From: Microglena sp. YARC
Lineage: Eukaryota > Chlorophyta > Chlorophyceae > Chlamydomonadales > Chlamydomonadaceae
Assembly (NCBI GenBank): GCA_022414725.1
Contig: CM039464.1
Coordinates: 37,690,372 to 37,754,371 of the forward strand
Direction: 5' to 3'
DNA length: 64,000 bases
The translations under genes and the position numbers were made by a program. The notes under the pieces were generated by a model. The model searched no databases, was not told the origin of the DNA, and worked only from the letters and a program-made list of their open reading frames with translations. Shown one piece after another: positions 1 through 64,000 of this stretch; positions within the stretch are counted from its first letter, which is position 1; every line of letters starts with the position of its first letter.

Positions 1-966
1 TCCCATCCTATCCTATGCTCCCACCCCATCCTATGCTATCCCATCCTATCCTATGCTATCCCATCCTATCCTATGCTATCCCATCCTATGCTATGCCATC
101 CTATCCTATGCTATCCCATCCTATCCTATGCTATGCCATCCTATCCTATCCTATGCTATCCCATCCTATTCAATGCTATGCTCCTATCCTATCATATGCT
201 ATCCTATACTATCCCATCCTATGCTATGCTCCTATCCTATCATATGCTATCCCATCCTATCCTATGCTCCCACCCCATCCTATGCTATCCCATCCTATCC
301 TATGCTATCCCATCCTATCCTATGCTATCCCATCCTATGCTATGCCATCCTATCCTATGCTATCCCATCCTATCCTATGCTATCCCATCCTATCCTATGC
401 TATCCCATCCCATCCTATCCTATGCTATCCCATCCTATGCTATGCCATCCTATCCTATGCTATCCCATCCTATCCTATCCTATCATATGCTATCCCATCC
501 AATCCTATCCTATGCTATCCCATCCTATGCTATGCCATCCTATCCTATGCTATGCTATCCCATCATATCCTATCCTATGCTATCCCATCCTATGCTATCC
601 CATCCTATCCTATGCTCCCACCCCATCCTATGCTATCCCATCCTATCCTATGCTCCCACCCCATCCTATGCTCCCATCCCACCCCTTCCTATGCTATCCC
701 ATCCTATCCTATCCTATGCTCCCACCCCACCCCATCCTATGCTCCCATCCACCCATCCTATCCTATGCTATCCATCCTAATCCTATCCCATCCTATGCTA
801 TGCCATCCTATCCTATGCTATCCCATCCTATCCTATCCTATCCTATGCTATCCCATCCTATCCTATCCTATGCTATCCCACCCTATCCTATGCTCCCACC
901 CCATCCTATGCTATGCTATCCTATCCTATGCTCCTATGCCATCCTATCCTATGCTCCCATCCCATC
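1..966. repeat. Pentamer-based satellite (CCATC/CTATC/CTATG)
   Basis: About 970 bp built only from 5-base words CCATC, CTATC, CTATG and CCACC in irregular higher-order mixtures. Because the period is 5, all three plus-strand frames stay open for hundreds of bases, giving long but meaningless Pro/Tyr/Ser/Leu ORFs. The array probably continues beyond the window. It runs directly into the last codons of the mitochondrial carrier gene on the minus strand, so the satellite forms that gene's stop codon and 3' flank. Confidence 0.95.
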
Positions 967-1293
967 CTATGCCTGTGCCTCTGTGGCCTCTAAGTGTTTC
1001 AGGGTCTCGCTGAACACCATATAGCCGATGGTCTGACCCAGGCCCAGTCTCATAGCTTTGGGTAAGAAGCCACGATAGAGCGCCATGAAGCCCTCTTCCC
1101 TCACAATCGTCGCCAGGGAGGGCCAGGTCGCCCCGTACTTGACTTTGCCTGGTAGCTGCGCTTGTACCCGGCTCTTGACCACGTCAAAGGGGGCGTTGAA
1201 TACGGTGGCACCCATACCTACCAGGACACCCAGGCTGAGCTTACGTGCCGCCTCAAGGGCCACGTTGCCCATGGGGTTGGGGTCAAGGTATAC
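967..1293 (-). CDS. Carrier exon 5 (repeat 3 and stop)
   Basis: Acceptor acag|GTATACC, phase 0; 108 codons plus TAG. It starts [18 protein letters not shown], contains signature 3 as [14 protein letters not shown], and ends near the usual end of the family after [13 protein letters not shown]. The final Ala codon and the stop lie inside the pentamer satellite (gcatag is the complement of its ctatgc word). Confidence 0.92.
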   Translation of the reverse strand, partial: VYLDPNPMGNVALEAARKLSLGVLVGMGATVFNAPFDVVKSRVQAQLPGKVKYGATWPSLATIVREEGFMALYRGFLPKAMRLGLGQTIGYMVFSETLKHLEATEAQA

Positions 1294-2323
1294 CTGTCCG
1301 AGGGAGGTGTTTATGTATGAGAATGCGTGTGTGTGGGTGGGGGGGGGTGTGGGGTGCGTGGGTGAGTGCGTGTGTGAGTGTGTGTGTATATGTGTGAGGG
1401 AAACGGGCTTGCATACCCCCTACAGGGCCGCGTTGTCCATGGGGTTGGGGTCAAGGTATACATGTTTGGGGGAGGTGTGTGTGTATGAGTGTGTGTGGGG
1501 TGGTTGGTGTGTGTGAGTGTGAGTGTGAGTGTTGGAGTGTGTATATGTGTGAGATAAACGGGCTTGCATGCCACCTCCAGGGCCATGTTGCCCATGGGTT
1601 TGGGGTCAAGGTATATATGTTCGAGGGAGGTGCGTGAGTGTGTGCGTGCGTGCGTGTGTGTATGAGTGTGTGTGTGAGAGACAGTGTGTATGTGTGGGTG
1701 GGTGGGTGAGCAAGAAGGGCTTGCGTGCCGCCTCCTGGGCCACGTTGCCCATGGGGTTGGGGTCAAGGTATACCTGTTTTAGGGAGGTGGGTGTGTGTGA
1801 GAGTGTGTGTGGGGTGGGTGGGTGTGTCGGGTGGGTGTCAGTGTGTGTATATGAGTGATAAAAACGGGCTTGCGTAGCCCCTCCAGGGCCGCGTTGCCCA
1901 TGGGGTTGGGGTCAGGGTATACCTGTTTTAGGGAGGTGTGTGAGTGTGTGTGTGTATGAGCATGTGTGTGAGAGGGGGGGAACGTGCGTGTGAGAGTGTG
2001 CATTTGTGTGTGTGGGAGTGTGTGGGAGTGTGTGTGAGTGTGAGTGTGTGTGTGTGTGAGTGTGTGTGTGAGTGTATTTGTTTGTGTTTGGGAGTGTGCG
2101 TGTGAGTGTGTATGTGAGAGTGTGCGTGAGTGTGCGTGTATGAGAGTGTGTGCGAGTGTGTGTGTCAGTGTATGTGTGAGAGTGTGTGCGTGTATGAGAG
2201 TGTGTGTGTGAGTGAGAGCGTGATTGTGTGCATGTGAGTGAGAGAGTGAGTGTGTGTGTGAGTTTGTGAGTGTGTATGTGTGTGTGAGAGAGTGTGAGCA
2301 ATGTGTGAGAGTGTGTGTGTGTG

Positions 2324-2374
<51 letters not shown>

Positions 2375-4126
2375 TGTGAGTGTGTGTGTGGTGTGTGGGT
2401 GTGTGAGTGTGTGTGTGTGAGTGTGATGTGTGTGTGGGTGAATGAGAGTGTGCTTTTGTGTGTGAGTGTGAGTGTGTATGTGCATGTGTGTGTGTGAGTG
2501 AGAGTGTGAGTGTGTGTGTGGGTGGGTGAATGAGAGTGTGCTTTTGTGTGTGAGTGTGAGTGTGAATGTGTGTGTGTGAGTGAGAGTGAGAGTGTAAGTG
2601 TGTGTGTGTGTGGGTGAATGAGAGCGTGCTTTGGTGTGTGAGTGTGAGTGTGAATGTGTGTGTGTGAGTGAGAGTGAGAGTGAGAGTGTGTGTGAGTGTG
2701 AGTGTGAATGTGTGTGTGTGAGTGAGAGTGTAAGTGTGTGTGTGGGTGTGGGTGAATGAGAGTGTGCTTTGGTGTGTGAGTGTGAGTGTGAGTGTGCATG
2801 TGTGTGTGAGTGAGAGTGTGTGTGTGTGTGACACTCACACTGTGCAACAATGTGCAGTGGGGATACTGATGCCACCCCTATTATTTTAACACACCTTCTA
2901 TCTAGGGCTAGGGTTAGGGTTAGGGTTTGGGTTAGTGTTAGGGGATCGCACACTAAATATAGTTTATATATAGCTCGATATATAGTGTATAGATAGTGTA
3001 TCATCTCAGCTGTCACAACAAACACCTTCTGCAGCTGGGCCATGGTGCCATTTTAGAGGGCGTTCCACGTGACCACACACCAGAGAGATGACCACGCACC
3101 AGAGGGTGGGGCCTAGGCCGAGGACGAGAGCCTGGACATCCTCTTCCTGACCATAATACACACACATGACATACACCTTCTGCGGCTGAGCCATGGTCCC
3201 GTAGTAGAGTGCGTTCCAAGTGACCACGCACCAGAGGGTAGGGCCTAGGCCGAGGACAAGAGCCTGGACACCCTCTTCCTGACCATAATAATAAAAAAAA
3301 AAAATCTGCAGCTTAGCCATGGTGCCGTAGTACAGGGCGTTCATGATAGGAATGCCTAATTGGCGGAGCCCCCTCTTCAAGGGGGCGGGAGCCCCCATGG
3401 TTACCCATTTGTCCGTCTGTCCGACCAAAAAACTTGAAGCCCGACACGTCAGCCAACAGTCGCGTAACTAAATCGCTTCGGTCAGCTCCATCGTTGCCAC
3501 CTTTTGTTCCGTTGCCAACACACTCCGCCAATTTTCCGCGTCGCTTGCGACGCTGCATAGGACAAGTCCTGACTAAAGGAGGGTTAGACCTTCAAGCTCA
3601 CACTACAAGCTTTCTGAACACATATAACTAGGGAACGGCAACTAATATTAGTGTTTGAAAAACTAATATTAACTGATATATTTTATAGTGTCACAATAAT
3701 ATTAGTTTTTCAAATAAATTCAAATTTCTGGTGAGACGGCTCGTCCGACTAATATTATGTAATGTTATATAAAATGATTTATTCACTAATATTATATAAC
3801 ATAGCCGAACCCTACATATATAATACATACACACACAAAATACAAACATAACACGCATAAATTCAAACATATTACACACATGAAATACGCACATAACATA
3901 CACATAATACAAACACATAAAATACACACATAGTCCACACACCTTCTGCAGCTGGGCCATGGTGCCGTAGTAGAGTGCGTTCCAAGTGACCACACGCCAG
4001 AGGGTGGGGCCTAGGCCGAGGACGAGGGCCTGGGCACCCTCCTCCTTCAGAACTTGGCGAACACAGTCAAGCGAGTTCTTGTACCGGTGCAGGTGCTCAG
4101 CAGATGCCATTCGGACCTGCAGGGGC

Positions 4127-4164
<38 letters not shown>

Positions 4165-6495
4165 GGGGGTGTATGTATGTGTGAGCGTGTGTTTGTACAC
4201 GTATGTATTTCAGCACTTGGCGAGCACAGTCAAGCAAGTTCTTGTAGTGGTGCAGGTGCTCAGCAGATGCCATTCGGACCTGCAGGGCCGGTGTGTGTGT
4301 GGGTGTGTGTGTGTGTGGGGGGGGGGGGTATGCATGTGCGAGCGTGTGTTTGTACACGTATGTATTTCAGCACTTGGCGAACAAAGTCAAGCAAGTTCTT
4401 GTAGTGGTGCAGGTGCTCAGCAGATGCCATTCGGACTTGGGTAGGCGGGGTGGGTGGGGTGGGGTGGAGGGGGGGGGGGGGGGGGGAGGGGTGTGTGTGT
4501 TTATGTGTGAGTGTGTGTTTGTATACATATGTATGGGTGAGGGTGGGGTGGGGGTGGGGTGGGGGTGGGGGGGTCTGAGTGTGTTTGTCTGTGTGGGCGT
4601 GTGTTTTTACGCATATGCAGGTGCTCAGCAGATGCCATTCGGACCTGAGGGGGTGGGAGGAGGGGAGGTGTGCATGTGTGTGAGAGTGCTTGTATGTGTG
4701 AGCGTATATGTATGGGTGAGTGTGTGTAAGTGTGTATGTGTGAGCGTGTGTTCTTACGCATATGTATGGGTGAGTGTGTGTTTGTATGTGTGAGCGTGTG
4801 TTTGCTCACATATGTATGGGTGAGTGTGCAAACCAAAGCGTGCATTTATGTATGTTTGCATGTATTGGAAGCCATTATGATATCGCCTACCATGCAGCAT
4901 GGACAGTGTTATTAGGCTCTTTACTTATTCAACCTCTTTATTTATTTAGGCTCTTTATTTAATTAATTATTTATTTAGGCTCTTTATTTATTTAATTATT
5001 TATTTAGGCTCTTTATTTAATTAATTATTTATTTAGGCTCTTTATTTAATTAATTATTTATTTAGGCTCTTTATTTATTTAATTATTTATTTAGGCTCTT
5101 TATTTATTTAATTATTTATTTTGGCTCTTTATTTAATTAATTATTTATTTAGGCTCTTTATTTAATTAATTATTTATTTAGGCCCTTTATTTAATTATTT
5201 ATTTATTTTATTTAATTAATTATTTATTTAGGCTCTTTATTTAATTAATTATTTATTTCGCCCATTTATTTAACTATTCCTTTATTTAGCCAATGTTTTT
5301 TTAATTATTTGTGTATTTAGCCTCTTTATTTAATTATTATTTATTTAATTCTTTATTTGTCCAGCCTCTTTATTTGACTATTTATGTATGGAGCCTCTTC
5401 ATTCAATTATTTATCCAATTAATTATTTATTTAGCCTATTTAAAAAGCCCACTGATTCAATCACTCCACTAGTGACTCCTGCTACGCAGGCTTACCAATC
5501 CTCAAATAATCAGGATTGTTGTAGACTACCAGGAGGGGCAATACAAGCAATACATACCTTCCTGACATGGAACAGGGCAAAGCCAATTGATTAAAACACT
5601 CCACTAGTGGCCCCTGCTACGTAGGCCTGCCAAACCTCAAATAATCAGGATAATTGTAGACTACCAGGAGGGGCAATACAAGCAATACATACCTTCCTGA
5701 CCTGGAACAGGGCAAAGCCAATTGATTAAAACACTCCACTAGTGGCCCCTGCTACGTAGGCCTGCCAAACCTCAAATAATCAGGATAATTGTAGACTACC
5801 AGGAGGGGCAATACAAGCAATACATACCTTCCTGACCTGGAACAGGGCAAAGCCAATTGATTAAAACACTCCACTAGTGGCCCCTGCTACGTAGGCCTGC
5901 CAAACCTCAAATAATCAGGATAATTGTAGACTACCAGGAGGAGCAATACAAGCAATACATACCTTCCTGACCTGGAACAGGGCAAAGCCAATTGATTAAA
6001 ACACTCCACTAGTGGCTCCTGCTACGTAGGCCTGCCAAACCTCAAATAATCAGGATAATTGTAGACTACCAGGAGGAGCAATACAAGCAATACATACCTT
6101 GATGACCTGGAACGGGGCAAAGCCAACCGATTCAAACACTCCACTCAACTGGTGGCTGCTTTTTTTCTTTTTCTTCTAGCCTTGGTGCCAATGCTAGACT
6201 TTTTGCTTTTAGAAGAAGGAAAAATGTAGGCTTGTCCAACCTCAAATAATCAGGATTTTTGTAGACTACCAGAGGGGGCAATACAAGCAATACGCACCTT
6301 GATGACCTGGAACGGGGCAAAGCCAATTGATTCAAACACTCCACTAGTGGCTCCTGCTACGTAGGCCTGCCACACTTTGAGCTTTCCATCTTGTGAAGTT
6401 GAAATACGCATGAGCCCCCTCTTGGTCAGCTCCAAGCTTCCGAGTGCAGCAGTGGAGCGGGGCAACATACCTGTGTGTGTGTGTGTGAGAGTGTG

Positions 6496-6552
<57 letters not shown>

Positions 6553-6825
6553 TTGTGTGTGTGTGTGAGAGGGAGTGTGTGTATAAGAGAAAGAGTTAGT
6601 GTGTGTGTTTGGGTGAGTGTAAGAGGGAGTGTGTGCGTGCGTGTGTTTGTATGTGTTGTGTGTTGTGTGTTGTGCGTGTGTGTTTACTGTGAGATTCCCC
6701 CATCCTTGGACGGGTAGATGCTCATGAGCCCCCTCTTGGTCAGCTCCAAGCTTCCGAGTGCAGCAGTGGAGCGGGGCAGCATACCTGTGTGTGTGTGTGA
6801 GAGTGTGTAGGTGTGTGTGTGTGTT

Positions 6826-6858
<33 letters not shown>

Positions 6859-7259
6859 GTGAGAGGGAGTGTGTGTATAAGAGAAAGAGTTAGTGTGTGT
6901 GTTTGTGTGAGTGTGAGAGGGAGTGTGTGCGTGCGTGTGTTTGTACGTGTTGTGTGTAGTGTGTTGTGTGTTTGTGTTTGTGTGTGTTTACTGTGAGATT
7001 CCCCCATTCTTGGACGGTTAGATGCCCACGAGCCCTCTCTTGGTGAGCTCCGGGCTTTTAAGTGTAGCAGTGGAGCGGGGCAACATACCTGTGTGTGCGA
7101 GATTGTGTGTGTGTGTTGTGTGTGTGAGTGTGTGTTGTGTGTTGTGTGTGTTGGTATGTGTGTGTGTGTGTTGTGCGTTGTGTGTGTTGGTATGTGTGTG
7201 TGTTTGCGTGTGAGTGTGTGTATGTGTTTTGTGCGTTGTGTGTGTTTGCGTGTGAGTGA

Positions 7260-7294
<35 letters not shown>

Positions 7295-8900
7295 GTGCGT
7301 GAAGGTGAAGGTGAAATGCCACGAGCCCCCTCTTGGTGAGCTCCAGCACTCCAAGTGTAGCAGTGGAGCATGGCAACAAACCTGTGTGTGGTTATTCCGT
7401 TGTCCGTTTGTGCATCCGACCGACCGACCGCCGACGACCGACCGACCGACCGACCGACCGACCGACGACCGAAAAATTGAAGCCTGACACACCAGCCAAC
7501 TGTCTCACAACCAACTGGCTTTGGTCAGCTCCATCGTTGCCACCTGTAGTTCTGTTGCCAACACACACCGCCAATTTTTGGCGTCACTAGCGACGCTGCA
7601 TAAGGCTAGTTCGACGACTCCTCACCATTCCACCCCCATTTTGTCGCTGCATGGCGACACATAGGTCTGGCTAAACAAGTTAGAATCCCCCAACCCTCGC
7701 AACCCCCCCAGACCCCCCAGGCTACGTGCTTTGCGGGGGTTGCGGGGGTTGGGGGGGTTGCGGGGGTTGGGGGGTAGGGCGTCGCACTGGGTCACACCAA
7801 TTACTGAATTTATGACACGTCACAAGAAGAAAAAACAGTACATACCAGCAAACAAACCCTGAACACAAAAACAGTATGTACCAAGAGACAAGCCCTGAAC
7901 CAAAAAAACATCTCGTACCTACAAGCAAACCCTAAAAACAAAAAAGTACATACCAACAAACAAACCCTAAACAAACTCTAAAAAAAAAAGCGAAACGTAC
8001 CTACAAGCAAACCCTAAAAAAAAAAATTACATACCAACCAACCAACCCTAAACCAACAAAAACAGTTCGTACAAACAAACAAACCCTTAACCAAAAAAAC
8101 AAGGCGAACCAAAAAAACATCTCGTACCTATAAAATCCAACACAAATTGGCAATGTTTTACCCGGACCCGGGGGAGCATAAGTCAGAAGCTAGACCTTTT
8201 GCACTTTAAAGAGTCTTTATCAATATAAATTTCATCATTGGGCCCACCCACCCTAAACAAAAAAACATTACACACCAACCAACAAACCCTAAACCAACAA
8301 AAACAGTTCGTACAAACAAACAAACCCTTAACCAAAAAAACATGACGAATCAACCAACAAACCCTTAACCAACAAAAACAGTTCGTACAAACAAACAAAC
8401 CCTTAACCAAAAAAACATGACGAACCAACCAACAAACCCTAAACCAACAAAAACAGTTCGCACAAACAAGCAAACCCTTAACCAAAAAAACATGACGAAC
8501 CAACAAACAAACACTAAACCAAACAATCATCCCCTGAATGGCTATAAAGCCTGTACCTGTAGGGGGTGCCAAGCGGAAACCTTGACATGTGGAAAGCTAA
8601 GAGGTGCGTATTTTGGGGCAGCGGCGAGTTGTTGCATGCCAAAGGCCTTGAATGCTAGAGCAATGTTAGGTAGGTAATCATCCCCTGAATGGCTATAAAG
8701 CCTGTACCTGCTATACCTTACTCATGCCTTACTCATGAGCCCCCTCTTGGTCAGCTCCAAGCTTCCGAGTGCAGCAGTGAAGCGGGGCAACATACCTGTG
8801 TGTGTGTGTGGAACCCTAAACCAAACAATGATCCCCTGAATGGCTATACAGCCTGTACCTGCTATCTCAGGCAGTTTACATTGTGGTTAGTAGAGGCCTT

Positions 8901-8941
<41 letters not shown>

Positions 8942-9316
8942 GTCTGTCTGTGTCTGTCTGTGTCTGTCTGTCTGTCTGTGTCTGTCTGTCTGTGTCTGTC
9001 TGTGTCTGTCTGTGTCTGTCTGTGTCTGTCTGTCTGTGTCTGTCTTGGTCTGTCTTGGTCTGTCTGTGTCTGTCTGCCTGTGTCTGTCTGTCTGTCTGTG
9101 TCTGTCTGTGTCTGTCTGTGTCTGTCTGTGTCTGTCTGTCTGTGTCTGTCTGTGTCTGTCTGTGTCTGTCTGTCTGTGTCTGTCTGTGTCTGTCTGAGTC
9201 TGTCTGTGTCTGTCTGTCTGTGTCTGTCTGTGTCTGTCTGTGTCTGTCTGTCTGTCTGTGTCTGTCTGTCTGTCTGTGTCTGTCTGTGTCTGCCTGTCTG
9301 TCTGTCTGTCTGTCTG

Positions 9317-9405
<89 letters not shown>

Positions 9406-12400
9406 GTCTGTCTGTCTGTCTGCTGTCTGTCTGTTCAAGGGAGGATGGCCTGTGTAGACCTGAATGACAATAAAGTCTTCAAGCTTTCTTCAGACCCTTG
9501 TATCTCCGCTTATTGCGTAGTTGCTATAGCTGTGGTGGTACACACACACAGCCACTGTTGATGCTAGGTGGTAGAAGTGGTGGTAGTGGTGGTAGTGGTG
9601 GTAGTGGTGGTACACACACACAGTCACTGTTGAAGCTAGGTGGTAGAAGTGGTGGTAGTGGTGGTAGTGGTGGTAGAGGTGGTACACACACACAGTCACT
9701 TTTGAAGCTAGGTGGTAGAAGTGGTGGTAGTGGTGGTAGTGGTGGTAGTGGTGATACACACACACAGTCACTGTTGAAGCTAGGTGGTTGAAGTGGTGGT
9801 AGTGGTGGTAGTGGTGGTACACACACACAGTCACACTTTTTTCATTCCCTTGTCTCTCCGCTTATTGCAATGTATAGTTATAATCAGTGTTTTTAATTTC
9901 AGATTTCTGTAGTCCAGGTTGAGTAGCTACTTGGGCTACTGAACCCTGATTTCAGGATAGTTGCGTAGCCATCGCATGGCAGAGCGCCAAGCGCGGAGCC
10001 TTGGGGGGTTGGGGGGCAGCGCGTCCCGATATCGGGGGGTCCGGGGGGTGTAGCATTCTACGGAATGGCGACGGAATGGCGACGCGTCGTCGAAAAATGA
10101 ACACTGGTTGTAGTCCCGTTCTAAAGCGCTCTTGTTACACACACACATCCCCCCCCCACCACCACCACCACCACCACCACACCCACCACACACACCCACA
10201 CCCACAAACACACACAAGGGGGGGTGGCCTGTGTAGACCTGCATGTCTCTAAAGTGCGTACCAGCTATCTCAGGCAAGCTTTCACGGTACAGCTGCACCA
10301 CGCCACCCTACCCACCACACACACCCACACCCACAAACACACACAAGGGGGGGTGGCCTGTGTAGACCTGCATGTCTCTAAAGTGCGTACCAGCTATCTC
10401 AGGCAAGCTTCCACGGTACAGCTGCACCACGCCACCCTACCCACCACACACACCCACACCCACAAACACACACAAGGGGGGGTGGCCTGTGTAGACCTGC
10501 ATGTCTCTAAAGTGCGTACCAGCTATCTCAGGCAAGCTTCCACGGTACAGCTGCACCACGCCACCCTACCCACCACACACCCACAAACACAAACACACAC
10601 AAGGGGGGGTGGCCTGTGTAGACCTGCATGTCTGTATAGTGCGTACCAGCTATCTCAGGCAAGCTTCCACGGTACAGCTGCATCACGCCACCCTCCTTAA
10701 GAGCTCCTCTCAATGTGCCCATTAATGTCATGCCCCCTGTGGTATCGATCTGAAGCCTGCACCCAGGTTTGATTTGATTTGATTTAATTTGACTTTATTT
10801 GATTTGATTCGATTTGAAGGATTGTATTGTATTGTATTGTATTGTAATGTATTGTATTGTATTTGAAGCTTGCACCCAGATTTGATTTGAATTGATTTGA
10901 TTTGAAGGATTTGATTTGATTTGATATAATTTAATTGTATCGATCTGAAGCCTGCACCCAGATTTGATTTGAGGAATGCATGAGCATCACAAACAAAAAG
11001 TTGAATGAATAAAAAATCATCATGAAGTTATAACAAAGCATGACAAACAAAACATGACAAACAAAACATGACTGACAAAACATAAAACCACCCTCCTTGG
11101 GAGCTTCCTCAATGCGCCCATTAAAAAAAAATGAAAATTTAAACATCCAAGAATTGTCACAATGACCTCTACCTGGACATGCCCAGTGGGATTAAGGGAA
11201 CCGGATCGTAAGTATGCGCTGCTCGAGCCTACATCGCACCTATATGCCAGTTTCTGTGCCGGACGATGACCCTCCGGACGGGCACAAGCGCACTCAAGGG
11301 GGTTCGAACCCCGCACCTGCGTCGATTTTTTACCCTCTGCTCTGCCACTGAGCCATTCGGTTCTGATCGGTGATGCGCCCATTAATGTCATACCCCCCAG
11401 CCCATTTTGATGTCTGGCTCAATGGTAGAGCACGTCGAAACAGAAAGGTGCAGGGTTCGAATCCCTACGGGGGTGCTTCATTGTTCGCGGTCGCTGTCAA
11501 CCGCCATGGCAGCTTTGTCCAGGTAAAGTAGAAGCCCGTTACCTACTGCCGTAAGACGGAGATCCCTTAATACCACGCCCCACTAGGCGTTATCATTAAT
11601 GCCATGCCCCCCGTGTTACTGATCTGAACCCTGCACCCATATTTGATTTGATTTGATTTGGTTTGATTTGATTTGAAGGATTTGATTTGGTTTGATTTGA
11701 AGGATTTGATTTGGTTTGATTTGATTTGAAGGATTTGATTTGGTTTAATTGTATTGTATTTGATTTGAAGCTTGCACCCACATGTTGTGGATACTTCTGG
11801 GTCAAACAATCAAAGTTGTTTAAAAATGAAGTTGAAGTTGATGATGTTTTCTTGGGATGTGGGGGGGCATGAGGATAAGGGCAAAATAAGTTAGGAAAGA
11901 GGCATAGGCAGTGGCATAGGGCGTGGGGTACATGGGGCAAGGGGGACATTGGGTGTATAGGGTGCATGGGGCATGGGGTGTGGGGTGCATGGGGCAAGGG
12001 GGACATTGGGTGTATTGGGTGCATGGGGCATGGGGCGTGGGGTGCATGGGGCAAGTGGGGCATTGGGTGTATTGGGTGCATGGGGCATGGGGCGTAGGGT
12101 GCATGGGGCAAGGGGGACATTGGGTGTATTGGGTGCATGGGGCATGGGGCGTAGGGTGCATGGGGCAAGGGGGACATTGGGTGTATTGGGTGCATGGGGC
12201 ATGGGGCGTGGGGTGCATGGGGCATTGGGTGTATAGGGTGCATGGGGCATGGGGCGTAGGGTGCATGGGGCAAGGGGGACATTGGGTGTATTGGGTGCAT
12301 GGGGCATGGGGCGTAGGGTGCATGGGGCAAGGGGGACATTGGGTGTATTGGGTGAATGGGGCATGGGGCGTGGGGTGCATGGGGCAAGGGCGACATTGGG

Positions 12401-13422
12401 TCTATTGGGTGCATGGGGCAAGGGGGACATTGGGTGCATTGGGTGCATGGGGCATGGGGCGTAGGGTGCATGGGGCAAGGGGGACATTGGGTGTATTGGG
12501 TGCATGGGGCATGGGGCGTGGGGCGCATGGGTCAAGGAATGCATGGGGCATGGGCAAAAGAAGCTGGGAAAGGGGCATAGGCAGGAGCATAGGGCCTGGT
12601 ATGCATGGGGCAAGGGTTACATTGTGTGCATTGTGTGCATGGGGCTTAGGGTGCATGGGGCATGGGCAAAAGAAGTTGAGAAAGGGGCATAGGCTGGGGC
12701 ATAGGGCCTGGTATGCATTGGGCAAGGGGTACATTGTGTGCATTGTGTGCATGGGGCATGGGGCTTAGGGTGCATGGGGCATGGGCAAAAGAAGTTGAGA
12801 AAGGGGCATAGGCTGGGGCATAGGGCCTGGTATGCATGGGCAAGGGTTACATTGTGTGCATGGGGCATGAGGCTTAGGTTGCATGGGGCATGGGCAAAAG
12901 AAGTTGAGAAAGGGGCATAGGCTGGGGCATAGGGCCTGGTATGCATGGGGCAAGGGGTGCATTGTGTGCATGGGGCATTGTCTGCATTGGGTGCATGGGG
13001 CGTGGGGTGCATGGTGCATGGGCAAACGAAGTTGGGAAAGGGGCATAGGCAGGGGGCATAGGGCCTGGTATGCATGGGATGCAGGGGGGTGCATGTAAGT
13101 TACGGCGAGTTGCGGGTTGTTTCGACCGGGGGAGGGCGGCTGTATAATCGGCACCGGCAGGACGGGCGAAGTCGGGCGAAGTACTGAATTTGATGCTCCT
13201 TAGGGGACGGTAACTAGGTCTTAACAATGCGCTAGGCAGCGCGCATTTGTAAACGCACCTGGTCTTCAGAAATTCTAGGGGCTGCATGACGATTCCCTCC
13301 ACAACGCCAGACGTCATGCCGGACATGATAACGTAGCTGAGGTTGCTCTTGGCGTGAGGGATGGAAAGCAGCTTGGCCTTTTCAGCCATCAAGGCTGCCT
13401 GGCTAGGCTCCTCGGACAACAT
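967..13422 (-). CDS. Mitochondrial carrier protein, oxodicarboxylate-carrier-like (5 exons)
   Basis: Spliced gene: complement(13422..13259, 10756..10647, 6470..6298, 4116..3943, 1293..967), 315 codons. All four introns are GT-AG and every junction keeps frame. The product has the three-fold repeat of the SLC25 family, with one signature per repeat: PLEFLK (then TRLQ), PFQVIK and PFDVVK. Recognisable segments include [11 protein letters not shown] at the end of repeat 1, [18 protein letters not shown] in repeat 2 and [14 protein letters not shown] in repeat 3. These match the order and spacing of SLC25A21/Odc carriers, which exchange 2-oxoadipate and 2-oxoglutarate across the inner mitochondrial membrane; the exact substrate is inference. 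The second signature has Gln where the family has Asp/Glu. The start is the first ATG after an in-frame TAG five codons upstream. The introns (1.5-4.2 kb) are full of exon-edge echoes. Confidence 0.88.
1405..1938 (-). repeat. Four echoes of the 5' edge of carrier exon 5
   Basis: Four units about 150 bp apart (near 1405-1475, 1558-1632, 1716-1790, 1864-1938). Each repeats the exon 5 start ([10 protein letters not shown] region) with its upstream acceptor, followed by TG-rich sequence. Units 3 and 4 keep the AG of the acceptor; units 1 and 2 have lost it. They lie in intron 4 just before the real exon in transcript order. Confidence 0.88.
1939..2840. repeat. (TG)n/(GAGTGTG)n microsatellite with a 47-G tract
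   Basis: Intron 4 filler of TG and GAGTG words, with a longer imperfect period of about 110 bp at 2430-2800 containing 'gaatgagagtgtgctttggtg'-like spacers. An uninterrupted run of 47 G occupies 2326-2372. The long His/Thr ORFs read from it are artefacts of the dinucleotide composition. Confidence 0.93.
2903..2945 (+). repeat. Short interstitial telomere-like repeat
   Basis: A few units of TAGGGT/TTAGGG/TTTGGG type in intron 4 of the carrier gene. It is followed by AT-rich unique sequence (2946-3020) in which I see nothing further. Confidence 0.6.
3023..3345 (-). repeat. Echoes of the 3' edge of carrier exon 4
   Basis: Three partial copies (about 3023-3153, 3170-3290, 3306-3345) of the GLGPTLW...[11 protein letters not shown] coding end, plus the donor and first intron bases. 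Differences from the exon include Trp-Arg changed to Trp-Cys, and an internal duplication in the first copy. The copy at 3170-3290 keeps an AAG|gt donor. Confidence 0.87.
3361..3570 (+). repeat. Dispersed repeat family G, copy 1
   Basis: About 210 bp starting at ggcggagccccc and containing a 'gtccgtctgtccgacc' patch, then 'agcccgacacgtcagccaac' and 'ggtcagctccatcgttgcca'. Related copies lie at 7390-7605 (plus) and 31245-31447 (minus). No coding capacity or clear terminal structure; it may be a SINE-like element. Confidence 0.75.
3629..3814. mobile_element. hAT-like MITE family F, copy 1
   Basis: A 186-bp AT-rich element starting TAGGGAACGGC and ending CCGAACCCTA, flanked by an imperfect 8-bp target duplication (CATATAAC / CATATATA, 6 of 8). 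The interior has palindromic ACTAATATTA words. The other family members at 22.2-22.8 kb and 38.0 kb share the ends but have ATGATATCAT words inside. Confidence 0.75.
3943..4116 (-). CDS. Carrier exon 4 (repeat 2, second half)
   Basis: Exactly 58 codons, phase 0 at both ends: acceptor gcag|GTCCGAATG, donor AAG|gtgtgt. It encodes [14 protein letters not shown], then [20 protein letters not shown], then [13 protein letters not shown]. Partial copies of both edges lie in the flanking introns. Confidence 0.9.
4205..4650 (-). repeat. Three echoes of the 5' edge of carrier exon 4
   Basis: Copies near 4205-4292, 4369-4442 and 4614-4650 repeat the [11 protein letters not shown] coding start with its gcag|GTCC acceptor, separated by TG- and G-rich spacers, including a run of about 16 G near 4471. 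They lie in intron 3 just before exon 4 in transcript order. The first two keep most of the first 80 coding bases. Confidence 0.88.
4655..4845. repeat. TG-rich low-complexity intron sequence
   Basis: Imperfect 'gtgtgagcgtgtgtt..tatgtatgggtgag' units of about 50 bp inside intron 3. No gene seen. Confidence 0.7.
4915..5440. repeat. AT-rich minisatellite in carrier intron 3
   Basis: About a dozen units of roughly 36 bp, consensus 'ggctctttatttaattaattatttattta', decaying toward the right end. It is almost pure A/T except for the ggctc word. Confidence 0.92.
5458..6290 (-). repeat. Echo array of the 3' half of carrier exon 3
   Basis: About six units of roughly 134 bp. Each holds the [22 protein letters not shown] coding end, a donor-like gt and about 55 bp of intron ('caatacaagcaatac', 'ctaccaggagg'). 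Most units carry TAA instead of the Glu codon after SGVF and Arg instead of Ile in PFQVIK, so they are not usable as coding exons. The unit nearest the real exon (about 6094-6165) keeps Glu and Ile. Confidence 0.93.
6298..6470 (-). CDS. Carrier exon 3 (start of repeat 2, signature 2)
   Basis: Acceptor acag|GTATG completes a Gly codon. The 57 following codons run from [10 protein letters not shown] through [14 protein letters not shown] to PFQVIK, and the donor is AAG|gtgcgt. Copies of its 5' edge lie upstream in transcript order (6.7-8.8 kb on the plus coordinate). Copies of its 3' half lie downstream (5.46-6.29 kb), most with a stop in the SGVF-E-SIG segment. Confidence 0.88.
6471..6690. repeat. 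(TG)n intron spacer
   Basis: TG-rich sequence between exon 3 and its first acceptor-side echo. The same arrangement of words recurs after the next echo (6790-6990), so spacer and exon edge were duplicated together. Confidence 0.85.
6694..7388 (-). repeat. Three echoes of the 5' edge of carrier exon 3
   Basis: Copies at about 6694-6790, 7000-7092 and 7310-7388, roughly 300 bp apart, repeat the GMLPRSTA..L(G/K)S.ELTKRGL coding start with a TG-tract and acag acceptor. All three keep the AG. The copies diverge increasingly from exon 3 with distance. Confidence 0.92.
7390..7605 (+). repeat. Dispersed repeat family G, copy 2
   Basis: Same family as 3361-3570. It has an expanded ccga microsatellite (about 7417-7465), then 'gcctgacacaccagccaac' and 'ggtcagctccatcgttgcca', ending near 'gcgacgctgcataagg'. 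Confidence 0.75.
7606..8525. repeat. A-rich minisatellite in carrier intron 2
   Basis: After a short C/G-rich patch (7685-7780), the stretch is made of diverged units of roughly 70 bp with words 'aaccaacaaaaacagttcgt' and 'acccttaaccaaaaaaacat'. The best-preserved units lie at about 8270-8520. No gene is seen. Confidence 0.85.
8526..8880 (-). repeat. Intronic 35-bp repeats, one exon 3 echo and a short exon 2 echo
   Basis: A word 'catcccctgaatggctataa' plus 'cctgtacctg' occurs at about 8528, 8686 and 8827 (the last as 'gatcccctgaatggctatac'). At 8732-8805 there is a further well-kept copy of the exon 3 start ([20 protein letters not shown]) with its acag acceptor. At about 8857-8878 a short copy of the exon 2 end (LPEIA with gtac donor) is visible. 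Confidence 0.72.
8897..9433. repeat. (TGTC)n/(TGTCTG)n microsatellite
   Basis: About 540 bp of 'tctg' and 'tgtctgtctg' words. All frames are open and give Cys/Val/Leu/Ser or Thr/Asp/Arg/Gln ORFs that are not genes. Confidence 0.95.
9441..9884. repeat. GGTAGT minisatellite in carrier intron 2
   Basis: Four to five units of about 77 bp: 'gctaggtggtagaagtggtg', several ggtagtggt words, then 'acacacacagtcact'. The left part (9441-9490) carries a diverged copy of the intron sequence next to the exon 2 donor ('ggcctgtgtagacctg'). Confidence 0.88.
9885..10106. mobile_element. hAT-like MITE family A, copy 1
   Basis: A 222-bp element with ends CAGTGTTTTTAATTTC and GAAAAATGAACACTG (inverted), flanked by an imperfect 8-bp duplication, GTTATAAT / GTTGTAGT. 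The interior holds 'gttgagtagctacttgggct' and 'gcgtcccgatatcgg'. Four copies occur in this window. The CAGTG end and 8-bp duplication fit the hAT superfamily. Confidence 0.88.
10145..10640 (-). repeat. Echo array of the 3' edge of carrier exon 2
   Basis: Three units of about 120 bp (roughly 10218-10312, 10344-10433, 10466-10560) repeat [11 protein letters not shown] with the G|gtacgc donor and about 40 bp of intron, separated by 'cccaccacacacacccacac' spacers. The spacer at 10145-10215 expands into a CCACCA microsatellite. Each unit keeps a usable-looking donor. Confidence 0.92.
10647..10756 (-). CDS. Carrier exon 2 (end of repeat 1)
   Basis: A 110-bp exon, acceptor gcag|GCTTC and donor GCTG|gtacgc, encoding [14 protein letters not shown] then [19 protein letters not shown]. 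It is the only copy of this sequence that is full length and joins both neighbours in frame. Partial copies of its 3' edge lie at about 10.2-10.6 kb and copies of its 5' edge at about 10.8-11.8 kb. Confidence 0.87.
10757..11126 (-). repeat. Echoes of the 5' edge of carrier exon 2 with GATTT repeats
   Basis: The exon start plus acceptor ('gaagcctgcacccag' on the plus strand) recurs at about 10866 and 10947, each followed by gattt or tattg microsatellite. A copy of the exon middle (complement of [10 protein letters not shown]) is at 11082-11125. A/T-rich intron fills the rest. Confidence 0.85.
11127..11365 (-). mobile_element. tRNA-derived SINE, family 2, copy 1
   Basis: On the minus strand it starts with a tRNA-like head: A box TGGCTCAGTGGCAGAGC near 11340-11356 and B box GGGGTTCGAACCCC near 11300. 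A body follows, ending around 'aatttaaacatcc'. A head-less relative lies at 23357-23520. This is not a functional tRNA: the cloverleaf is incomplete and a SINE body follows. Confidence 0.8.
11370..11402 (-). repeat. Small fragment of carrier exon 2
   Basis: Plus-strand 'gatgcgcccattaatgtcat' repeats the exon 2 segment encoding MTLMG. It is wedged between two SINEs, so the SINEs landed within the echo array. Confidence 0.65.
11410..11602 (+). mobile_element. tRNA-derived SINE, family 1, copy 1
   Basis: The head has A box TGGCTCAATGGTAGAGC and B box GGTTCGAATCC. The body follows: 'gtcgctgtcaaccgccatgg', 'tgtccaggtaaa', 'ataccacgccccac', ending ggcgttatcattaat. Five copies in this window share the body. 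Confidence 0.85.
11603..11800 (-). repeat. Further exon 2 5'-edge echoes with TTTGATT repeats
   Basis: Copies of the exon start/acceptor ('gatctgaaccctgcaccca', 'gaagcttgcaccca') at about 11620 and 11768, separated by tttgattt/gaagga microsatellite, in the 5' part of carrier intron 1. Confidence 0.8.
11915..13085. repeat. GCATGGGGCA minisatellite in carrier intron 1
   Basis: About 1.2 kb of 50-60 bp units with words 'gcatggggcaagggggacat', 'tgggtgtattgggtgcatgg' and 'ggggcgtagggt'. From about 12540 a second, longer unit type (roughly 115 bp, with 'aaaagaagttgagaaagggg') takes over. Both strands and most frames are open, giving spurious ORFs. Confidence 0.95.
13259..13422 (-). CDS. Carrier exon 1 (N-terminus, first transmembrane helix)
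   Basis: Begins at ATG (MLSEEPSQ), with an in-frame TAG just upstream, and ends in the first carrier signature PLEFLKT plus two bases of an Arg codon (phase 2). The donor is AG|gtgcgt. The hydrophobic stretch [18 protein letters not shown] is transmembrane helix 1. Joining to exon 2 restores [10 protein letters not shown], the canonical family motif, which supports both splice sites. Confidence 0.88.
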
Positions 13423-14285
13423 GGCAGTCACGCGCGACTAGGCTGGGTGATTTCACGCAGAGTGTCTCGCAAGTCGGTAAATCCTAAGTTAGGTGGCACG
13501 AACTTGGGACGGGTGGTCTCAAGCGCGCGCTCTAAGAGCTCAAGCGCTGGGAATGCTTGTGATTGCGCGAGATAGTTCAGGTTCGGGTGCACAGTATGCA
13601 ATTTGTAATCCGAAGTCAAAGCCAGCTTCGATTGCTTATATTAGGACGGGTTGGATAGTAGTACGGTGCTGGTGCAAGGGTTCGTGCGAATCACTGGTGA
13701 GACAGATAGGCAGTTTTTTGGAGGCGGGTTTGTGGAAGCGTGGTGTGAGGGGTCGCAAGTGGCAGTGGAGGCGTGAAGGATTCGCAGCCGGCAGCGAACG
13801 GTCCGAGATATATGTCGGTGGGCGGTGGGGATCTGCCTAGGGATGTGCGTATGATGAGATGGTGGGGTGGGGTGAATGTCGGCACACGTGCACGACAGCC
13901 TGGCAGCCGGTGTAACCAACTCCCATCTCCCATCGGGGCGAGGGCGGGGGCCTGGCGGAAAGTGAGCGAGATTACTTCGGTTAATGAGGCCCCTTTCGTC
14001 AGGGATTCGTAGCCTCATCGAACACGGATTCTTCCATGTTATGACCTCGTCATGAAAGAAAAGGAAAGCAGCACTCCAAGTCGGCGTGGTTAAGGAAGCT
14101 GTCCAAAGGGGGTCCTCGGACAACAGCATCAAACCGGGAGGGGGGCGCTAAGGGGGGCGTTGGCGGTGGCTGAGGAAGGAGTATGGGACGAGTGGGTCGT
14201 CATGGACATACCATAGCTGACCCAAGAGTCCAAGGGCGTGTTTCCACAGAGACTTTTCCCTTGCCGCGAACTCCCAAGTTAACCC
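13423..14285. other. Upstream flank of the carrier gene, no gene recognised
   Basis: Mixed-composition sequence that presumably includes the 5' UTR and promoter of the minus-strand carrier gene. No TATA element or other motif is convincing. At about 14050-14160 a segment ('gaaagaaaaggaaagcagca', 'cctcggacaacagc') resembles 58225-58360 and is probably a dispersed repeat. Confidence 0.5.
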
Positions 14286-15131
14286 TAGGGGTAGGTCACA
14301 CTGCTCTTGCTTTGGGTCGATTTAGCTTTTGCTTTTGGTCCGATTTTGGTCCGATTTTGGCCCGATTTTGGTGGGGACCAAAAGCGACCAAAAGCGGACC
14401 AAAAGCTAAATCGAAAGCAAAATCTGGTCTTTGAGACAATTTATTGATCCGATTTTGCTTTCGCTTTTGCTTTTGGTCAGGTACTTAAATACATTAGTAC
14501 AACTGATTGTTTTCAAGTCTAAAAGCTGTAATGTTTTTGAACTGATGACAATTTTTTGACAGCCTCCAAAGTGCCGATGCCTTCAAAAAATGTGCGCTGT
14601 CAAAAAAGCGCACTTTCCTTTGAAAAAGTGCGCTCGCACCAGTTTTTTAGTTCGCTTTTGTTTTTTTGCACGACCTGCAGGACCTGCAAGGTGCTGGGAC
14701 CTGGAGGATCTGCAGGGAGCTGGGAGCTGGGAGCCGGGAGCTGCCCGCAGCAGGGACGGGGCTACAGGGAGCTGCAAGTAGGGAGACTGGATGGTGGAAA
14801 CAATACAGATGTGGGAACCTCTGTTACAACCTCTGTTAAAATTATATGACCGAGTCGTCAATTAATAATAGTAAGAAAAGAAATCCAAGTTGCTTGCTAG
14901 AGGGATGTAGCCAAGTTCAATTGGGAAATAATGTAATAATTCGCTTGCTGGGAACATCTTATGAAGTACCAAGTAGGAATAATGTACCAATTTAAATTCA
15001 ACCTCTCAAGTCTTGCTACATAGGAAATACGACGAGGTTCCTGAATCCATGTTACCAAGTGACAATCTCTCTCGTGGGTACCGCACAAGTAATGTGCCAA
15101 CAACATGCAACACAAAAATCAGTATAGCCAT

Positions 15132-16372
15132 CTAGCTAGGGGGGTTCTGGCTCATGTTTGGCATAAATGGACCACCCATCATCCCAGGCGTACCCCCAGA
15201 CATACCCATAGGGTACGTCTGGGGGTCCGCCTGTGTGGCACCACCCATCATCCCAGCCCCATTGTGTGGAGTGGACATCGCAGGACCCATCATCCCACCC
15301 CCATTGTGTGGGGTGGAGCTGCCAGGATGGAGGGGTTCATACCCATCATCGCATTGCCTCCTCCAAAAATCTTGGCAATCATGAGAGTGGTCTGCCGGTT
15401 CATCTCTGACATGTGTGACATCATCTCCAACCGGTTTTCACTCTTCTCCCTCCTCTCTCTATCCTCCCTTTTTCTCTTCTGCCTCCTCTCCTCCCTCCTC
15501 TCATCATACAGCCTCTGCTCCTCCTTCCTCTCTATGTCTCTGTCCTCCTTCGACTTCTCCCTCCTATCATCCCTAGCCTGCCTAGTCTGGTCTTGGGGCA
15601 GCAAAATGCTTTGGAAACTACGCACACTCGCACAGCCCCAGAGGCCCAGACCCAGTGCCCGGTTTGGAGGATGTGTGAACAGGGTTTTGCGTGGGGTGTG
15701 GGGCCTTGTCAGGTGATCTCACCTCCCTATCATCCTCCTCCTCTACAGGCCTAATGGCCTTGCTACTCTTCCGTGATATCACTTTCCCCACTCCCTTAGA
15801 GCACGTCCCCTGGGGTAGCTCCGAGCCATCAAACACACCAACTCCTAGGGGACATAACGTCGAATGGGTCTTGAAGAGTTCCACCCACAAGGCCACAACC
15901 CCAAATGCATCCACCCTTTCTTCTCAAGGGACATATCCTCCAAGTCCTTCAACTCAAGTGCCATGCCAGTGACACCCTCTCGGTTGTCCCTGGACTGAAC
16001 GCACAGAGCTCGGACTAAGTCTTTCTTGTTGGTAAAGTAGTTTTTCACCGCCCTCTCAGTGAAATACTCTGGTCTATCTTTGATACCCACTGTGTGACAC
16101 AAATGAGCGTTCAGCTCCTTGGCCACAGCTCTATGTACCTCTGACACAGGACCTTTCATTTTCCCATCAGTTCCTTTCATGGACCTGTGCATTCCATGCA
16201 GGACTATTGCCCCAGCCTCGAAGTACCAGAACACAGCTTTCACACCAGCCTTCGTACCGGTACCACGCTGCCTGTCCATAGCATCCAAGATCTGCTCCTT
16301 GTCCAAGCCCTCTAGTTCCTCCAATGCTAGGCGGAAGAGACATCCCCAATAGCGAGAGAGAGTTGGATTACT
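15132..16372 (-). pseudogene. Frameshifted transposon-borne ORF, function unknown
   Basis: A readable protein runs through alternating frames, with shifts near 15900, 15620 and 15325. The N-terminal part (SNPTLSRYWG...LEELEGLDKEQILDAMDRQ region) looks like a folded domain of about 190 residues that I do not recognise. A Lys/Glu-rich linker follows, then a strongly charged coiled-coil stretch (DRREKSKEDRDIERKEEQRL region). A Gly/Met-rich tail with GMMGG repeats ends at TAG 15132-15134. Domain plus charged coil plus Gly/Met tail resembles accessory DNA-binding ORFs of some DNA transposons, but that is inference. The shifts could be decay, sequencing error or tiny introns. Confidence 0.55.
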
Positions 16373-16621
16373 TCGTATTTTTTATACAATTTATGTAACA
16401 TGCTCCTTCTCATTTGCAGCTATTTGGGCCATATCTCAACACAATATCAGCTTGCGACGGTGCCACACCCTCTGAAATTTTTGAAGACTAGAAGCAACAA
16501 TAATTAAGAATTGGATAAGAAAAGGTATGAGTGAAACAACGAAGATACGGAAAAGATAACAACAGAAAACAATATGAAGTTCCAGAAAAAATCCGGACCA
16601 AAAGCAAAATCGAGGCAAATA

Positions 16622-16644
16622 CCCCCCCCCCCCCCCCCCCCCCC
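16622..16644. repeat. Poly-C tract (23 C)
   Basis: Uninterrupted C run inside the inverted-repeat element, between its ORF and right end. Confidence 0.95.
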
Positions 16645-16812
16645 GATTTTGCTTTTGCTCGATTTAGCTTTTGCTTTTGGTCCGATTTTGGTCCTGACCA
16701 AAATCGATTCTGGTCAATGTTGTAGTGTGACCACTAAGATTTTGGTGATAGGCAAAATCGACCCAAATCGGACAAAAATCGGCCGGACCCAAAGCAGTGT
16801 GACCTACCCCTA

Positions 16813-17610
16813 AGGGGAGCCAGGTCAGCATTTTTTGTTTCCACAGGGGTATTCGGGGTCTCCTCGGGGGTCTTTCTGGCAATTCAGGTAGGCGACAGGT
16901 CGGCGATTTGTCATCCCGGGGATATATTTAAATATTTCGTATTATTTGAAAAAGCGACGGTTTCAAGGCAGAAACGAGCGAAAAACAGGTATTGCCGCGA
17001 AGACTTCCAGATGGGGGTCGACCCCCATCTGGAAGTCTTCGCGCCTTTCCGGGTGACATGTCAGCAATCCCCCCGAATTCCACGTATGCAGCGTGACACA
17101 AAAATACAACAGCACGTACAATCTCTGCGTCGTGAGGCTTATATTGCGTTCGCTTCCAAACCAACTTTGTCTTTGTTTCGCTGCAACTATTAGGTGTAGT
17201 CAATTGTCATCGCTCATCTTCGAGCATGGAGACGTCTACTGATCTCCCCGAGTTGGGGAACAACCGAGATCTAGGGAAGTCCGCCTCCATCCACACACCC
17301 CCTTCGCGACGAAGGAAGGGAGGAAGGAAGGAAGGACGGAAGGAAGGAAGGAAGGAAAGAAGGAGGGAGGGAAGAAAGGAAGGGAACGCACTGCGGCGTG
17401 GGGATGGAGACGGATGGAGACTGCTTAGAACAAACGAAAGACGGCATGATCCAGTAGCTAGATGACCTGTGGATACAAAAAAAGGGCGTGAACGTGGCCT
17501 GCCTCGGCCTGCCTTGCCGTGGCAGGCAGCGTCGGGCAGCGTGGCACCAGCATGGCCCGGGGAATGCCCAGCTGTTCTGTCTCAAGACATTTATAACGGT
17601 AGTTAACCTA
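16813..17610. other. Intergenic; 48-bp perfect palindrome and GGAA microsatellite
   Basis: 16996-17043 is a perfect 48-bp palindrome (22-bp arms CGCGAAGACTTCCAGATGGG.. around tcga). 17318-17385 is a ggaa/ggga microsatellite. No gene is recognised. Confidence 0.75.
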
Positions 17611-18320
17611 ATTTGAACCTTGATATATGCCTCACTTTTTCCTTCTCGGCCCCTCTGTCCTGTGTTTGTTGGGTTCGGTGCTCCGGATTGCCTGCCTTGG
17701 CGTCTCTCTTTTTCCTGAGTCTACCGTATGTAATAATCTCTATCTATCTACCGGTATATCATTCCAAAACAAACAGAAAAACAGAAAGAGCAGATAAACT
17801 CGAAGCAAGGCCAACCGAATCCTTTCGAATTTATATAAATTCAAAATTCAGATTGTAATAGATCCCTCCTCCAGCGCCTGAGATCCCTCCTCTGTGCTGT
17901 GATCCTTCACCATGTCTGGATCAGGATCTGTTGCTTCTCCTACTACGCACCGTTGCCTCGACAGTGATGACAGACAATCATACATGAGAGTCAAGTACAT
18001 ACCTAGTGGCAGATCCTCTTTTTTAACATGGCGACATGCTGGCCGTGGACCTGTAGATCTAGTGGCAGATCCTCGTGAACATTACCTCAATAAAACGGGG
18101 TCTAGGAGCCCGGCACCTACAATTGAATAGTGCAGCATTAAATTATACAGTGTAATAAAAATAAAGTTTACACAAATGGGATCAGGGGGCCATCAAGAAG
18201 TATTTTTTAGACACACACGCTATGAAGTTTGTTTTTTTTGCCCTTACCCCCCCCCCCCCCCCCCCCCCCCATTGGCTTAAAAGGCCAATATCTTTCTCAC
18301 CAATAATAATTAAATAACTA
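17611..18320 (+). repeat. 710-bp tandem duplication, unit 1
   Basis: Unit 1 of two nearly identical direct repeats offset by exactly 710 bp. Both contain a 'ctatctatctaccggtatat' patch, a 72-codon ORF, AATAAA-type motifs and a run of more than 20 C. Unit 2 differs by only a few substitutions and by homopolymer length, so the duplication is recent. Confidence 0.95.
17912..18130 (+). CDS. Small ORF, 72 aa, in duplicated unit 1 (uncertain)
   Basis: ATG in 'ccttcaccatg', product starting MSGSGSVASPTTHRCLDSDD and ending SRSPAPTIE. No family recognised, no signal peptide or membrane segment. AATAAA-like motifs follow within 50 bp. The second copy (18622-18840) differs by one Arg-to-Lys change. It may be a real short gene, an exon or chance. 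Confidence 0.35.
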   Translation: MSGSGSVASPTTHRCLDSDDRQSYMRVKYIPSGRSSFLTWRHAGRGPVDLVADPREHYLNKTGSRSPAPTIE

Positions 18321-19024
18321 ATTTGAACCTTGATATATGCCTCACTTTTTCCTTCTCGGCCCCTCTGTCCTGTGTTTGTTGGGTTCGGTGCTCCGGATTG
18401 CCTGCCTTGGCGTCTCTCTTTTTCCTGAGTCTACCGTATGTAATAATCTCTATCTATCTACCGGTATATCATTCCAAAACAAACAGAAAAACAGAAAGAG
18501 CAGATAAACTCGAAGCAAGGCCAACCGAATCCTTTCGAATTTATATAAATTCAAAATTCAGATTGTAATAGATCCCTCCTCCAGCGCCTGAGATCCCTCC
18601 TCTGTGCTGTGATCCTTCACCATGTCTGGATCAGGATCTGTTGCTTCTCCTACTACGCACCGTTGCCTCGACAGTGATGACAGACAATCATACATGAAAG
18701 TCAAGTACATACCTAGTGGCAGATCCTCTTTTTTAACATGGCGACATGCTGGCCGTGGACCTGTAGATCTAGTGGCAGATCCTCGTGAACATTACCTCAA
18801 TAAAACGGGGTCTAGGAGCCCGGCACCTACAATTGAATAGTGCAGCATTAAATTATAAAGTGTAGTAAAAATAAAGTTTACACAAATGGGATCAGGGGGC
18901 CATCAAGAAGTATTTTTTAGACACACACGCTATGAAGTTTGTTTTTTTGCCCTTACCCCCCCCCCCCCCCCCCCCCCCCCCATTGGCTTAAAAGGCCAAT
19001 ATCTTTCTCACCAATAATAATTAT
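18321..19024 (+). repeat. 710-bp tandem duplication, unit 2
   Basis: Second copy of the unit at 17611-18320, ending in the same 'ccaataataatta' as unit 1. Its poly-C run (about 18957-18981) differs slightly in length. Confidence 0.95.
18622..18840 (+). CDS. Small ORF, 72 aa, in duplicated unit 2 (uncertain)
   Basis: Duplicate of the 17912-18130 ORF with a single visible residue change (MRVKYIP to MKVKYIP), a conservative substitution. Confidence 0.35.
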   Translation: MSGSGSVASPTTHRCLDSDDRQSYMKVKYIPSGRSSFLTWRHAGRGPVDLVADPREHYLNKTGSRSPAPTIE

Positions 19025-19067
19025 GTATTGAAAGTTAGGTGCATACTAACCCTCGCGTCGAGCTCTA

Positions 19068-19433
19068 TCAGTTAGTCGTCTTAACTTGGTTTTGCTTATG
19101 TATAAGTGTATAAGTGACCCCTGCCCCACCACCACCCCACCACCCTGGAACACCAGACAGTGGCTTAAAGAACTTGGAGAGGGGGAAAATGCCTGACTTG
19201 GACGCCTTGGCTGCCATGCACTGCTTGCTGGCCTGGTGCGACTTCAGGCTTGCCTTGTTGCTGGGAGGGCACTGGACCACGGCATTGCAGATGTTGCAAG
19301 TTGTCGTCAAGGGCTCGGGTGCGGAAGGCGCCTCGGCTCGAGTTGTGGGCGATTTGGCCTGGGCTGCTCTAGCCTCGACCTCAGCCCTGGCCTCGGCCTC
19401 AGCCCTGGCCTTGACCTTGACCTTTCTTTTCAT
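19068..19433 (-). CDS. Possible zinc-finger protein fragment
   Basis: 121-codon ORF with ATG start and an in-frame TAA 12 codons upstream. The N-terminus is Lys/Ala/Glu-rich (alternating ARAEAEARAEVEARA). Residues about 46-72 read CNICNAVVQ...LKSHQASKQC, spacing compatible with a C2HC-type zinc finger. The last 35 residues are Gly-rich and may be intron read-through (a gtgttccag donor-like site follows PLSG). It could be an exon of a nucleic-acid-binding or transposase-related protein. Confidence 0.4.
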   Translation of the reverse strand: MKRKVKVKARAEAEARAEVEARAAQAKSPTTRAEAPSAPEPLTTTCNICNAVVQCPPSNKASLKSHQASKQCMAAKASKSGIFPLSKFFKPLSGVPGWWGGGGAGVTYTLIHKQNQVKTTN

Positions 19434-19539
19434 CCGTTGCTGTAAGCAAGCGCGGATTCCTGCTGCTTAAGCTTCCAAATGCTAAGTCGGGAACTCGTCG
19501 GCTCTGGTAGTGAAGTTCTGGTTGGCGTCCAGACTGGAT

Positions 19540-19860
19540 GTACCTTCCAGTTCATCCACTTAATTACACCCTGGGTCTAATCGAGCAACGATTGAAGATT
19601 CGTAACGCTTTCGTCGAGGCGTTTTCGATGGTGTGCTGCACGTTCGATTCTGGCCACAGACGAAGAAGTTGTGAAGAAATTTTTGAGATCGGCCTCGACC
19701 CCCCCCCCCCCCCCCCCCCCCCCCTTTTGGGACCCCCCCATATCTCAGCCCCCTGACACTTTTTTCCACTTTTTTCAACGGTTTCGGGTTCTACGACCAA
19801 ATCGGAGACGATTAACAGCGTGCGCCTCCCCACTTACGTTTTGATGGCCCCCCGAATGGG
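19540..19860 (+). repeat. Dispersed repeat with 28-C tract
   Basis: 'attcgtaacgctttcgtcga' and flanking sequence resemble 58480-58600, so this is a diverged dispersed repeat. The C run is at about 19699-19724. No gene seen. Confidence 0.55.
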
Positions 19861-19949
19861 ATTACATATTAAATACACAAAATAAATCGTGATATACCGG
19901 TAGTACGATATATCATGATTTCATATGAAAAATCATTCGATAATAGAGA

Positions 19950-20570
19950 CTCTGACTAGGGGTTGTGCGGTGTGTCTAACCTTGTTGCTGCCCTCATGGC
20001 TGTTCTTGCGGAAGGTGTGTCGTATACCGCGCTTTGGTATGCAGTTGCGGTATACAGTTGCCTCATCAATTGGGGTTGTACACCCTCAGGCTGTGACTGC
20101 TTTATCCTTAAGATAACTTAAGATTGAGGTAACTGGACTGCCGAATCCAAACGCGAGCTGGTTCATGGCACAGGTTGTTTTTAATCTGCCTCGAAGAAGA
20201 GATGACTGCCTTTGCCAGCTGAGTGAGCTGCCTGCCGTTTCCAAACAACCGTAACCAACAACTCGCATTTGGGCATAATTAGTCGCAACTCAGGATCGAA
20301 ATTCGCCCAAGTCCTTGAATCTCCCCGCCTAGCCCTTCCACAGGCTGGCGCCTTTGCTCCGTCGAGCTGGCAGTTCCACGTGGTACGCCACGCCGATGTA
20401 CTGATGTACGCGTTATACCTGCTACTGCATAGAGTGCTATCCCTAAATGTTGAAGGCTGAACCCTTAGGGCCTGCAACGCAGCCATTTTGCTCGCCCGAT
20501 TTGCTCCTCCGATTTGCTCCTCCGATTCGGCGGTACGCCTGAAGTCGCTACGCATGGAGGGGCGGTAAAA
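19950..20570 (+). repeat. Dispersed repeat family O, copy 1
   Basis: Shares with 54960-55640 the words 'accttgttgctgccctc', 'tggctgttcttgcg', 'gtataccgcgctttggta' and, toward the end, 'gcatggaggggcgg'. The interior differs. No convincing coding region on either strand. Confidence 0.7.
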
Positions 20571-20659
20571 ACCTTCCTTTCAAGTTTACCCGACGAAACT
20601 TTACCCCGACGAATAGAGTGAACTGATATATTTTCTTATTCTTATCACGTTTTACCTTA

Positions 20660-21085
20660 TGAATAATGAAGATATCTCGAAGAAAAAAGGAAAAGGGAGA
20701 CAAGGGTTTGCGTTAACCTCTTCGACCCTCTTCATCGCTGGCCAGCCGGCCAGCCTGTAACCGGACTGTACCTTCGCCTTCGCCGCGTGCATGAAACCAT
20801 ATATTGCGATATCTGCATCGTTTCTATCCAATCCCTGCCATTCCATCGTTCTTCGCGCATTTGCTCGGGTAGAAAAGCAAAGGAAGCTATCCTACTAGAG
20901 AAAATGCGCCAAACGATGGATTTGCAGAGATTGGATAGAAACGATACAGAAATCGCGTGGTTTCAAGCACGCGGCTGTGAGTACAGGCTGGCCGGCTGGC
21001 CAGCAACGAAGAGGGTCGTAAAGGGTCGAAAAGGTGTACGCAGACCCTGGTTTCGCTTTTCCTTTTTTCTTCAAGATACCATGAA
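20660..21085. mobile_element. Fold-back (long inverted repeat) element
   Basis: Arms at roughly 20665-20845 and 20905-21080 are imperfect reverse complements. The left arm has 'ctggccagccggccagcctg' and 'atcgtttctatccaat'; the right arm has the complements in reverse order. The unique centre is short. This is typical of a fold-back MITE; target duplication unclear. Confidence 0.8.
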
Positions 21086-21539
21086 GGTAATAAGTGTAAG
21101 TGACGTGGCATAATAAGATTGCAGTGTGCTACCAGCGGGATAAAACAAAACAGAAAACGGATACATGGGAAAACATATTCCATTATGCAGCATCATGGGA
21201 TGTTTTATCACATCCCACCTGATAGTGATGAGATATTTGATCCCTTTTTATCCATTTATCCTGTCAACATCCAGACGTGTTATCCTGTTGTATCCTTCTT
21301 TATCCTGCTTTACCCTGTCAACATTATTGGCAGAGTCTGTTTATCTGTTCAGGCAGCAAGCGGCAGCTTCACGCCCCTCCGTTTTCCATCAGCCGCGGCA
21401 TATTACATCTGACCTGTTCGTACCGACCTTCTCTCGATCGACCTTATCCCGACCGACGTCATCGTGCTGGCTTTAGGGAATCTTGTTTAGGGTGAGGATT
21501 TAATATACATCGGCCTCCCAGCGACAGCACGATTCACGA

Positions 21540-21720
21540 GAATTCTGCGGTGCCTCTCGCTTCTCGCGCCAGCCCACAGTCTGCTTCTCGTGCCAGACCA
21601 CAGCCGTGCTTCTCGCGCCAGACCACAGCCGTGCTCGGCCGTGCTTCTCGCGCCAGCCCGCAGCCGTACTTCTCGCGCCATCCCACAGCCGGCCCAGCCC
21701 GCCGAAGAGCAGCGACAGCA
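21540..21720 (+). repeat. TCTCGCGCCAGnCCACAGCCG minisatellite
   Basis: About seven units of 20-28 bp with words tctcgcgccag and ccacagcc. No gene seen in 21090-21922 otherwise. The end of this stretch is the 5' flank of the two-pass membrane protein gene. Confidence 0.85.
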
Positions 21721-21922
21721 GCTGCCGTTCGTCTTCCCTTAGGAGCTTACACTTAGCTTTAACTGAAGGATACAGCCCACAGAACTTAAGAAGAAGAGGA
21801 CGCAGCAGGAGCAGCAGCAGTCGGACCGTTGCTGATAGGATTGATAGCCAGCGCCCAGCTGGACCCGATTGTAGAATCTCCAGAAACTATACTTCAACAA
21901 AGCAGTCATATCCAGTCTAGCC

Positions 21923-22063
21923 ATGCAAGCCTTGAATAAGAGCTTCAATGAACAGAAGGCAGTACTAGACATCGAGGTGCATAGTGTGACTCCAAAGAAG
22001 AAGGATGCAGATTTGGAGAAAGGAGAGAGAGGAGGCAGTTTCTTTATAGCACATCTGAAAAAG
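21923..22063 (+). CDS. Membrane-protein gene, proposed exon 1
   Basis: ATG then 46 codons (MQALNKSFNEQK ... FFIAHLKK) ending AAG|gtgggc. Hydrophilic and Lys/Glu-rich, as expected for the cytoplasmic tail before helix 1. Phase 0 matches the next exon. The link to exon 2 across 1.9 kb of MITE-rich intron is inference. Confidence 0.55.
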
Positions 22064-25000
22064 GTGGGCTGCTGATTTCTGGGGGAGCTGTGGTAGTCAT
22101 GGTTTTATTCGATAGCAGGGTCTATTACCCTGCAGGCTGCTCACTGTCGACGTGTTGAGTAGGCATGGGTAGTATATACACTACTACACCACACTCCTGA
22201 GGACCGAACACATGAGCATGAGTCATGAGTAGGGAACGGCAACATGATATCACATTATATCATGTCATCATATGATATCAAATGATCATATGATGCCTGC
22301 AGTCTGACTAGGCTAAAGTTACCATGTCTATACAGTATCATATCAGATCATATGATGCCGACAGTCTGACTAGGCTAAAGTTACCATGAATTTACGATAT
22401 CATATGAGATCATATGATGCCAGCAGTCTGACTAGGCTAAGGTTACCATTTACATACAATATCATATGATGCAATTTGTATGATATTATATGATATCATG
22501 CTCATCATGCTCACCTTCGGTCAGTATCATATGATTTCCAGTCCCTAGTCATGAGTAGGGGTCGGCAGTATGATATCATATGATATCATGTCATCATATG
22601 ATGTCATATGATATCATATGATGCCGGCGGTCTTCCTAGGTAACTTTGGCCTGGGGTATCATATCATATGGTATTAAATCATATGATTTTTGTATGATAT
22701 CATATGATATCATACTCGTCTTTGGTCAATATCATATGATTTGCCGTTCCCTAGTCATGAGTCAGGAGTGTAGACAGTTTATTGACATGCCTTACATTAA
22801 TTAAATGATCACTGTAGCACGAACTCAGGGCCCCTGCCATTAAAACGATTGTTTGGGGTTCAGTTAATCAATGCCTTTTTTTGTTAAGCCCTTCCTACCA
22901 TGGTTGGGCAAGTCCCTCTAGTCTATTTGGCCTACCCCTGGACTGTAACATACATAGCCTGCGTCCTGTGACACAACAGACCCTTCCTTCTGGTCAACGG
23001 ACCCTCCCCACGTTGCGTCCTGCGACGCAATGGACTCTTCATATTTTGGGCATACCTTGGATATCAGATTTCAGATGCAGTCAGGGTACTTCCAAGCGCG
23101 TGCTTTTGAGCGCTGGCCTGCTGCCTATTTGAGCTCCATCGCGCGTTTCGCGCAGTTTTTTGCACCCCCCTGTGGGCGCAGCAATCAATTTTTGCGCTTT
23201 TTGCACTACAAAGCGCAGTTTTTTGTTTTCAAGTGCGCTAAAGCGCTGGCCAATTTGGTCAATGGAAGTACCCTGGATGCAGCAGTTAGCTTCATGTGTG
23301 GCTAGAGTACAGGAACAGGGAGCCTCCTAGAAGCTGCTATTCGTGGCTATAACAAGAAAGAGTTGCGCTTGGGCCCGTCCGGAGGGTCGTCGACCGGCAC
23401 AGTAACTGGTATCTAAATGGGATGTTGGCTTGAGCAGCGCATCCTTACGATCCGGTTCCCTTAATCTCACTGGGCACTTAAAGGTCATTGTGACAATTTT
23501 TGGATGTTTAAATTTTCATTTTGTTTTTACATTTTTTCTTTTCCAAGAAAGAGTGGCACTGAATATCCAACTCTACAACCCGAGGGGGGGGCAAGAAAAA
23601 AGCTGCCGTACCACATCTTAGCTTTGGATAGAGCTTGTCCTCAAACTATAAAAAACAAAAGTGCTACAACCCATTTATTTTTATTTTTTGTGAAAGGTAT
23701 TTTACCCCAGGGGGTGGGTCCCCCTACACAAATCAGTGGCACAGAAGATTCAGTTCGAATGGCGTTGCCACTCCTACAAAAGAGTAGGCGCACTTAAGGG
23801 CGGTGGGAGAAACCGGCCCTCGACCAAACGAATATTCACCACAACCCCTATTGACCACTACCCCGATTGACCACTACCCCTATTGACCACTACCCCGATT
23901 GACCACTACCCCTATTGACCACTACCCCTATTGACCACTACCCCTATTGACCACTACCCCTATTGACCACTACCCCTATTGACCACTACCCCTCTGCAGA
24001 TCGCTCGGAAGCTGGACCTCTACTCTATCCAGGAGGTTCCTCACTCCCTCGCCGCATCTGCCGTGTCACTCCTAATCTTGATTGGGGTGCTAGTGTACAC
24101 CATTATTATCGTGTACCAGTACGTTCACCAAGGCCGAACCAGAACGGCAGAGGTGCACTGGACCCCGGGTGCTGGCCCCTTCCCGGCAGAACTGAAGTGC
24201 CTTGCCGAAAACGGCTGCTTTATCAGTAACAGAGTCTACGCCGCCTGGACTTATGGAGTAAGTGATCCAGAGTACTTGCAAGCGCGCGCTTTTGCGCGCT
24301 GGCGCGCAGCCTTTTTGAGCCCCACTGCGCGTTTCGCGCAGTTTTTTGCAACCCCCTGTGGGCGTAGCAAGCAATTTTTGCGCTTTTTGCACTACAAAGC
24401 GCAGTTTTGTTTTTTTCAAGTGCGCTTAAGTGCTGGCCAATTTGGTCAATGGAAGTACCCTTAAGTGATTGTGTCGGACTTATGGGGTGAGTGACAGTGT
24501 TTTTTATTCCAGATGTCTGTAGTCTAGGTTGAGTAGCTACTTGGGCTACTCAACCCTGATTTCAGGATAGTTGCGTAGCCAAAGCATGGCGGAGTACGAA
24601 GCGCAGAGCCTTGGGGGTCGGGGGGCAGCGCGTCTCGATATCGGGGGGTCTGGGGTATGTAGCATTCTACGGAATGGCGACGCGTCGTCGAAAAATGAAA
24701 CGCTGTTAAGTGATCGTGTCTCATTTCAAGTATTTTTATACAGGTGTGATTCGCATTTTACTGCTTATATCGTTCAGAAGAAGAGGAGAAAAATAGAAAA
24801 AAGAAGTGCAAGGGGATGGGAAGTTTCGTTTTTTTTTTTCCGTGCCAAGGATTCTGAATTTTCATTTTTCATCTGGTGACCTTTTTTTTTAGTTTTGCAC
24901 CCCAGGAGGTGGGTCTCCCTACACAAACCAGCGGCACCGAGGATTCAGTTTGAATGGCGTTGCCACTCCTACAAAAGAGTAGGCACACTAAGGGTCGGCG

Positions 25001-27898
25001 GTCGGTGGGAGATACCAAACCTCGACCAAACGAACATTCACCACTACCCTTATCGACCACGACAGACGAGCTTTGTCTAATAAAGAAGAGGAGACCGAGA
25101 AGGCTGAGAACCATCGCATCACATCGCATCACATCACATCACATCACATCACATTCAATGATTATTCAGCTCTAAACCCTAAACCCTATACCCTCACCGA
25201 ACTGAAATGATTTTGCAGCCCTAAAAATTAAACCCTAACTGAACTGAAATGATGATGCGCTCCTCCAGGTTATGGTGATCCCCTCCCAGATGAGCTGCTT
25301 CTGTCTCCAATTTTGCAGCCCTAAACCCTAACTGAACTGAAATGATTATTCAGCCCCCAAATTCTAAACCCTAACTGAGCTGAAATGATGATGCCCCCTT
25401 CCAGGTGACGGTGATCCCTAACTGAACTGAAATTATTTTGCAGCCCTGAACCCTAAACCCTAACCCTGAAATGATTATGCGCTCTTCCAGGTGACGGTGA
25501 TCCCCTCCCAAATGAGCTGCTTCTGTCTCCAATTTTGCAGCCCTAAACCCTAACTGAACTGAAATGATTATGCGCTCTTCCAGGTAACGGTGATCCCCTC
25601 CCAAATGAGCTGCTTCTGTCTCCAATTTTGCAGCCCTAAACCCTAAACCCTAACCCTGAAATGATTATGCGCTCTTCCAGGTAACGGTGATCCCCTCCCA
25701 AATGAGCTGCTTCCGTCTTACATTTGGCGAGAGCATCATCATCAACAGTGTTTTTTATTTCAGATTTCTGTAGTTCAGGTTGAGTAGCTACTTGGGCTAC
25801 TCAACCCTGATTTCAGGATAGTTGCGTAGCCATCGCATTGCGGAGCGCCAAGCGCGGAGCTTGGGGGTGTCGGGGGGCAGCGCGTCCCGATATCGGGGGG
25901 TCCGGGGGGTGTAGCATTCTACGGAATGGCGACGGAATGGCGACGCGTCGTCGAAAAATGAAACACTGATCATCAACGTGACCTACTCGACCAATCCAGA
26001 TGAGCTGCTTCTGTCTCCAATTTTGCCGCCCTAAACCCTACACCCTAACTGAGCTGAAGTGGTTATGCGCTACCCCAAGTAACGGTGGTCCCCTCCCAGA
26101 TGAGCTGCTTCCGTCTCCAATTTTGCAGCCCTAAACCCTATACCGGTACCCTACCTGAACTGAAGTAATTATGCAGCCCTGAACCCTAAACCCCAACCCT
26201 GAAATGATTATGCGCTCCTACGTCCAGGTGACGGTGATCCCCTACCAGATGAGCTGCTTCCGTCTCCAATTTGGTGAGAGCGCCATCATCAACGTGACCT
26301 ACTCGACCAATCCAGAGGACGGTCTTGATGTCATCTACAATGGCTCTGCCACCCCAGCAGACTTCCCCCCCCTGTTCGGCCTGTACCTCACCTCCCGCGC
26401 CGCCTGCCGTGTTGGGGAGCCCACGTGCAATGAGGGGGCCATGCCTATGAGCCCCCCTATTGGCCCGGGCATCAACTTCCTGGATCTCGTCGAAACCACA
26501 AACCACACCCAGAGTGGTTTCGGACACTTCCGAAGGGAGTGGTTTGTGTCCAGAGTAGACAAAGACGTGTCCGTGACTGAAGGAGTCTGTTTGGAAGCAC
26601 ACCCAGAGCTTGCCAACCCCGTGTATGTTCAGTCTTCACTGCGCTTAGCTGCATCCTACACAGAGCAGGATATATTCTATCAATCTCTATTCCTCGTGGT
26701 CATGGGAAGTGTAGGAGGCGCCTACTCCCTGTTCTTACAAATAGGAGCTTTACTCCTTGTCGTGTCGCTCATATACGACATGTATGCCAAGAACAAGGCT
26801 GCACGCCAGGTGAGTCTCCCCCCCCCCCCAACCCGACGTCTTCACTGCGCATAGCTGCGTCCTACACAGAGCAGGATATATTCCATCAATCTCTATTCCT
26901 GGTGGTCATGGGAAGTGTAGGAGGCGCCTACTCCCTGTTCCTACAGATAGGGGCTTTACTCCTTGTCGTGTCGCTCATATACGACATGCATGCAAAGAAC
27001 AAGGCTTCACGCCAGGTGAGTACCCCACCCACCCACCCACCCACACACACACCCACACACGGTCCTGGTGGTCATGGAAAGTGTAGGACGTGCATACTCT
27101 CTGTTCCAACAGATAGGGGCTTTACTCCTTGTCGTGTCGCTCATATACGACATGTATGCAAAGAACAAGGCTTCACGCCAGGTGAGTACCCCCCCCCCCC
27201 CCCCCACACACACACAACGGTCCTGGTGGTCATGGAAAGTGTAGGAGGCGCCTACTCCCTGTTCTTACAAATAGGAGCTTTACTCCTTGTCGTGTCGCTC
27301 ATATACGACATGCATGCAAAGAACAAGGCTTCACGCCAGGTGAATGCTTCCCCCCACCCCCACCCCACCCCACCCCCACCCCCACACACGGTCCTGGTAG
27401 TCACGGGTAGTGTAGGAGGCACCTACTCTCTGTTCCTACAGATAGGAGCTTTACTCCTTGTCGTGTCGCTCATATAGTCATATACGACATGTATGCAAAG
27501 AACAAGGCTTCACGCCAGGTGAATGCCCCCCCCCCCCCCCCCCACACACACCCCCCCCCCCCCCACACACACACATACACACACAGTCCTGGTGGTCATG
27601 GGGTAGTGTAGGAGGCACCTACTCTCTGTTTCTACAAATAGGGGCTTCACTCCTTGTCGTGTCGCTCATCTATGACATGTATGCCAATAACAAGGCTTCA
27701 CGCCAGGTAAGCCGGGCTTTAGTGCGAAAGGGAAGGTGTCTTTAAGTAGCACCATGGTCCTATAAAACCTGTTCCTGGTGATCATGTGCGTGGTAGCGTA
27801 AGTGGCGCCTACTCTCTGTTCCTACAAATACTCCTTGTCGTGTTGCTCATATACGACATGTATGCAAAGAACAAGGCTTCACGCCAGGTGAGTACCCC

Positions 27899-27930
<32 letters not shown>

Positions 27931-28190
27931 GACACACGGCCCTGGTGATCATGGAGTAGCATAGGAGGTGCCTACTCTTTATTCCTACAAATAGGGACTC
28001 TGCTCTTTGTCTTGTCGCTCTTATACGACATATATGCCAAGAACAAGGCTTCACGCCAGGTAAGTACCCCTCCCCACCCCCCACCCACCCCCCACACACA
28101 CATGCACACAGTCCTTGTCTTGTCACTCATAACGGTATATGACATGTATGCCAAGAGCAAGGCTTCACGCCAGGTGAGTGCCCCCCCCCC

Positions 28191-28221
<31 letters not shown>

Positions 28222-29288
28222 GTCCTGGCGATCATGCAGTAGCATAGGAGGTGCCTACTCTCTATCTTCTATACGTGGGAGCTTCACTCCTTGCCGTGTC
28301 GCTCATATACGACATGTATGCCAAGAGCAAGGCTTCACGCTAGGTGAGTGCTCCCCCCCCCACACCCCCCCACCCCCCAACCCCCCACACCCACACGGTC
28401 CTGGTGGTCATAGGGTAGTGTAGGAGGCACCTAAACTCTGTTTCTCCAAGTGGAAGCTTCACTTGTTGTCTTGTCACTCATATACGACATGTATGCCAAG
28501 AGAAAGGCCTCACGCCAGGTGAGTGCCCCCCCCACCCACACACCCACCCACACCCCCACACCCCACACCCCCCCCCCACACACACACAAACACACGGTCC
28601 TGGTGATCATGGGGAAGCATAGGAGGCGCCTACTCTCTGTTCCTACAAATAGGAGCTTTACTTCTTGTTGTGTCGCTCATATAGTCATATACGACATGTA
28701 TGCCAAGAACGAGGCCTCTCACCAGGTGAGTGCTCCCCCCCCCCCCCCCCCCCCTCTTCACCCACCCACACACGGTCCTGGTGATCATGGGGAAGCATAG
28801 GAGGCGCCTACTCTCTGTTCCTACAAGTAGGGGCTTTACTCCTTGTCTTGACGCTCATACCAGTATACAGCATGTATGCCAAGAGCTAGGCCTCCGGCCA
28901 GGTGAGTGCCCCCTTCCCCACCCACCCACCCACCCACCCCCGGTCCTGGTGATCATGGGTAGTGTAGAAGGCGCCTCCTCTCTGTTCCTACTAGTGGGGG
29001 GCTTCACTCCTTGTCTTCTCACTCATACCGGTGTGTGCGCGCAAATATGCTGCCGTTACCGCTGTAAGAACCCACTGCCCCCCCTTCCCTTCCCCCTCCT
29101 CCCCCCACCCACCCACCCACCCACCCACACCCACACGCACCCACACACATACCCCCCCCCACACCCTACACACACCCCGCCAGGCAAAAGTGGAGGCAGT
29201 ACAGTTGGAACCTTATCCTTCCGTTAGCCAGAAGACGCTTGAGGTCCTACAGGATCTAAAGATAGCTCGCATGGCTTCTGGAATAAAG
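21923..29288 (+). CDS. Two-pass membrane protein with extracytoplasmic loop (4 exons, 3' end open)
   Basis: Proposed exons 21923..22063, 24000..24257, 26228..26809 and 29184..29288, all phase 0 with GT-AG introns, 362 codons before a possible further exon. Predicted layout: charged cytoplasmic N-terminus (KKKDADLEKGER), helix 1 (LLILIGVLVYTIIIVYQYV), a loop of about 200 residues with six cysteines and sequons NVT, NGS and NHT, helix 2 (YSLFLQIGALLLVVSLIY), and a charged C-terminal tail. The family is not recognised; the N-helix/loop/C-helix topology loosely resembles Erv/ERGIC proteins or two-pass channels, but no diagnostic motif was seen. Exon 1 is linked only by phase and proximity. Introns 2 and 3 are exon-edge echo arrays. 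Confidence 0.65.
22230..22547. mobile_element. hAT-like MITE family F, copy 2
   Basis: 318 bp, start TAGGGAACGGCAAC, end TTTCCAGTCCCTA. Internal triplication of 'cagtctgactaggctaaagt' and many ATGATATCATAT palindromic words. Flanked by perfect 8-bp duplications GTCATGAG at 22222 and 22548. Confidence 0.88.
22556..22753. mobile_element. hAT-like MITE family F, copy 3 (tandem)
   Basis: 198 bp, TAGGGGTCGGCAG to TTTGCCGTTCCCTA, directly after the previous copy with one GTCATGAG between them and another after it (22754-22761): target, element, target, element, target. Confidence 0.88.
22798..22955 (-). repeat. Dispersed repeat family I, copy 1
   Basis: Reverse-strand relative of 40985-41290 and 55640-55815: words 'gtagcacgaa(c/t)tcagg', 'ccatggttgggcaagtccct' and 'tttggccta'. 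No coding content. Confidence 0.7.
22956..23040. repeat. GCGTCCTGCGACGCAA repeat
   Basis: Two diverged units of 'gcgtcctg(t/c)gac(a/g)caa..gac(c)ctt'. The same motif, inverted, is at 52560-52690. Confidence 0.6.
23082..23275. mobile_element. hAT-like MITE family B, copy 1
   Basis: 194 bp, CAGGGTACTTCC to GGAAGTACCCTG (perfect 12-bp inverted ends), target duplication GATGCAGT / GATGCAGC. The interior is rich in gcgc words ('tgcgctttttgcactacaaa'). Confidence 0.92.
23357..23520 (+). mobile_element. SINE family 2, copy 2 (head-less)
   Basis: Body matches the element at 11127-11365 ('gcccgtccggagggtcgtcg', 'tgagcagcgcatccttacga', 'attgtgacaatttttggatg'), but the tRNA-like head is missing (5' truncation). 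Confidence 0.75.
23690..23838 (+). repeat. Dispersed repeat family E, copy 1
   Basis: Words 'ggtgggtccccctacacaaa', 'gattcagttcgaatggcgtt' and 'tacaaaagagtaggc'. Other copies at 24895-25075, 29326-29380, 38845-39110 and, reversed, 50878-50990. 'gttcgaat' resembles an RNA polymerase III B box, so it may be SINE-like. Confidence 0.72.
23839..23996 (+). repeat. 17-bp minisatellite (ttgaccactacccctat)
   Basis: About nine units of 17 bp, expanded from the 3' end of the adjacent family E copy, abutting the pyrimidine tract before exon 2 of the membrane-protein gene. Confidence 0.92.
24000..24257 (+). CDS. Membrane-protein gene, exon 2 (helix 1)
   Basis: Acceptor ctctgcag|ATCGCTCGG; 86 codons; donor GGA|gtaagt. 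It encodes IARKLDLYSIQEVPHSL, the transmembrane segment, then a loop start with LKCLAENGCFISN. A family B MITE is inserted two bases into the intron, and an echo of the exon end (ggacttatgg|ggtgag) lies at about 24474-24494. Confidence 0.72.
24268..24462. mobile_element. hAT-like MITE family B, copy 2
   Basis: 195 bp, CAGAGTACTTGC to GGAAGTACCCTT, target duplication AAGTGATC / AAGTGATT. Inserted ten bases after a splice donor, leaving gtaagt intact. Confidence 0.88.
24495..24705. mobile_element. hAT-like MITE family A, copy 2
   Basis: 211 bp, CAGTGTTTTTTATTCC to AAAAATGAAACGCTG, imperfect target duplication GTGAGTGA / TTAAGTGA. It sits inside an echo of the exon 2 donor of the membrane-protein gene. 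Confidence 0.85.
24895..25075 (+). repeat. Dispersed repeat family E, copy 2
   Basis: Well-preserved copy ('aggaggtgggtctccctaca', 'aaccagcggcaccgaggatt') followed by a catcaca microsatellite at 25105-25155. Confidence 0.75.
25165..26227 (+). repeat. Echo array of the 5' edge of membrane-protein exon 3, with telomere-like spacers
   Basis: About seven copies (near 25265, 25405, 25490, 25585, 25680, 26085 and the real one at 26228) of the acceptor plus 'gtgacggtgatcccctccca', the VTVIPSQMSCF coding start. They are separated by CCCTAAACCCTAAC spacers and 'tgaactgaaatgattatgcg'. The copy at 25683-25745 extends about 65 bp into the exon and has been split by a family A MITE. Confidence 0.93.
25746..25968. 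mobile_element. hAT-like MITE family A, copy 3 (inside an exon echo)
   Basis: 223 bp, CAGTGTTTTTTATTTC to GAAAAATGAAACACTG, with a perfect 8-bp duplication ATCATCAA. Removing element and one duplication restores an echo of exon 3 (GES.IIN.VTYSTNP region), so it landed after the echo was made. Confidence 0.95.
26228..26809 (+). CDS. Membrane-protein gene, exon 3 (loop and helix 2)
   Basis: Acceptor tccag|GTGACGG; 194 codons; donor CGCCAG|gtgagt. It begins VTVIPYQMSCFRLQFGE, holds the sequons and cysteines (AACRVGEPTC) and ends with helix 2 and YAKNKAARQ. It is the only copy open throughout. Seven or so 5'-edge copies precede it and about 13 3'-edge copies follow it. Confidence 0.8.
26820..29060 (+). 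repeat. Echo array of the 3' edge of membrane-protein exon 3 (about 13 copies)
   Basis: Units of 110-190 bp repeat the helix 2 coding end (GSVGGAYSLFLQIGALLLVV ... NKASRQ) with the cag|gtga donor, separated by poly-C/CCCA/CACA spacers. Copies end near 27015, 27182, 27340, 27519, 27706, 27888, 28060, 28174, 28343, 28520, 28725, 28902 and about 29040. The first is longest and includes YTEQDIF. Many are still open. Inside most, 'ctacag|ata' could act as an acceptor, making a 23-codon phase-0 cassette. Confidence 0.95.
29184..29288 (+). CDS. Membrane-protein gene, exon 4 (C-terminal tail)
   Basis: Acceptor cccgccag|GCAAAAG; 35 codons (AKVEAVQLEPYPSVSQ ... RMASGIK), in phase with exon 3, ending at a possible AAG|gtaaat donor. 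If not spliced there, the frame runs 24 codons into a dispersed repeat before a stop, so a further exon beyond is likely. Confidence 0.62.
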
Positions 29289-29325
29289 GTAAATGGATTA
29301 CAATGCTTTTTATGTAAGGAATTTC

Positions 29326-29380
29326 ACCCAGGAGGTGGGTCTCCCGACACAAACCAGTGACACCAAAGATTCAGTTTAAT
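29326..29380 (+). repeat. Dispersed repeat family E, fragment
   Basis: Short copy ('acccaggaggtgggtctccc', 'aaaccagtgacacc'). Reading frames of the preceding exon run into it. Confidence 0.65.
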
Positions 29381-29432
29381 ATATTAGATTTGATGAATAA
29401 TAATATTTCTTTGAATATTATTATATTACATT

Positions 29433-30466
29433 ATCTCCAATGGTGCCTAATCCCCAAAACGCCCTAATTCGGGACAAGAGTGTTAGACAGAGTCCCCAAA
29501 ATGCTCGGAATCGAATTCTGAGTAGATAGCGTTTCTCATCAGTGATGCAGCTAGACGCGCAGCTATTTTTTGTTCCGATGGGCATTCGGTCGCGAGCAGC
29601 CCAGGCCGGCAAACAGTTGGCAGTACACGAGATGTACAAAATATTTTGGGACAAATCCAATCCGCGTCAAATACAAGGTCGCGCGAGATATCGCGAATCA
29701 AGTTTCCGCGGGACGAAAGGCATATCTAGCCCCTACCGCAAGGTCGGAGGCTGCGCTTCAGCCTCGGCGTCTGAGTGAACTGCAATAGCAATTCCATCTG
29801 CCATTTCGGCCGATACCAGCGTTCCACCTGCCAGTTCGGTCTATACCTGAAAATTTCCAAATCAAAATCTAACTTTAGATGTGGATGTTTGATGAGAAAA
29901 GAAAAGAAAATGTTTTTTTAATATTTTTTGAATTTGGGATTTGAAATTTGAAATTTGAAATTTCAAATTGTTTCGAACAGTGATTTCGTTCCCTTCGCTG
30001 AAAAGGCGAAGATACAAAACGATGCAGTTGCGGCTGTGCAGCTTGTAACATAATTAGGGACTCCTAAATTGGCCCAAAATGTGCAAATACTCAGTGATTT
30101 TTGGCTTTGTACAGCCCGTACTGCCTGCACAGTATCTTCCACAACCTGCTGTGACAATGACTTGAAAGGGAAGATGTGAAAAACAGGCCTGCCTAATTCA
30201 ATTTTCAAAAAAATAAAAATTGACTGCGTTTGGCTCTGTTCCACATTTGTGTAAAATCTGTCCTGAATTAGGGACCCCCATAGTGAAGAAAAAAAGGGTT
30301 TACTTCATCTGGTTCACAAACCCTGAGCATACCCAAATCCAAGTATTTATATGTTGAGGTGATGAGGTTAAGCAACTTTGTAGCATTTTTTTGTTTTCAC
30401 TGGACTGGAGTCATGGGTCAAAACCGTCTGTCCCAAAAGGCCAATAATTAGGCACCATTGGAGATA
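29433..30466. mobile_element. 1.0-kb inverted-repeat element, TA target
   Basis: Perfect 20-bp inverted ends (TATCTCCAATGGTGCCTAAT at 29433 and its complement near 30447-30466). TA flanks suggest a Tc1/mariner-like target. The inside has no convincing transposase; a 78-codon ORF (29542-29778) and a tttgaaa microsatellite (29935-29970) are the only structures. Confidence 0.75.
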
Positions 30467-30570
30467 TATGATTTATGATTTATTATTATTATTATTATTT
30501 TATTACATTATTATATTTTAAGTATTATTTCTTTGAAGATTGTGGTGATGGCAATGAGGGATGACTAGGG

Positions 30571-30793
30571 CAGTGTGTTTTATTTCAGATTTCTGTAGTT
30601 CAGGTTGAGTAGCTACTTGGGCTACTCAACCCAGATTTCAGGATAGTTGCGTAGCCATCGCATGGCGGAGCGCCAAGCGCGGAGCCTGGGGGTGTCGGGG
30701 GGCAGCGCGTCCCGATATCGAGGGGTCCGGGGGGTGAAGCATTCTACGAAATGGCGACGGAATGGCAACGCGTCGTCGAAAAAAGAAACACTG
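30571..30793. mobile_element. hAT-like MITE family A, copy 4
   Basis: 223 bp, CAGTGTGTTTTATTTC to GAAAAAAGAAACACTG, perfect 8-bp target duplication GACTAGGG at 30563 and 30794. Confidence 0.95.
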
Positions 30794-30838
30794 GACTAGG
30801 GAGCTGCACTAGTGAATGCATTTTATCAGGGAGCTATA

Positions 30839-31032
30839 CAAGGGTACTACAAAGTGCGTGCGGCAGCGCGATTTTGCGCACGCTTTTTGAGCCTCACTGC
30901 TCGTTTTGCGCAGTTTTTTAACCCCCTGTGGGCGCAGCGCACTGTTTTTGTGCTTTTTGCACTACAAATCGCTGACTAATTTGACGTTTGTGCGCCTGAA
31001 GCGCTGACTAATTTGATAAATGTAGTACCCTG
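30839..31032. mobile_element. hAT-like MITE family B, copy 3
   Basis: About 193 bp, starting (C)AAGGGTACTAC and ending GTAGTACCCTG, imperfect target duplication AGCTATAC / AGCTGCAC. The adjoining word 'gagctgcact' occurs on both sides. Confidence 0.82.
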
Positions 31033-31244
31033 AGCTGCACTAATGAATGGGCAACGTGTATGGGCAACTGAAAGTAGTGAATAGGCAACTGAAAGTACAT
31101 GGGTTTGGCGCTGTCCCCCAACGCCTCTGGGCTCCATGCATCACGCTCCGCAATGCGATGGCTTCGAAAGAATCTTGGAATCAGGCTAGAGTAGCCCAAG
31201 TAGCTACTCGACCTGGCCTTCATAACTGTGAGATGAAAAAAGAT

Positions 31245-31447
31245 TGATTGAAGCATCGCCTGCGACGCTAAAAATGGCGGAGAGTGATCGCGAGGGATCA
31301 ACAGGTGGCAACGGAAGCGAGTTAGTAACGAGACCGTTGGCTGACGTGTCGGGCTTCATCGCAGTCAGACGGATGGATGGATGGATGGTCGAACGGACAA
31401 ATGGGTAACACTGGGGGCTCCCGCTTCCCAGAAGGGGGGGCTCCGCC
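31245..31447 (-). repeat. Dispersed repeat family G, copy 3
   Basis: Reverse-strand copy of 3361-3570: 'ggcaacggaagcgag', 'ctgacgtgtcgggcttcatc', a ggat microsatellite and terminal 'gggggggctccgcc'. Confidence 0.75.
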
Positions 31448-31554
31448 AAAAAGATTGATTGAAGCAGTAAAGGAAAGATGCGTAGCACTCAACTGCTGAA
31501 TGAAAGGTGCTGTTTCTGCTGAATGAAAGATGTGTTTCTGAAAGCTAATGATTG

Positions 31555-32137
31555 AAAGACATGCCACACCCATCATTGATCCCAATCCACCCCCACCCAT
31601 CGACCCTCATCGGCCACCCACCCATGGACCCCCATCGAACACCCTCCCATCGACCCTCACTGACCACCCATCATTGATCCCAATCGACCCCCACCCATCG
31701 ACCCTCATCGGCCACCCACCCATGGACCCCCGTCATTGACCCCCACCCACCCACCCATGGACCCCTGACCACCCACCCATGACCCCCGTCTACCACCCAC
31801 CCATGGACCCCCGTCATTGAACCCCACCCACCCACCCACCCATGGACCCCGTCATTGACCACCCCCACACACACCCATCCACCCACCTACCCATGGACCC
31901 CTGACCACCCACCCATGGACCCCCGTCATTGAACCCCACCCACCCACCCACCCACCCAAGGACCCCCGACCACCCACCCATGGACCCCCCGTCCTTGACC
32001 TCCACCCACCCACCCAAGGACCCCCTACCACCCACCCATGAACCCATGGACCCCTGGCCACCCACCCATGACACCCACCCACCCACCCACCCACCCATGG
32101 ACCCCCGTCCTTGACCCCCACCCACCCACCCATCAGG
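31555..32137. repeat. CCCACCCATGGACCCCCGTC minisatellite
   Basis: Irregular units of about 25-60 bp with words 'cacccacccatggaccccc' and 'gtcattgaccccc'. It merges into the CCCA spacers of the next echo array. Nothing else seen. Confidence 0.9.
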
Positions 32138-34346
32138 TATATCCTCTCAATCTTGACTCGGTTGGGGATAAGCTGGCGACTAGGCATGGGATGAAGTTCA
32201 CCGTAGGGAACCCTCAATCTTGGCTCACCCTCAACTTGGGACGTCAGCCGCTGCCCCTGCATTCCTTGGCCAGCCTCCTGACATCAGCCAAGGTTTCAGT
32301 ATGGTCATCGACCCCTACCCACCCACCCACTTACCCACCAGGTCCATCCTCTCAATCTTGGCTCACCCTCGAGCTCGGAACTCGGGACATCACCCGCTGC
32401 CCCTGCATTCCTTGGCCAGCCTCCTGACATTAGTCAAGGATTCAGCATGATCATCAACCCCCACCCACCCACCCACCCACCCACCCACCAGGTCCATCCT
32501 CTCAATCTTGACTCACCCTCGAGCTCGGAACTTGGGATATCACCCGCTGCCCCAGCATTCCTTGGCCAGCCTCCTGACCTCAGCCAAGGACCCCCATCCT
32601 TGACTAACACCCACCCACGCACCCATGGACCCCCAACCTTGACCCCCATCACCCACCCACCCACCCACCTACCTACCTACCTACCTACCTACCTACCTAC
32701 CTACCTACCTACCCGTCAGGTCCATCCTCTCAATCTTGGCTCACCCTCAACTTGGGATGTCACTCGCTGCCCCTGCATTCCTTGGCCAGCCTCCTGACAT
32801 CATCCAAGGACCCCCATCCTTGACCCCCACTCACCCCCCCACCCATGGACCCCCATCCTTGACCAACACCCACCCACGCACCCATGGACCCCCAACCTTG
32901 ACCCCCATCACCCACCCACCCACCCACCCACCTACCTACCTACCTACCTACCTACCCGTCAGGTCCATCCTCTCAATCTTGGCTCACCTTCAACTTGGGA
33001 TATCACCCGCTGCCCCTGCATTCCTTGGCCAGCCTCCTGACATCAGCCAAGGACCCCCATCCTTGACCCCCATCAACCACCCACCCACCCACCTACCTAC
33101 CTACCTACCTACCTACCTACCTACCTACCTACCTACCTACCCGTCAGGTCCATCCTCTCAATCTTGGCTCACCCTCAACTTGGGATGTCACTCGCTGCCC
33201 CTGCATTCCTTGGCCAGCCTCCTGACATCAGCCAAGGACCCCCATCCTTGACCCCCACTCACCCCCCCACCCATGGACCCCCATCCTTGACCAACACCCA
33301 CCCACCCACCCATGGACCCCCAACCTTGACCCCCATCAACCACCCACCCACCCACCCACCTACCTACCTACCCATCGGGTCCATCCTCTCAATCTTGACT
33401 CACTCTCAAGCTTGGCTCACCCTCAACTTGGGATGTCACCCACTGCCCCTGCATTCCTTGGCCAGCCTCCTGACATCAGCCAAGGACCCCCATCCTTGAC
33501 CCCCACTCACCCCCCCCACCCATGGACCCCCATCCTTGACCCCCATCAACCACCCACCCACCCACCCACCCACCTACCTATCTACCTATCAGGTCCATCC
33601 TCTTAATCTTGGCTCACCCTCAATCTTGGCTCACCCTCAATTTGGGATGTCACCCGCTGCCCCAGCATTCCTTGGCAAGCCTTCTGACATCAGCCAAGGT
33701 TTCAGTCTGGTCATCAACCCCCACCCACCCACCCACTTACCCACCAGGTCTATCCTCTCGATTTTGACTCACCCTCAAGCTCGGAACTTGGGATGTCACC
33801 CGCTGCCCCAGCATTACTTGGCCAGCCTCCTGACATCAGCCAAGGTTTCAGTCTGGTCATCAACCCCCACCCACCCACCCACCCACCCACCCATCAGGTC
33901 CATCCTCTCAATCTTGACTCACCCTCGAGCTCCGAACCTGGGACGTCACCCGCTACCCCAGCATTCCTTGGCCAGCCTCCTGACATCAGCCAAGGTTTCA
34001 GTCTGGTCATCAACCCCCACCCACCCACCCACCCACCCACCCATCAGGTCCATCCTCTCAATCTTGACTCACCCTCGAGCTCCGAACCTGGACGTCACCC
34101 GCTACCCCAGCATTCCTTGGCCAGCCTCCTGACATCAGCCAAGGTTTCAGTCTGGTCATCAACCCCCACCCACCCACCCACCCACCCACCCACCAGGTCC
34201 ATCCTCTCAATCTTGACTCACCCTCAAGCTCGGAACTTGGGATGTCACCCGCTGCCCCAGCATTCCTTGGCCAGCCTCCTGACATCAGCCAAGGTTTCAG
34301 TCTGGTCATCAACCCCCACCCACCCACCCACCCACCCACCCATCAG
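32138..34346 (+). repeat. Echo array of the 5' edge of the repeat-protein exon (12 copies)
   Basis: Acceptor cag plus 'gtccatcctctcaatcttg' recurs near 32138, 32341, 32491, 32719, 32961, 33147, 33379, 33591, 33749, 33897, 34046 and 34196 before the real exon at 34347. Each copy carries about 95 bp of exon (VHPLNLDS...AFLGQPPD.SQG), then a spacer of CCCA, CTAC or 'ggtttcagtctggtcatc' sequence. Most keep both the AG and a potential AAG|gt donor. The first copy (32138-32240) is more divergent and longer, and could itself be an exon. Confidence 0.94.
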
Positions 34347-35344
34347 GTCCATCCTCTCAATCTTGACTCACCCTCAAGCTCGGAACTTGGGACGTCACCC
34401 GCAACCCCTGCATTCCTTGGCCAGCCTCCTGACCTCAGCCAAGGCTTTCTAGACAGGCTGTCCGGAGCGTCAGCAACCCCAATCATGGGGCAAGCCTTCA
34501 GCATGATCATCGACCTCCAGGCCTTACTGGCAGCTGGAGGCATGGCATCCGCTGGATCATCATCAGCACCAGAACTTGAGTTTCCACGGGTCGAGGAGGA
34601 AGAGACAGCGATCAAGCTGTTGGGAAGCTTGTGCACCCCGGCCTATGATCCAGAGCTGATAATAACTGACACGGTCCACATGCTGATCTTTCTCGGCATG
34701 ATTAAGAGACACGGGAACAATCGGATCTCATGGGTGTCCAAGTTTCCCGCACACGTATCCACGCCTCCTATGGGCGCTGCAGACAAATTTCCCGTCCACA
34801 TATCCACACTAAGGGGTGTGAACGCTCTCGACAAGTTTCCCGCCAAAGTATCCACGCCTCCTATGGGCGCTCTCGACAAGTGCCCCCCCCATGTATCCAC
34901 GCCTCCTATGGGCGCTCTCGACAAGTGCCCCCCCCATGTATCCACGCCTCCTATGGGCTCTCTTGATATGTTACCCGCCCACGTATCCACACCACCTACG
35001 AGTGCTCTTGCCAAGTTTCCCGTCCATGTATCCACACCTCCTGTGGGCGCTCTTGAAATGTTACCCGCCCACGTATCCACACCACCTACGAGCGCTCTCG
35101 CCAAGTTTCCCGTCCATGTATCCACATCTCCTATGAAGAGCATGAGCGCTCTCGACAAGTTTCCCGCCAATGAATCTACACCTCCTATGGGCACTCTCAA
35201 CAACACCTTGACAACACCTCCAATAAGAGCTATCGTCACGGTGGCCAACCGCTTTGGGGGGATCCTACAAGCAATGTATGCAATTGAAAACCTTGCCCTA
35301 CAAGTCCAGCAGCCCGTGAGGGAAGCCCAGGCAACTCTTGCATG
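34347..35344 (+). CDS. Repeat-protein gene, penultimate exon
   Basis: Acceptor ccatcag|GTCC, donor TTGCATG|gtgaga. Open for 998 bp in one frame; the competing frame that reads SILSILTHP stops at 34452. It is the only copy in the array that continues past the AFLGQPPD segment into unique coding sequence. Confidence 0.68.
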
Positions 35345-37027
35345 GTGAGATTGAGGGTTTAGGGTTAAGTGTTTAGGGTTTAGCCCATGCAACTCTTGCA
35401 TGGTGAGATTCAGGGTTTAGGGTTAAGCATTTAGGGTTTAGCCCAGGCAACTCTTGCATGGTGAGATTGAGGGTTTGCATGGTGAGATTGAGGGTTTGCA
35501 TGGTGAGATTGAGGGTTTAGGGTTAAGTGTTTAGGGTTTAGCCCATGCAACTCTTGCATGGTGAGATTGAGGGTTTAGGGTTAAGTGTTTAGGGTTTAGC
35601 CCAGGCAACTCTTGCATGGTGAGATTGAGGGTCTAGGGTTAAGCGTTTAGGGTTTAGCCCATGCAACTCTTGCATGGTGAGATTGAGGGTTTAGGGTTAA
35701 GCGTTTAGGGTTTAGCCCATGCAACTCTTGCATGGTGAGATTGAGGGTTTAGGGTTAAGCGTTTAGGGTTTAGCCCAGGCAACTCTTGCATGGTGAGATT
35801 GAGGGTTTAGGGTTAAGCGTTTAGCGTTTAGCCCATGCAACTCTTGTACTGTATGATTGGATTGCGTGCTCAGGGTTTAGGGTTTAGCCCATACAACTCT
35901 TGCATGGTAAGATTGGATTCAGTATTCAGGGTTTAGGGTTTAGCCCATACAACTCTTGCATGGTAAGATCGGATTCAGTGTTCAGGGTTTAGGGTTTAGC
36001 CCATACAACTCTTACATGGTGAGATTGGATTCAGTATTTAGGGTGGAGGGTTTAGCCCATACAAGTACACACGCACAAGCACATACATACACACACTCAC
36101 AAGCACATACATACACACACTCACAAGCACACACACATACACACACGCACACACACACCACACACACAAACCAAAAGCCCTCTAACCTGCCAACCTACCT
36201 TTCCATGTAGTGCCAAAGATGGATGGGACACATACACACATACACACATACACACACGCACAAGCATACACACACAACACACACACACCAAAATCCCTCT
36301 AACCTGCCTACCTACCTCTCCATGTAGTGCCCAAGATGGATGGGACATGTACACACATACACACATACACACACGCACAAGCATACACACACACACCAAA
36401 AGCCCTATAGCCTGCCTACCTACTACTACTTGTAGTGCCCAAGATGGATGGGACATGCACACACATACACACATGCACACACGCACAGGCATACACACAC
36501 AAGCATACACACACCACACACACACACACCAAAAGCCCTCTAACCTGCCTTCCTACTTCTCCTTGTAGTGCCCAAGATGGATGGAACATGTACACACATA
36601 CACACACGCACAAGCATACACACACACAGCACACACACACCAAAAGCCCTCTAATCTGCCTACCTACTACTCCTTGTAGTGCCAAAGATGGATGAGACAT
36701 GTGCACACGTACACACATACACACACGCACAAGCATACACACACAAAGACACACACACCAAAAGCCCTATAACCTGCCTACCTACTTCTCCTTGTAGTGC
36801 CCAAGATGGATGGGGCATGTACACATACATACACGCACAAGCATACACACACACAACACACACACACCAAAAGCCCTCTAACCTGCCTACCTACCTCTCC
36901 ATGTAGTGCCCAAGATGGATGGGGCATGTACTCAAGTGAGGCATGGGTTGCCCTTCACCTCAATGGGCGATTAGTGGACGACGGGCAGACCAGCTACATA
37001 ACGAACAATGGGGGTAGACTCATCTAG
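34347..37027 (+). CDS. Repeat-containing protein of unknown function, 3' part (2 exons)
   Basis: Exons 34347..35344 and 36907..37027, joined TG|T to keep frame (332 codons plus 2 bases, then 40 codons and TAG). After VHPLNLDSPSSSEL the product has a hydrophobic patch (MIIDLQALLAAGG), an acidic stretch (VEEEETAIKLLG), then ten tandem units of about 15 residues (consensus ALDKFPxHVSTPPMG), a mixed region (AIVTVANRFGGILQAMYAIE) and a terminal segment AQDGWGMYSSEAWVALHLNG. No family recognised. The 5' exons were not found. Confidence 0.6.
34733..35205 (+). repeat. In-frame coding repeat, ten 15-residue units
   Basis: 45-bp units encoding LDKFPAHVSTPPMGA-like peptides. Length changes between units are multiples of three and no unit contains a stop, which supports selection for coding rather than a non-coding minisatellite. 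Confidence 0.85.
35345..36058 (+). repeat. Echo array of the penultimate exon's 3' edge with TTTAGGG spacers
   Basis: About 12 units of roughly 58 bp: exon end 'gcaactcttgcatg' plus donor gtgaga, then 'ttgagggtttagggttaag' and 'gtttagggtttagccca'. The last four units mutate the donor to gtaaga and the spacer to 'ggattcagt'. The spacer is mostly plant-type telomere repeat. Confidence 0.95.
36059..36906 (+). repeat. Echo array of the last exon's 5' edge with CA spacers
   Basis: Six copies (near 36210, 36326, 36435, 36568, 36678, 36796) of a pyrimidine tract ('ctaacctgcctacctac'), tag acceptor and TGCCCAAGATGGATGG, separated by 50-90 bp of cacacata repeats. Each has an intact AG. Confidence 0.95.
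36907..37027 (+). CDS. Repeat-protein gene, last exon
   Basis: Acceptor ccatgtag|TGCCCAAG; the spliced Cys codon is followed by AQDGWGMYSSEAWVALHLNG ... NNGGRLI and TAG. Six truncated copies of its first 20-30 bases precede it. A MITE is inserted at the stop codon. Confidence 0.65.
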
Positions 37028-37029
37028 GC

Positions 37030-37232
37030 CACTGTTTCATTTTTGGGCTATGCGTAGCAGCTTCTGGGAAGCTCCCTTAACCCGCCCTTGGAACAAACCT
37101 GAAGCTAGCTAAAGCGTCTGGAAGCTGCTGTGGCAGGCATTCTCGTAAAGCTAAAAGCTTGGGGCTTGACCCAATGGGTAGCTAATAAAGCTGGATGGAA
37201 GCTGCTATGCGTAGCCCCCAAAAGAAACACCG
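37030..37232. mobile_element. MITE family H, copy 1, at a stop codon
   Basis: 203 bp, CACTGTTTC to GAAACACCG, with inner inverted repeats GGGCTATGCGTAGCAGCTTC against its near-complement. Imperfect target duplication ATCTAGGC / ATCTAGAA, which contains the TAG stop of the upstream gene. The ends resemble family A, so probably hAT-like. Relatives at 46478-46608 and 48820-49005. Confidence 0.8.
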
Positions 37233-37264
37233 ATCTAGAATTGCCTACAAGATAAGAAGGAGTG

Positions 37265-37450
37265 TTCTATCGCATTCCTGCAGTACATCCTATCGCTTTC
37301 CTGCGGTACATCCTATCGCTTTCCGGCGGTTAATCCTATCGCATTCCTGCAGTACATCCTATCGCATTCCTGCGGTGCATCCTATCGCATTCTTGCAGTA
37401 TATCCTATCGCTTTCCTGCGGTACATCCTATCGCATTCCTGCGGTACATC
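37265..37450 (+). repeat. 24-bp minisatellite (catcctatcgcattcctgcggta)
   Basis: About eight units. Nothing else is visible in 37233-37490. Confidence 0.9.
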
Positions 37451-37487
37451 ATCAAATTTGTGTGGTACATTAAAGACCATTGGACAA

Positions 37488-38000
37488 GCTTGAGCGTTGG
37501 CTATCCAACAGCATGCCTAACTAGGCAGTCGACCCTTCATCTGTGATGGCAGCTTGAGCGTTGGTGCCTAACTAGGCAGTCGACCCTTCATCTGTGATGG
37601 CAGCTTGAGCTTTGGTGCCTAACTAGGCAGTCGACCCTTCATCTGTGATGGCAGCTTGAGCGTTGGTGCCTAACTAGGCAGTCGACCCTTCATCTGTGAT
37701 GGCAGCTTGAGCGTTGGTGCCTAACTAGGCAGTCGACCCTTCATCTGCGATGGCAGCTTGAGCGTTGGTGCCTAACTAGGCAGTTGACCCTTCATCTGCC
37801 TAGTTGGTGCCAAACTAGGCAGACTAACAAGTCGACCCTTCATCTGCCTAATTGGTGCCTAACTAGACAGTCAACCCTTCAGCTGCCTAATTGGTGCCTA
37901 AGTAGGCAGACTTTCTAGTAGACCCTTCATCTGCCTAGTTGGTGCCTAACTAGGCAGTCGTTGGCTATCCAACAGCATGCCTAACTAGGCAGTTGACCCT
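37488..38000 (+). repeat. 51-bp minisatellite (gcctaactaggcagtcgacc)
   Basis: About ten units with 'ttcatctgtgatggcagctt' and 'gagcgttggtgcctaactag', degenerating to the right. A family F MITE is inserted in its last unit. Confidence 0.92.
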
Positions 38001-38007
38001 TCATCTA

Positions 38008-38157
38008 CAGGGAACGGCAATATGATATCATATGATGCCGACAGTCTGGCTAGGGTAAAGTTACCATTTATATACAATATCATATGATGCAATTTGTATG
38101 ATATCATATGATATCACCCTGATATTTGGTCAGTATCATATGATTTGCCGATCCCTA
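38008..38157. mobile_element. hAT-like MITE family F, copy 4
   Basis: 150 bp, CAGGGAACGGCAATATG to TTTGCCGATCCCTA, target duplication TTCATCTA / TTCATCTG (part of the host minisatellite unit). Confidence 0.9.
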
Positions 38158-38365
38158 TTCATCTGTGATGGTGAGGATCCAGAGAGTCCTGTGACTGGAC
38201 AACAAACTTGTGTGATTGTTTGGCAGGTGTATGTGTGTGTGTGTGTGTGTATGTGTGTGTATGTCTGAATGTATGTTTGTGTATGTGTGTATGTGTTTCT
38301 TGTTGGGGACTACTGGGCAGCCGTAGCACCATATGTGCTTCACTAGTAATCCGTTTGATCCCCGT

Positions 38366-38574
38366 TCTGGCGAATGGCTAAATGGTTGAGCCCTTAAAAA
38401 AGAACGAAGAAGTTGCAGGGTTTGAATCCCCACAGGTGAAATTTAGTGTTTGCAGTCGCTGTCAACTGCCATGGTAGCTTTGTCCAGGTAAATTCGCAGC
38501 CCGTTCCCTACCGCAGTAAGACGGGGCTCCCTTAATACCACGCCCCACCAGGCGTTATCATTAATTTATGTGCT
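38366..38574 (+). mobile_element. tRNA-derived SINE, family 1, copy 2
   Basis: Head with A-box-like TGGCTAAATGGTTGAGC and B box GGGTTTGAATCCCC. Body as in the 11410 copy, ending ggcgttatcattaatt. A tgtgta microsatellite (38225-38300) precedes it. Confidence 0.85.
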
Positions 38575-38844
38575 TCACTAGTAACATGGAAACGAACCAT
38601 CACTGGTGAAACATGGAAGACAGGGTTTAATTAAGCTAGATCTGAGCGTTTGTGGGCTAAATCAGGGTTATATCTAACCGTTTGTGGTCTAAATCAAACC
38701 CCTTATTCCATGCTTAACCGCTTGTGGTCTGATTCCATATTAGTAGTGCTTGGTAGCATGGCAGAGGGGATCAGCTTCTCACGACCATACTACCCCAAGG
38801 GGTAAGACCCGCCTACCTCCTTTTTTTCTTTTTTTAGTTGTGAT

Positions 38845-39110
38845 AGGTATTCACCCCAGGAGGTGGGTCTCCCTACACAAACCAGCGGCACAGAGGATTC
38901 AGTTCGAATGGCATTGCCCCTTCTACAATAAAGTAGGCGTACTTAGGGCTTGGGATGGAGTGTGCCTGAAAGGTGCCTTCTATAAGTAGTCCCGTAGTCC
39001 CGCACGCGCCGCCGTGGTTTAGTGCTTTTCATGTTAGAGGGAGTTAGAGATACCGACCCTCGACCAAATGAACATTTACCACTACCCCAATTGACCACGG
39101 CAGACTACCT
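38845..39110 (+). repeat. Dispersed repeat family E, copy 4
   Basis: 'accccaggaggtgggtctcc', 'accagcggcacagaggattc', then an inserted stretch (38945-39035) before 'ccgaccctcgaccaaatgaa'. Confidence 0.72.
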
Positions 39111-39195
39111 CCTGACTTGAACTCAAAGTGTCGCAATCTTTTCAAAACGAAAATGCTTGTTTTTCATTTCGTTTTTTGTTGCGGGCACTCTGCAG

Positions 39196-39371
39196 CCACC
39201 GCACAGTCCCAGGTTGAGGCTTTGGTCGCCACTTGTGGCTACCAAAATGGCCTCAAGATTTATAGGAAAAAAGACACTGTCTTGGCTTATGTTAACCCAC
39301 AGCCTCCAAGTCCCCCCATGCGATACCCACGGAAAACCAGGGGTCACACTAAACTTCACCATCGTAGCTAG
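39196..39371 (+). CDS. Possible exon, unknown product
   Basis: A pyrimidine-rich tract and ctgcag precede an open frame reading ATAQSQVEALVATCGYQNGL then KIYRKKDTVLAYVNPQPPSP. It ends at TAG 39371 or splices earlier near AGG|ggt. Composition is protein-like and unlike the flanking satellites, but no partner exons or family were found. Confidence 0.28.
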
Positions 39372-39394
39372 CGGGCGCATAACCAAACTTCACA

Positions 39395-39995
39395 GTTGTG
39401 CGGTACCCTATAGTTGGTTGGATTGGTAGGAATCTGGCGGTACCCTATATTTGCGGATATATTTGGATCTGGCGGTACCCTGTATTTGGATCTGGCGGTA
39501 CCCTATATTTAGATCTGGCTGTACCCTATATTTGGATCTGGCGGATTCCCTATATTTGCGGATATATTTGGATCTGGCGGTACCCTATATTGGGATCTGG
39601 CGGATTCCCTATATTTGCGGATATATTTGGATCTGGTGGTACCCTATATTTGGATCTGGCGGATTCCCTATATTTGCGGATATATTTGGATCTGGCGGTA
39701 CCCTATATTTGGATCTGGCGGATTCCCTATATTTGCGGATATATTTGGATATGGCGGTACCCTATATTTGGATCTGGCGGATTCCCTATATTTGCGGATA
39801 TATTTGGATCTGGCGGATTCCCTATATTTGCGGATATATTTGGATCTGGCGGTACCCTATATTTGGATTTGGCGGATTCCCTATATTTGCGGATATACTT
39901 GGATCTGGCAGTACCCTATACTTGGATCTGGCGGATTCCCTATATTTGCGGGTATATTTGGATCTGGCGGTACCCTATATTTGGTTGGATTGGTA
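39395..39995 (+). repeat. GGATCTGGCGGATTCCCTATATTTGC minisatellite
   Basis: About 14 units of 36 or 24 bp alternating 'ggcggtaccctatatt' and 'ggcggattccctatatttgc', bounded on both sides by 'ttggttggattggtagga'. Open in all plus frames. Confidence 0.93.
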
Positions 39996-40324
39996 GGATT
40001 GTTACTTGATTTATCTGCCAATAAACCCAAACCCTAAACCTAAACCTGGGCTGCTCACCGCCTGCCAATTCCAAGCGCTGTGTACCTGATTTAGAGATTC
40101 TTGGGTACCCCATGTTTGGCATCTAGGTGTCTTTGAAGGTTGGCCTCTTTGCAAGCAAACGGGCTGGCTCCCTCAACCTCACGAATCGTAAGAATCTCCT
40201 TCTGAGGAACGGGAGTCACGTTTTGTTTTGGGCGGCCCCCAGTCATGTTTGGTTTGGTTTGGTTTCTTTTGGTTTGATTTGTTTGTCATGTTGGCATGTT
40301 GCATGTCTGACGAGTTAGCTGTCG

Positions 40325-40500
40325 GTACGACACCCTGGTCCTTACTGGCCCCTGCCCCAGCAGTAAGCCCTGGCACAAGCTTTGGCACAAGATAAACATC
40401 GTGTGTGGTTTGAATGTATTGACCAAGCCTTACTGGTCCCTGCCCCAGCAGTAAGCCCTGGCACAAGCTCTGGCACAAGATAAACATCGTGTGTGGTTTG
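40325..40500 (+). repeat. Two-unit tandem repeat of about 100 bp
   Basis: 'ctgccccagcagtaagccct', 'ggcacaagataaacatcgtg' repeated twice, followed by gaaatt microsatellite. Confidence 0.85.
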
Positions 40501-40704
40501 AAATTGAAATTGAAATTGTTACATCCGTGTAATACATTCACTCACAGGACGTTAAGGTGTGTTTTTAATGTATTGATGAAGCCATACTGAACTTTGAAAC
40601 ACACAAATATATATATATATATATAACGTTTACATTTTTACTGCTAAATATTTGTTTACTGCCGAGGACGGTGAGCAGCCAGATTGCTGGCTGGAGCCAT
40701 GTAA

Positions 40705-40852
40705 CAGGGTACTATAGGGTACCTCGCGCAGTCTTTTCAACCCCCTGTGGGCGCAGCTCGCAGTTTTTGAGCTTTTTGCTGTAAAAAGCGCTGGCCAATT
40801 TGACTTTTGTGCGCTTTAAGCGCTGACGAATTTGACAAAATGTAGTACCCTG
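40705..40852. mobile_element. hAT-like MITE family B, copy 4
   Basis: 148 bp (left part deleted), CAGGGTACTAT to GTAGTACCCTG, target duplication CCATGTAA / CCATGGAA. Confidence 0.88.
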
Positions 40853-40984
40853 CCATGGAACCAAGTTAAAGTTAAAGATTGGAAAGGACCCAAACTGATT
40901 TATTTTTATTTTTTATTTGGAAAGGACCTGAGATGCTTGTTCACAGATTGTTGAAAGCCCTCTAAGAGTTTCCGTGGCGCACGC

Positions 40985-41290
40985 AGAGCCCTCCCAATCC
41001 GAATATATATGTCCCTGTCAAAATGTGTTAGTATGTATGTTTCAGTCCTGGGATAGGCCCGATAGGCTAAAGGGACTTGCCAGCCATGGTAGGAGGGGCT
41101 TAAAAAGAACAGGCATTGATGAATTGAAACCCAAGCAATCTTTTTACCAATTAACAGGGCCCCTGAATTCGTGCTACAGTGATCATTTCATTCTACAATA
41201 TAATTTAATCATCATCTCATCTGGGATGATAATTGAATTACGGTATTCTTATCGCATTTTTTAATAAATTGTATGCGGGATTTAAGGGAA
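40985..41290 (+). repeat. Dispersed repeat family I, copy 2
   Basis: 'gctaaagggacttgccagcc', 'aacaggcattgatgaattga', 'cgtgctacagtgatcatttc', 'atctgggatgataattgaat', ending around 'ttatcgcattttttaataaa'. The rest of 41290-42040 shows no gene. Confidence 0.72.
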
Positions 41291-42307
41291 AAGTCATAAG
41301 GGTTGGTAAGTTGGCTTTAGGACAGCATAGCTCCCACTAACCCTTTAAAAATGGATGTCCGGGGCCAAGCCTACTACTTTGTTTCCTACTACTTTGTTTC
41401 CTACAACCAGTCGTTTGCCAAGTGATTTAAGGGGAAAGAGTGGGTAGTTTTTTCTCCATCATTAGTGGTAGTTTGCTAGAGACGGTAATGGCTTTAATTT
41501 TGGTAAAGGGATATTTACGAGACGTGAGTAACGGAGACAACCAACTTTACTTTGTTACAACTCAGCAACTGTCATGACTCAGATCTACAACATTATAGAT
41601 AGCTTGACATTCTACGCAGTGGTGCCCTTAATTTCACGTGTGAGTGACTCTGTGACTGCATTACACGGATGTAACAATTTCAACTTCAATTTCAATAGCT
41701 TGACATTCGTGAGTTCATGACACAGTTTAGAGCGCAACGGTGGTCCGACAAGTCATAAGCGCATGAGAAAGGGCGAGGAGCAGGTCCCTGGCAAGGAGGG
41801 GGACTGGGAGTTTCGGAAGTAGCAGAGTAAGTAGCTGCTCGCAGCGGAATTAGCTGCACAACATTCGTCAACTTTTGAGGAGGATCTTGACCGCTGCGAT
41901 GCTGATAACTCTAGTCATGCGCACTCCAACTATGAGCCAAGTGTTTGCGTGCGGAGGTGGTCGGAATCTTTCAAACGCCAGGACAGCCTGGACATCTGTC
42001 GGACAGACGGATGGATAGACGGACAGACGGACGGCGGAGAGACAGCTTGTTTCCAACCAACCAGTTGGAGGTCCGGTTAAGCGGCGGTTAAATTCGTTAT
42101 TTTCGGCGCTAACCGGTGTTTGGTCGGAAACACAAAAAGTTGAGGTCCGGTTAAAGACCAACTGCCCCGGTTAGTGCAACGGCGCACCCCCCCCCACCGT
42201 TGAAGAAAGTTAATGGGCGGATAAATTCGGTTGTTGCATTAGATCTGGTGACGTCACGAAATTGGCGCGCGCCTCGTAAAAATCATGCTGCTTTGGAGTG
42301 CCGCATC

Positions 42308-42344
<37 letters not shown>

Positions 42345-42892
42345 AGTACGGCTTATATGCCGTACCTCCAGGCACACGTAGGTACCTGCCTGTGTCCACA
42401 CAGTCCAGTCAGCTAGACGGTTGTACCGCTGGCGTGCACGGAGGTTAGGTTCCACTTAACATCCTTGGGTTGGTCTGCTACTAATAGACTGCGCAACCCT
42501 GTATACTAAATGAATGTAAGATACCTTGACTATACGAGTCCTGACCCAGCTGATACAATTGGCTTCATACTTGACAGCAGGGCCCAAGGGCCTACATTGG
42601 TTTCGGAGAATCCGACCCAACTTAGGAGCTCCGACTGCTGCGCGCACGGCAATATCTCCAGACCTGGCAGTACAGCACCCGCGTGTAATGTCATGTCAGG
42701 ATGTTATGTCATCTCAGATTCTTCTTTTTAGATTTACATCTTGTATACATTCCTTATACTATCTTAGCTAGTCTATAAGCTTTGGGCGTGTCGTCTTTCT
42801 TTTTTCTACTTTACTCTTTGTCACTCTTTTTTTTCCTTTTCCTTCTCGAATCGAGGGTATAGCATCCTTCCTGTCAAGAAACTGCCACGTGT

Positions 42893-43990
42893 TTAAATGG
42901 CCACGAGTTCACAACCAGGTGTTACTAGATTACGCTGGCATAGACCGAAACCATTTGACCAGGAGGAAGGAATGGCGCATGGGTAGATATAGACGCAGGC
43001 GCAAACGCAGGAAGTGATTAGCGAGGTCGGAGACCAATCTAAACGAGGCTGATAAGGAAGCCTATCCATCATTGACACAGTCGTTACAGTAGGATAACAC
43101 ACGAACAACACGAGACTGGACGCATTAGTTTCCAGAGAAGATGAAGTCTGGATATTTTGTTGCGAATAATTTTGCTCGCTCCGTACTTTTCTAGTGTCTG
43201 CGCCTGCAATTCGCATGCGCTATGCAGTACCTACGAATTAATCGGTAAAAGAAGATCTGAAGGATCAGGACCTAGCGCATGGTGAAATGATGAGCGAGGA
43301 GAGAGATAAGCGCAACCTCTCAGCCTCGAGACGTCCCACGACAACCTGCATGCTCCATGAAACACTGGACGAGGCTGTATAGATAGCCTCGCCATTGATG
43401 AAAGAGACGTGACTGCAGGGTTTAACTCGGGAACAAACGAGACTGAGTACGCATGATGTTTCAGAAATAATGAAGTCGTGAGATTTTGTTGCGAGTATCT
43501 CTTCACTCGTTTCCTACTTCTGTAGCGCCTGCGCCTGAAGCTCGCATGGATAGAAGAAGGCCAAGACCGCACCAGCACCAGCTCATGGGATCGAGGTGGG
43601 TAACAGGGTCCATCAACTCCGCCATTGAAGAAGGGTTGAGCACCAGAATTTTACTAGGCACGAAGCAAGGTGTTCGCATGATTGGAATAATTGTCGAATT
43701 ACTAGGTGTTGCGAGTATCTCCCCAAGCACCTGCGCCTGCTGCTACGATGCGCCATGCGGCAGCTGAAATTTCGATGAAAGACCGAGGCTGGAAATGAGG
43801 CTCCAGCACCTCCACCATTAAACGAGGCTAGAGCAACTCAGGCAGTAATCATTCTGCCCGAATGATTGTGCAAGTTCATAGGTTGTTGCTACTATTTCCC
43901 CCTCGCTCCCCCACTTATCAAGCGCCTGCGCCTCCAGTAGCATGCGCCATTCGGCACGTAGAAGTTCATAAATTCGCTCGTGCCCAGGTC
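42893..43990. repeat. Diverged tandem units of about 280 bp inside the transposon
   Basis: Four units recognisable by 'ttgttgcgag(t/a)at', 'tagcgcctgcgcctg', 'gc(a/t)cgcatgcgc(t/c)atgc' and 'ccattgatgaaag'. Divergence is high, so the units are old. No ORF spans them. Confidence 0.7.
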
Positions 43991-44132
43991 TTGGCGGTCA
44001 ACTGTTTTCGGACATTGCCAGCGTTATCTCCTAAACCCCACTCAACACGTGGCACTTGCACCGTTGGCAGACAGTTGGCTTGTGGCATATCTCCTGTTTC
44101 CTGCTTTTCATTAACGGCGAAGCCCCCTCGCG

Positions 44133-44171
<39 letters not shown>

Positions 44172-44257
44172 CCCCCCTCCCTAATCTTCCTCGGCCACTA
44201 CGTGCCGGCTGTCTTTCTTTTTCGGACACTCATCATTGATCGCACGGTTTCACCAAG

Positions 44258-44400
44258 ATGGATTCGCAGCAGCAGGGCACCGTCCCTGCCACGCAATTTT
44301 CGACTGATCTTCCTGAGGGCCAGGCGCAGATGCGTGTTCTAGATCTGGACCCGCGCCAGCAGGAAGAACTACGCCAATTTGAGGTGACCTGGCCAGATGC
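44258..44400 (+). CDS. Possible first exon of a lost transposon gene
   Basis: ATG after 'ggtttcaccaag', reading MDSQQQGTVPATQFSTDLPE then QMRVLDLDPRQQEELRQFE, with a possible GAG|gtgacc donor near 44381. It lies just inside the right end of the 42044-44513 element, after a long C tract. It may be the start of a transposase or accessory gene whose remainder is deleted. Confidence 0.35.
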
Positions 44401-44520
44401 AAAAGACTGCTTAACTGGTGGAATGTTTCCAACCAGTTAAGGTTCCGGTTAGAGGTCGAGTCTAAACCCTCCGAAACACAATCCTTAACCGGACCTCCAA
44501 CTGGAAACAAGCTGAGAGAC

Positions 44521-45082
44521 ACGGGGGGAACCTGGGGCTTCAGCCCCGGGACCCCTGGGGGGGGTCCAGAGGGGGCTAAAGCGAAAATTTGCGTGCTGCA
44601 CGCTAAGGCGTTTACAAAGTTGCTTCAATCATGCAGTCGGGATCCAAAAGCTAGCGCGCAAGAACGCGCGTAATGTAGTATACCCTGTAGTAGATTACCT
44701 GGAGCCTGACGCTGACGTGGAGCTGACCTGCCAGGTCCAGGCCCGGGGGTCCAGGCTGTTGCAGAGGACGCGGAGCTTTGAAACCTGGACCGATACTACC
44801 AGGGTTACTACCCCTCACCTGGATACCGCCCCACCTGGGGCAGCATTGATGGATGAGGTTGCGGTTGCGGTTGACCCTGCCCTTCAAAGGCTTTCCATTC
44901 TTGAATTGTACCATTCACTTCAGTGCCCATCTTCGTTTACAGAGCAATCTTCTAGCTGGTTGCCATTATTATAAACGACGTCTGTCAGATACATTACAGT
45001 TCAGCGAGCTTCAATTCGTGATCAAGAACCCGCTTGCTCTGTGACATTGCGAAATCTTCCCTAATCCCTGCATCCGATTGAA
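44521..45082. other. No gene recognised
   Basis: GC-mixed sequence. An 85-codon frame (44717-44974) lacks an ATG start and shows no domain. Confidence 0.4.
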
Positions 45083-45504
45083 ATGGCCTCGAGCAACTCC
45101 TCGAGCGGACGCTGCATCCGTGGATTCAGCTGCTCCGAGAGCGCGAGCGTGAGCGTATCTCGAGAAATCTCCTACAAGCTAAGCATTGCCAAAGTGCCGA
45201 GTCTGCTCTCATTCCAACTCCAGTTGGGAATTGAGTCTCCTGACATCGTTCCCGATGTAACGGACTGTCCGGAGAGCGACGAGGAATGCCGCACCCACGA
45301 GCGAAGCCCTATTGCGGAAAATACCTTGCCTTTCGCTTGCTCCGAGGCAGTTTGCATCCCAACAACTTGGTAAGTTGCAGGAATTCTCAAATGCGCCCTC
45401 TCAGTGCTCATGTAAGTGATCAATTGCAAATATGTGCGGGTGCTTTAACGTTGTTTGATCGTTTGCCTCGTCGGAACAGGGTTATCGAGGCTGAATTGCG
45501 CTAG
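45083..45504 (+). CDS. Possible small two-exon gene, 103 aa
   Basis: ATG in 'gattgaaatgg', Ser-rich start (MASSNSSSGRCIRGFSCSES), 95 codons to ACTTG|gtaagt at 45370, then acceptor gaacag with exon 45480..45504 adding VIEAELR and TAG. The 110-bp intron has good consensus ends and the junction is in frame. No known family, no membrane segment; five cysteines. Confidence 0.45.
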
Positions 45505-45519
45505 CTAGGTTTCCCCGTG

Positions 45520-45690
45520 CGATTTTGCGACGACCTCTGATCCAGACAATAATGCCTGATATCTGGCAATCCGATACTCATTCTCAAATCTCATTGACGG
45601 CTCGATTGCGACGACCTCTGATTCAGACAATGATGCCCGATATTTGCCAATCCAATTCTCATTCTCAAATCTGAACGAGCATTTGGCGCA
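45520..45690. repeat. Two-unit tandem repeat of about 77 bp
   Basis: 'gcgacgacctctgat(c/t)cagac' and 'aat(c/g)ccgata..tggcaatcc' repeated. Follows the small gene. Confidence 0.75.
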
Positions 45691-46078
45691 ATTGTGCGCG
45701 CACGCTTCCAAATTCTCTACACCCTACTTTATTTTCCAGGTCCCCCTGACAGTCTAGCTTCTGCGTGCCTAGCTTCTTCATGTCTAGCTTCTGCGCGTTG
45801 TTCGGTTTTTCCCTACACGTCTTGGCAGCCAAGTCATGCTGATTTGGCGGACAGCTTTCTTTCTTTCATCCCTACTTATTTTGCCCACGCATCCGCATTG
45901 CATGATGTCGCCGTCGTTCTATCACCCTGGTTCCTCATGTGGGCTACTGTCGCAATCGCATGCGGTATGCCCCCCACCCCACCCCTACCCCACCACACGC
46001 TCACCACGCAGTACCTCAACTCTTTCCCTTCACACAGACTTATTGTCCTGTTCGATTCTGCTGTGTCTGCCTCTCAGT

Positions 46079-46180
46079 TACTTCAAGGAGAAATCCATGA
46101 TCGAGGCCCAAAAGCTGTTCCAGAGGGCGCGAATCCACTACAAAATCATGGCGGAGAAAGAGTCTTCCAGTCGCATCTAA
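46079..46180 (+). CDS. Possible C-terminal exon, unknown gene
   Basis: A pyrimidine tract ending gcctctcag is followed by a frame reading YFKEKSMIEAQKLFQRARIH then YKIMAEKESSSRI and TAA, an amphipathic, charged terminus. An upstream 'gcatgcg|gtatgc' donor at about 45963, followed by C-rich intron, would join in frame in one of three readings. No family recognised. Confidence 0.35.
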   Translation, partial: YFKEKSMIEAQKLFQRARIHYKIMAEKESSSRI

Positions 46181-46477
46181 GCCGCTGGCCGGAATGCTCT
46201 GCTTTGGTATTCGCAGTCGATACTTGATCGTCTGGAGAAGACCTGGGAAAACTCCCAGCGTACCTCCATTTGGACTTGAACAACTCACCACAGCAAATTG
46301 CACAATGCCATATCTGTGACCTTGCAATTACTAATCTGATCCTCGGCTCGGCAGTATTTCTGTCGACCCCTCCTGCCCTCATTGAAGTTTATCGACTAGA
46401 CCAAGCTAACGGCCTGAGATGGCCATCGCCTTGTCAGTGACCCCTACTTCTAGACTGTTTATAATGTACAATCCATG

Positions 46478-46608
46478 TTCTCTCTTTGGCTGAGCGTAGC
46501 AGCTTCTAGAAAGTATCCTCAACTTTCCAACACTCCTTACTTCTTTGGGCTTACCCAACTGCTGGCTCAGTAAGCTGCCTATAAGCTGCTGCTCTTAGCT
46601 GATAAGAA
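46478..46608. mobile_element. MITE family H, copy 2 (diverged)
   Basis: 'ggctgagcgtagcagcttct' near the left end and 'aagctgctgctcttagctga' near the right form imperfect inverted ends matching 37030-37232. Boundaries approximate. Confidence 0.55.
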
Positions 46609-46611
46609 AGG

Positions 46612-46995
46612 GACCCTCTGCACTTAGCAAACAGGAAGGTACCCTCTGTACAAAGTGATCACGAAGGTACCCTGTGTACCCTCTGTACTAAGTGATCAGG
46701 AAGTTACCCTCCGTACTAAGTGATCAGGAAGGTACCCTCTGTACTAAGTGATCAGGAAGGTACCCTCTGTACTAAGTGATCAGGAAGGTACCCTCTGTAC
46801 TAAGTGATCAGGAAGGTACCCTCTGTACTAAGTGATCAGGAAGGTACCCTCTGTACTAAGTGATCAGGAAGGTACCCTCTGTACTAAGTGATCAGGAAGG
46901 TACCCTATGCACTAAGTGATCAGGAAGGTACCCTCTGTACGAAGTGATCAAGAAGGTACCCTCTGTACCCTCTTTACTAAGTGATCAGGAAGGTA
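46612..46995 (+). repeat. 28-bp minisatellite (tgatcaggaaggtaccctct)
   Basis: About 13 units with 'gtactaag' between the shown words. Nothing else visible in 46996-47480 beyond a short 'caataggtttg' repeat. Confidence 0.94.
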
Positions 46996-47479
46996 CCACG
47001 TACGCTACTTGATTGTACAGGCGGCTTGGGGCTACTACCTCAACTGATATGTGCCATTCGAGTACCGTCAGAGCAACGCTTGTGTATATGCATCATAGTG
47101 AGTTTGCATAACAATAGGTTTGCATCACAGGGGGTTATCATAATAGTGCGTTCGTATAGCAATAGGTTTGTATAACACTCATGTTGCATATCGATGGGTT
47201 CAAAATGCTTGCACAAGGTCATTTTGTCCCAAGGCAGCTGAAATAGCTTCCCTCTACATTATCATACAACTTTATTAATCCTGGCTTAATAAAGTAATAT
47301 AATAATAGGCAGGGGTATAAAGTAGTGCCCCTTGACTTGAAGCTTTGACTTCAAGGGCATCCATTCCAGCAAGCACAAACAGCCTGTTAAGGTCTCTAGC
47401 AACAAGGCCCGCTACTAACCAATCCTTGAAGGCTGATGATGTGACCCAACGTCCGCCTACTCTTTGTCAGAGGCAAGCC

Positions 47480-47700
47480 TAGTTGTGATCAGATTCCAAC
47501 TCCACTAACATCTGATGCAAGCCTAGTTGTGATCAGATTCCAACTCCTCTAACATCTAATGCAAGCCTAGTTGTGATCAGATTCCAACTCCACTAACATC
47601 TGATGCAAGTGTAGTTGCAATCAGATTCCAACTCCACTAACATCTGATGCAAGCCTAGTTGCAATCAGATTCCAACTCCACTTGCATCTGATGACTTGTA
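47480..47700 (+). repeat. 44-bp minisatellite (gcaagcctagttgtgatcag)
   Basis: Five units, each with 'attccaactccactaacatc'. Confidence 0.92.
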
Positions 47701-48500
47701 GGTGTGCGTACGATGCACATCATAATAGTGTAGTAGTCCTGTCGTAGGTCATTCTCAGTCCTCCAGCGACCAGCTGATGATGCGTAGCTGTGATATAGTC
47801 CATAAGTCCAACTCCCCTTACACCTGATGAGGTGTAGTCATATATTCCAGCTCCCCTTACACCTGAGCATGTGTAGTTGTCATATATTCCCTTACACCTG
47901 AGCATGTGTAGTTGACATATATTCCCTTTCATGTGACGTTTTGTAGATGTGCGTACGATACACATTGTAGAAGTGTAGTAGTCCTGTCGTAGATCATTCT
48001 CAGTCTCCCAGCAACCAGCCCACATCTGATGATGTGTAGCTGTGATATATTGTCATAAGTCCAACTCCCCTTACACCTGATGAGGTGCAGTCATATATTC
48101 CAGCTCCCCTTACACCTGAGCATGTGTAGTTGTCATATATTCCCTTACACCTGACGTTTTGTAGATGTGCGTACGATGCACATTGTAGAAGTGTAGTAGT
48201 CCTGTGGTAGGTCATCGTCAGTCCTCCAGCGACCAGCCCACATCTGACGATATTTGTGATATATTATTCCAACCCCCCTAACACTTGGTCATGTGTAGTT
48301 GTGATATATATTCCAGCTCCCCTTACACCTGATGACGTGTAGGTGTGTGTATGATGCACATCATAATAGTGTAGTAGTCCTGTCGTAGCTCATTCTCAGT
48401 CCTCCAGCGACCAGCCCACATCTGAGGATGTGTAGTTGTGATAAATTATTCCAACTTCCCTTTCACCTGATGACGTGTAGTGTGCACGGTGCACACTCTA
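47700..48500 (+). repeat. Long tandem repeat, units of 150-215 bp
   Basis: Four to five units with 'tgcgtacgatgcacat', 'gtgtagtagtcctgtcgtag' and 'ccccttacacctgatgaggt'. The regular 'ttgtag' before the gtgcgtac word could be acceptor-like, so an exon-edge echo origin is possible, but no parent exon was found. Confidence 0.85.
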
Positions 48501-48501
48501 A

Positions 48502-48700
48502 GGTAATGATAATGCCTGGTGGGGCGATGTGTTAAGGGAGCCCGTCGTACGCGGGTGGGGAGCGGTCTCCTACCTCAGCTGGACAAGCTACCATCGCGGT
48601 TGACAACGACCTGCAACGCCAAGAGCGACTGAAGGGGGAGTCGAACCCCCGACTCTTCATCCTCAAACGATCTGGTCTACCACTAGACCAATGTATATCA
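48502..48700 (-). mobile_element. tRNA-derived SINE, family 1, copy 3
   Basis: On the minus strand: A box TGGTCTAGTGGTAGACC, B box GGGTTCGAACTCCC, body with 'gtcgttgtcaaccgcgatgg', ending ggcattatcatta. The head is a different tRNA-like sequence from copies 1, 2 and 5. Confidence 0.85.
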
Positions 48701-48819
48701 CTGAAAGGGGCTTGCACATTCTAATAGTATTATAGCCCTGTAGTATGTCATTTCCTGACATCCTGAGGCCAGCCCACATCTGACAAAGATTAGGAAAAGG
48801 CACTTCAGTTTTTTTCTTT

Positions 48820-49005
48820 TGGGTTACAGGTTACAGCTTCTTGGCAGCTCCCCTGCCTGGCTAATGAAACAAGCCTAGCGCAAGCTAGTGCTTTTGGCCG
48901 CTGACATTGTCAGCTTGCCAGCGCTCCTGAAATATTGGGGCTGAGCCCAGTGGCTGGCTCGAGTAGATGCATGCAAGCTGCTACTCATAGCCTAGAAGAA
49001 AAACA
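48820..49005. mobile_element. MITE family H, copy 3
   Basis: CAGTTTTTTTCTTTTGGG at the left and GAAGAAAAACAGCG at the right, with inner 'acagcttcttggcagctccc' and 'aagctgctactcatagcc'. No clear target duplication. Confidence 0.65.
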
Positions 49006-49081
49006 GCGGAACACTCAGCAAGTGCGTATGTCCGTGTGCGTGGAGTATGTGTGCAATATGTAGGTGAAATTAGCTGTTTTC

Positions 49082-50430
49082 GCAGTTCTTAGAGCTGCTG
49101 CTGCCCTGCCCTGGATTTTGTAGTTAGTAGAGCTGCTGCTGCCCTGCACTGCTTTTCATACTTAGTAGTGATGCTGCTGCCCTGCACTGCTTTTCGTAGT
49201 TCGCACAGCTGCTGCTGTCCTGCACTGCTTTCCGTATTTCGTAGAGCTGCTGCTGCCCTGCACTGCTTTTCGTACTTTGTAGAGCTGCTGCTGCCCTGCA
49301 TTGCTTTTCGTACTTTGTAGAGCTGCTGCTGCCCTGCACAGGGTTCATACTTCGTAGAGCTGCTGCTGCCCTGCACTGCTTCTTGTAGTTCATAGGGCTG
49401 CTGCTGCCCTGCCCTGGGTTCTGCAGTTCGTAGAGCTGCTGCTGCCCTGCACTGCTTCTTGTAGTTCATAGCGCTGCTGCTCCCCTGCCCTGGGTTCCGC
49501 AGTTCGTAGAGCTGCTGCTGCCCTGCACTGCTTCTTGCAGTTCATAACGCTGCTGCTGCCCTGCCCTGGGTTTCGTAGTTCGTTGAGCTGCTGCTGCCCT
49601 GCACTGCTTCTTGTAGTTCGTAGAGCTGCTGCTGCCCTTCACTGGGTTCATACTTTGTAGAGCTGCTGCTGCCCTGCACTGGGTTTTGTAGTTCGTAGAG
49701 CTGCTGCTGCTGCTGCTGCTGCCCTGCACTGCTTCTTGTACTTCGTAGTACTGCTGCTGCCCTGCCCTGGGTTTTGTAGTTCGTAGAGCTGCTGCTGCCC
49801 TGCACTGCTTCTTGTACTTCGTAGTACTGCTGCTGCCCTGCACTGCTTCTTGTACTTCGTAGTACTGCTGCTGCCCTGCACTGGGTTTTGTAGTTCGTAG
49901 AGCTGCTGCTGCTGCTGCCCTGCACTGCTTCTTGTACTTCATAGTACTGCTGCTGCCCTGCCCTGGGTTTTGTAGTTCGTAGAGCTGCTGCTGCTGCCCT
50001 GCCCTGCTTCTTGTACTTGGTAGTACTGCTGCTGCCCTGCCCTGGGTTTTGTAGTTCGTAGAGCTGCTGCTGCTGCTGCCCTGCACTGCTTCTTGTACTT
50101 CGTAGTACTGCTGCTGCTGCCCTGCCTTGGGTTTTGTAGTTCGTAGAGCTGCTGCTGCCCTGCACTGCTTCTTGTACTTCGTAGTACTGCTGCTGCTGCC
50201 CTGCACTGGGTTCATACTTAGTAGAGCTGCTGCTGCCCTGCACTGCTTTTCGTAGTTCGTAGAGATGCTGCTGCCTTCCCTATTTCCGTATGCATAGTCC
50301 TGCTGTTGCCCTGCCCTGGGTTTTGTACTTCGTATTACTACTGCTGCCCTGTGCTCGTTTCGTACTTTGTAGTGCTGCTGCTGCTGATGTCCTGCACTGC
50401 TTTTTGTACTTCGAACAGCTCCTGCTGCCT
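49082..50430 (-). repeat. GAGCTGCTGCTGCCCTGCAC minisatellite with CTG expansions
   Basis: About 35 units of 37-46 bp (gagctgctgctgccctgcactgc, then a variable tail ending in cttcgtag or gttcgtag). The CTG run inside the unit varies from 2 to 7 triplets. The minus strand is open in several frames (QGSSS/AAAALR peptides), as expected from the composition. No parent exon identified. Confidence 0.93.
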
Positions 50431-50461
50431 ACCCTGCTGCAGCCGATGATTGTCTTGGGAT

Positions 50462-50647
50462 CAGGGTACTTCCATTGACCATATTGGCCAGCGCTTTAGC
50501 GCACTTGAAAAAACAAAACTGCGCTTTGTAGTGCAAAAAGCGCAAAAATTGCTTGCTGCACCTACAGGGGGGTGCAAAAAACTGCGCGAAACGCGCAGTA
50601 GGGCTCAAAAAGGCAGCGCGCAAAAGCGCGCGCTTGGAAGTACCCTG
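50462..50647. mobile_element. hAT-like MITE family B, copy 5 (opposite orientation)
   Basis: 186 bp, CAGGGTACTTCC to GGAAGTACCCTG, target duplication CTTGGGAT / CTTTGGAT. The interior is the reverse of copies 1 and 2. Confidence 0.92.
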
Positions 50648-50729
50648 CTTTGGATCCCGCGAGTTGAATACCAAGACAATCATCATTCAATCATCGATCT
50701 ATTATTTATCATGGTGCGGCTTTCATATA

Positions 50730-51250
50730 GGGAATACCTATGCTGGCACTGTTTCTGTTGTGGTTCCACACACAGGTGTAGGCTCAACACACACTCCAGA
50801 AAACACAGTTCAATCACGTCATCGATCAATCATCAATCTATCATCAATCAATCATGGTTTGGCTTACTCCCGCCAACCCTAAGTGTGCCTACTCTTTTGA
50901 AGGAGTGGCAGCACCATTCGAACTGAATCCTCAGTGCCACTGGTTTGTGTTGGGAGACCCACCTCCTGAGGTGAAATTCCTTTCGTAACTAAAAAACAAT
51001 GCAGGGAATACCTGTGTTGGCACTGTTTCTGTTGTGGGGTCCACACGCAGGTGTAGGCACCACACTGCGCTACACTCCAAAGACGTACAATCCCGTGCCT
51101 GAGTTGACATGCTGCCCTACTCCTTACGCTATTTCTTTCCACGTCTTCTTTACCGCCTCCCTTTACCAGCCCCACCCCATCCCCCAGCTGACCGGCCCAG
51201 GGGGGGGTGGGGGGGGCTGTGCTACACACACACTACGGCAGTGGTCCTGA
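50730..51250 (+). other. Duplicated exon-like segment, product unknown
   Basis: 'ggaatacctgtgttggcact', 'gtttctgttgtgg' and following bases occur at 50999-51090 and, diverged, at about 50738-50810. The right copy starts with ATG (MQGIPVLALFLLWGPHAG) and continues TLRYTPKTYNPVPELTCC then AISFHVFFTASLY, protein-like and partly hydrophobic, up to a 'cccccag' site. It may be an exon with one echo; no partner exons recognised. Confidence 0.35.
50878..50990 (-). repeat. Dispersed repeat family E, copy 5 (reversed)
   Basis: 'gtgcctactcttttgaagga', 'accattcgaactgaatcctc', 'gggagacccacctcctgagg'. It sits between the two copies of the exon-like segment. Confidence 0.72.
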
Positions 51251-51339
51251 TTGTGCGGAAGAGTTCCACGTTGTCTAAGGCCATCATCCCTGGCCAATCA
51301 TGGGTTCCTTGCGCCACCTGCAGAAACCATTGCTTCCAA

Positions 51340-51790
51340 CTGATTAGAGCACCTTCCAAGTGCTTCCACCCGCTTCCAACTGATTTAAACACCTTCCAAG
51401 CGCTTCCAAGTGCTTTCAACTGATTTGGACACCTTCCAAGTGCTTCCAACTGAGTTGCACACCAACCAACCGCTTCCAACTGATTTGGACACCTTCCAAG
51501 TGCTTCCAACTGATTTGCACACCAACCAACCGCTTCCAACTGATTTGGACACCCTCCAAGTGCTTCCAACTGATTTGCACACCAACCAACCGCTTCCAAC
51601 TGATTTTGACACCTTCCAAGTGCTTCCAACTGATTTGCACACCATGCAACCGCTTCCAACTGATTTTGTCACCTATCAAGTGCTTCCAACTGATTTGAAC
51701 ACATTCTAAGTGCTTTCAACTGATTTGAACACCTTTCGACTGCTTCCAACTGATTTGAACACCTTCCAAGTGCTTTCAACTGATTGCAAC
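51340..51790 (+). repeat. 30/60-bp minisatellite (cttccaactgatttggacac)
   Basis: About 15 units of 30 bp paired into 60-bp units ('caccttccaagtg' alternating with 'accaaccaaccg'). All frames are open because 60 is a multiple of three. Confidence 0.94.
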
Positions 51791-51799
51791 CTGCGACAA

Positions 51800-52080
51800 G
51801 CAACTGCCGTCCTTCAGCCCCCCACGCCATACCACCTGTGCATGAACCCGTGACATGCAACCGCAGTCCTTCAGCCCCCTGAGCCACGCCACATGTGCAT
51901 GAACCCGTGTCATGCAACCGCAGTCATTCAGCACCCCTAAGCCTGAGAACCCGTAACCTCGGCTTGATTTCCCGTAACTCAGGCTTGATTTAGGCTTGAT
52001 TTCCCGCACCTCAGGCTTGATTCCCCGCAACTTAGGCTTGATTGACCCCCTCCCTTTCTTTCTTTCCTGGCAACTTGGTT
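51800..52080. repeat. Short tandem repeats (catgaacccgtgacatgcaa; cccgtaactcaggcttgatt)
   Basis: Two units of about 56 bp, then three to four units of about 24 bp. No gene. Confidence 0.8.
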
Positions 52081-52164
52081 ACAGATCTCCAGCCAGCTAT
52101 TTGGCTGCTCGCCGATTTGGTACAAAAAAGTACAAGAAGTACAAAAAATGTTTCCTGACAACAC

Positions 52165-52345
52165 ATCGGTTCCTGACAGATGGGGAGACACAAGTGTTGC
52201 AACACCTGTACCTTGGCAGTACTGCTGTACTTGGTTGTACCACTACACAGGTGCTGCAACACCTGTGCCTTGGCAGTGCTGCTGTATTTGGTTGTACCAC
52301 TACACAAGTACTACGACACCTGTCCCGACTTTCTTCTGCCGTACT
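52165..52345 (+). repeat. 59-bp tandem repeat (acacctgtgccttggcagtg)
   Basis: Three units with 'ctgctgtacttggttgtacc' and 'actacacaggtgctgcaac'. The cacag|gtgctg junction in each unit resembles a splice donor context. Confidence 0.85.
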
Positions 52346-52559
52346 TGTTTGGACCACTACACAAAAGCGCTGGATTATCTGGCGTGCCTTTTTAGGGAAC
52401 AACAAAAGACAGCATGATTTTTATTCCATAAGTACATCCTTTTTTAGCCATGTGCTGAGCACTTTGCACAGCCACATGGCACTATATATTAGCAGGATGC
52501 AGACGAATTGTAATAAGGTTATATATGCCGGCAATTCAGCGTCTACTAGGGTTGTTCAG

Positions 52560-52700
52560 GACACTGCGTCCTCCGTCGCAGACGCAACATCGAAGGGTCT
52601 GTTGCGTTGCAGGACGCAATGTGGGGAGGGTGCATTGACCAGAAGGAAGGGTCTGTTGCGTCGCAGGACGCAGGCTATACAATTGGTCGCGTCTCAGGCA
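52560..52700. repeat. GCGTCC/GACGCAA repeat, inverted relative of 22956-23040
   Basis: 'aagggtctgttgcgt(t/c)gcagga' occurs twice. Confidence 0.65.
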
Positions 52701-52757
52701 GAAGAGCTGGGGGACCTCCTGAAGTACCCTGGTGTGTACCCGTGTGCAGGACACAAT

Positions 52758-52759
52758 AC

Positions 52760-52831
<72 letters not shown>
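52758..52831. repeat. Poly-C (about 34) followed by (CA)n
   Basis: Uninterrupted C run from about 52760 to 52793, then about 19 CA units. Confidence 0.95.
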
Positions 52832-52834
<3 letters not shown>

Positions 52835-53099
52835 GCAATAGCCACAGAAACCAAGGAGTGTGACAGGGGTGGAACTCAGACCGACCGATGACAGACATGT
52901 CCAGGTCTCTACACTGGCAGTTTAACGACTTGTCCTGGGTTTTGACACGATGGGCTGTATGTACAAAGGAGTGATACCCAGCCAGCCAGCCACCTAACTA
53001 TTCGCGCTGCCCTATGTTGTGACTTTTTGTACTTTTGTCGACAGTTGCGCGAGAACCTAGTTTAGTTGAGTTTTTTTTAGTGTGAAAAAAGCGCCTGAC

Positions 53100-53645
53100 C
53101 AGTGGTACTGTATATTTCATCCTCAGTCATACCCATGGTGCGCACACAAATAGTTTTGTCTGTAATGGCGTGATACTCAGTAGTATGGCACATGTGCAGT
53201 TGTCTCCTTAGTCATATGGTGATCCTCAGCCACACACTGTGGTGCAAAAATATGTAGTTTGTCTGTGGTGGCGTGATATTCTACAGTGCGACTCATTTTT
53301 AGTTGTATCCTTAGTCATATGGTCGTCCTCAGCCATACACTGTGGTGCGAAAAAAATGTAGTTTTGTCTGCAGTGGCGTGATATTCTGCAGTGTGACACA
53401 TTTGTTCTTGTACCCTAAGTCATATACTCAAATGGACATCCTCAGTCATACACTGTGGTGCAAAAATATTTAGTTTTGCCTGTAGTGGCGTGATATCCTG
53501 CAATATGACACTTTGTACTTGTACCTTCAGTCATATGTACATCCCCAGTCGTTCACTCAATTGTGATGTCAACAAATATGGTTTTGTCTGTAGTGGCGTG
53601 ATACCCTGTAGTGTGGATGCTTAGTAGTTTATCCAAGTTTATCCT
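53100..53645 (+). repeat. 118-bp tandem repeat (gttttgtctgtagtggcgtg)
   Basis: Five diverged units with 'gatattctgcagtgtgacac', 'agtcatatggtgatcctcag' and 'acactgtggtgcaaaaa'. No gene. Confidence 0.9.
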
Positions 53646-53756
53646 GAGTTTATGTATTTAAAGTGTTACATGTTTTTTCAGCCAACTCTGGGTTGCTATC
53701 CGCCTTCCAATTACAAGTGGAGGCAGGAAAGCTGGACTGTTTATGCCGACTAGCTA

Positions 53757-53866
53757 CTTGTGGGCGCTGCAAGCAATTTTTGCACTTTTTGCGCTACAAA
53801 GCGCATTTTCGTTGTTTTCAAGTGCGCTAAACCGCTGGCCAATTTGGCCATTTGAAGTACCCTGGA
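53757..53866. mobile_element. hAT-like MITE family B, 5'-truncated copy
   Basis: Right part of family B ('gggcgctgcaagcaattttt' to 'gaagtaccctgg'). It is bracketed by a 23-bp direct repeat starting ggactgtttatgccgactag, much longer than an 8-bp target duplication, so it may have arisen by repair-associated duplication. Confidence 0.7.
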
Positions 53867-54540
53867 CTGTTTATGCCGACTAGCTGCTGTAAAACGAATT
53901 CATTCCTCGTAGCTACTTGGCTTCCCAACCGTCCCTTCCTTATTTGTCTTGATTACATGGCCCGGCGGAGTCAAGTAATAAACATCTGCTCACGACAACA
54001 CGGTACCATTACATTACATACCATAGCATAAATAATGCTTGGATTAACTTGGACTTGAACTTGGTTACCTAGCTTTAGCCAGCAAATTTGGCTCCTCGCC
54101 GTCTTCGGCAGTAATTATTTTCGTACCAGTAAAGTGTGCATGGGTTCAACATAAACACTACCACACCAGTGGTGCTCATGGTACCGGTATCTATATAGAA
54201 TTTAATCGCATCATAATAGAATTTAATCGCTTCATGATATAATTTAATCACATCATCATATAATTTAGTCGCATGGGCGTTTGGCCCTGGAACTTGAATG
54301 TGAACCTTTTATTGCTGATCCCATGGGAGTCTGGCCCTTGAACTTGAACTTGAATTTTTGTTTTAATCACATGGGTGTTTGGCCCTAGAACTTGAACCTA
54401 TTTTTCTAATCACATAGGTGTCTGGCCCTTGCCACCTGAATACCGGTATTGCGTCAATTGAAAGTACTCCAGAAATTGCAGACTACCGGTGGTCTACTAG
54501 ATTATACGGTATTTTGAAAACCGTACCGGTAAGGCGGTAA
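53867..54540. repeat. AT-rich spacer with two short tandem repeats
   Basis: 54205-54275: about four units of 'taatttaatcgcatcata'. 54290-54430: three to four units of about 55 bp with 'tttggccctggaacttgaa'. 53870-54200 shows no gene. Confidence 0.75.
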
Positions 54541-54554
54541 GATGTTGACTTTTT

Positions 54555-54758
54555 TTGGCAGAGCCCCCTCCCCCCCCTTCTGGGGGGGGGGGGGGGGGGG
54601 GGAGGGCAGCACCCAGGGTTAGACATTTGTCGTATTGTTCGATTTGTTTCGATTTTTCACGATGGTTCAGCGGCTTGCAAGTTGCGACTCCTATTTGGAG
54701 GTGGTATACGAGCATATTTTTCATGCCCCCCCCCGGGTCTATGCTCCTTGTGTTCAGG

Positions 54759-54791
<33 letters not shown>

Positions 54792-54960
54792 GAAGTCCAG
54801 GGGTAGGCCAAATGGGCTAAAGAGACTTTCCCAACCTTCAAACAAGGGCGTGACCGCCCTTGTGTTGGATTGGACCAATTGGACCAAGGGATCCGCTGGG
54901 GATCACCGGCTGGGGATGGGGATGGCCGGATAGGTAGCCCCCCTGTAAGTAGGGTTGTTT
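54555..54960. repeat. G tract, TG microsatellite and family I fragment
   Basis: A G run at about 54583-54602, (TG)n at 54762-54790 and a family I fragment ('ggtaggccaaatgggctaaa') at 54790-54850. No gene. Confidence 0.65.
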
Positions 54961-55640
54961 TGTGTGCGGTGTGAGGTGTGCGGTGTGTCAAACCTTGTTG
55001 CTTCCCTCGTGAACCTTGTTGCTGCCCTCGTGGCTGTTCTTGCGAAATGTGTGTCTCGTATACCGCGCTTTGGTACACAGTCGCGCGTTACCACATAAAC
55101 TGGGGCTGTGCACCCTTCTGCGACAAGTGCATCGTATTAATGATGCGTCGACCAGGCAATGCTCTTTGCAGCGTTTTAATGGACAAATGCGCGCCGTTGG
55201 TTTGCTAATTGGCGATGTGCACCCTTCGAAAGAGCAGTGAAGCATGAAGCATTGGATTATGGAAAGATTGATAATAATTTAGGGAAATATATTTCTTTGG
55301 AACTGCTGTCGGATGCAAAAGGCTTCTTATTTATCAGGTCTTGAATCCGCCTCGAATATGATGGGCGGTGACGTCCTATGCAAGTCGTTTCAGATTCTAC
55401 ATACCATCGACTTGACGCGACTGCCTTGCTGAATTCTGCGACAAGTGCATCGTATTGAACGTCGTGTGCCTGTCACATGTCAGAGACAAGGGCTGCTGGC
55501 GTGGGGCTGTAGGCCTTTGTAGAGCGAACCCTTAGGTTCCCTAGCGCACCCGTTTGGCGCATCTGTTTGGCGCACCCCTTTGGTGCGCCCGTTTTGCTCT
55601 TCCGGCAGTACGCCTGATGTACCGATGTCGCTACCCATGG
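54960..55640 (+). repeat. Dispersed repeat family O, copy 2
   Basis: Matches 19950-20570 at both ends ('accttgttgctgccctcgtg', 'gtataccgcgctttggtaca' and 'catggaggggcggc'). Confidence 0.7.
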
Positions 55641-55815
55641 AGGGGCGGCAGAGAAAAAGCATTGATGAACTGAACCCCAAACAATCGTTTTACCGACGGG
55701 GGACCTGAGTCCGTGCTACAGTGATCATTTAATTGTACAGTATAATTAAAGCATCATCTCATCTTAGATGATAATTTAATTGTGCAATTCTTATCGCATG
55801 TTTTATATATCGTAT
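55641..55815 (+). repeat. Dispersed repeat family I, copy 4
   Basis: 'aaagcattgatgaactgaac', 'cgtgctacagtgatcattta', 'atcttagatgataatttaat', 'ttatcgcatgtttta'. It directly follows family O, as if both form one composite. Confidence 0.75.
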
Positions 55816-55949
55816 AAAGTATTTCCATCCTTTATAGGAATTAGGACTTATGACCAGCTTTATGCTGGAGTCTTTCACAAAATCAGGTTCAATTTTCATT
55901 TTCTCAAAAATAATTTTCTATCCTCGGCGTATTAGTGTACAACGGATAT

Positions 55950-56095
55950 TCACTCCCCCTTCGGCCGCTCTTGGCGTTGCAGGTCGTCGTCAACCGCGAT
56001 GGTAGCTTGTCCAGTTGAGGTAGGAGACCGCTCCCCACCCGCGTACGACGGGCTCCCTTAACACCACGCCCCACCAGGCGTTATCATTACAACGG
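55950..56095 (+). mobile_element. SINE family 1, copy 4 (head-less)
   Basis: Body only: 'gtcgtcaaccgcgatggtag', 'ggctcccttaacaccacgcc', ending ggcgttatcattac. Closest to the 48502-48700 copy. Confidence 0.8.
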
Positions 56096-56404
56096 ATATT
56101 CGAACAAGAAATACATTTCATCTTCGATCGCTCTTCTACCATCAACCACCATATCACAGCAACTGCAGATTCTGCGTGTATATGTGTGTGTGAGCGGTGG
56201 TGGTGGTGGTGGTGGGTGGTGGTAGTGGCCACCATGGTGGCCTGGTGGGTGGGTGGCTGGGGGCTTAACAACCCTTATCCTATGATAAAACTGGACGGTA
56301 GGCTGGACATCTTTCCATCGTTCGGCTGAGTTTATGTAACGTCCTCCATGCTGCTTACCTCAAGGTCGCAAGCAACGGACCCAGCGAAACAAGTCTATGT
56401 GACG
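56096..56404. other. No gene recognised
   Basis: Contains a ggtggt microsatellite (56195-56225). Nothing else stands out. Confidence 0.4.
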
Positions 56405-56405
56405 T

Positions 56406-56445
<40 letters not shown>

Positions 56446-57108
56446 CCCCCCCAGGCTTCTTGTGAGGGTTTGTAGGGTTTTTTCTCGACTTAAAACTCAT
56501 AGAGGGTTCTAGAATTATCAAACTATAGTAACACATACTTATCAACATTGTGATACAATCCCAACTTATGTACATCTTGATATGGTTGTGCATGTGATGA
56601 AGTTGGGACTCAAGCAACACTAAAAGCATCCCAAACAGTAGTATAGTCACCACATTAATAAGTACGTTGAGAACTAACTGTACTTTCCCAACAATGCACT
56701 TGAGGACACCAGGGGAATGAAGAGAGTGTGTGAGCGTGTGTGTGTGTGAGAGAGTGTATGAGTATGCGAGTATGTGTGTGACAGAGTGTGTGTGTGTTTG
56801 TGTGTGTGTGTGTTTGAGAGAGAGTGTGTGAGAGAGTGTATAAGTGTGTGTGTGTGTGAGGCGGAGTGTGTGCGCGTGCGTGTGCGTGTGTGTGTGCGTG
56901 TGAGAAATAGTGTGTGAGTGTGTGAGTGTGTGTGTGAGAGAGTGTATGAGTATGTGAGTGTGTGTGTGGCAGTGTGTGTATGTGTGTGTGTGCGTGTGTG
57001 TGTGTGTGTGAGAGAGAGTGTGTGTGAGTATGTGTGTGAGTATGTGTGTGAGAGAGAGTGTGCGAGTGTGTGTGTGTGTGCGCGCGAGAGAGTGTGTAGG
57101 TGTGTGTA

Positions 57109-57143
<35 letters not shown>

Positions 57144-57144
57144 A

Positions 57145-57239
<95 letters not shown>

Positions 57240-57300
57240 GGGTGGGTGGGTGGGCGGGGGGGTGTGTGTGTGTGGGGGGACATGTGTGTACCTGGGCCAG
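56405..57300. repeat. (CT)n, spacer, then (TG)n and (GA)n microsatellites
   Basis: 56405-56444 is (CT)n followed by nine C. 56455-56715 is unique and reads on the minus strand as a hydrophobic open frame (LNVLINVVTILLFGMLLVLL) of doubtful reality. 56715-57130 is TG-rich, 57130-57236 is (GA)n, 57237-57275 is G-rich. Confidence 0.85.
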
Positions 57301-57302
57301 TG

Positions 57303-57995
57303 AGTAGCCAAAGTGCTATAAGATGTTGATGGCAGGAGGAGGAGGAGGAGGAGCAGCAGCAGGTCTGTGAAGGGGCAAGGAGTTTATATGGCAAGTGCGG
57401 TGTGGATATCCATAGTAGGATGTATTAATACAAGAGCTTGCTAGGAGATAAAAGGAAGAGCAGCAGGGGGCCTTTGGGGAGGGTGTGGGTTTTTTTTTTT
57501 TTTTTTTTTTTTATTGTATTGTATAGTGTTGTTTGGGTGGGAGGGCGGGGTTGGATGGGGTGGAAGATTGGGAATGGGAGAGGGTGGGTATCCCAAGTCC
57601 TATGGGAGTGTGTCGACAGAAGAGGAGGAGGAGCAGCAGGTATTTACCCTTCATCAACCATGTTTGAATGTATGTGTGTGCGTGTGCGGGTGGAGGTCGG
57701 GAATGGGGAGGGGTGTGAGTATTCTAAGTGCTATGAGAGTGTGTTGGCAGGAGGAGGAGGAGCAGCAGGTATTTACCCTCCACCACCCCTGTGCGTATGG
57801 GGGCGTGGGGGCGGGGTGTGGGTGTGTGGGGATGGGTGTGTGGGTGGATGGGTGGGTGGGGGTGAGAGTATGTATGTGTGTGTGTGTGTGTGTGTGTGTA
57901 AGACAGAGTTATCTTGTGCGTAACTGGGGTGTGAGCAGCCAAAGTCATATGACAGCGTGGCCGCAGGAGGAGGTAGGAGGAGCAGCAGGTCTTCC
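57303..57995 (+). repeat. Probable exon-edge echo array (gaggaggagcagcag|gt)
   Basis: Four units near 57305-57362, 57590-57640, 57715-57768 and 57937-57990: 'aagtgctatgagagtgtg', a 'ggaggaggaggagcagcag' tract and a gt(a/c)tttacc donor-like continuation, with G/T-rich spacers and a 24-T run (about 57489-57512). It has the form of the donor-side echoes elsewhere, but the parent exon could not be placed. Confidence 0.6.
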
Positions 57996-58004
57996 ACCCG
58001 AGGA

Positions 58005-58210
58005 AAAGTAATGATAACGCCTGGTGGGGCGTGGTATTAAGGGAGCCCCGTCTTATGGCGGTGGAGAACTGGCTGCTACTTTACCTGGACGAAGTTACCA
58101 TGGCGGTTGACAGCGACAGCAAACACTAAAGCGCACCCGTAGGGATTGGAACACGGCAACTTCTTCGTTCTTTCTAGGAGCTCAACCATTGAGCCATTCG
58201 TCGGAACGGG
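58005..58210 (-). mobile_element. tRNA-derived SINE, family 1, copy 5
   Basis: Minus strand: A box TGGCTCAATGGTTGAGC, a decayed B box (gtgttccaatccc), body as in the other copies, ending ggcgttatcatta. Confidence 0.85.
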
Positions 58211-58224
58211 GATTAAGATATCAC

Positions 58225-58620
58225 CCAAGGAAGAAAGAAAGCAGCACTCAAAATCGGTGGGTGCATGGGAAGGTTGTGGGCGCATGGGGAGGTTGTGACT
58301 TAAGGAAGCTTCCCGGAGGTTGTTTCGGACAACACTAGAGGAGGAGAAGGCTATGGGGGGCGTAAGGAAGTGGTGGATGGGGAGAAGTTTGGGGAGGCAA
58401 TATTGAGATCTGGTTTGGCCCAACTTCCACACTTCAACCTGTGCAGGCCACTCCTCGAGCACTACCACAGCATATTTACACGTTGTCGAAAACAAGGGTG
58501 GATTCGGAACGCTCTCGTCGAGCCAGTGTCGTGGGTATGTTCAACTTTATCTGATATCGAACCCGCGAGGAAGGTTACGAGGACAATTCCGAAACCGGCT
58601 CGAACCCCCCTCGAACCCTC
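58225..58620. repeat. Dispersed repeat remnants
   Basis: 58225-58360 resembles 14050-14160 ('gaaagaaagcagcactc', 'ttcggacaacac'). 58480-58600 resembles 19570-19660 ('gattcggaacgctctcgtcg'). No gene. Confidence 0.5.
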
Positions 58621-58623
58621 AGT

Positions 58624-58689
58624 GGGTCAGCTGGGCCAAGACGCCCTTCGATAAGGTATATGCCCCAAGAGTCTTGGCCCAGCTGACCC
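58624..58689. other. Perfect 19-bp hairpin
   Basis: GGGTCAGCTGGGCCAAGAC at 58624-58642 is exactly complementary to 58671-58689, with a 28-base loop. It could be a small fold-back element or a structured RNA; no U-tract or other context supports a terminator. The remaining flank to 59138 is the upstream region of the F-box/ankyrin gene, without a clear TATA element. Confidence 0.75.
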
Positions 58690-59138
58690 CCCTCGACTTC
58701 GCTGCTCTATCTGGCAGCTCGCCGATGTTCTACCATGTACCACCTCGGAACTAGGTGTCCTGGTTTTTGGGTACCTCAGCGGCCCTCGACTCTGGAGCAG
58801 TGGACACTGCTCTATCGGGCAGGGTTTCTCCGATGTACTGCAAAGTACCGTCTCGGTTTCCATCGCTGTAACTATTTCTTCCTGCTAATGTCCCTCGACC
58901 GCCTAGGTCTTTCTTCCTACGCGAGGGAGTGGTCCCTTGCATCTGTCTCTTCGCAGTGTACTTCATTCACTCGACTCAACTGTTTGCCTCCCACAATTGA
59001 TTGCCTCTCTTCTGCGCTATCACAATCTGAGGACCCCCTACGGAAAGCTTCCTTTACTCACCTCGCTTGGCGTTCTGTTCGCTTTTATTTTCACTTCAGT
59101 GCTTCGTCACAGAGAGGCCATTGTTGAACCAAGACGCG

Positions 59139-61946
59139 ATGCCTGTGCATTCACATCTTCCGTCAGATTTAGTGACGGATATCGTTCTGCGCACCCTTCG
59201 ACTAGATCGGCAATCCTCCATCTGCGACGCCGCACTCGTCTGTCACGCCTGGCATTCTATTGTCAAGCAAAACCTCGCCGAGATCTTCGTCCACAGGTGC
59301 TACGGCGATATGCCCAATGCTCTCTCTTATGCACTTCGACACAAGGCTTTGGACGTGGCTTCTCAGCTGGTGTCTAGAAGCGCATCATTGGATGACTCCA
59401 ACCGAGCCCTGTCTATGGTGTCTACGGAAGGACTGGGAGACCTGGCCATGCTTTTACTTACTGCCCCACTGCATGCTACCCAGGCAAACAGTCAAGATGG
59501 GCAGGCACTAGTGCAAGCAGCAAGCCGTAGTCACAGTGAGGTGGTACGCATCTTGCTGGATTCTCCACATCATGCAGCCCATGCAGACTGTCGAGATGGG
59601 CAGGCACTAGTGGATGCAGCACGTCGTGGCCACGGTGAGGTGATGCACATGTTGATGGATTCCCCAGAGCATGCAGCACATGCAAACTGTCAAGGTGGGC
59701 TGGCACTAGTGGAAGCTGCATCAAATGGCCACAGTGAGGTAGTGCGCATGTTGCTGGATGCCCCACAGCATGCTGCCCATGCAGACAGCCTCCATGGGCA
59801 GGCACTAGTGGATGCAGCACGTTGTGGCCACACTGAGGTGATGCACATATTGATGGATTGCCCCCAGCATGCTGCACATGCAAACTGTCAAGATGGGCTG
59901 GCACTAGTGGAAGCAGAATCAAATGGCCGTAGTGAGGTAGTGCGCATGTTGCTGGATGCTCCAGAACATGAAGCCCATACCAATTGTCGGGACGGGCAGG
60001 CACTAGTGGATGCAGCACGCCGTGGCCTCACTGAAATAGACAGGATAATGGATGCCCCACAGCCTGCAGAGGATGCAGGCAAGCATCAAGACAGGAAGGT
60101 GCTAGTGGATGCAGCATGGGGTGGCCATAGTGAGGTTGTGCGCATGTTGCTTGATGACCCACATCATGCCGCCCATGCAGACAGTCACGATGGGCAGGCA
60201 CTAGTGTGGGCAGCATACCAGGGCCACAGTGAAGTAGTGCGCATGTTGCTAGATGCCCTACAGCATGCTGCCCATGCAGACTGTCAAGGTGGGCAGGCAC
60301 TACTAGATGCAGCACGCCGTGGCTGCAGTGAGGTGGTGCGCATGTTGCTAGATGTCCCAGAGCATGCCGCGCATGCTGACTGTCGAAATGGGCTGGCACT
60401 ATTGCATGCAGCACAAGCTGGCCGTATTGAGGTAGTGCGCATGTTGCTTCATGCCCCACAGCATGCAGCGCATGCAGACAGTCAATATGGGCGGGCTCTA
60501 GAGAGTGCAGCAGGCCGTGGTCACAGTGAGGTGGTACGCATCTTGCTGGACTCTCCGCATCATGCAGCCCATGCAGACTGCCGAGATGGGCAGGCTCTAG
60601 TGAATGCAGCATCAAATGGCTACTGTGAGATAGTGCGGATGTTGCTCGATGCCCCACAGCATGCCGCCCATGCAAACAGCCAAGATGGGCGGGCTCTAGT
60701 GTGGGCAGCAAGCCATGGTCACAGTGAAGTGGTACGCATCTTGCTGGATTCTCCACATCATGCAGCCCATGCAGACTGCCAAAATGGGGAGGCTCTAGTG
60801 AATGCAGCATCAAAAGGCTGCAGTGAGGTAGTGCGCATGTTGCTAGATGCCCGACAGCATGCCGCCCATGCAGGCAGTCAAGGTGGGCAGGCTCTAGTGT
60901 ATGCAGCACGCCTTGGTCACAGTGAGGTGGTACGCATCTTGCTGGATTCTCCACATCATGCAGCCCATGCAAACAGCCAAGATGGGCAGGCACTAGTGGA
61001 TGCAGCATCAATTGGCTATAGTGAGGTAGTGCGCATGTTGCTGGATGCCCCACATCATGCAGCGCATGCAGACTGTCGAGGTGGGCTGGCACTAGTGCAT
61101 GCAGCAGGAGATGGCCGTATTGAGGCAGTGCGCATGTTGCTGGATGCCCCACATCATGCAGCGCATGCAGACTGTCAAGATGGACAGGCTCTAGTGAGTG
61201 CAGCAAGCTGTGGTCATAGTAAGGTGGTACGCATCTTGCTTGATTCTCCACATCATGCAGCCCATGCAGACTCCCAAGATGGGCAGGCTCTAGTGAATGC
61301 AGCATCAAATGGCAATACTGAGGTAGTGCGCATGTTGATGGATGCCCCACATCATGCAGCGCATGCAGACTGTCGAGGTGGGCTAGCACTTGTGCGTGCA
61401 GCACGAGAAGGCCGTATTGAGGTAGTGCGCATGTTGTTGGATGCCCCGCGGCATGCAGCTCATGCAGACTGCCAAGATGGACAGGCTCTTGTGAGTGCAG
61501 CAAGCCGTGGTCACAGTGAGGTGGTACGCATCTTGCTGGATTCTCCACATCATGCAGCCCATGCAGACAGCCAAGATGGGCTGGCACTAGTGAATGCAGC
61601 ATCAATTGGCTATAGTGAGGTAGTGCGCATGTTGCTAGATGCCCAACAGCATGCCGCGCATGCAGACTGTCGAGGTGGGCTGGCACTAGTGCATGCAACA
61701 CGCTTTGGCTGGAGTGAGGTGGTGCGCATGTTGCTGGATGCCCCCCATCATGCTGCCCACGCAGGCTGTCGAGGTGGGCAGGCATTAAATAGTGCAATGC
61801 ATAGGGGCCATCATGAGGTAGTGCGCATGTTGCAGGATGCACTGGAGCATGATGATCATGTTCATGATGGCAATGATGATGATTATGATGACGATGATGG
61901 CAATGATGATGATGATGATAATACGTTCAATGATGATTGGTGGTGA
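59139..61946 (+). CDS. F-box/ankyrin-repeat protein
   Basis: Intronless, 935 codons from ATG 59139 (MPVHSHLPSDLVTDIV) to TGA. Residues about 6-50 form an F-box-like domain (LPSDLV..IV....D...ALVCHAWHSIV), which in known proteins binds Skp1 in SCF ubiquitin ligases. From about residue 118 to 905 there are 24 consecutive 33-residue ankyrin-type repeats (consensus DGQALVxAAxxGHSEVVRML then LDxPxHAAHAD), a protein-binding solenoid. One unit (the sixth) is one residue short, with a degenerate helix. The C-terminus is Asp-rich (about 35 residues). Role by inference: substrate adaptor, probably cytosolic or nuclear. The frame is open further upstream but without ATG. The large antisense ORF is a shadow of the repeats. 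Confidence 0.88.
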   Translation: MPVHSHLPSDLVTDIVLRTLRLDRQSSICDAALVCHAWHSIVKQNLAEIFVHRCYGDMPNALSYALRHKALDVASQLVSRSASLDDSNRALSMVSTEGLGDLAMLLLTAPLHATQANSQDGQALVQAASRSHSEVVRILLDSPHHAAHADCRDGQALVDAARRGHGEVMHMLMDSPEHAAHANCQGGLALVEAASNGHSEVVRMLLDAPQHAAHADSLHGQALVDAARCGHTEVMHILMDCPQHAAHANCQDGLALVEAESNGRSEVVRMLLDAPEHEAHTNCRDGQALVDAARRGLTEIDRIMDAPQPAEDAGKHQDRKVLVDAAWGGHSEVVRMLLDDPHHAAHADSHDGQALVWAAYQGHSEVVRMLLDALQHAAHADCQGGQALLDAARRGCSEVVRMLLDVPEHAAHADCRNGLALLHAAQAGRIEVVRMLLHAPQHAAHADSQYGRALESAAGRGHSEVVRILLDSPHHAAHADCRDGQALVNAASNGYCEIVRMLLDAPQHAAHANSQDGRALVWAASHGHSEVVRILLDSPHHAAHADCQNGEALVNAASKGCSEVVRMLLDARQHAAHAGSQGGQALVYAARLGHSEVVRILLDSPHHAAHANSQDGQALVDAASIGYSEVVRMLLDAPHHAAHADCRGGLALVHAAGDGRIEAVRMLLDAPHHAAHADCQDGQALVSAASCGHSKVVRILLDSPHHAAHADSQDGQALVNAASNGNTEVVRMLMDAPHHAAHADCRGGLALVRAAREGRIEVVRMLLDAPRHAAHADCQDGQALVSAASRGHSEVVRILLDSPHHAAHADSQDGLALVNAASIGYSEVVRMLLDAQQHAAHADCRGGLALVHATRFGWSEVVRMLLDAPHHAAHAGCRGGQALNSAMHRGHHEVVRMLQDALEHDDHVHDGNDDDYDDDDGNDDDDDNTFNDDWW

Positions 61947-63670
61947 TGATGGTGATTAAATGATCATGGTGCCCTACTGGACTCCAAATGTGCTCAAGAT
62001 TTGACAGGTCAAGAGGGACTTGACATATATAGTTCAAGTTCAAGTCCAAGACTTGATATATTTGATGTTCTGAAGCGGAGACTGCAGACTCAAGACTCTT
62101 TACAAGAGGGAAAATGCTAATACTAGCAGCAGTTCGATTCATACATATAGAGATCAGATCTGTAGTGCACAGTACTGCATTGCGGCGCGCAGGCCATGAT
62201 AGTTGCCTTTGACGCCTGACGGCAGGCGACACTCGCCCTGGAGGGTACTTAGACTTGTGCGTACATTGCCGACTCTAGTGCTGACATATAAGTCGGACTA
62301 TCACATTCCCCCCAATCCCTGGTATTCTTTGGACACAAGAATTCCGGGGATTTAGCGAGAGAGGGGCAAAATAAATATGTCTTGTTATATATGGAAACAT
62401 TAAATAGGAGGGTCTGACCTGTCAGGAGTTTTATAATAAATTATTCAAATCAGGACAGGGGGAGACAAACACTGTACAGTCTCACTGTCTACTAATGTAC
62501 TCACTGGGGTACTTTGAACCAATTAAAAAGTCGCTTCCAGGAAGGTGTATACTTAACAGAGCAGGTGGACTAATGCATGTTTAGGAACATGAGGTTAAAG
62601 GCTATCCCCCCCATGATTTGGGAGGTTGTCCTATGGATGAGTCCTCAAATCAAGATGGACATTATGAGACTTACTAAAGGTAGAGGTCCCCCGCTGCATC
62701 ATAGGAATCAGTCCAGAAGGAATGAAAACTTATGAGGTACTTTCGGTGTCATTTTTAGGATAGCTAAGGGACAAGACAGTGTAAACTGTTGCTTTTGTGG
62801 GAACTTTCTTTAGGGGATGCAAGAGAGTACCAATTTTAAATAGGGTAGAAGAAACTAAAGGGGAATATAGCTGGTGCAGTACATGTGGCAGTACAGGTAT
62901 TAATTCCTAGAGTGTTCAGTCCTATTTATTTATTGTTCAATTTGATAGAGGTCTTGGCCACTAAGTGCCATGAGGAGGGAAGCCATCCAGGGCCAGTTGC
63001 TTGGCAATCTTGGTTAGGAAGGCATCAAAACTTGAGGGGTGATCTGGAAGTACTGGTGGGTACATGGAGATTAGGATGGAATCCATAGGGCTCCAGCCCA
63101 TGCTGAGGTTGTTGACACATATCACTTTCCCCCCACTGTGTGAACAGCTCTGGGGGCGCATGAGTAACTCAGGTCCTTAGGAATGGACTCTCAAGAAAGT
63201 TCCGGGCAAACCGACATTGGGGATTTTGGGCTCCGGTATACCGACCATCAGATACCCCAATACGGGAATACCGATCGGTTTGTTCTACCCTGACTTAGGG
63301 TAGTGGTGGAGAGCAATGTAGTGCGAATACACCATGGCAGCTTGCAGGCAGATGCCCCACTGTAGGGTAGCTCTGTCCCTCTTGGACACCTCGGAGGGTT
63401 TGGGGCCTGTTCCATGTGTCATAAATCCTCTCAGTACTTTCTACCTGTCTGTCCCTTTAGCCTATTTGGCTACCCATGCTGGACTGTAAACATGCATACA
63501 GCACTTTCTACCTAACTGCCCCTTATGCCTAGAGTATGACTGGACAAGCTGCTGGAGCTTTGCAGTGTGCTTGGTTAATGGTGCACAGACTGTGGAGGGG
63601 TCAGAGTGCATATCCCTGCTGGAGGGGAATCTCAGTCTCTCAGCTTCTAACAGGTGTGGGAATTTGTCTA
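61947..63670. other. 3' flank, no confident gene; possible retroelement remnants
   Basis: A/T-mixed sequence after the ankyrin gene. A minus-strand frame at 62961-63161 (VLPDHPSSFDAFLTKIAK) is protein-like and lies downstream of the zinc-knuckle ORF on the same strand, so it may belong to the same decayed element. 63425-63500 has a family I fragment ('tgtccctttagcctatttgg'). No rRNA, tRNA or array. Confidence 0.4.
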
Positions 63671-63677
63671 GAAATTC

Positions 63678-64000
63678 CTAGACAATCTTGGCAAGGGGTT
63701 TCCTGAGTTTGTACTTGATCACATGGACAGTAGGCTTGATGTTTAGATGCTGGAGAGTAACTGCAAACCTAGAGCGAGAATCCCCAGAGTTGTTTGTGAA
63801 CTTGGCACTTGGGACATTGGGGTTCATCTCTCTGGGTGGCAGAGGTAGAAGGTACATCATCAGGTTTGTACGCACCATGGGTGTTGTACTGGGGCACCTC
63901 AGACTGGAGTGGCCATACCCGCCACAGTTGTAGCAGGTCATAGTGCCTTCATCTTGTCTTCGACGGTCATGGTAAGCTGCAGCAGCTAGGTTGAACTCAG
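63678..64000 (-). CDS. CCHC zinc-knuckle protein, C-terminal part (runs off the window)
   Basis: Open frame from the window edge to a stop at 63678, at least 107 codons. CYNCGGYGHSSLRC (about 20 residues into the visible part) is a textbook C-x2-C-x4-H-x4-C zinc knuckle, which binds single-stranded nucleic acid. The flanks are basic (HDRRRQDEG before it, KYKLRKPLAKIV at the end). Such knuckles occur at the end of retrotransposon Gag proteins and in some cellular RNA-binding proteins; here a retroelement is likelier because of the repeat-rich setting. The 5' end is outside the window. Confidence 0.62.
   Translation of the reverse strand, partial: EFNLAAAAYHDRRRQDEGTMTCYNCGGYGHSSLRCPSTTPMVRTNLMMYLLPLPPREMNPNVPSAKFTNNSGDSRSRFAVTLQHLNIKPTVHVIKYKLRKPLAKIV

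Follow-up and report, generated by a model that had tools for sequence, protein, structure and literature searches.

Tandem copies of exon borders in introns of a Microglena alga resemble the mirages of lancelets

Tandem repeats with units spanning exon-intron boundaries are known from lancelets under the name of 'mirages'. In the parts of the lancelet reports relied on here, the units are 10-160 bp long, both boundary types are affected, RT-PCR shows that splicing is undisturbed and the repeats display length instability (PMC3087553, PMC3902484). Excerpts of two further reports describe related cases: a single border-crossing duplication created a new intron in the RdRp gene of potato (PMC4974935), and human segmental duplications contain boundary internal tandem repeats with units of 30 bp on average (PMC2812944).

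We analysed a stretch of 64,000 nucleotides (the window; C3:37690372-37754371) from the genome of a Microglena alga (568,105,699 bases in 2390 contigs). An echo is defined as a same-strand copy of an exon edge in the adjoining intron; echoes were searched for with a 40+15-nt border probe and then with longer probes. The 55-nt border probe detected echoes at 12 of the 18 borders of two neighbouring genes, an SLC25 carrier gene and a gene called TM2 here. Both border kinds are hit (five donor and seven acceptor borders).

As far as the lancelet excerpts go, three features of mirages recur in the algal arrays: the unit spans the exon-intron boundary (12 of 18 borders), 5′ and 3′ boundaries are both affected, and many but not all units keep AG/GT. 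Unit length is about 10-160 bp in the lancelet accounts and 58-294 in the alga; units in one lancelet gene are 81-100% similar to each other, while algal echoes are ~90% identical to the exon. Unlike the mirages described there, the arrays reported here belong to a green alga, affect 12 of 18 borders of a pair of neighbouring genes and are frequent in the sampled carriers and chaperonins. Single arrays reach 13-14 copies, and together the arrays make up ~44% of the intron DNA of the carrier and TM2. Undisturbed splicing and length instability were demonstrated for lancelet mirages, whereas the algal arrays are described from genome sequence. By these features the algal arrays appear to belong to an already known type of structure, found here in a further branch of life and at high density in the sampled genes. 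Keyword searches of open-licence PMC papers brought up no report of such arrays from an alga; in the excerpts used, mirages are reported from lancelets, and the algal case adds many borders in unrelated genes.

The potato RdRp case and the Rogers-type AGGT model (PMC4974935, in the excerpt used) share with the algal arrays a duplicated border-crossing segment that carries splice signals. In potato, however, a new intron was gained, whereas in the alga existing introns would lengthen and the exons of the protein stay joined. At each junction the outer exons join into the homologous protein, so that the arrays can be explained with no intron gain. The human boundary repeats, as excerpted, are alike in that minisatellite expansion at exon-intron boundaries alters gene structure, and unlike the algal arrays in that they can form novel introns and belong to recent primate paralogues. 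A sequence-only reading of the carrier gene had proposed a repeated, site-specific duplication process at exon-intron borders as a previously undescribed route of intron growth. On the excerpts available, lancelet mirages (PMC3087553, PMC3902484) and the potato case (PMC4974935) precede it.

The first gene has five exons on the minus strand. Its reading frame of 948 nt encodes 315 aa with a Mito_carr match at E = 5.6e-55, and chlorophycean carriers align with the protein over all four exon junctions; this fits the earlier singling out of the exons as those that join in frame into a full SLC25 protein. Identity over the alignment is 55% to a carrier of Chlamydomonas schloesseri and 56% to one of Pleodorina starrii, and a C. 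schloesseri homologue reaches 60% in local alignment. The public EukProt model P0002 is 99% identical to the carrier over the shared part. The carrier homologues place the window among chlorophycean green algae. An array of ~20-bp units at window positions 1-972 begins right at the carrier stop codon; the 3′ end of the gene is also repeat-flanked.

TM2 is an uncharacterised membrane protein gene with six exons on the plus strand. P0078, the model of a TM2 paralogue from the same proteome (locus C1:163458238-163464098), aligns to TM2 exons 1-5. Public models stop TM2 at exon 5; in the paralogue, exon 6 has the same acceptor and stop codon as in TM2. Homology of the carrier exons, the P0078 alignment and conservation of exon 6 thus support all 18 exon borders. 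Introns 1-4 measure 1936, 1970, 2374 and 5058 bp in TM2 and 1079, 1202, 1423 and 516 bp in the paralogue. Identification of TM2 as a P2X receptor was rejected, with no Pfam family above the cut-off and no PDB match. A third, more distant TM2 copy lies at C2:47526661-47530318 (loci L035 and L037), with in-frame stops in two of three matches. Exon 5 of TM2 contains an in-frame coding tandem repeat of VSTPP... units (window 34738-35203); tandem duplication strikes exons too where the frame survives.

Table 1. Exons, echo arrays and dispersed elements in the window (window positions)
Feature	Position	Strand	Remarks
SLC25 (2-oxodicarboxylate carrier-like) exon 5, stop codon included	967..1293	-	reading frame, Mito_carr match, alignment
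Carrier exon 5 acceptor-side array	1294..1937	-	4 echoes, period ~155, exonic reach 55 nt in 4/4
Carrier exon 4 donor-side echoes	3019..3342	-	3 echoes, two with reach 104 nt; two stretches are P0002 exons
SLC25 exon 4	3943..4116	-	reading frame and alignment to carriers
Carrier exon 4 acceptor-side array	4117..4656	-	3 echoes, period 157, three differing reaches
Carrier exon 3 donor-side array	5444..6297	-	5-6 echoes, period 135, common end (reach 75-78 nt) in 5/6
SLC25 exon 3	6298..6470	-	reading frame and alignment to carriers
Carrier exon 3 acceptor-side array	6471..7390	-	3 echoes, period ~294; separate 4th copy at 8730-8810
Carrier exon 2 donor-side array	10166..10646	-	3 echoes, period 129, common end (reach 48 nt); weak 4th at 8845-8880
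SLC25 exon 2	10647..10756	-	reading frame and alignment to carriers
Carrier exon 2 acceptor-side echoes, irregular	10757..11645	-	among (ATTTG)n-type repeats; weakest of 12 borders
SLC25 (2-oxodicarboxylate carrier-like) exon 1, with ATG	13259..13422	-	donor without echo
TM2 exon 1	21923..22063	+	donor without echo
TM2 exon 2	24000..24257	+	both borders without echo
TM2 exon 3 acceptor-side array	25258..26227	+	7 echoes, common end in 4/7
TM2 exon 3	26228..26809	+	alignment to P0078
TM2 exon 3 donor-side array	26810..29053	+	12-13 echoes, period ~170; reach 118-119 nt in 10/13
TM2 exon 4	29184..29288	+	both borders without echo; C1 paralogue has 2 acceptor echoes here
TM2 exon 5 acceptor-side array	32122..34346	+	13-14 echoes, period ~150, two reach classes; none found in paralogue
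TM2 exon 5	34347..35344	+	alignment to P0078
TM2 exon 5 donor-side array	35345..36027	+	11-13 echoes, period 58, reach 21 nt in 11/11
TM2 exon 6 acceptor-side array	36196..36906	+	6 echoes, period ~115; only one full match in paralogue
TM2 exon 6 with stop	36907..37027	+	absent from public models; kept in paralogue (39 aa, 82%)
MITE-like copies	~9880-10112 (carrier intron 2); 24494-24720, 25745-25970, 30577-30795 (TM2 introns)		by eye
SINE-like copies	~11395-11590, 38365-38560, 48505-48690, 55960-56090, 58005-58200		by eye

The copy numbers given earlier for each carrier exon edge were reproduced (border probe/longer probes): 4/4 at the 5′ edge of exon 5; 3/3 at the 3′ edge and 3/3 at the 5′ edge of exon 4; 5/6 and 4/4 at the 3′ and 5′ edges of exon 3; 4/4 at the 3′ edge of exon 2, one of them weak; and 4/5 at its 5′ edge, several weak and with no regular period. 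At the 3′ edge of exon 1 the count is 0/0. The border probe detected no echo at six borders, namely the donors of carrier exon 1 and TM2 exon 1 and both borders of TM2 exons 2 and 4. The sequence-only reading had described the pattern in one gene; the carrier does show it, but so do five of the ten TM2 borders (border probe) and, in the genome sample described below, 13 of 20 carrier loci and all four chaperonin loci. A roughly regular period, judged by hand, is present in 11 of the 12 arrays. With the longer probes we found 79 echoes with a mean exonic identity of 0.903. The border arrays, with ends set by hand, cover 10,806 of 24,408 intron bases (~44%) in the carrier and TM2, and the pattern recurs in two gene families, which supports a large contribution of border duplication to intron length.

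Probes made of exon sequence only recovered 60 copies in the exon's own intron, at 12 of the 18 borders. The same probes gave no copy in 14 tests on the intron across the exon and none on either strand of 30.3 kb of intergenic window DNA. Introner elements are dispersed mobile copies that enlarge intron content genome-wide; the algal echoes, in contrast, are local, with no copies in 130 tests of exon-only probes on other introns of the carrier and TM2. Reverse-complement and reversed border probes had no match in any of the 18 border tests, and exon-interior probes matched the flanking intron in 3 of 107. The fixed direction noted earlier, with donor copies after the donor and acceptor copies before the acceptor, is a necessary outcome of tandem duplication, which leaves only the outermost copy attached to the rest of the exon. 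Each copy had also been said to carry the splice site. This holds for most: GT is present in all 34 donor echoes and AG in 32 of the 38 acceptor echoes that cover the site, but some AG are lost and seven echoes (three donor, four acceptor) fall short of the site.

The search was carried to a sample of 20 carrier loci (47 exon matches) and four chaperonin loci on contigs C1, C2, C3 and C5, where exon ends are the ends of profile matches rather than mapped splice sites. Matches within the sampled DNA numbered 47 of 106 for carriers and 25 of 64 for chaperonins; two low-complexity probes were dropped, which left 46 of 47 3′-edge probes in carriers and 24 of 25 5′-edge probes in chaperonins. In the carriers, the 5′ edge had copies upstream in 17 of 47 cases and downstream in none, and the 3′ edge had copies downstream in 15 of 46 and upstream in two; exon middles were copied upstream in 4 of 47 and downstream in 3 of 47, and no edge copy lay on the opposite strand (20 loci, 47 exon matches). 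For the two upstream 3′-edge copies, exon middles are copied upstream too, and a long acceptor-side copy is therefore likely. In total, 24 of 47 carrier exon matches and 13 of 20 loci were affected. Chaperonins showed 5′-edge copies upstream in 6 of 24 and 3′-edge copies downstream in 5 of 25, none on the wrong side or the opposite strand, with exon middles copied in 2 of 25 and at least one echoed edge in each of the four loci.

For the combined sample, 5′-edge copies were upstream in 23 of 71 and downstream in none, and 3′-edge copies were downstream in 20 of 71 and upstream in two. The genome scan suggested by the sequence-only reading, run on this sample, thus found copies placed non-randomly with respect to exon borders (of 142 edges, 43 have a copy where expected, 2 on the wrong side and none on the opposite strand); the random placement named there as evidence against the pattern was not seen among these carriers and chaperonins. 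Self-BLAST of the carrier loci gave extra copies for 26 of 47 exon matches, several of them inside the match only, and one 5′-end copy downstream, at L027, where two profile matches 64 bases apart are probably one exon.

We consider it probable that the echoes are splice-border minisatellites of the mirage kind, with a founding tandem duplication across the border followed by amplification and decay. A tandem duplication of ~60-300 bp, with breakpoints at no set distance from the splice site, would by chance span an exon-intron border; slippage or template switching at short homologies could produce it. The duplication would be tolerated, as the outermost copy is still joined to the exon, while a donor echo has no acceptor and an acceptor echo no donor. 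For the same reason echoes would make poor exons. The array would then win and lose units as other minisatellites do, presumably by unequal exchange, and its echoes would drift as non-coding DNA, with the intron lengthened thereby.

The arrays have a tandem layout, and in 9 of the 12 the majority of echoes end at one exonic point (within 3 nt). Such a common end is found in the carrier at the exon 5 acceptor (4/4) and exon 2 donor (3/4), and in TM2 at the exon 5 donor (11/11), exon 3 acceptor (4/7) and exon 5 acceptor (7/13); the three arrays with no majority end are those at the acceptors of carrier exons 2, 3 and 4. Over eight arrays we counted 141 derived variants private to one echo, 64 common to 2 to n-1 echoes and 12 common to all; echoes of the carrier exon 2 acceptor have 18 private derived variants and no shared ones. 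Common ends and shared variants point to one or few founding events plus amplification for most arrays; copies taken afresh from the exon on every occasion would not have such ends and variants in common. The earlier description of the process as 'repeated' is therefore not supported as it stands; more than one duplication event per border is nevertheless likely in places, as at the first echo of the TM2 exon 3 donor array, which extends further into the exon than the others and so has an extra end. Shared variants occur in seven of eight arrays, and adjacent echoes are significantly more alike in only one of eight, so that concerted evolution is weakly shown. A conveyor, with new copies arising at the exon and older ones moving inward, was rejected: pooled over arrays, identity is unrelated to distance (2776 of 5000 permutations equalled or fell below the value observed), and identity declines with distance in two single arrays only.

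The arrays of the TM2 paralogue differ from those of TM2. No echo was found in the paralogue at the exon 3 and exon 5 acceptors. At the exon 4 acceptor, which is bare in TM2, the paralogue carries two echoes; its exon 3 donor shows a single partial echo, and the region of the exon 6 acceptor gives one match. Past its exon 5 donor there are, by eye, ~5 tandem copies with the junction as in TM2. Because this junction is common to both paralogues, the exon 5 donor array would be older than the TM2 duplication; the comparison suggests that other arrays are specific to one gene copy.

Echoes and exons differ by 243 non-synonymous and 101 synonymous codon changes, with 13 stops, in 1366 codons. The non-synonymous to synonymous ratio is 2.41 against 2.68 for neutral change (unpolarised, so that exon changes are counted too) and varies by array, from 54:32 at the TM2 exon 5 acceptor to 13:0 at its donor. 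With codon changes near neutral, the echoes look like non-coding DNA. Splice-site-specific conservation was rejected: donor positions +1/+2 are kept in 35 and 36 of 37 and the two acceptor positions (AG) in 40 and 34 of 42, rates that do not clearly exceed those of neighbouring positions. Splicing presumably joins the outer exons and skips the echoes, as their in-frame joining and homology suggest; echo donors may be in some use, with GT intact in 34 of 34, somewhat above the expectation from ~90% identity.

Two public models take echo pieces as exons: P0002 at window 3177-3278 and 3078-3176 (minus strand), and P0077 at 26947-27015 with a neighbouring echo and at 32137-32298 (plus strand). P0002 lacks carrier exons 1-3, and P0077 lacks TM2 exon 6 and the start of exon 4; P0078 is without such echo pieces. 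Most simply, the pieces are gene-prediction errors. Since public models take echoes for exons, predicted proteins may carry false internal repeats, and proteome records of the Microglena alga need care, with false repeats present and real exons missing in the models examined.

Could the echoes be functional alternative or decoy parts of exons under selection, serving cassette-like choice or as a splicing buffer? The mostly intact splice dinucleotides (GT 34/34, AG 32/38) and the inclusion of echo pieces as exons by P0002 and P0077 agree with such a role. We regard it as very improbable all the same: an array of alternative exons is expected to show coding constraint and an acceptor and a donor on each unit, while here codon differences are near neutral and include 13 stops, no echo includes more than one border, echoed borders and copy numbers are not the same in the TM2 paralogue, and the pieces in the models look like predictor errors that P0078 does not contain. 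Copy numbers of tandem arrays are frequently wrong in assemblies, and false copies could arise through mis-joining of reads. That the arrays as such are an artefact of this kind is barely credible, given that the 79 echoes are ~10% off the exon (mean identity 0.903), differ among themselves and have counterparts at independent loci.

Local direct repeats are general in this DNA: 37% of complex 40-mers recur on the same strand within 3 kb and 1.6% on the opposite strand, and tandem families also occur inside introns, away from borders, and intergenically. Per base, borders are hardly special; per founding event they are. Collapsed families touching 48 exon edges number 24 against 6 expected from the same gene gaps (P ~3e-8), an approximately fourfold excess; for 94 edges the count is 34 against 8-13 expected, ~2.7-4-fold over all sampled non-exonic DNA. 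In these counts arrays at exons missed by the profile fall under 'other', which lowers the excess, merged neighbouring arrays raise it, and not all edges are true borders. That border arrays might simply stay detectable for longer was rejected as the cause: border and other families have like identities (78.7 and 79.6%, n = 21 and 94, p = 0.49), and border families, being no older, do not owe their excess to it.

One reading of the excess is a border-directed process, in which tandem duplication in this lineage would strike preferentially at exon-intron borders of both kinds, for instance through stalling of replication or repair where an exon meets simple-sequence intron. We think this unlikely. 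In its favour are the ~fourfold excess at edges within the same gene gaps, not explained by age, and the intron halves of the units, of which 7 of 10 examined are more than half simple repeats. But the exonic share of the unit ranges from 0.24 to 0.84 and does not depart from a uniform distribution (KS p = 0.51, at the low power of 11 arrays; unit lengths entered by hand and one, 150, assumed), which suggests, within the limits of these arrays, that breakpoints fall without regard to the splice site; with families off borders as well, the epithet 'site-specific' of the sequence-only reading finds no support. Echoes are about as frequent at donors as at acceptors (15 and 17 edges in carriers, 5 and 6 in chaperonins), which points to no one splicing step in particular. 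The share of repeated positions, moreover, is hardly higher at borders than in introns (0.64 vs 0.59; intergenic, 0.21), and an intron length of ~230-420 bp at founding time would remove the excess. A still wider version, in which borders are true hot spots throughout the 568-Mb genome and a border-directed process is a main engine of intron growth, with lancelet mirages as another, independently arisen case of one general eukaryotic process, is likewise unlikely.

Intron length bears on this directly. In the excerpts used, C. reinhardtii has a median intron of 229 bp, medians range over 198-343 bp among six core-Reinhardtinia species (PMC8226300), and mean introns are 516-934 bp in two snow algae and UWO241 (PMC11247165). 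Under uniform dropping on introns of 229 bp, 10.9 of 17 arrays are expected at borders and 12 were seen (P = 0.38); the expectation is 7.6 of 17 for 400-bp introns (P = 0.02) and 3.9 of 17 for 934-bp introns. For this 12-to-5 count, three dispersed element pairs and one coding repeat had been set aside by eye beforehand, and clustering had merged at least two intron-internal arrays with border families, one of 72 bp (9532-9819) and one of 29 bp (4938-5358). When these two are counted separately (12 of 19), introns of 229 bp give an expectation of 11.4 of 19 (P = 0.49) and introns of 400 bp one of 8.0 of 19 (P = 0.04). Short introns at the time of founding, of only ~230-420 bp, are the most likely source of the edge excess, the upper figure being arithmetic from the share of 24 among 55 families. 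As the paralogue introns measure 0.5-1.4 kb, however, short ancestral introns are neither demonstrated nor favoured by that comparison. The Microglena genome is a place where border preference can be tested, and the arrays suggest that introns recurrently grow by way of border-spanning minisatellites.

Several other features of the window were recorded. A MITE-like element of ~220-230 bp is present in four copies (by eye), whose ends resemble inverted CAGTGTTT/AAACACTG repeats. A tRNA-like, SINE-like repeat, scattered over the window (by eye), consists of a GGTTCGAATCCC-type stretch and then a CCACGCCCCACCAGGCGTTATCATTA-type end; ARAGORN and Rfam searches gave no tRNA and no Rfam match in the 64-kb window, SINE-like copies included. 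Between the carrier and TM2 there is a two-copy tandem duplication of ~715 bp (window 17576-19023), each copy of which ends near poly-C. A long open frame of F-box-like/ankyrin type at window 59031-61946 contains many similar ankyrin repeats and no visible intron.
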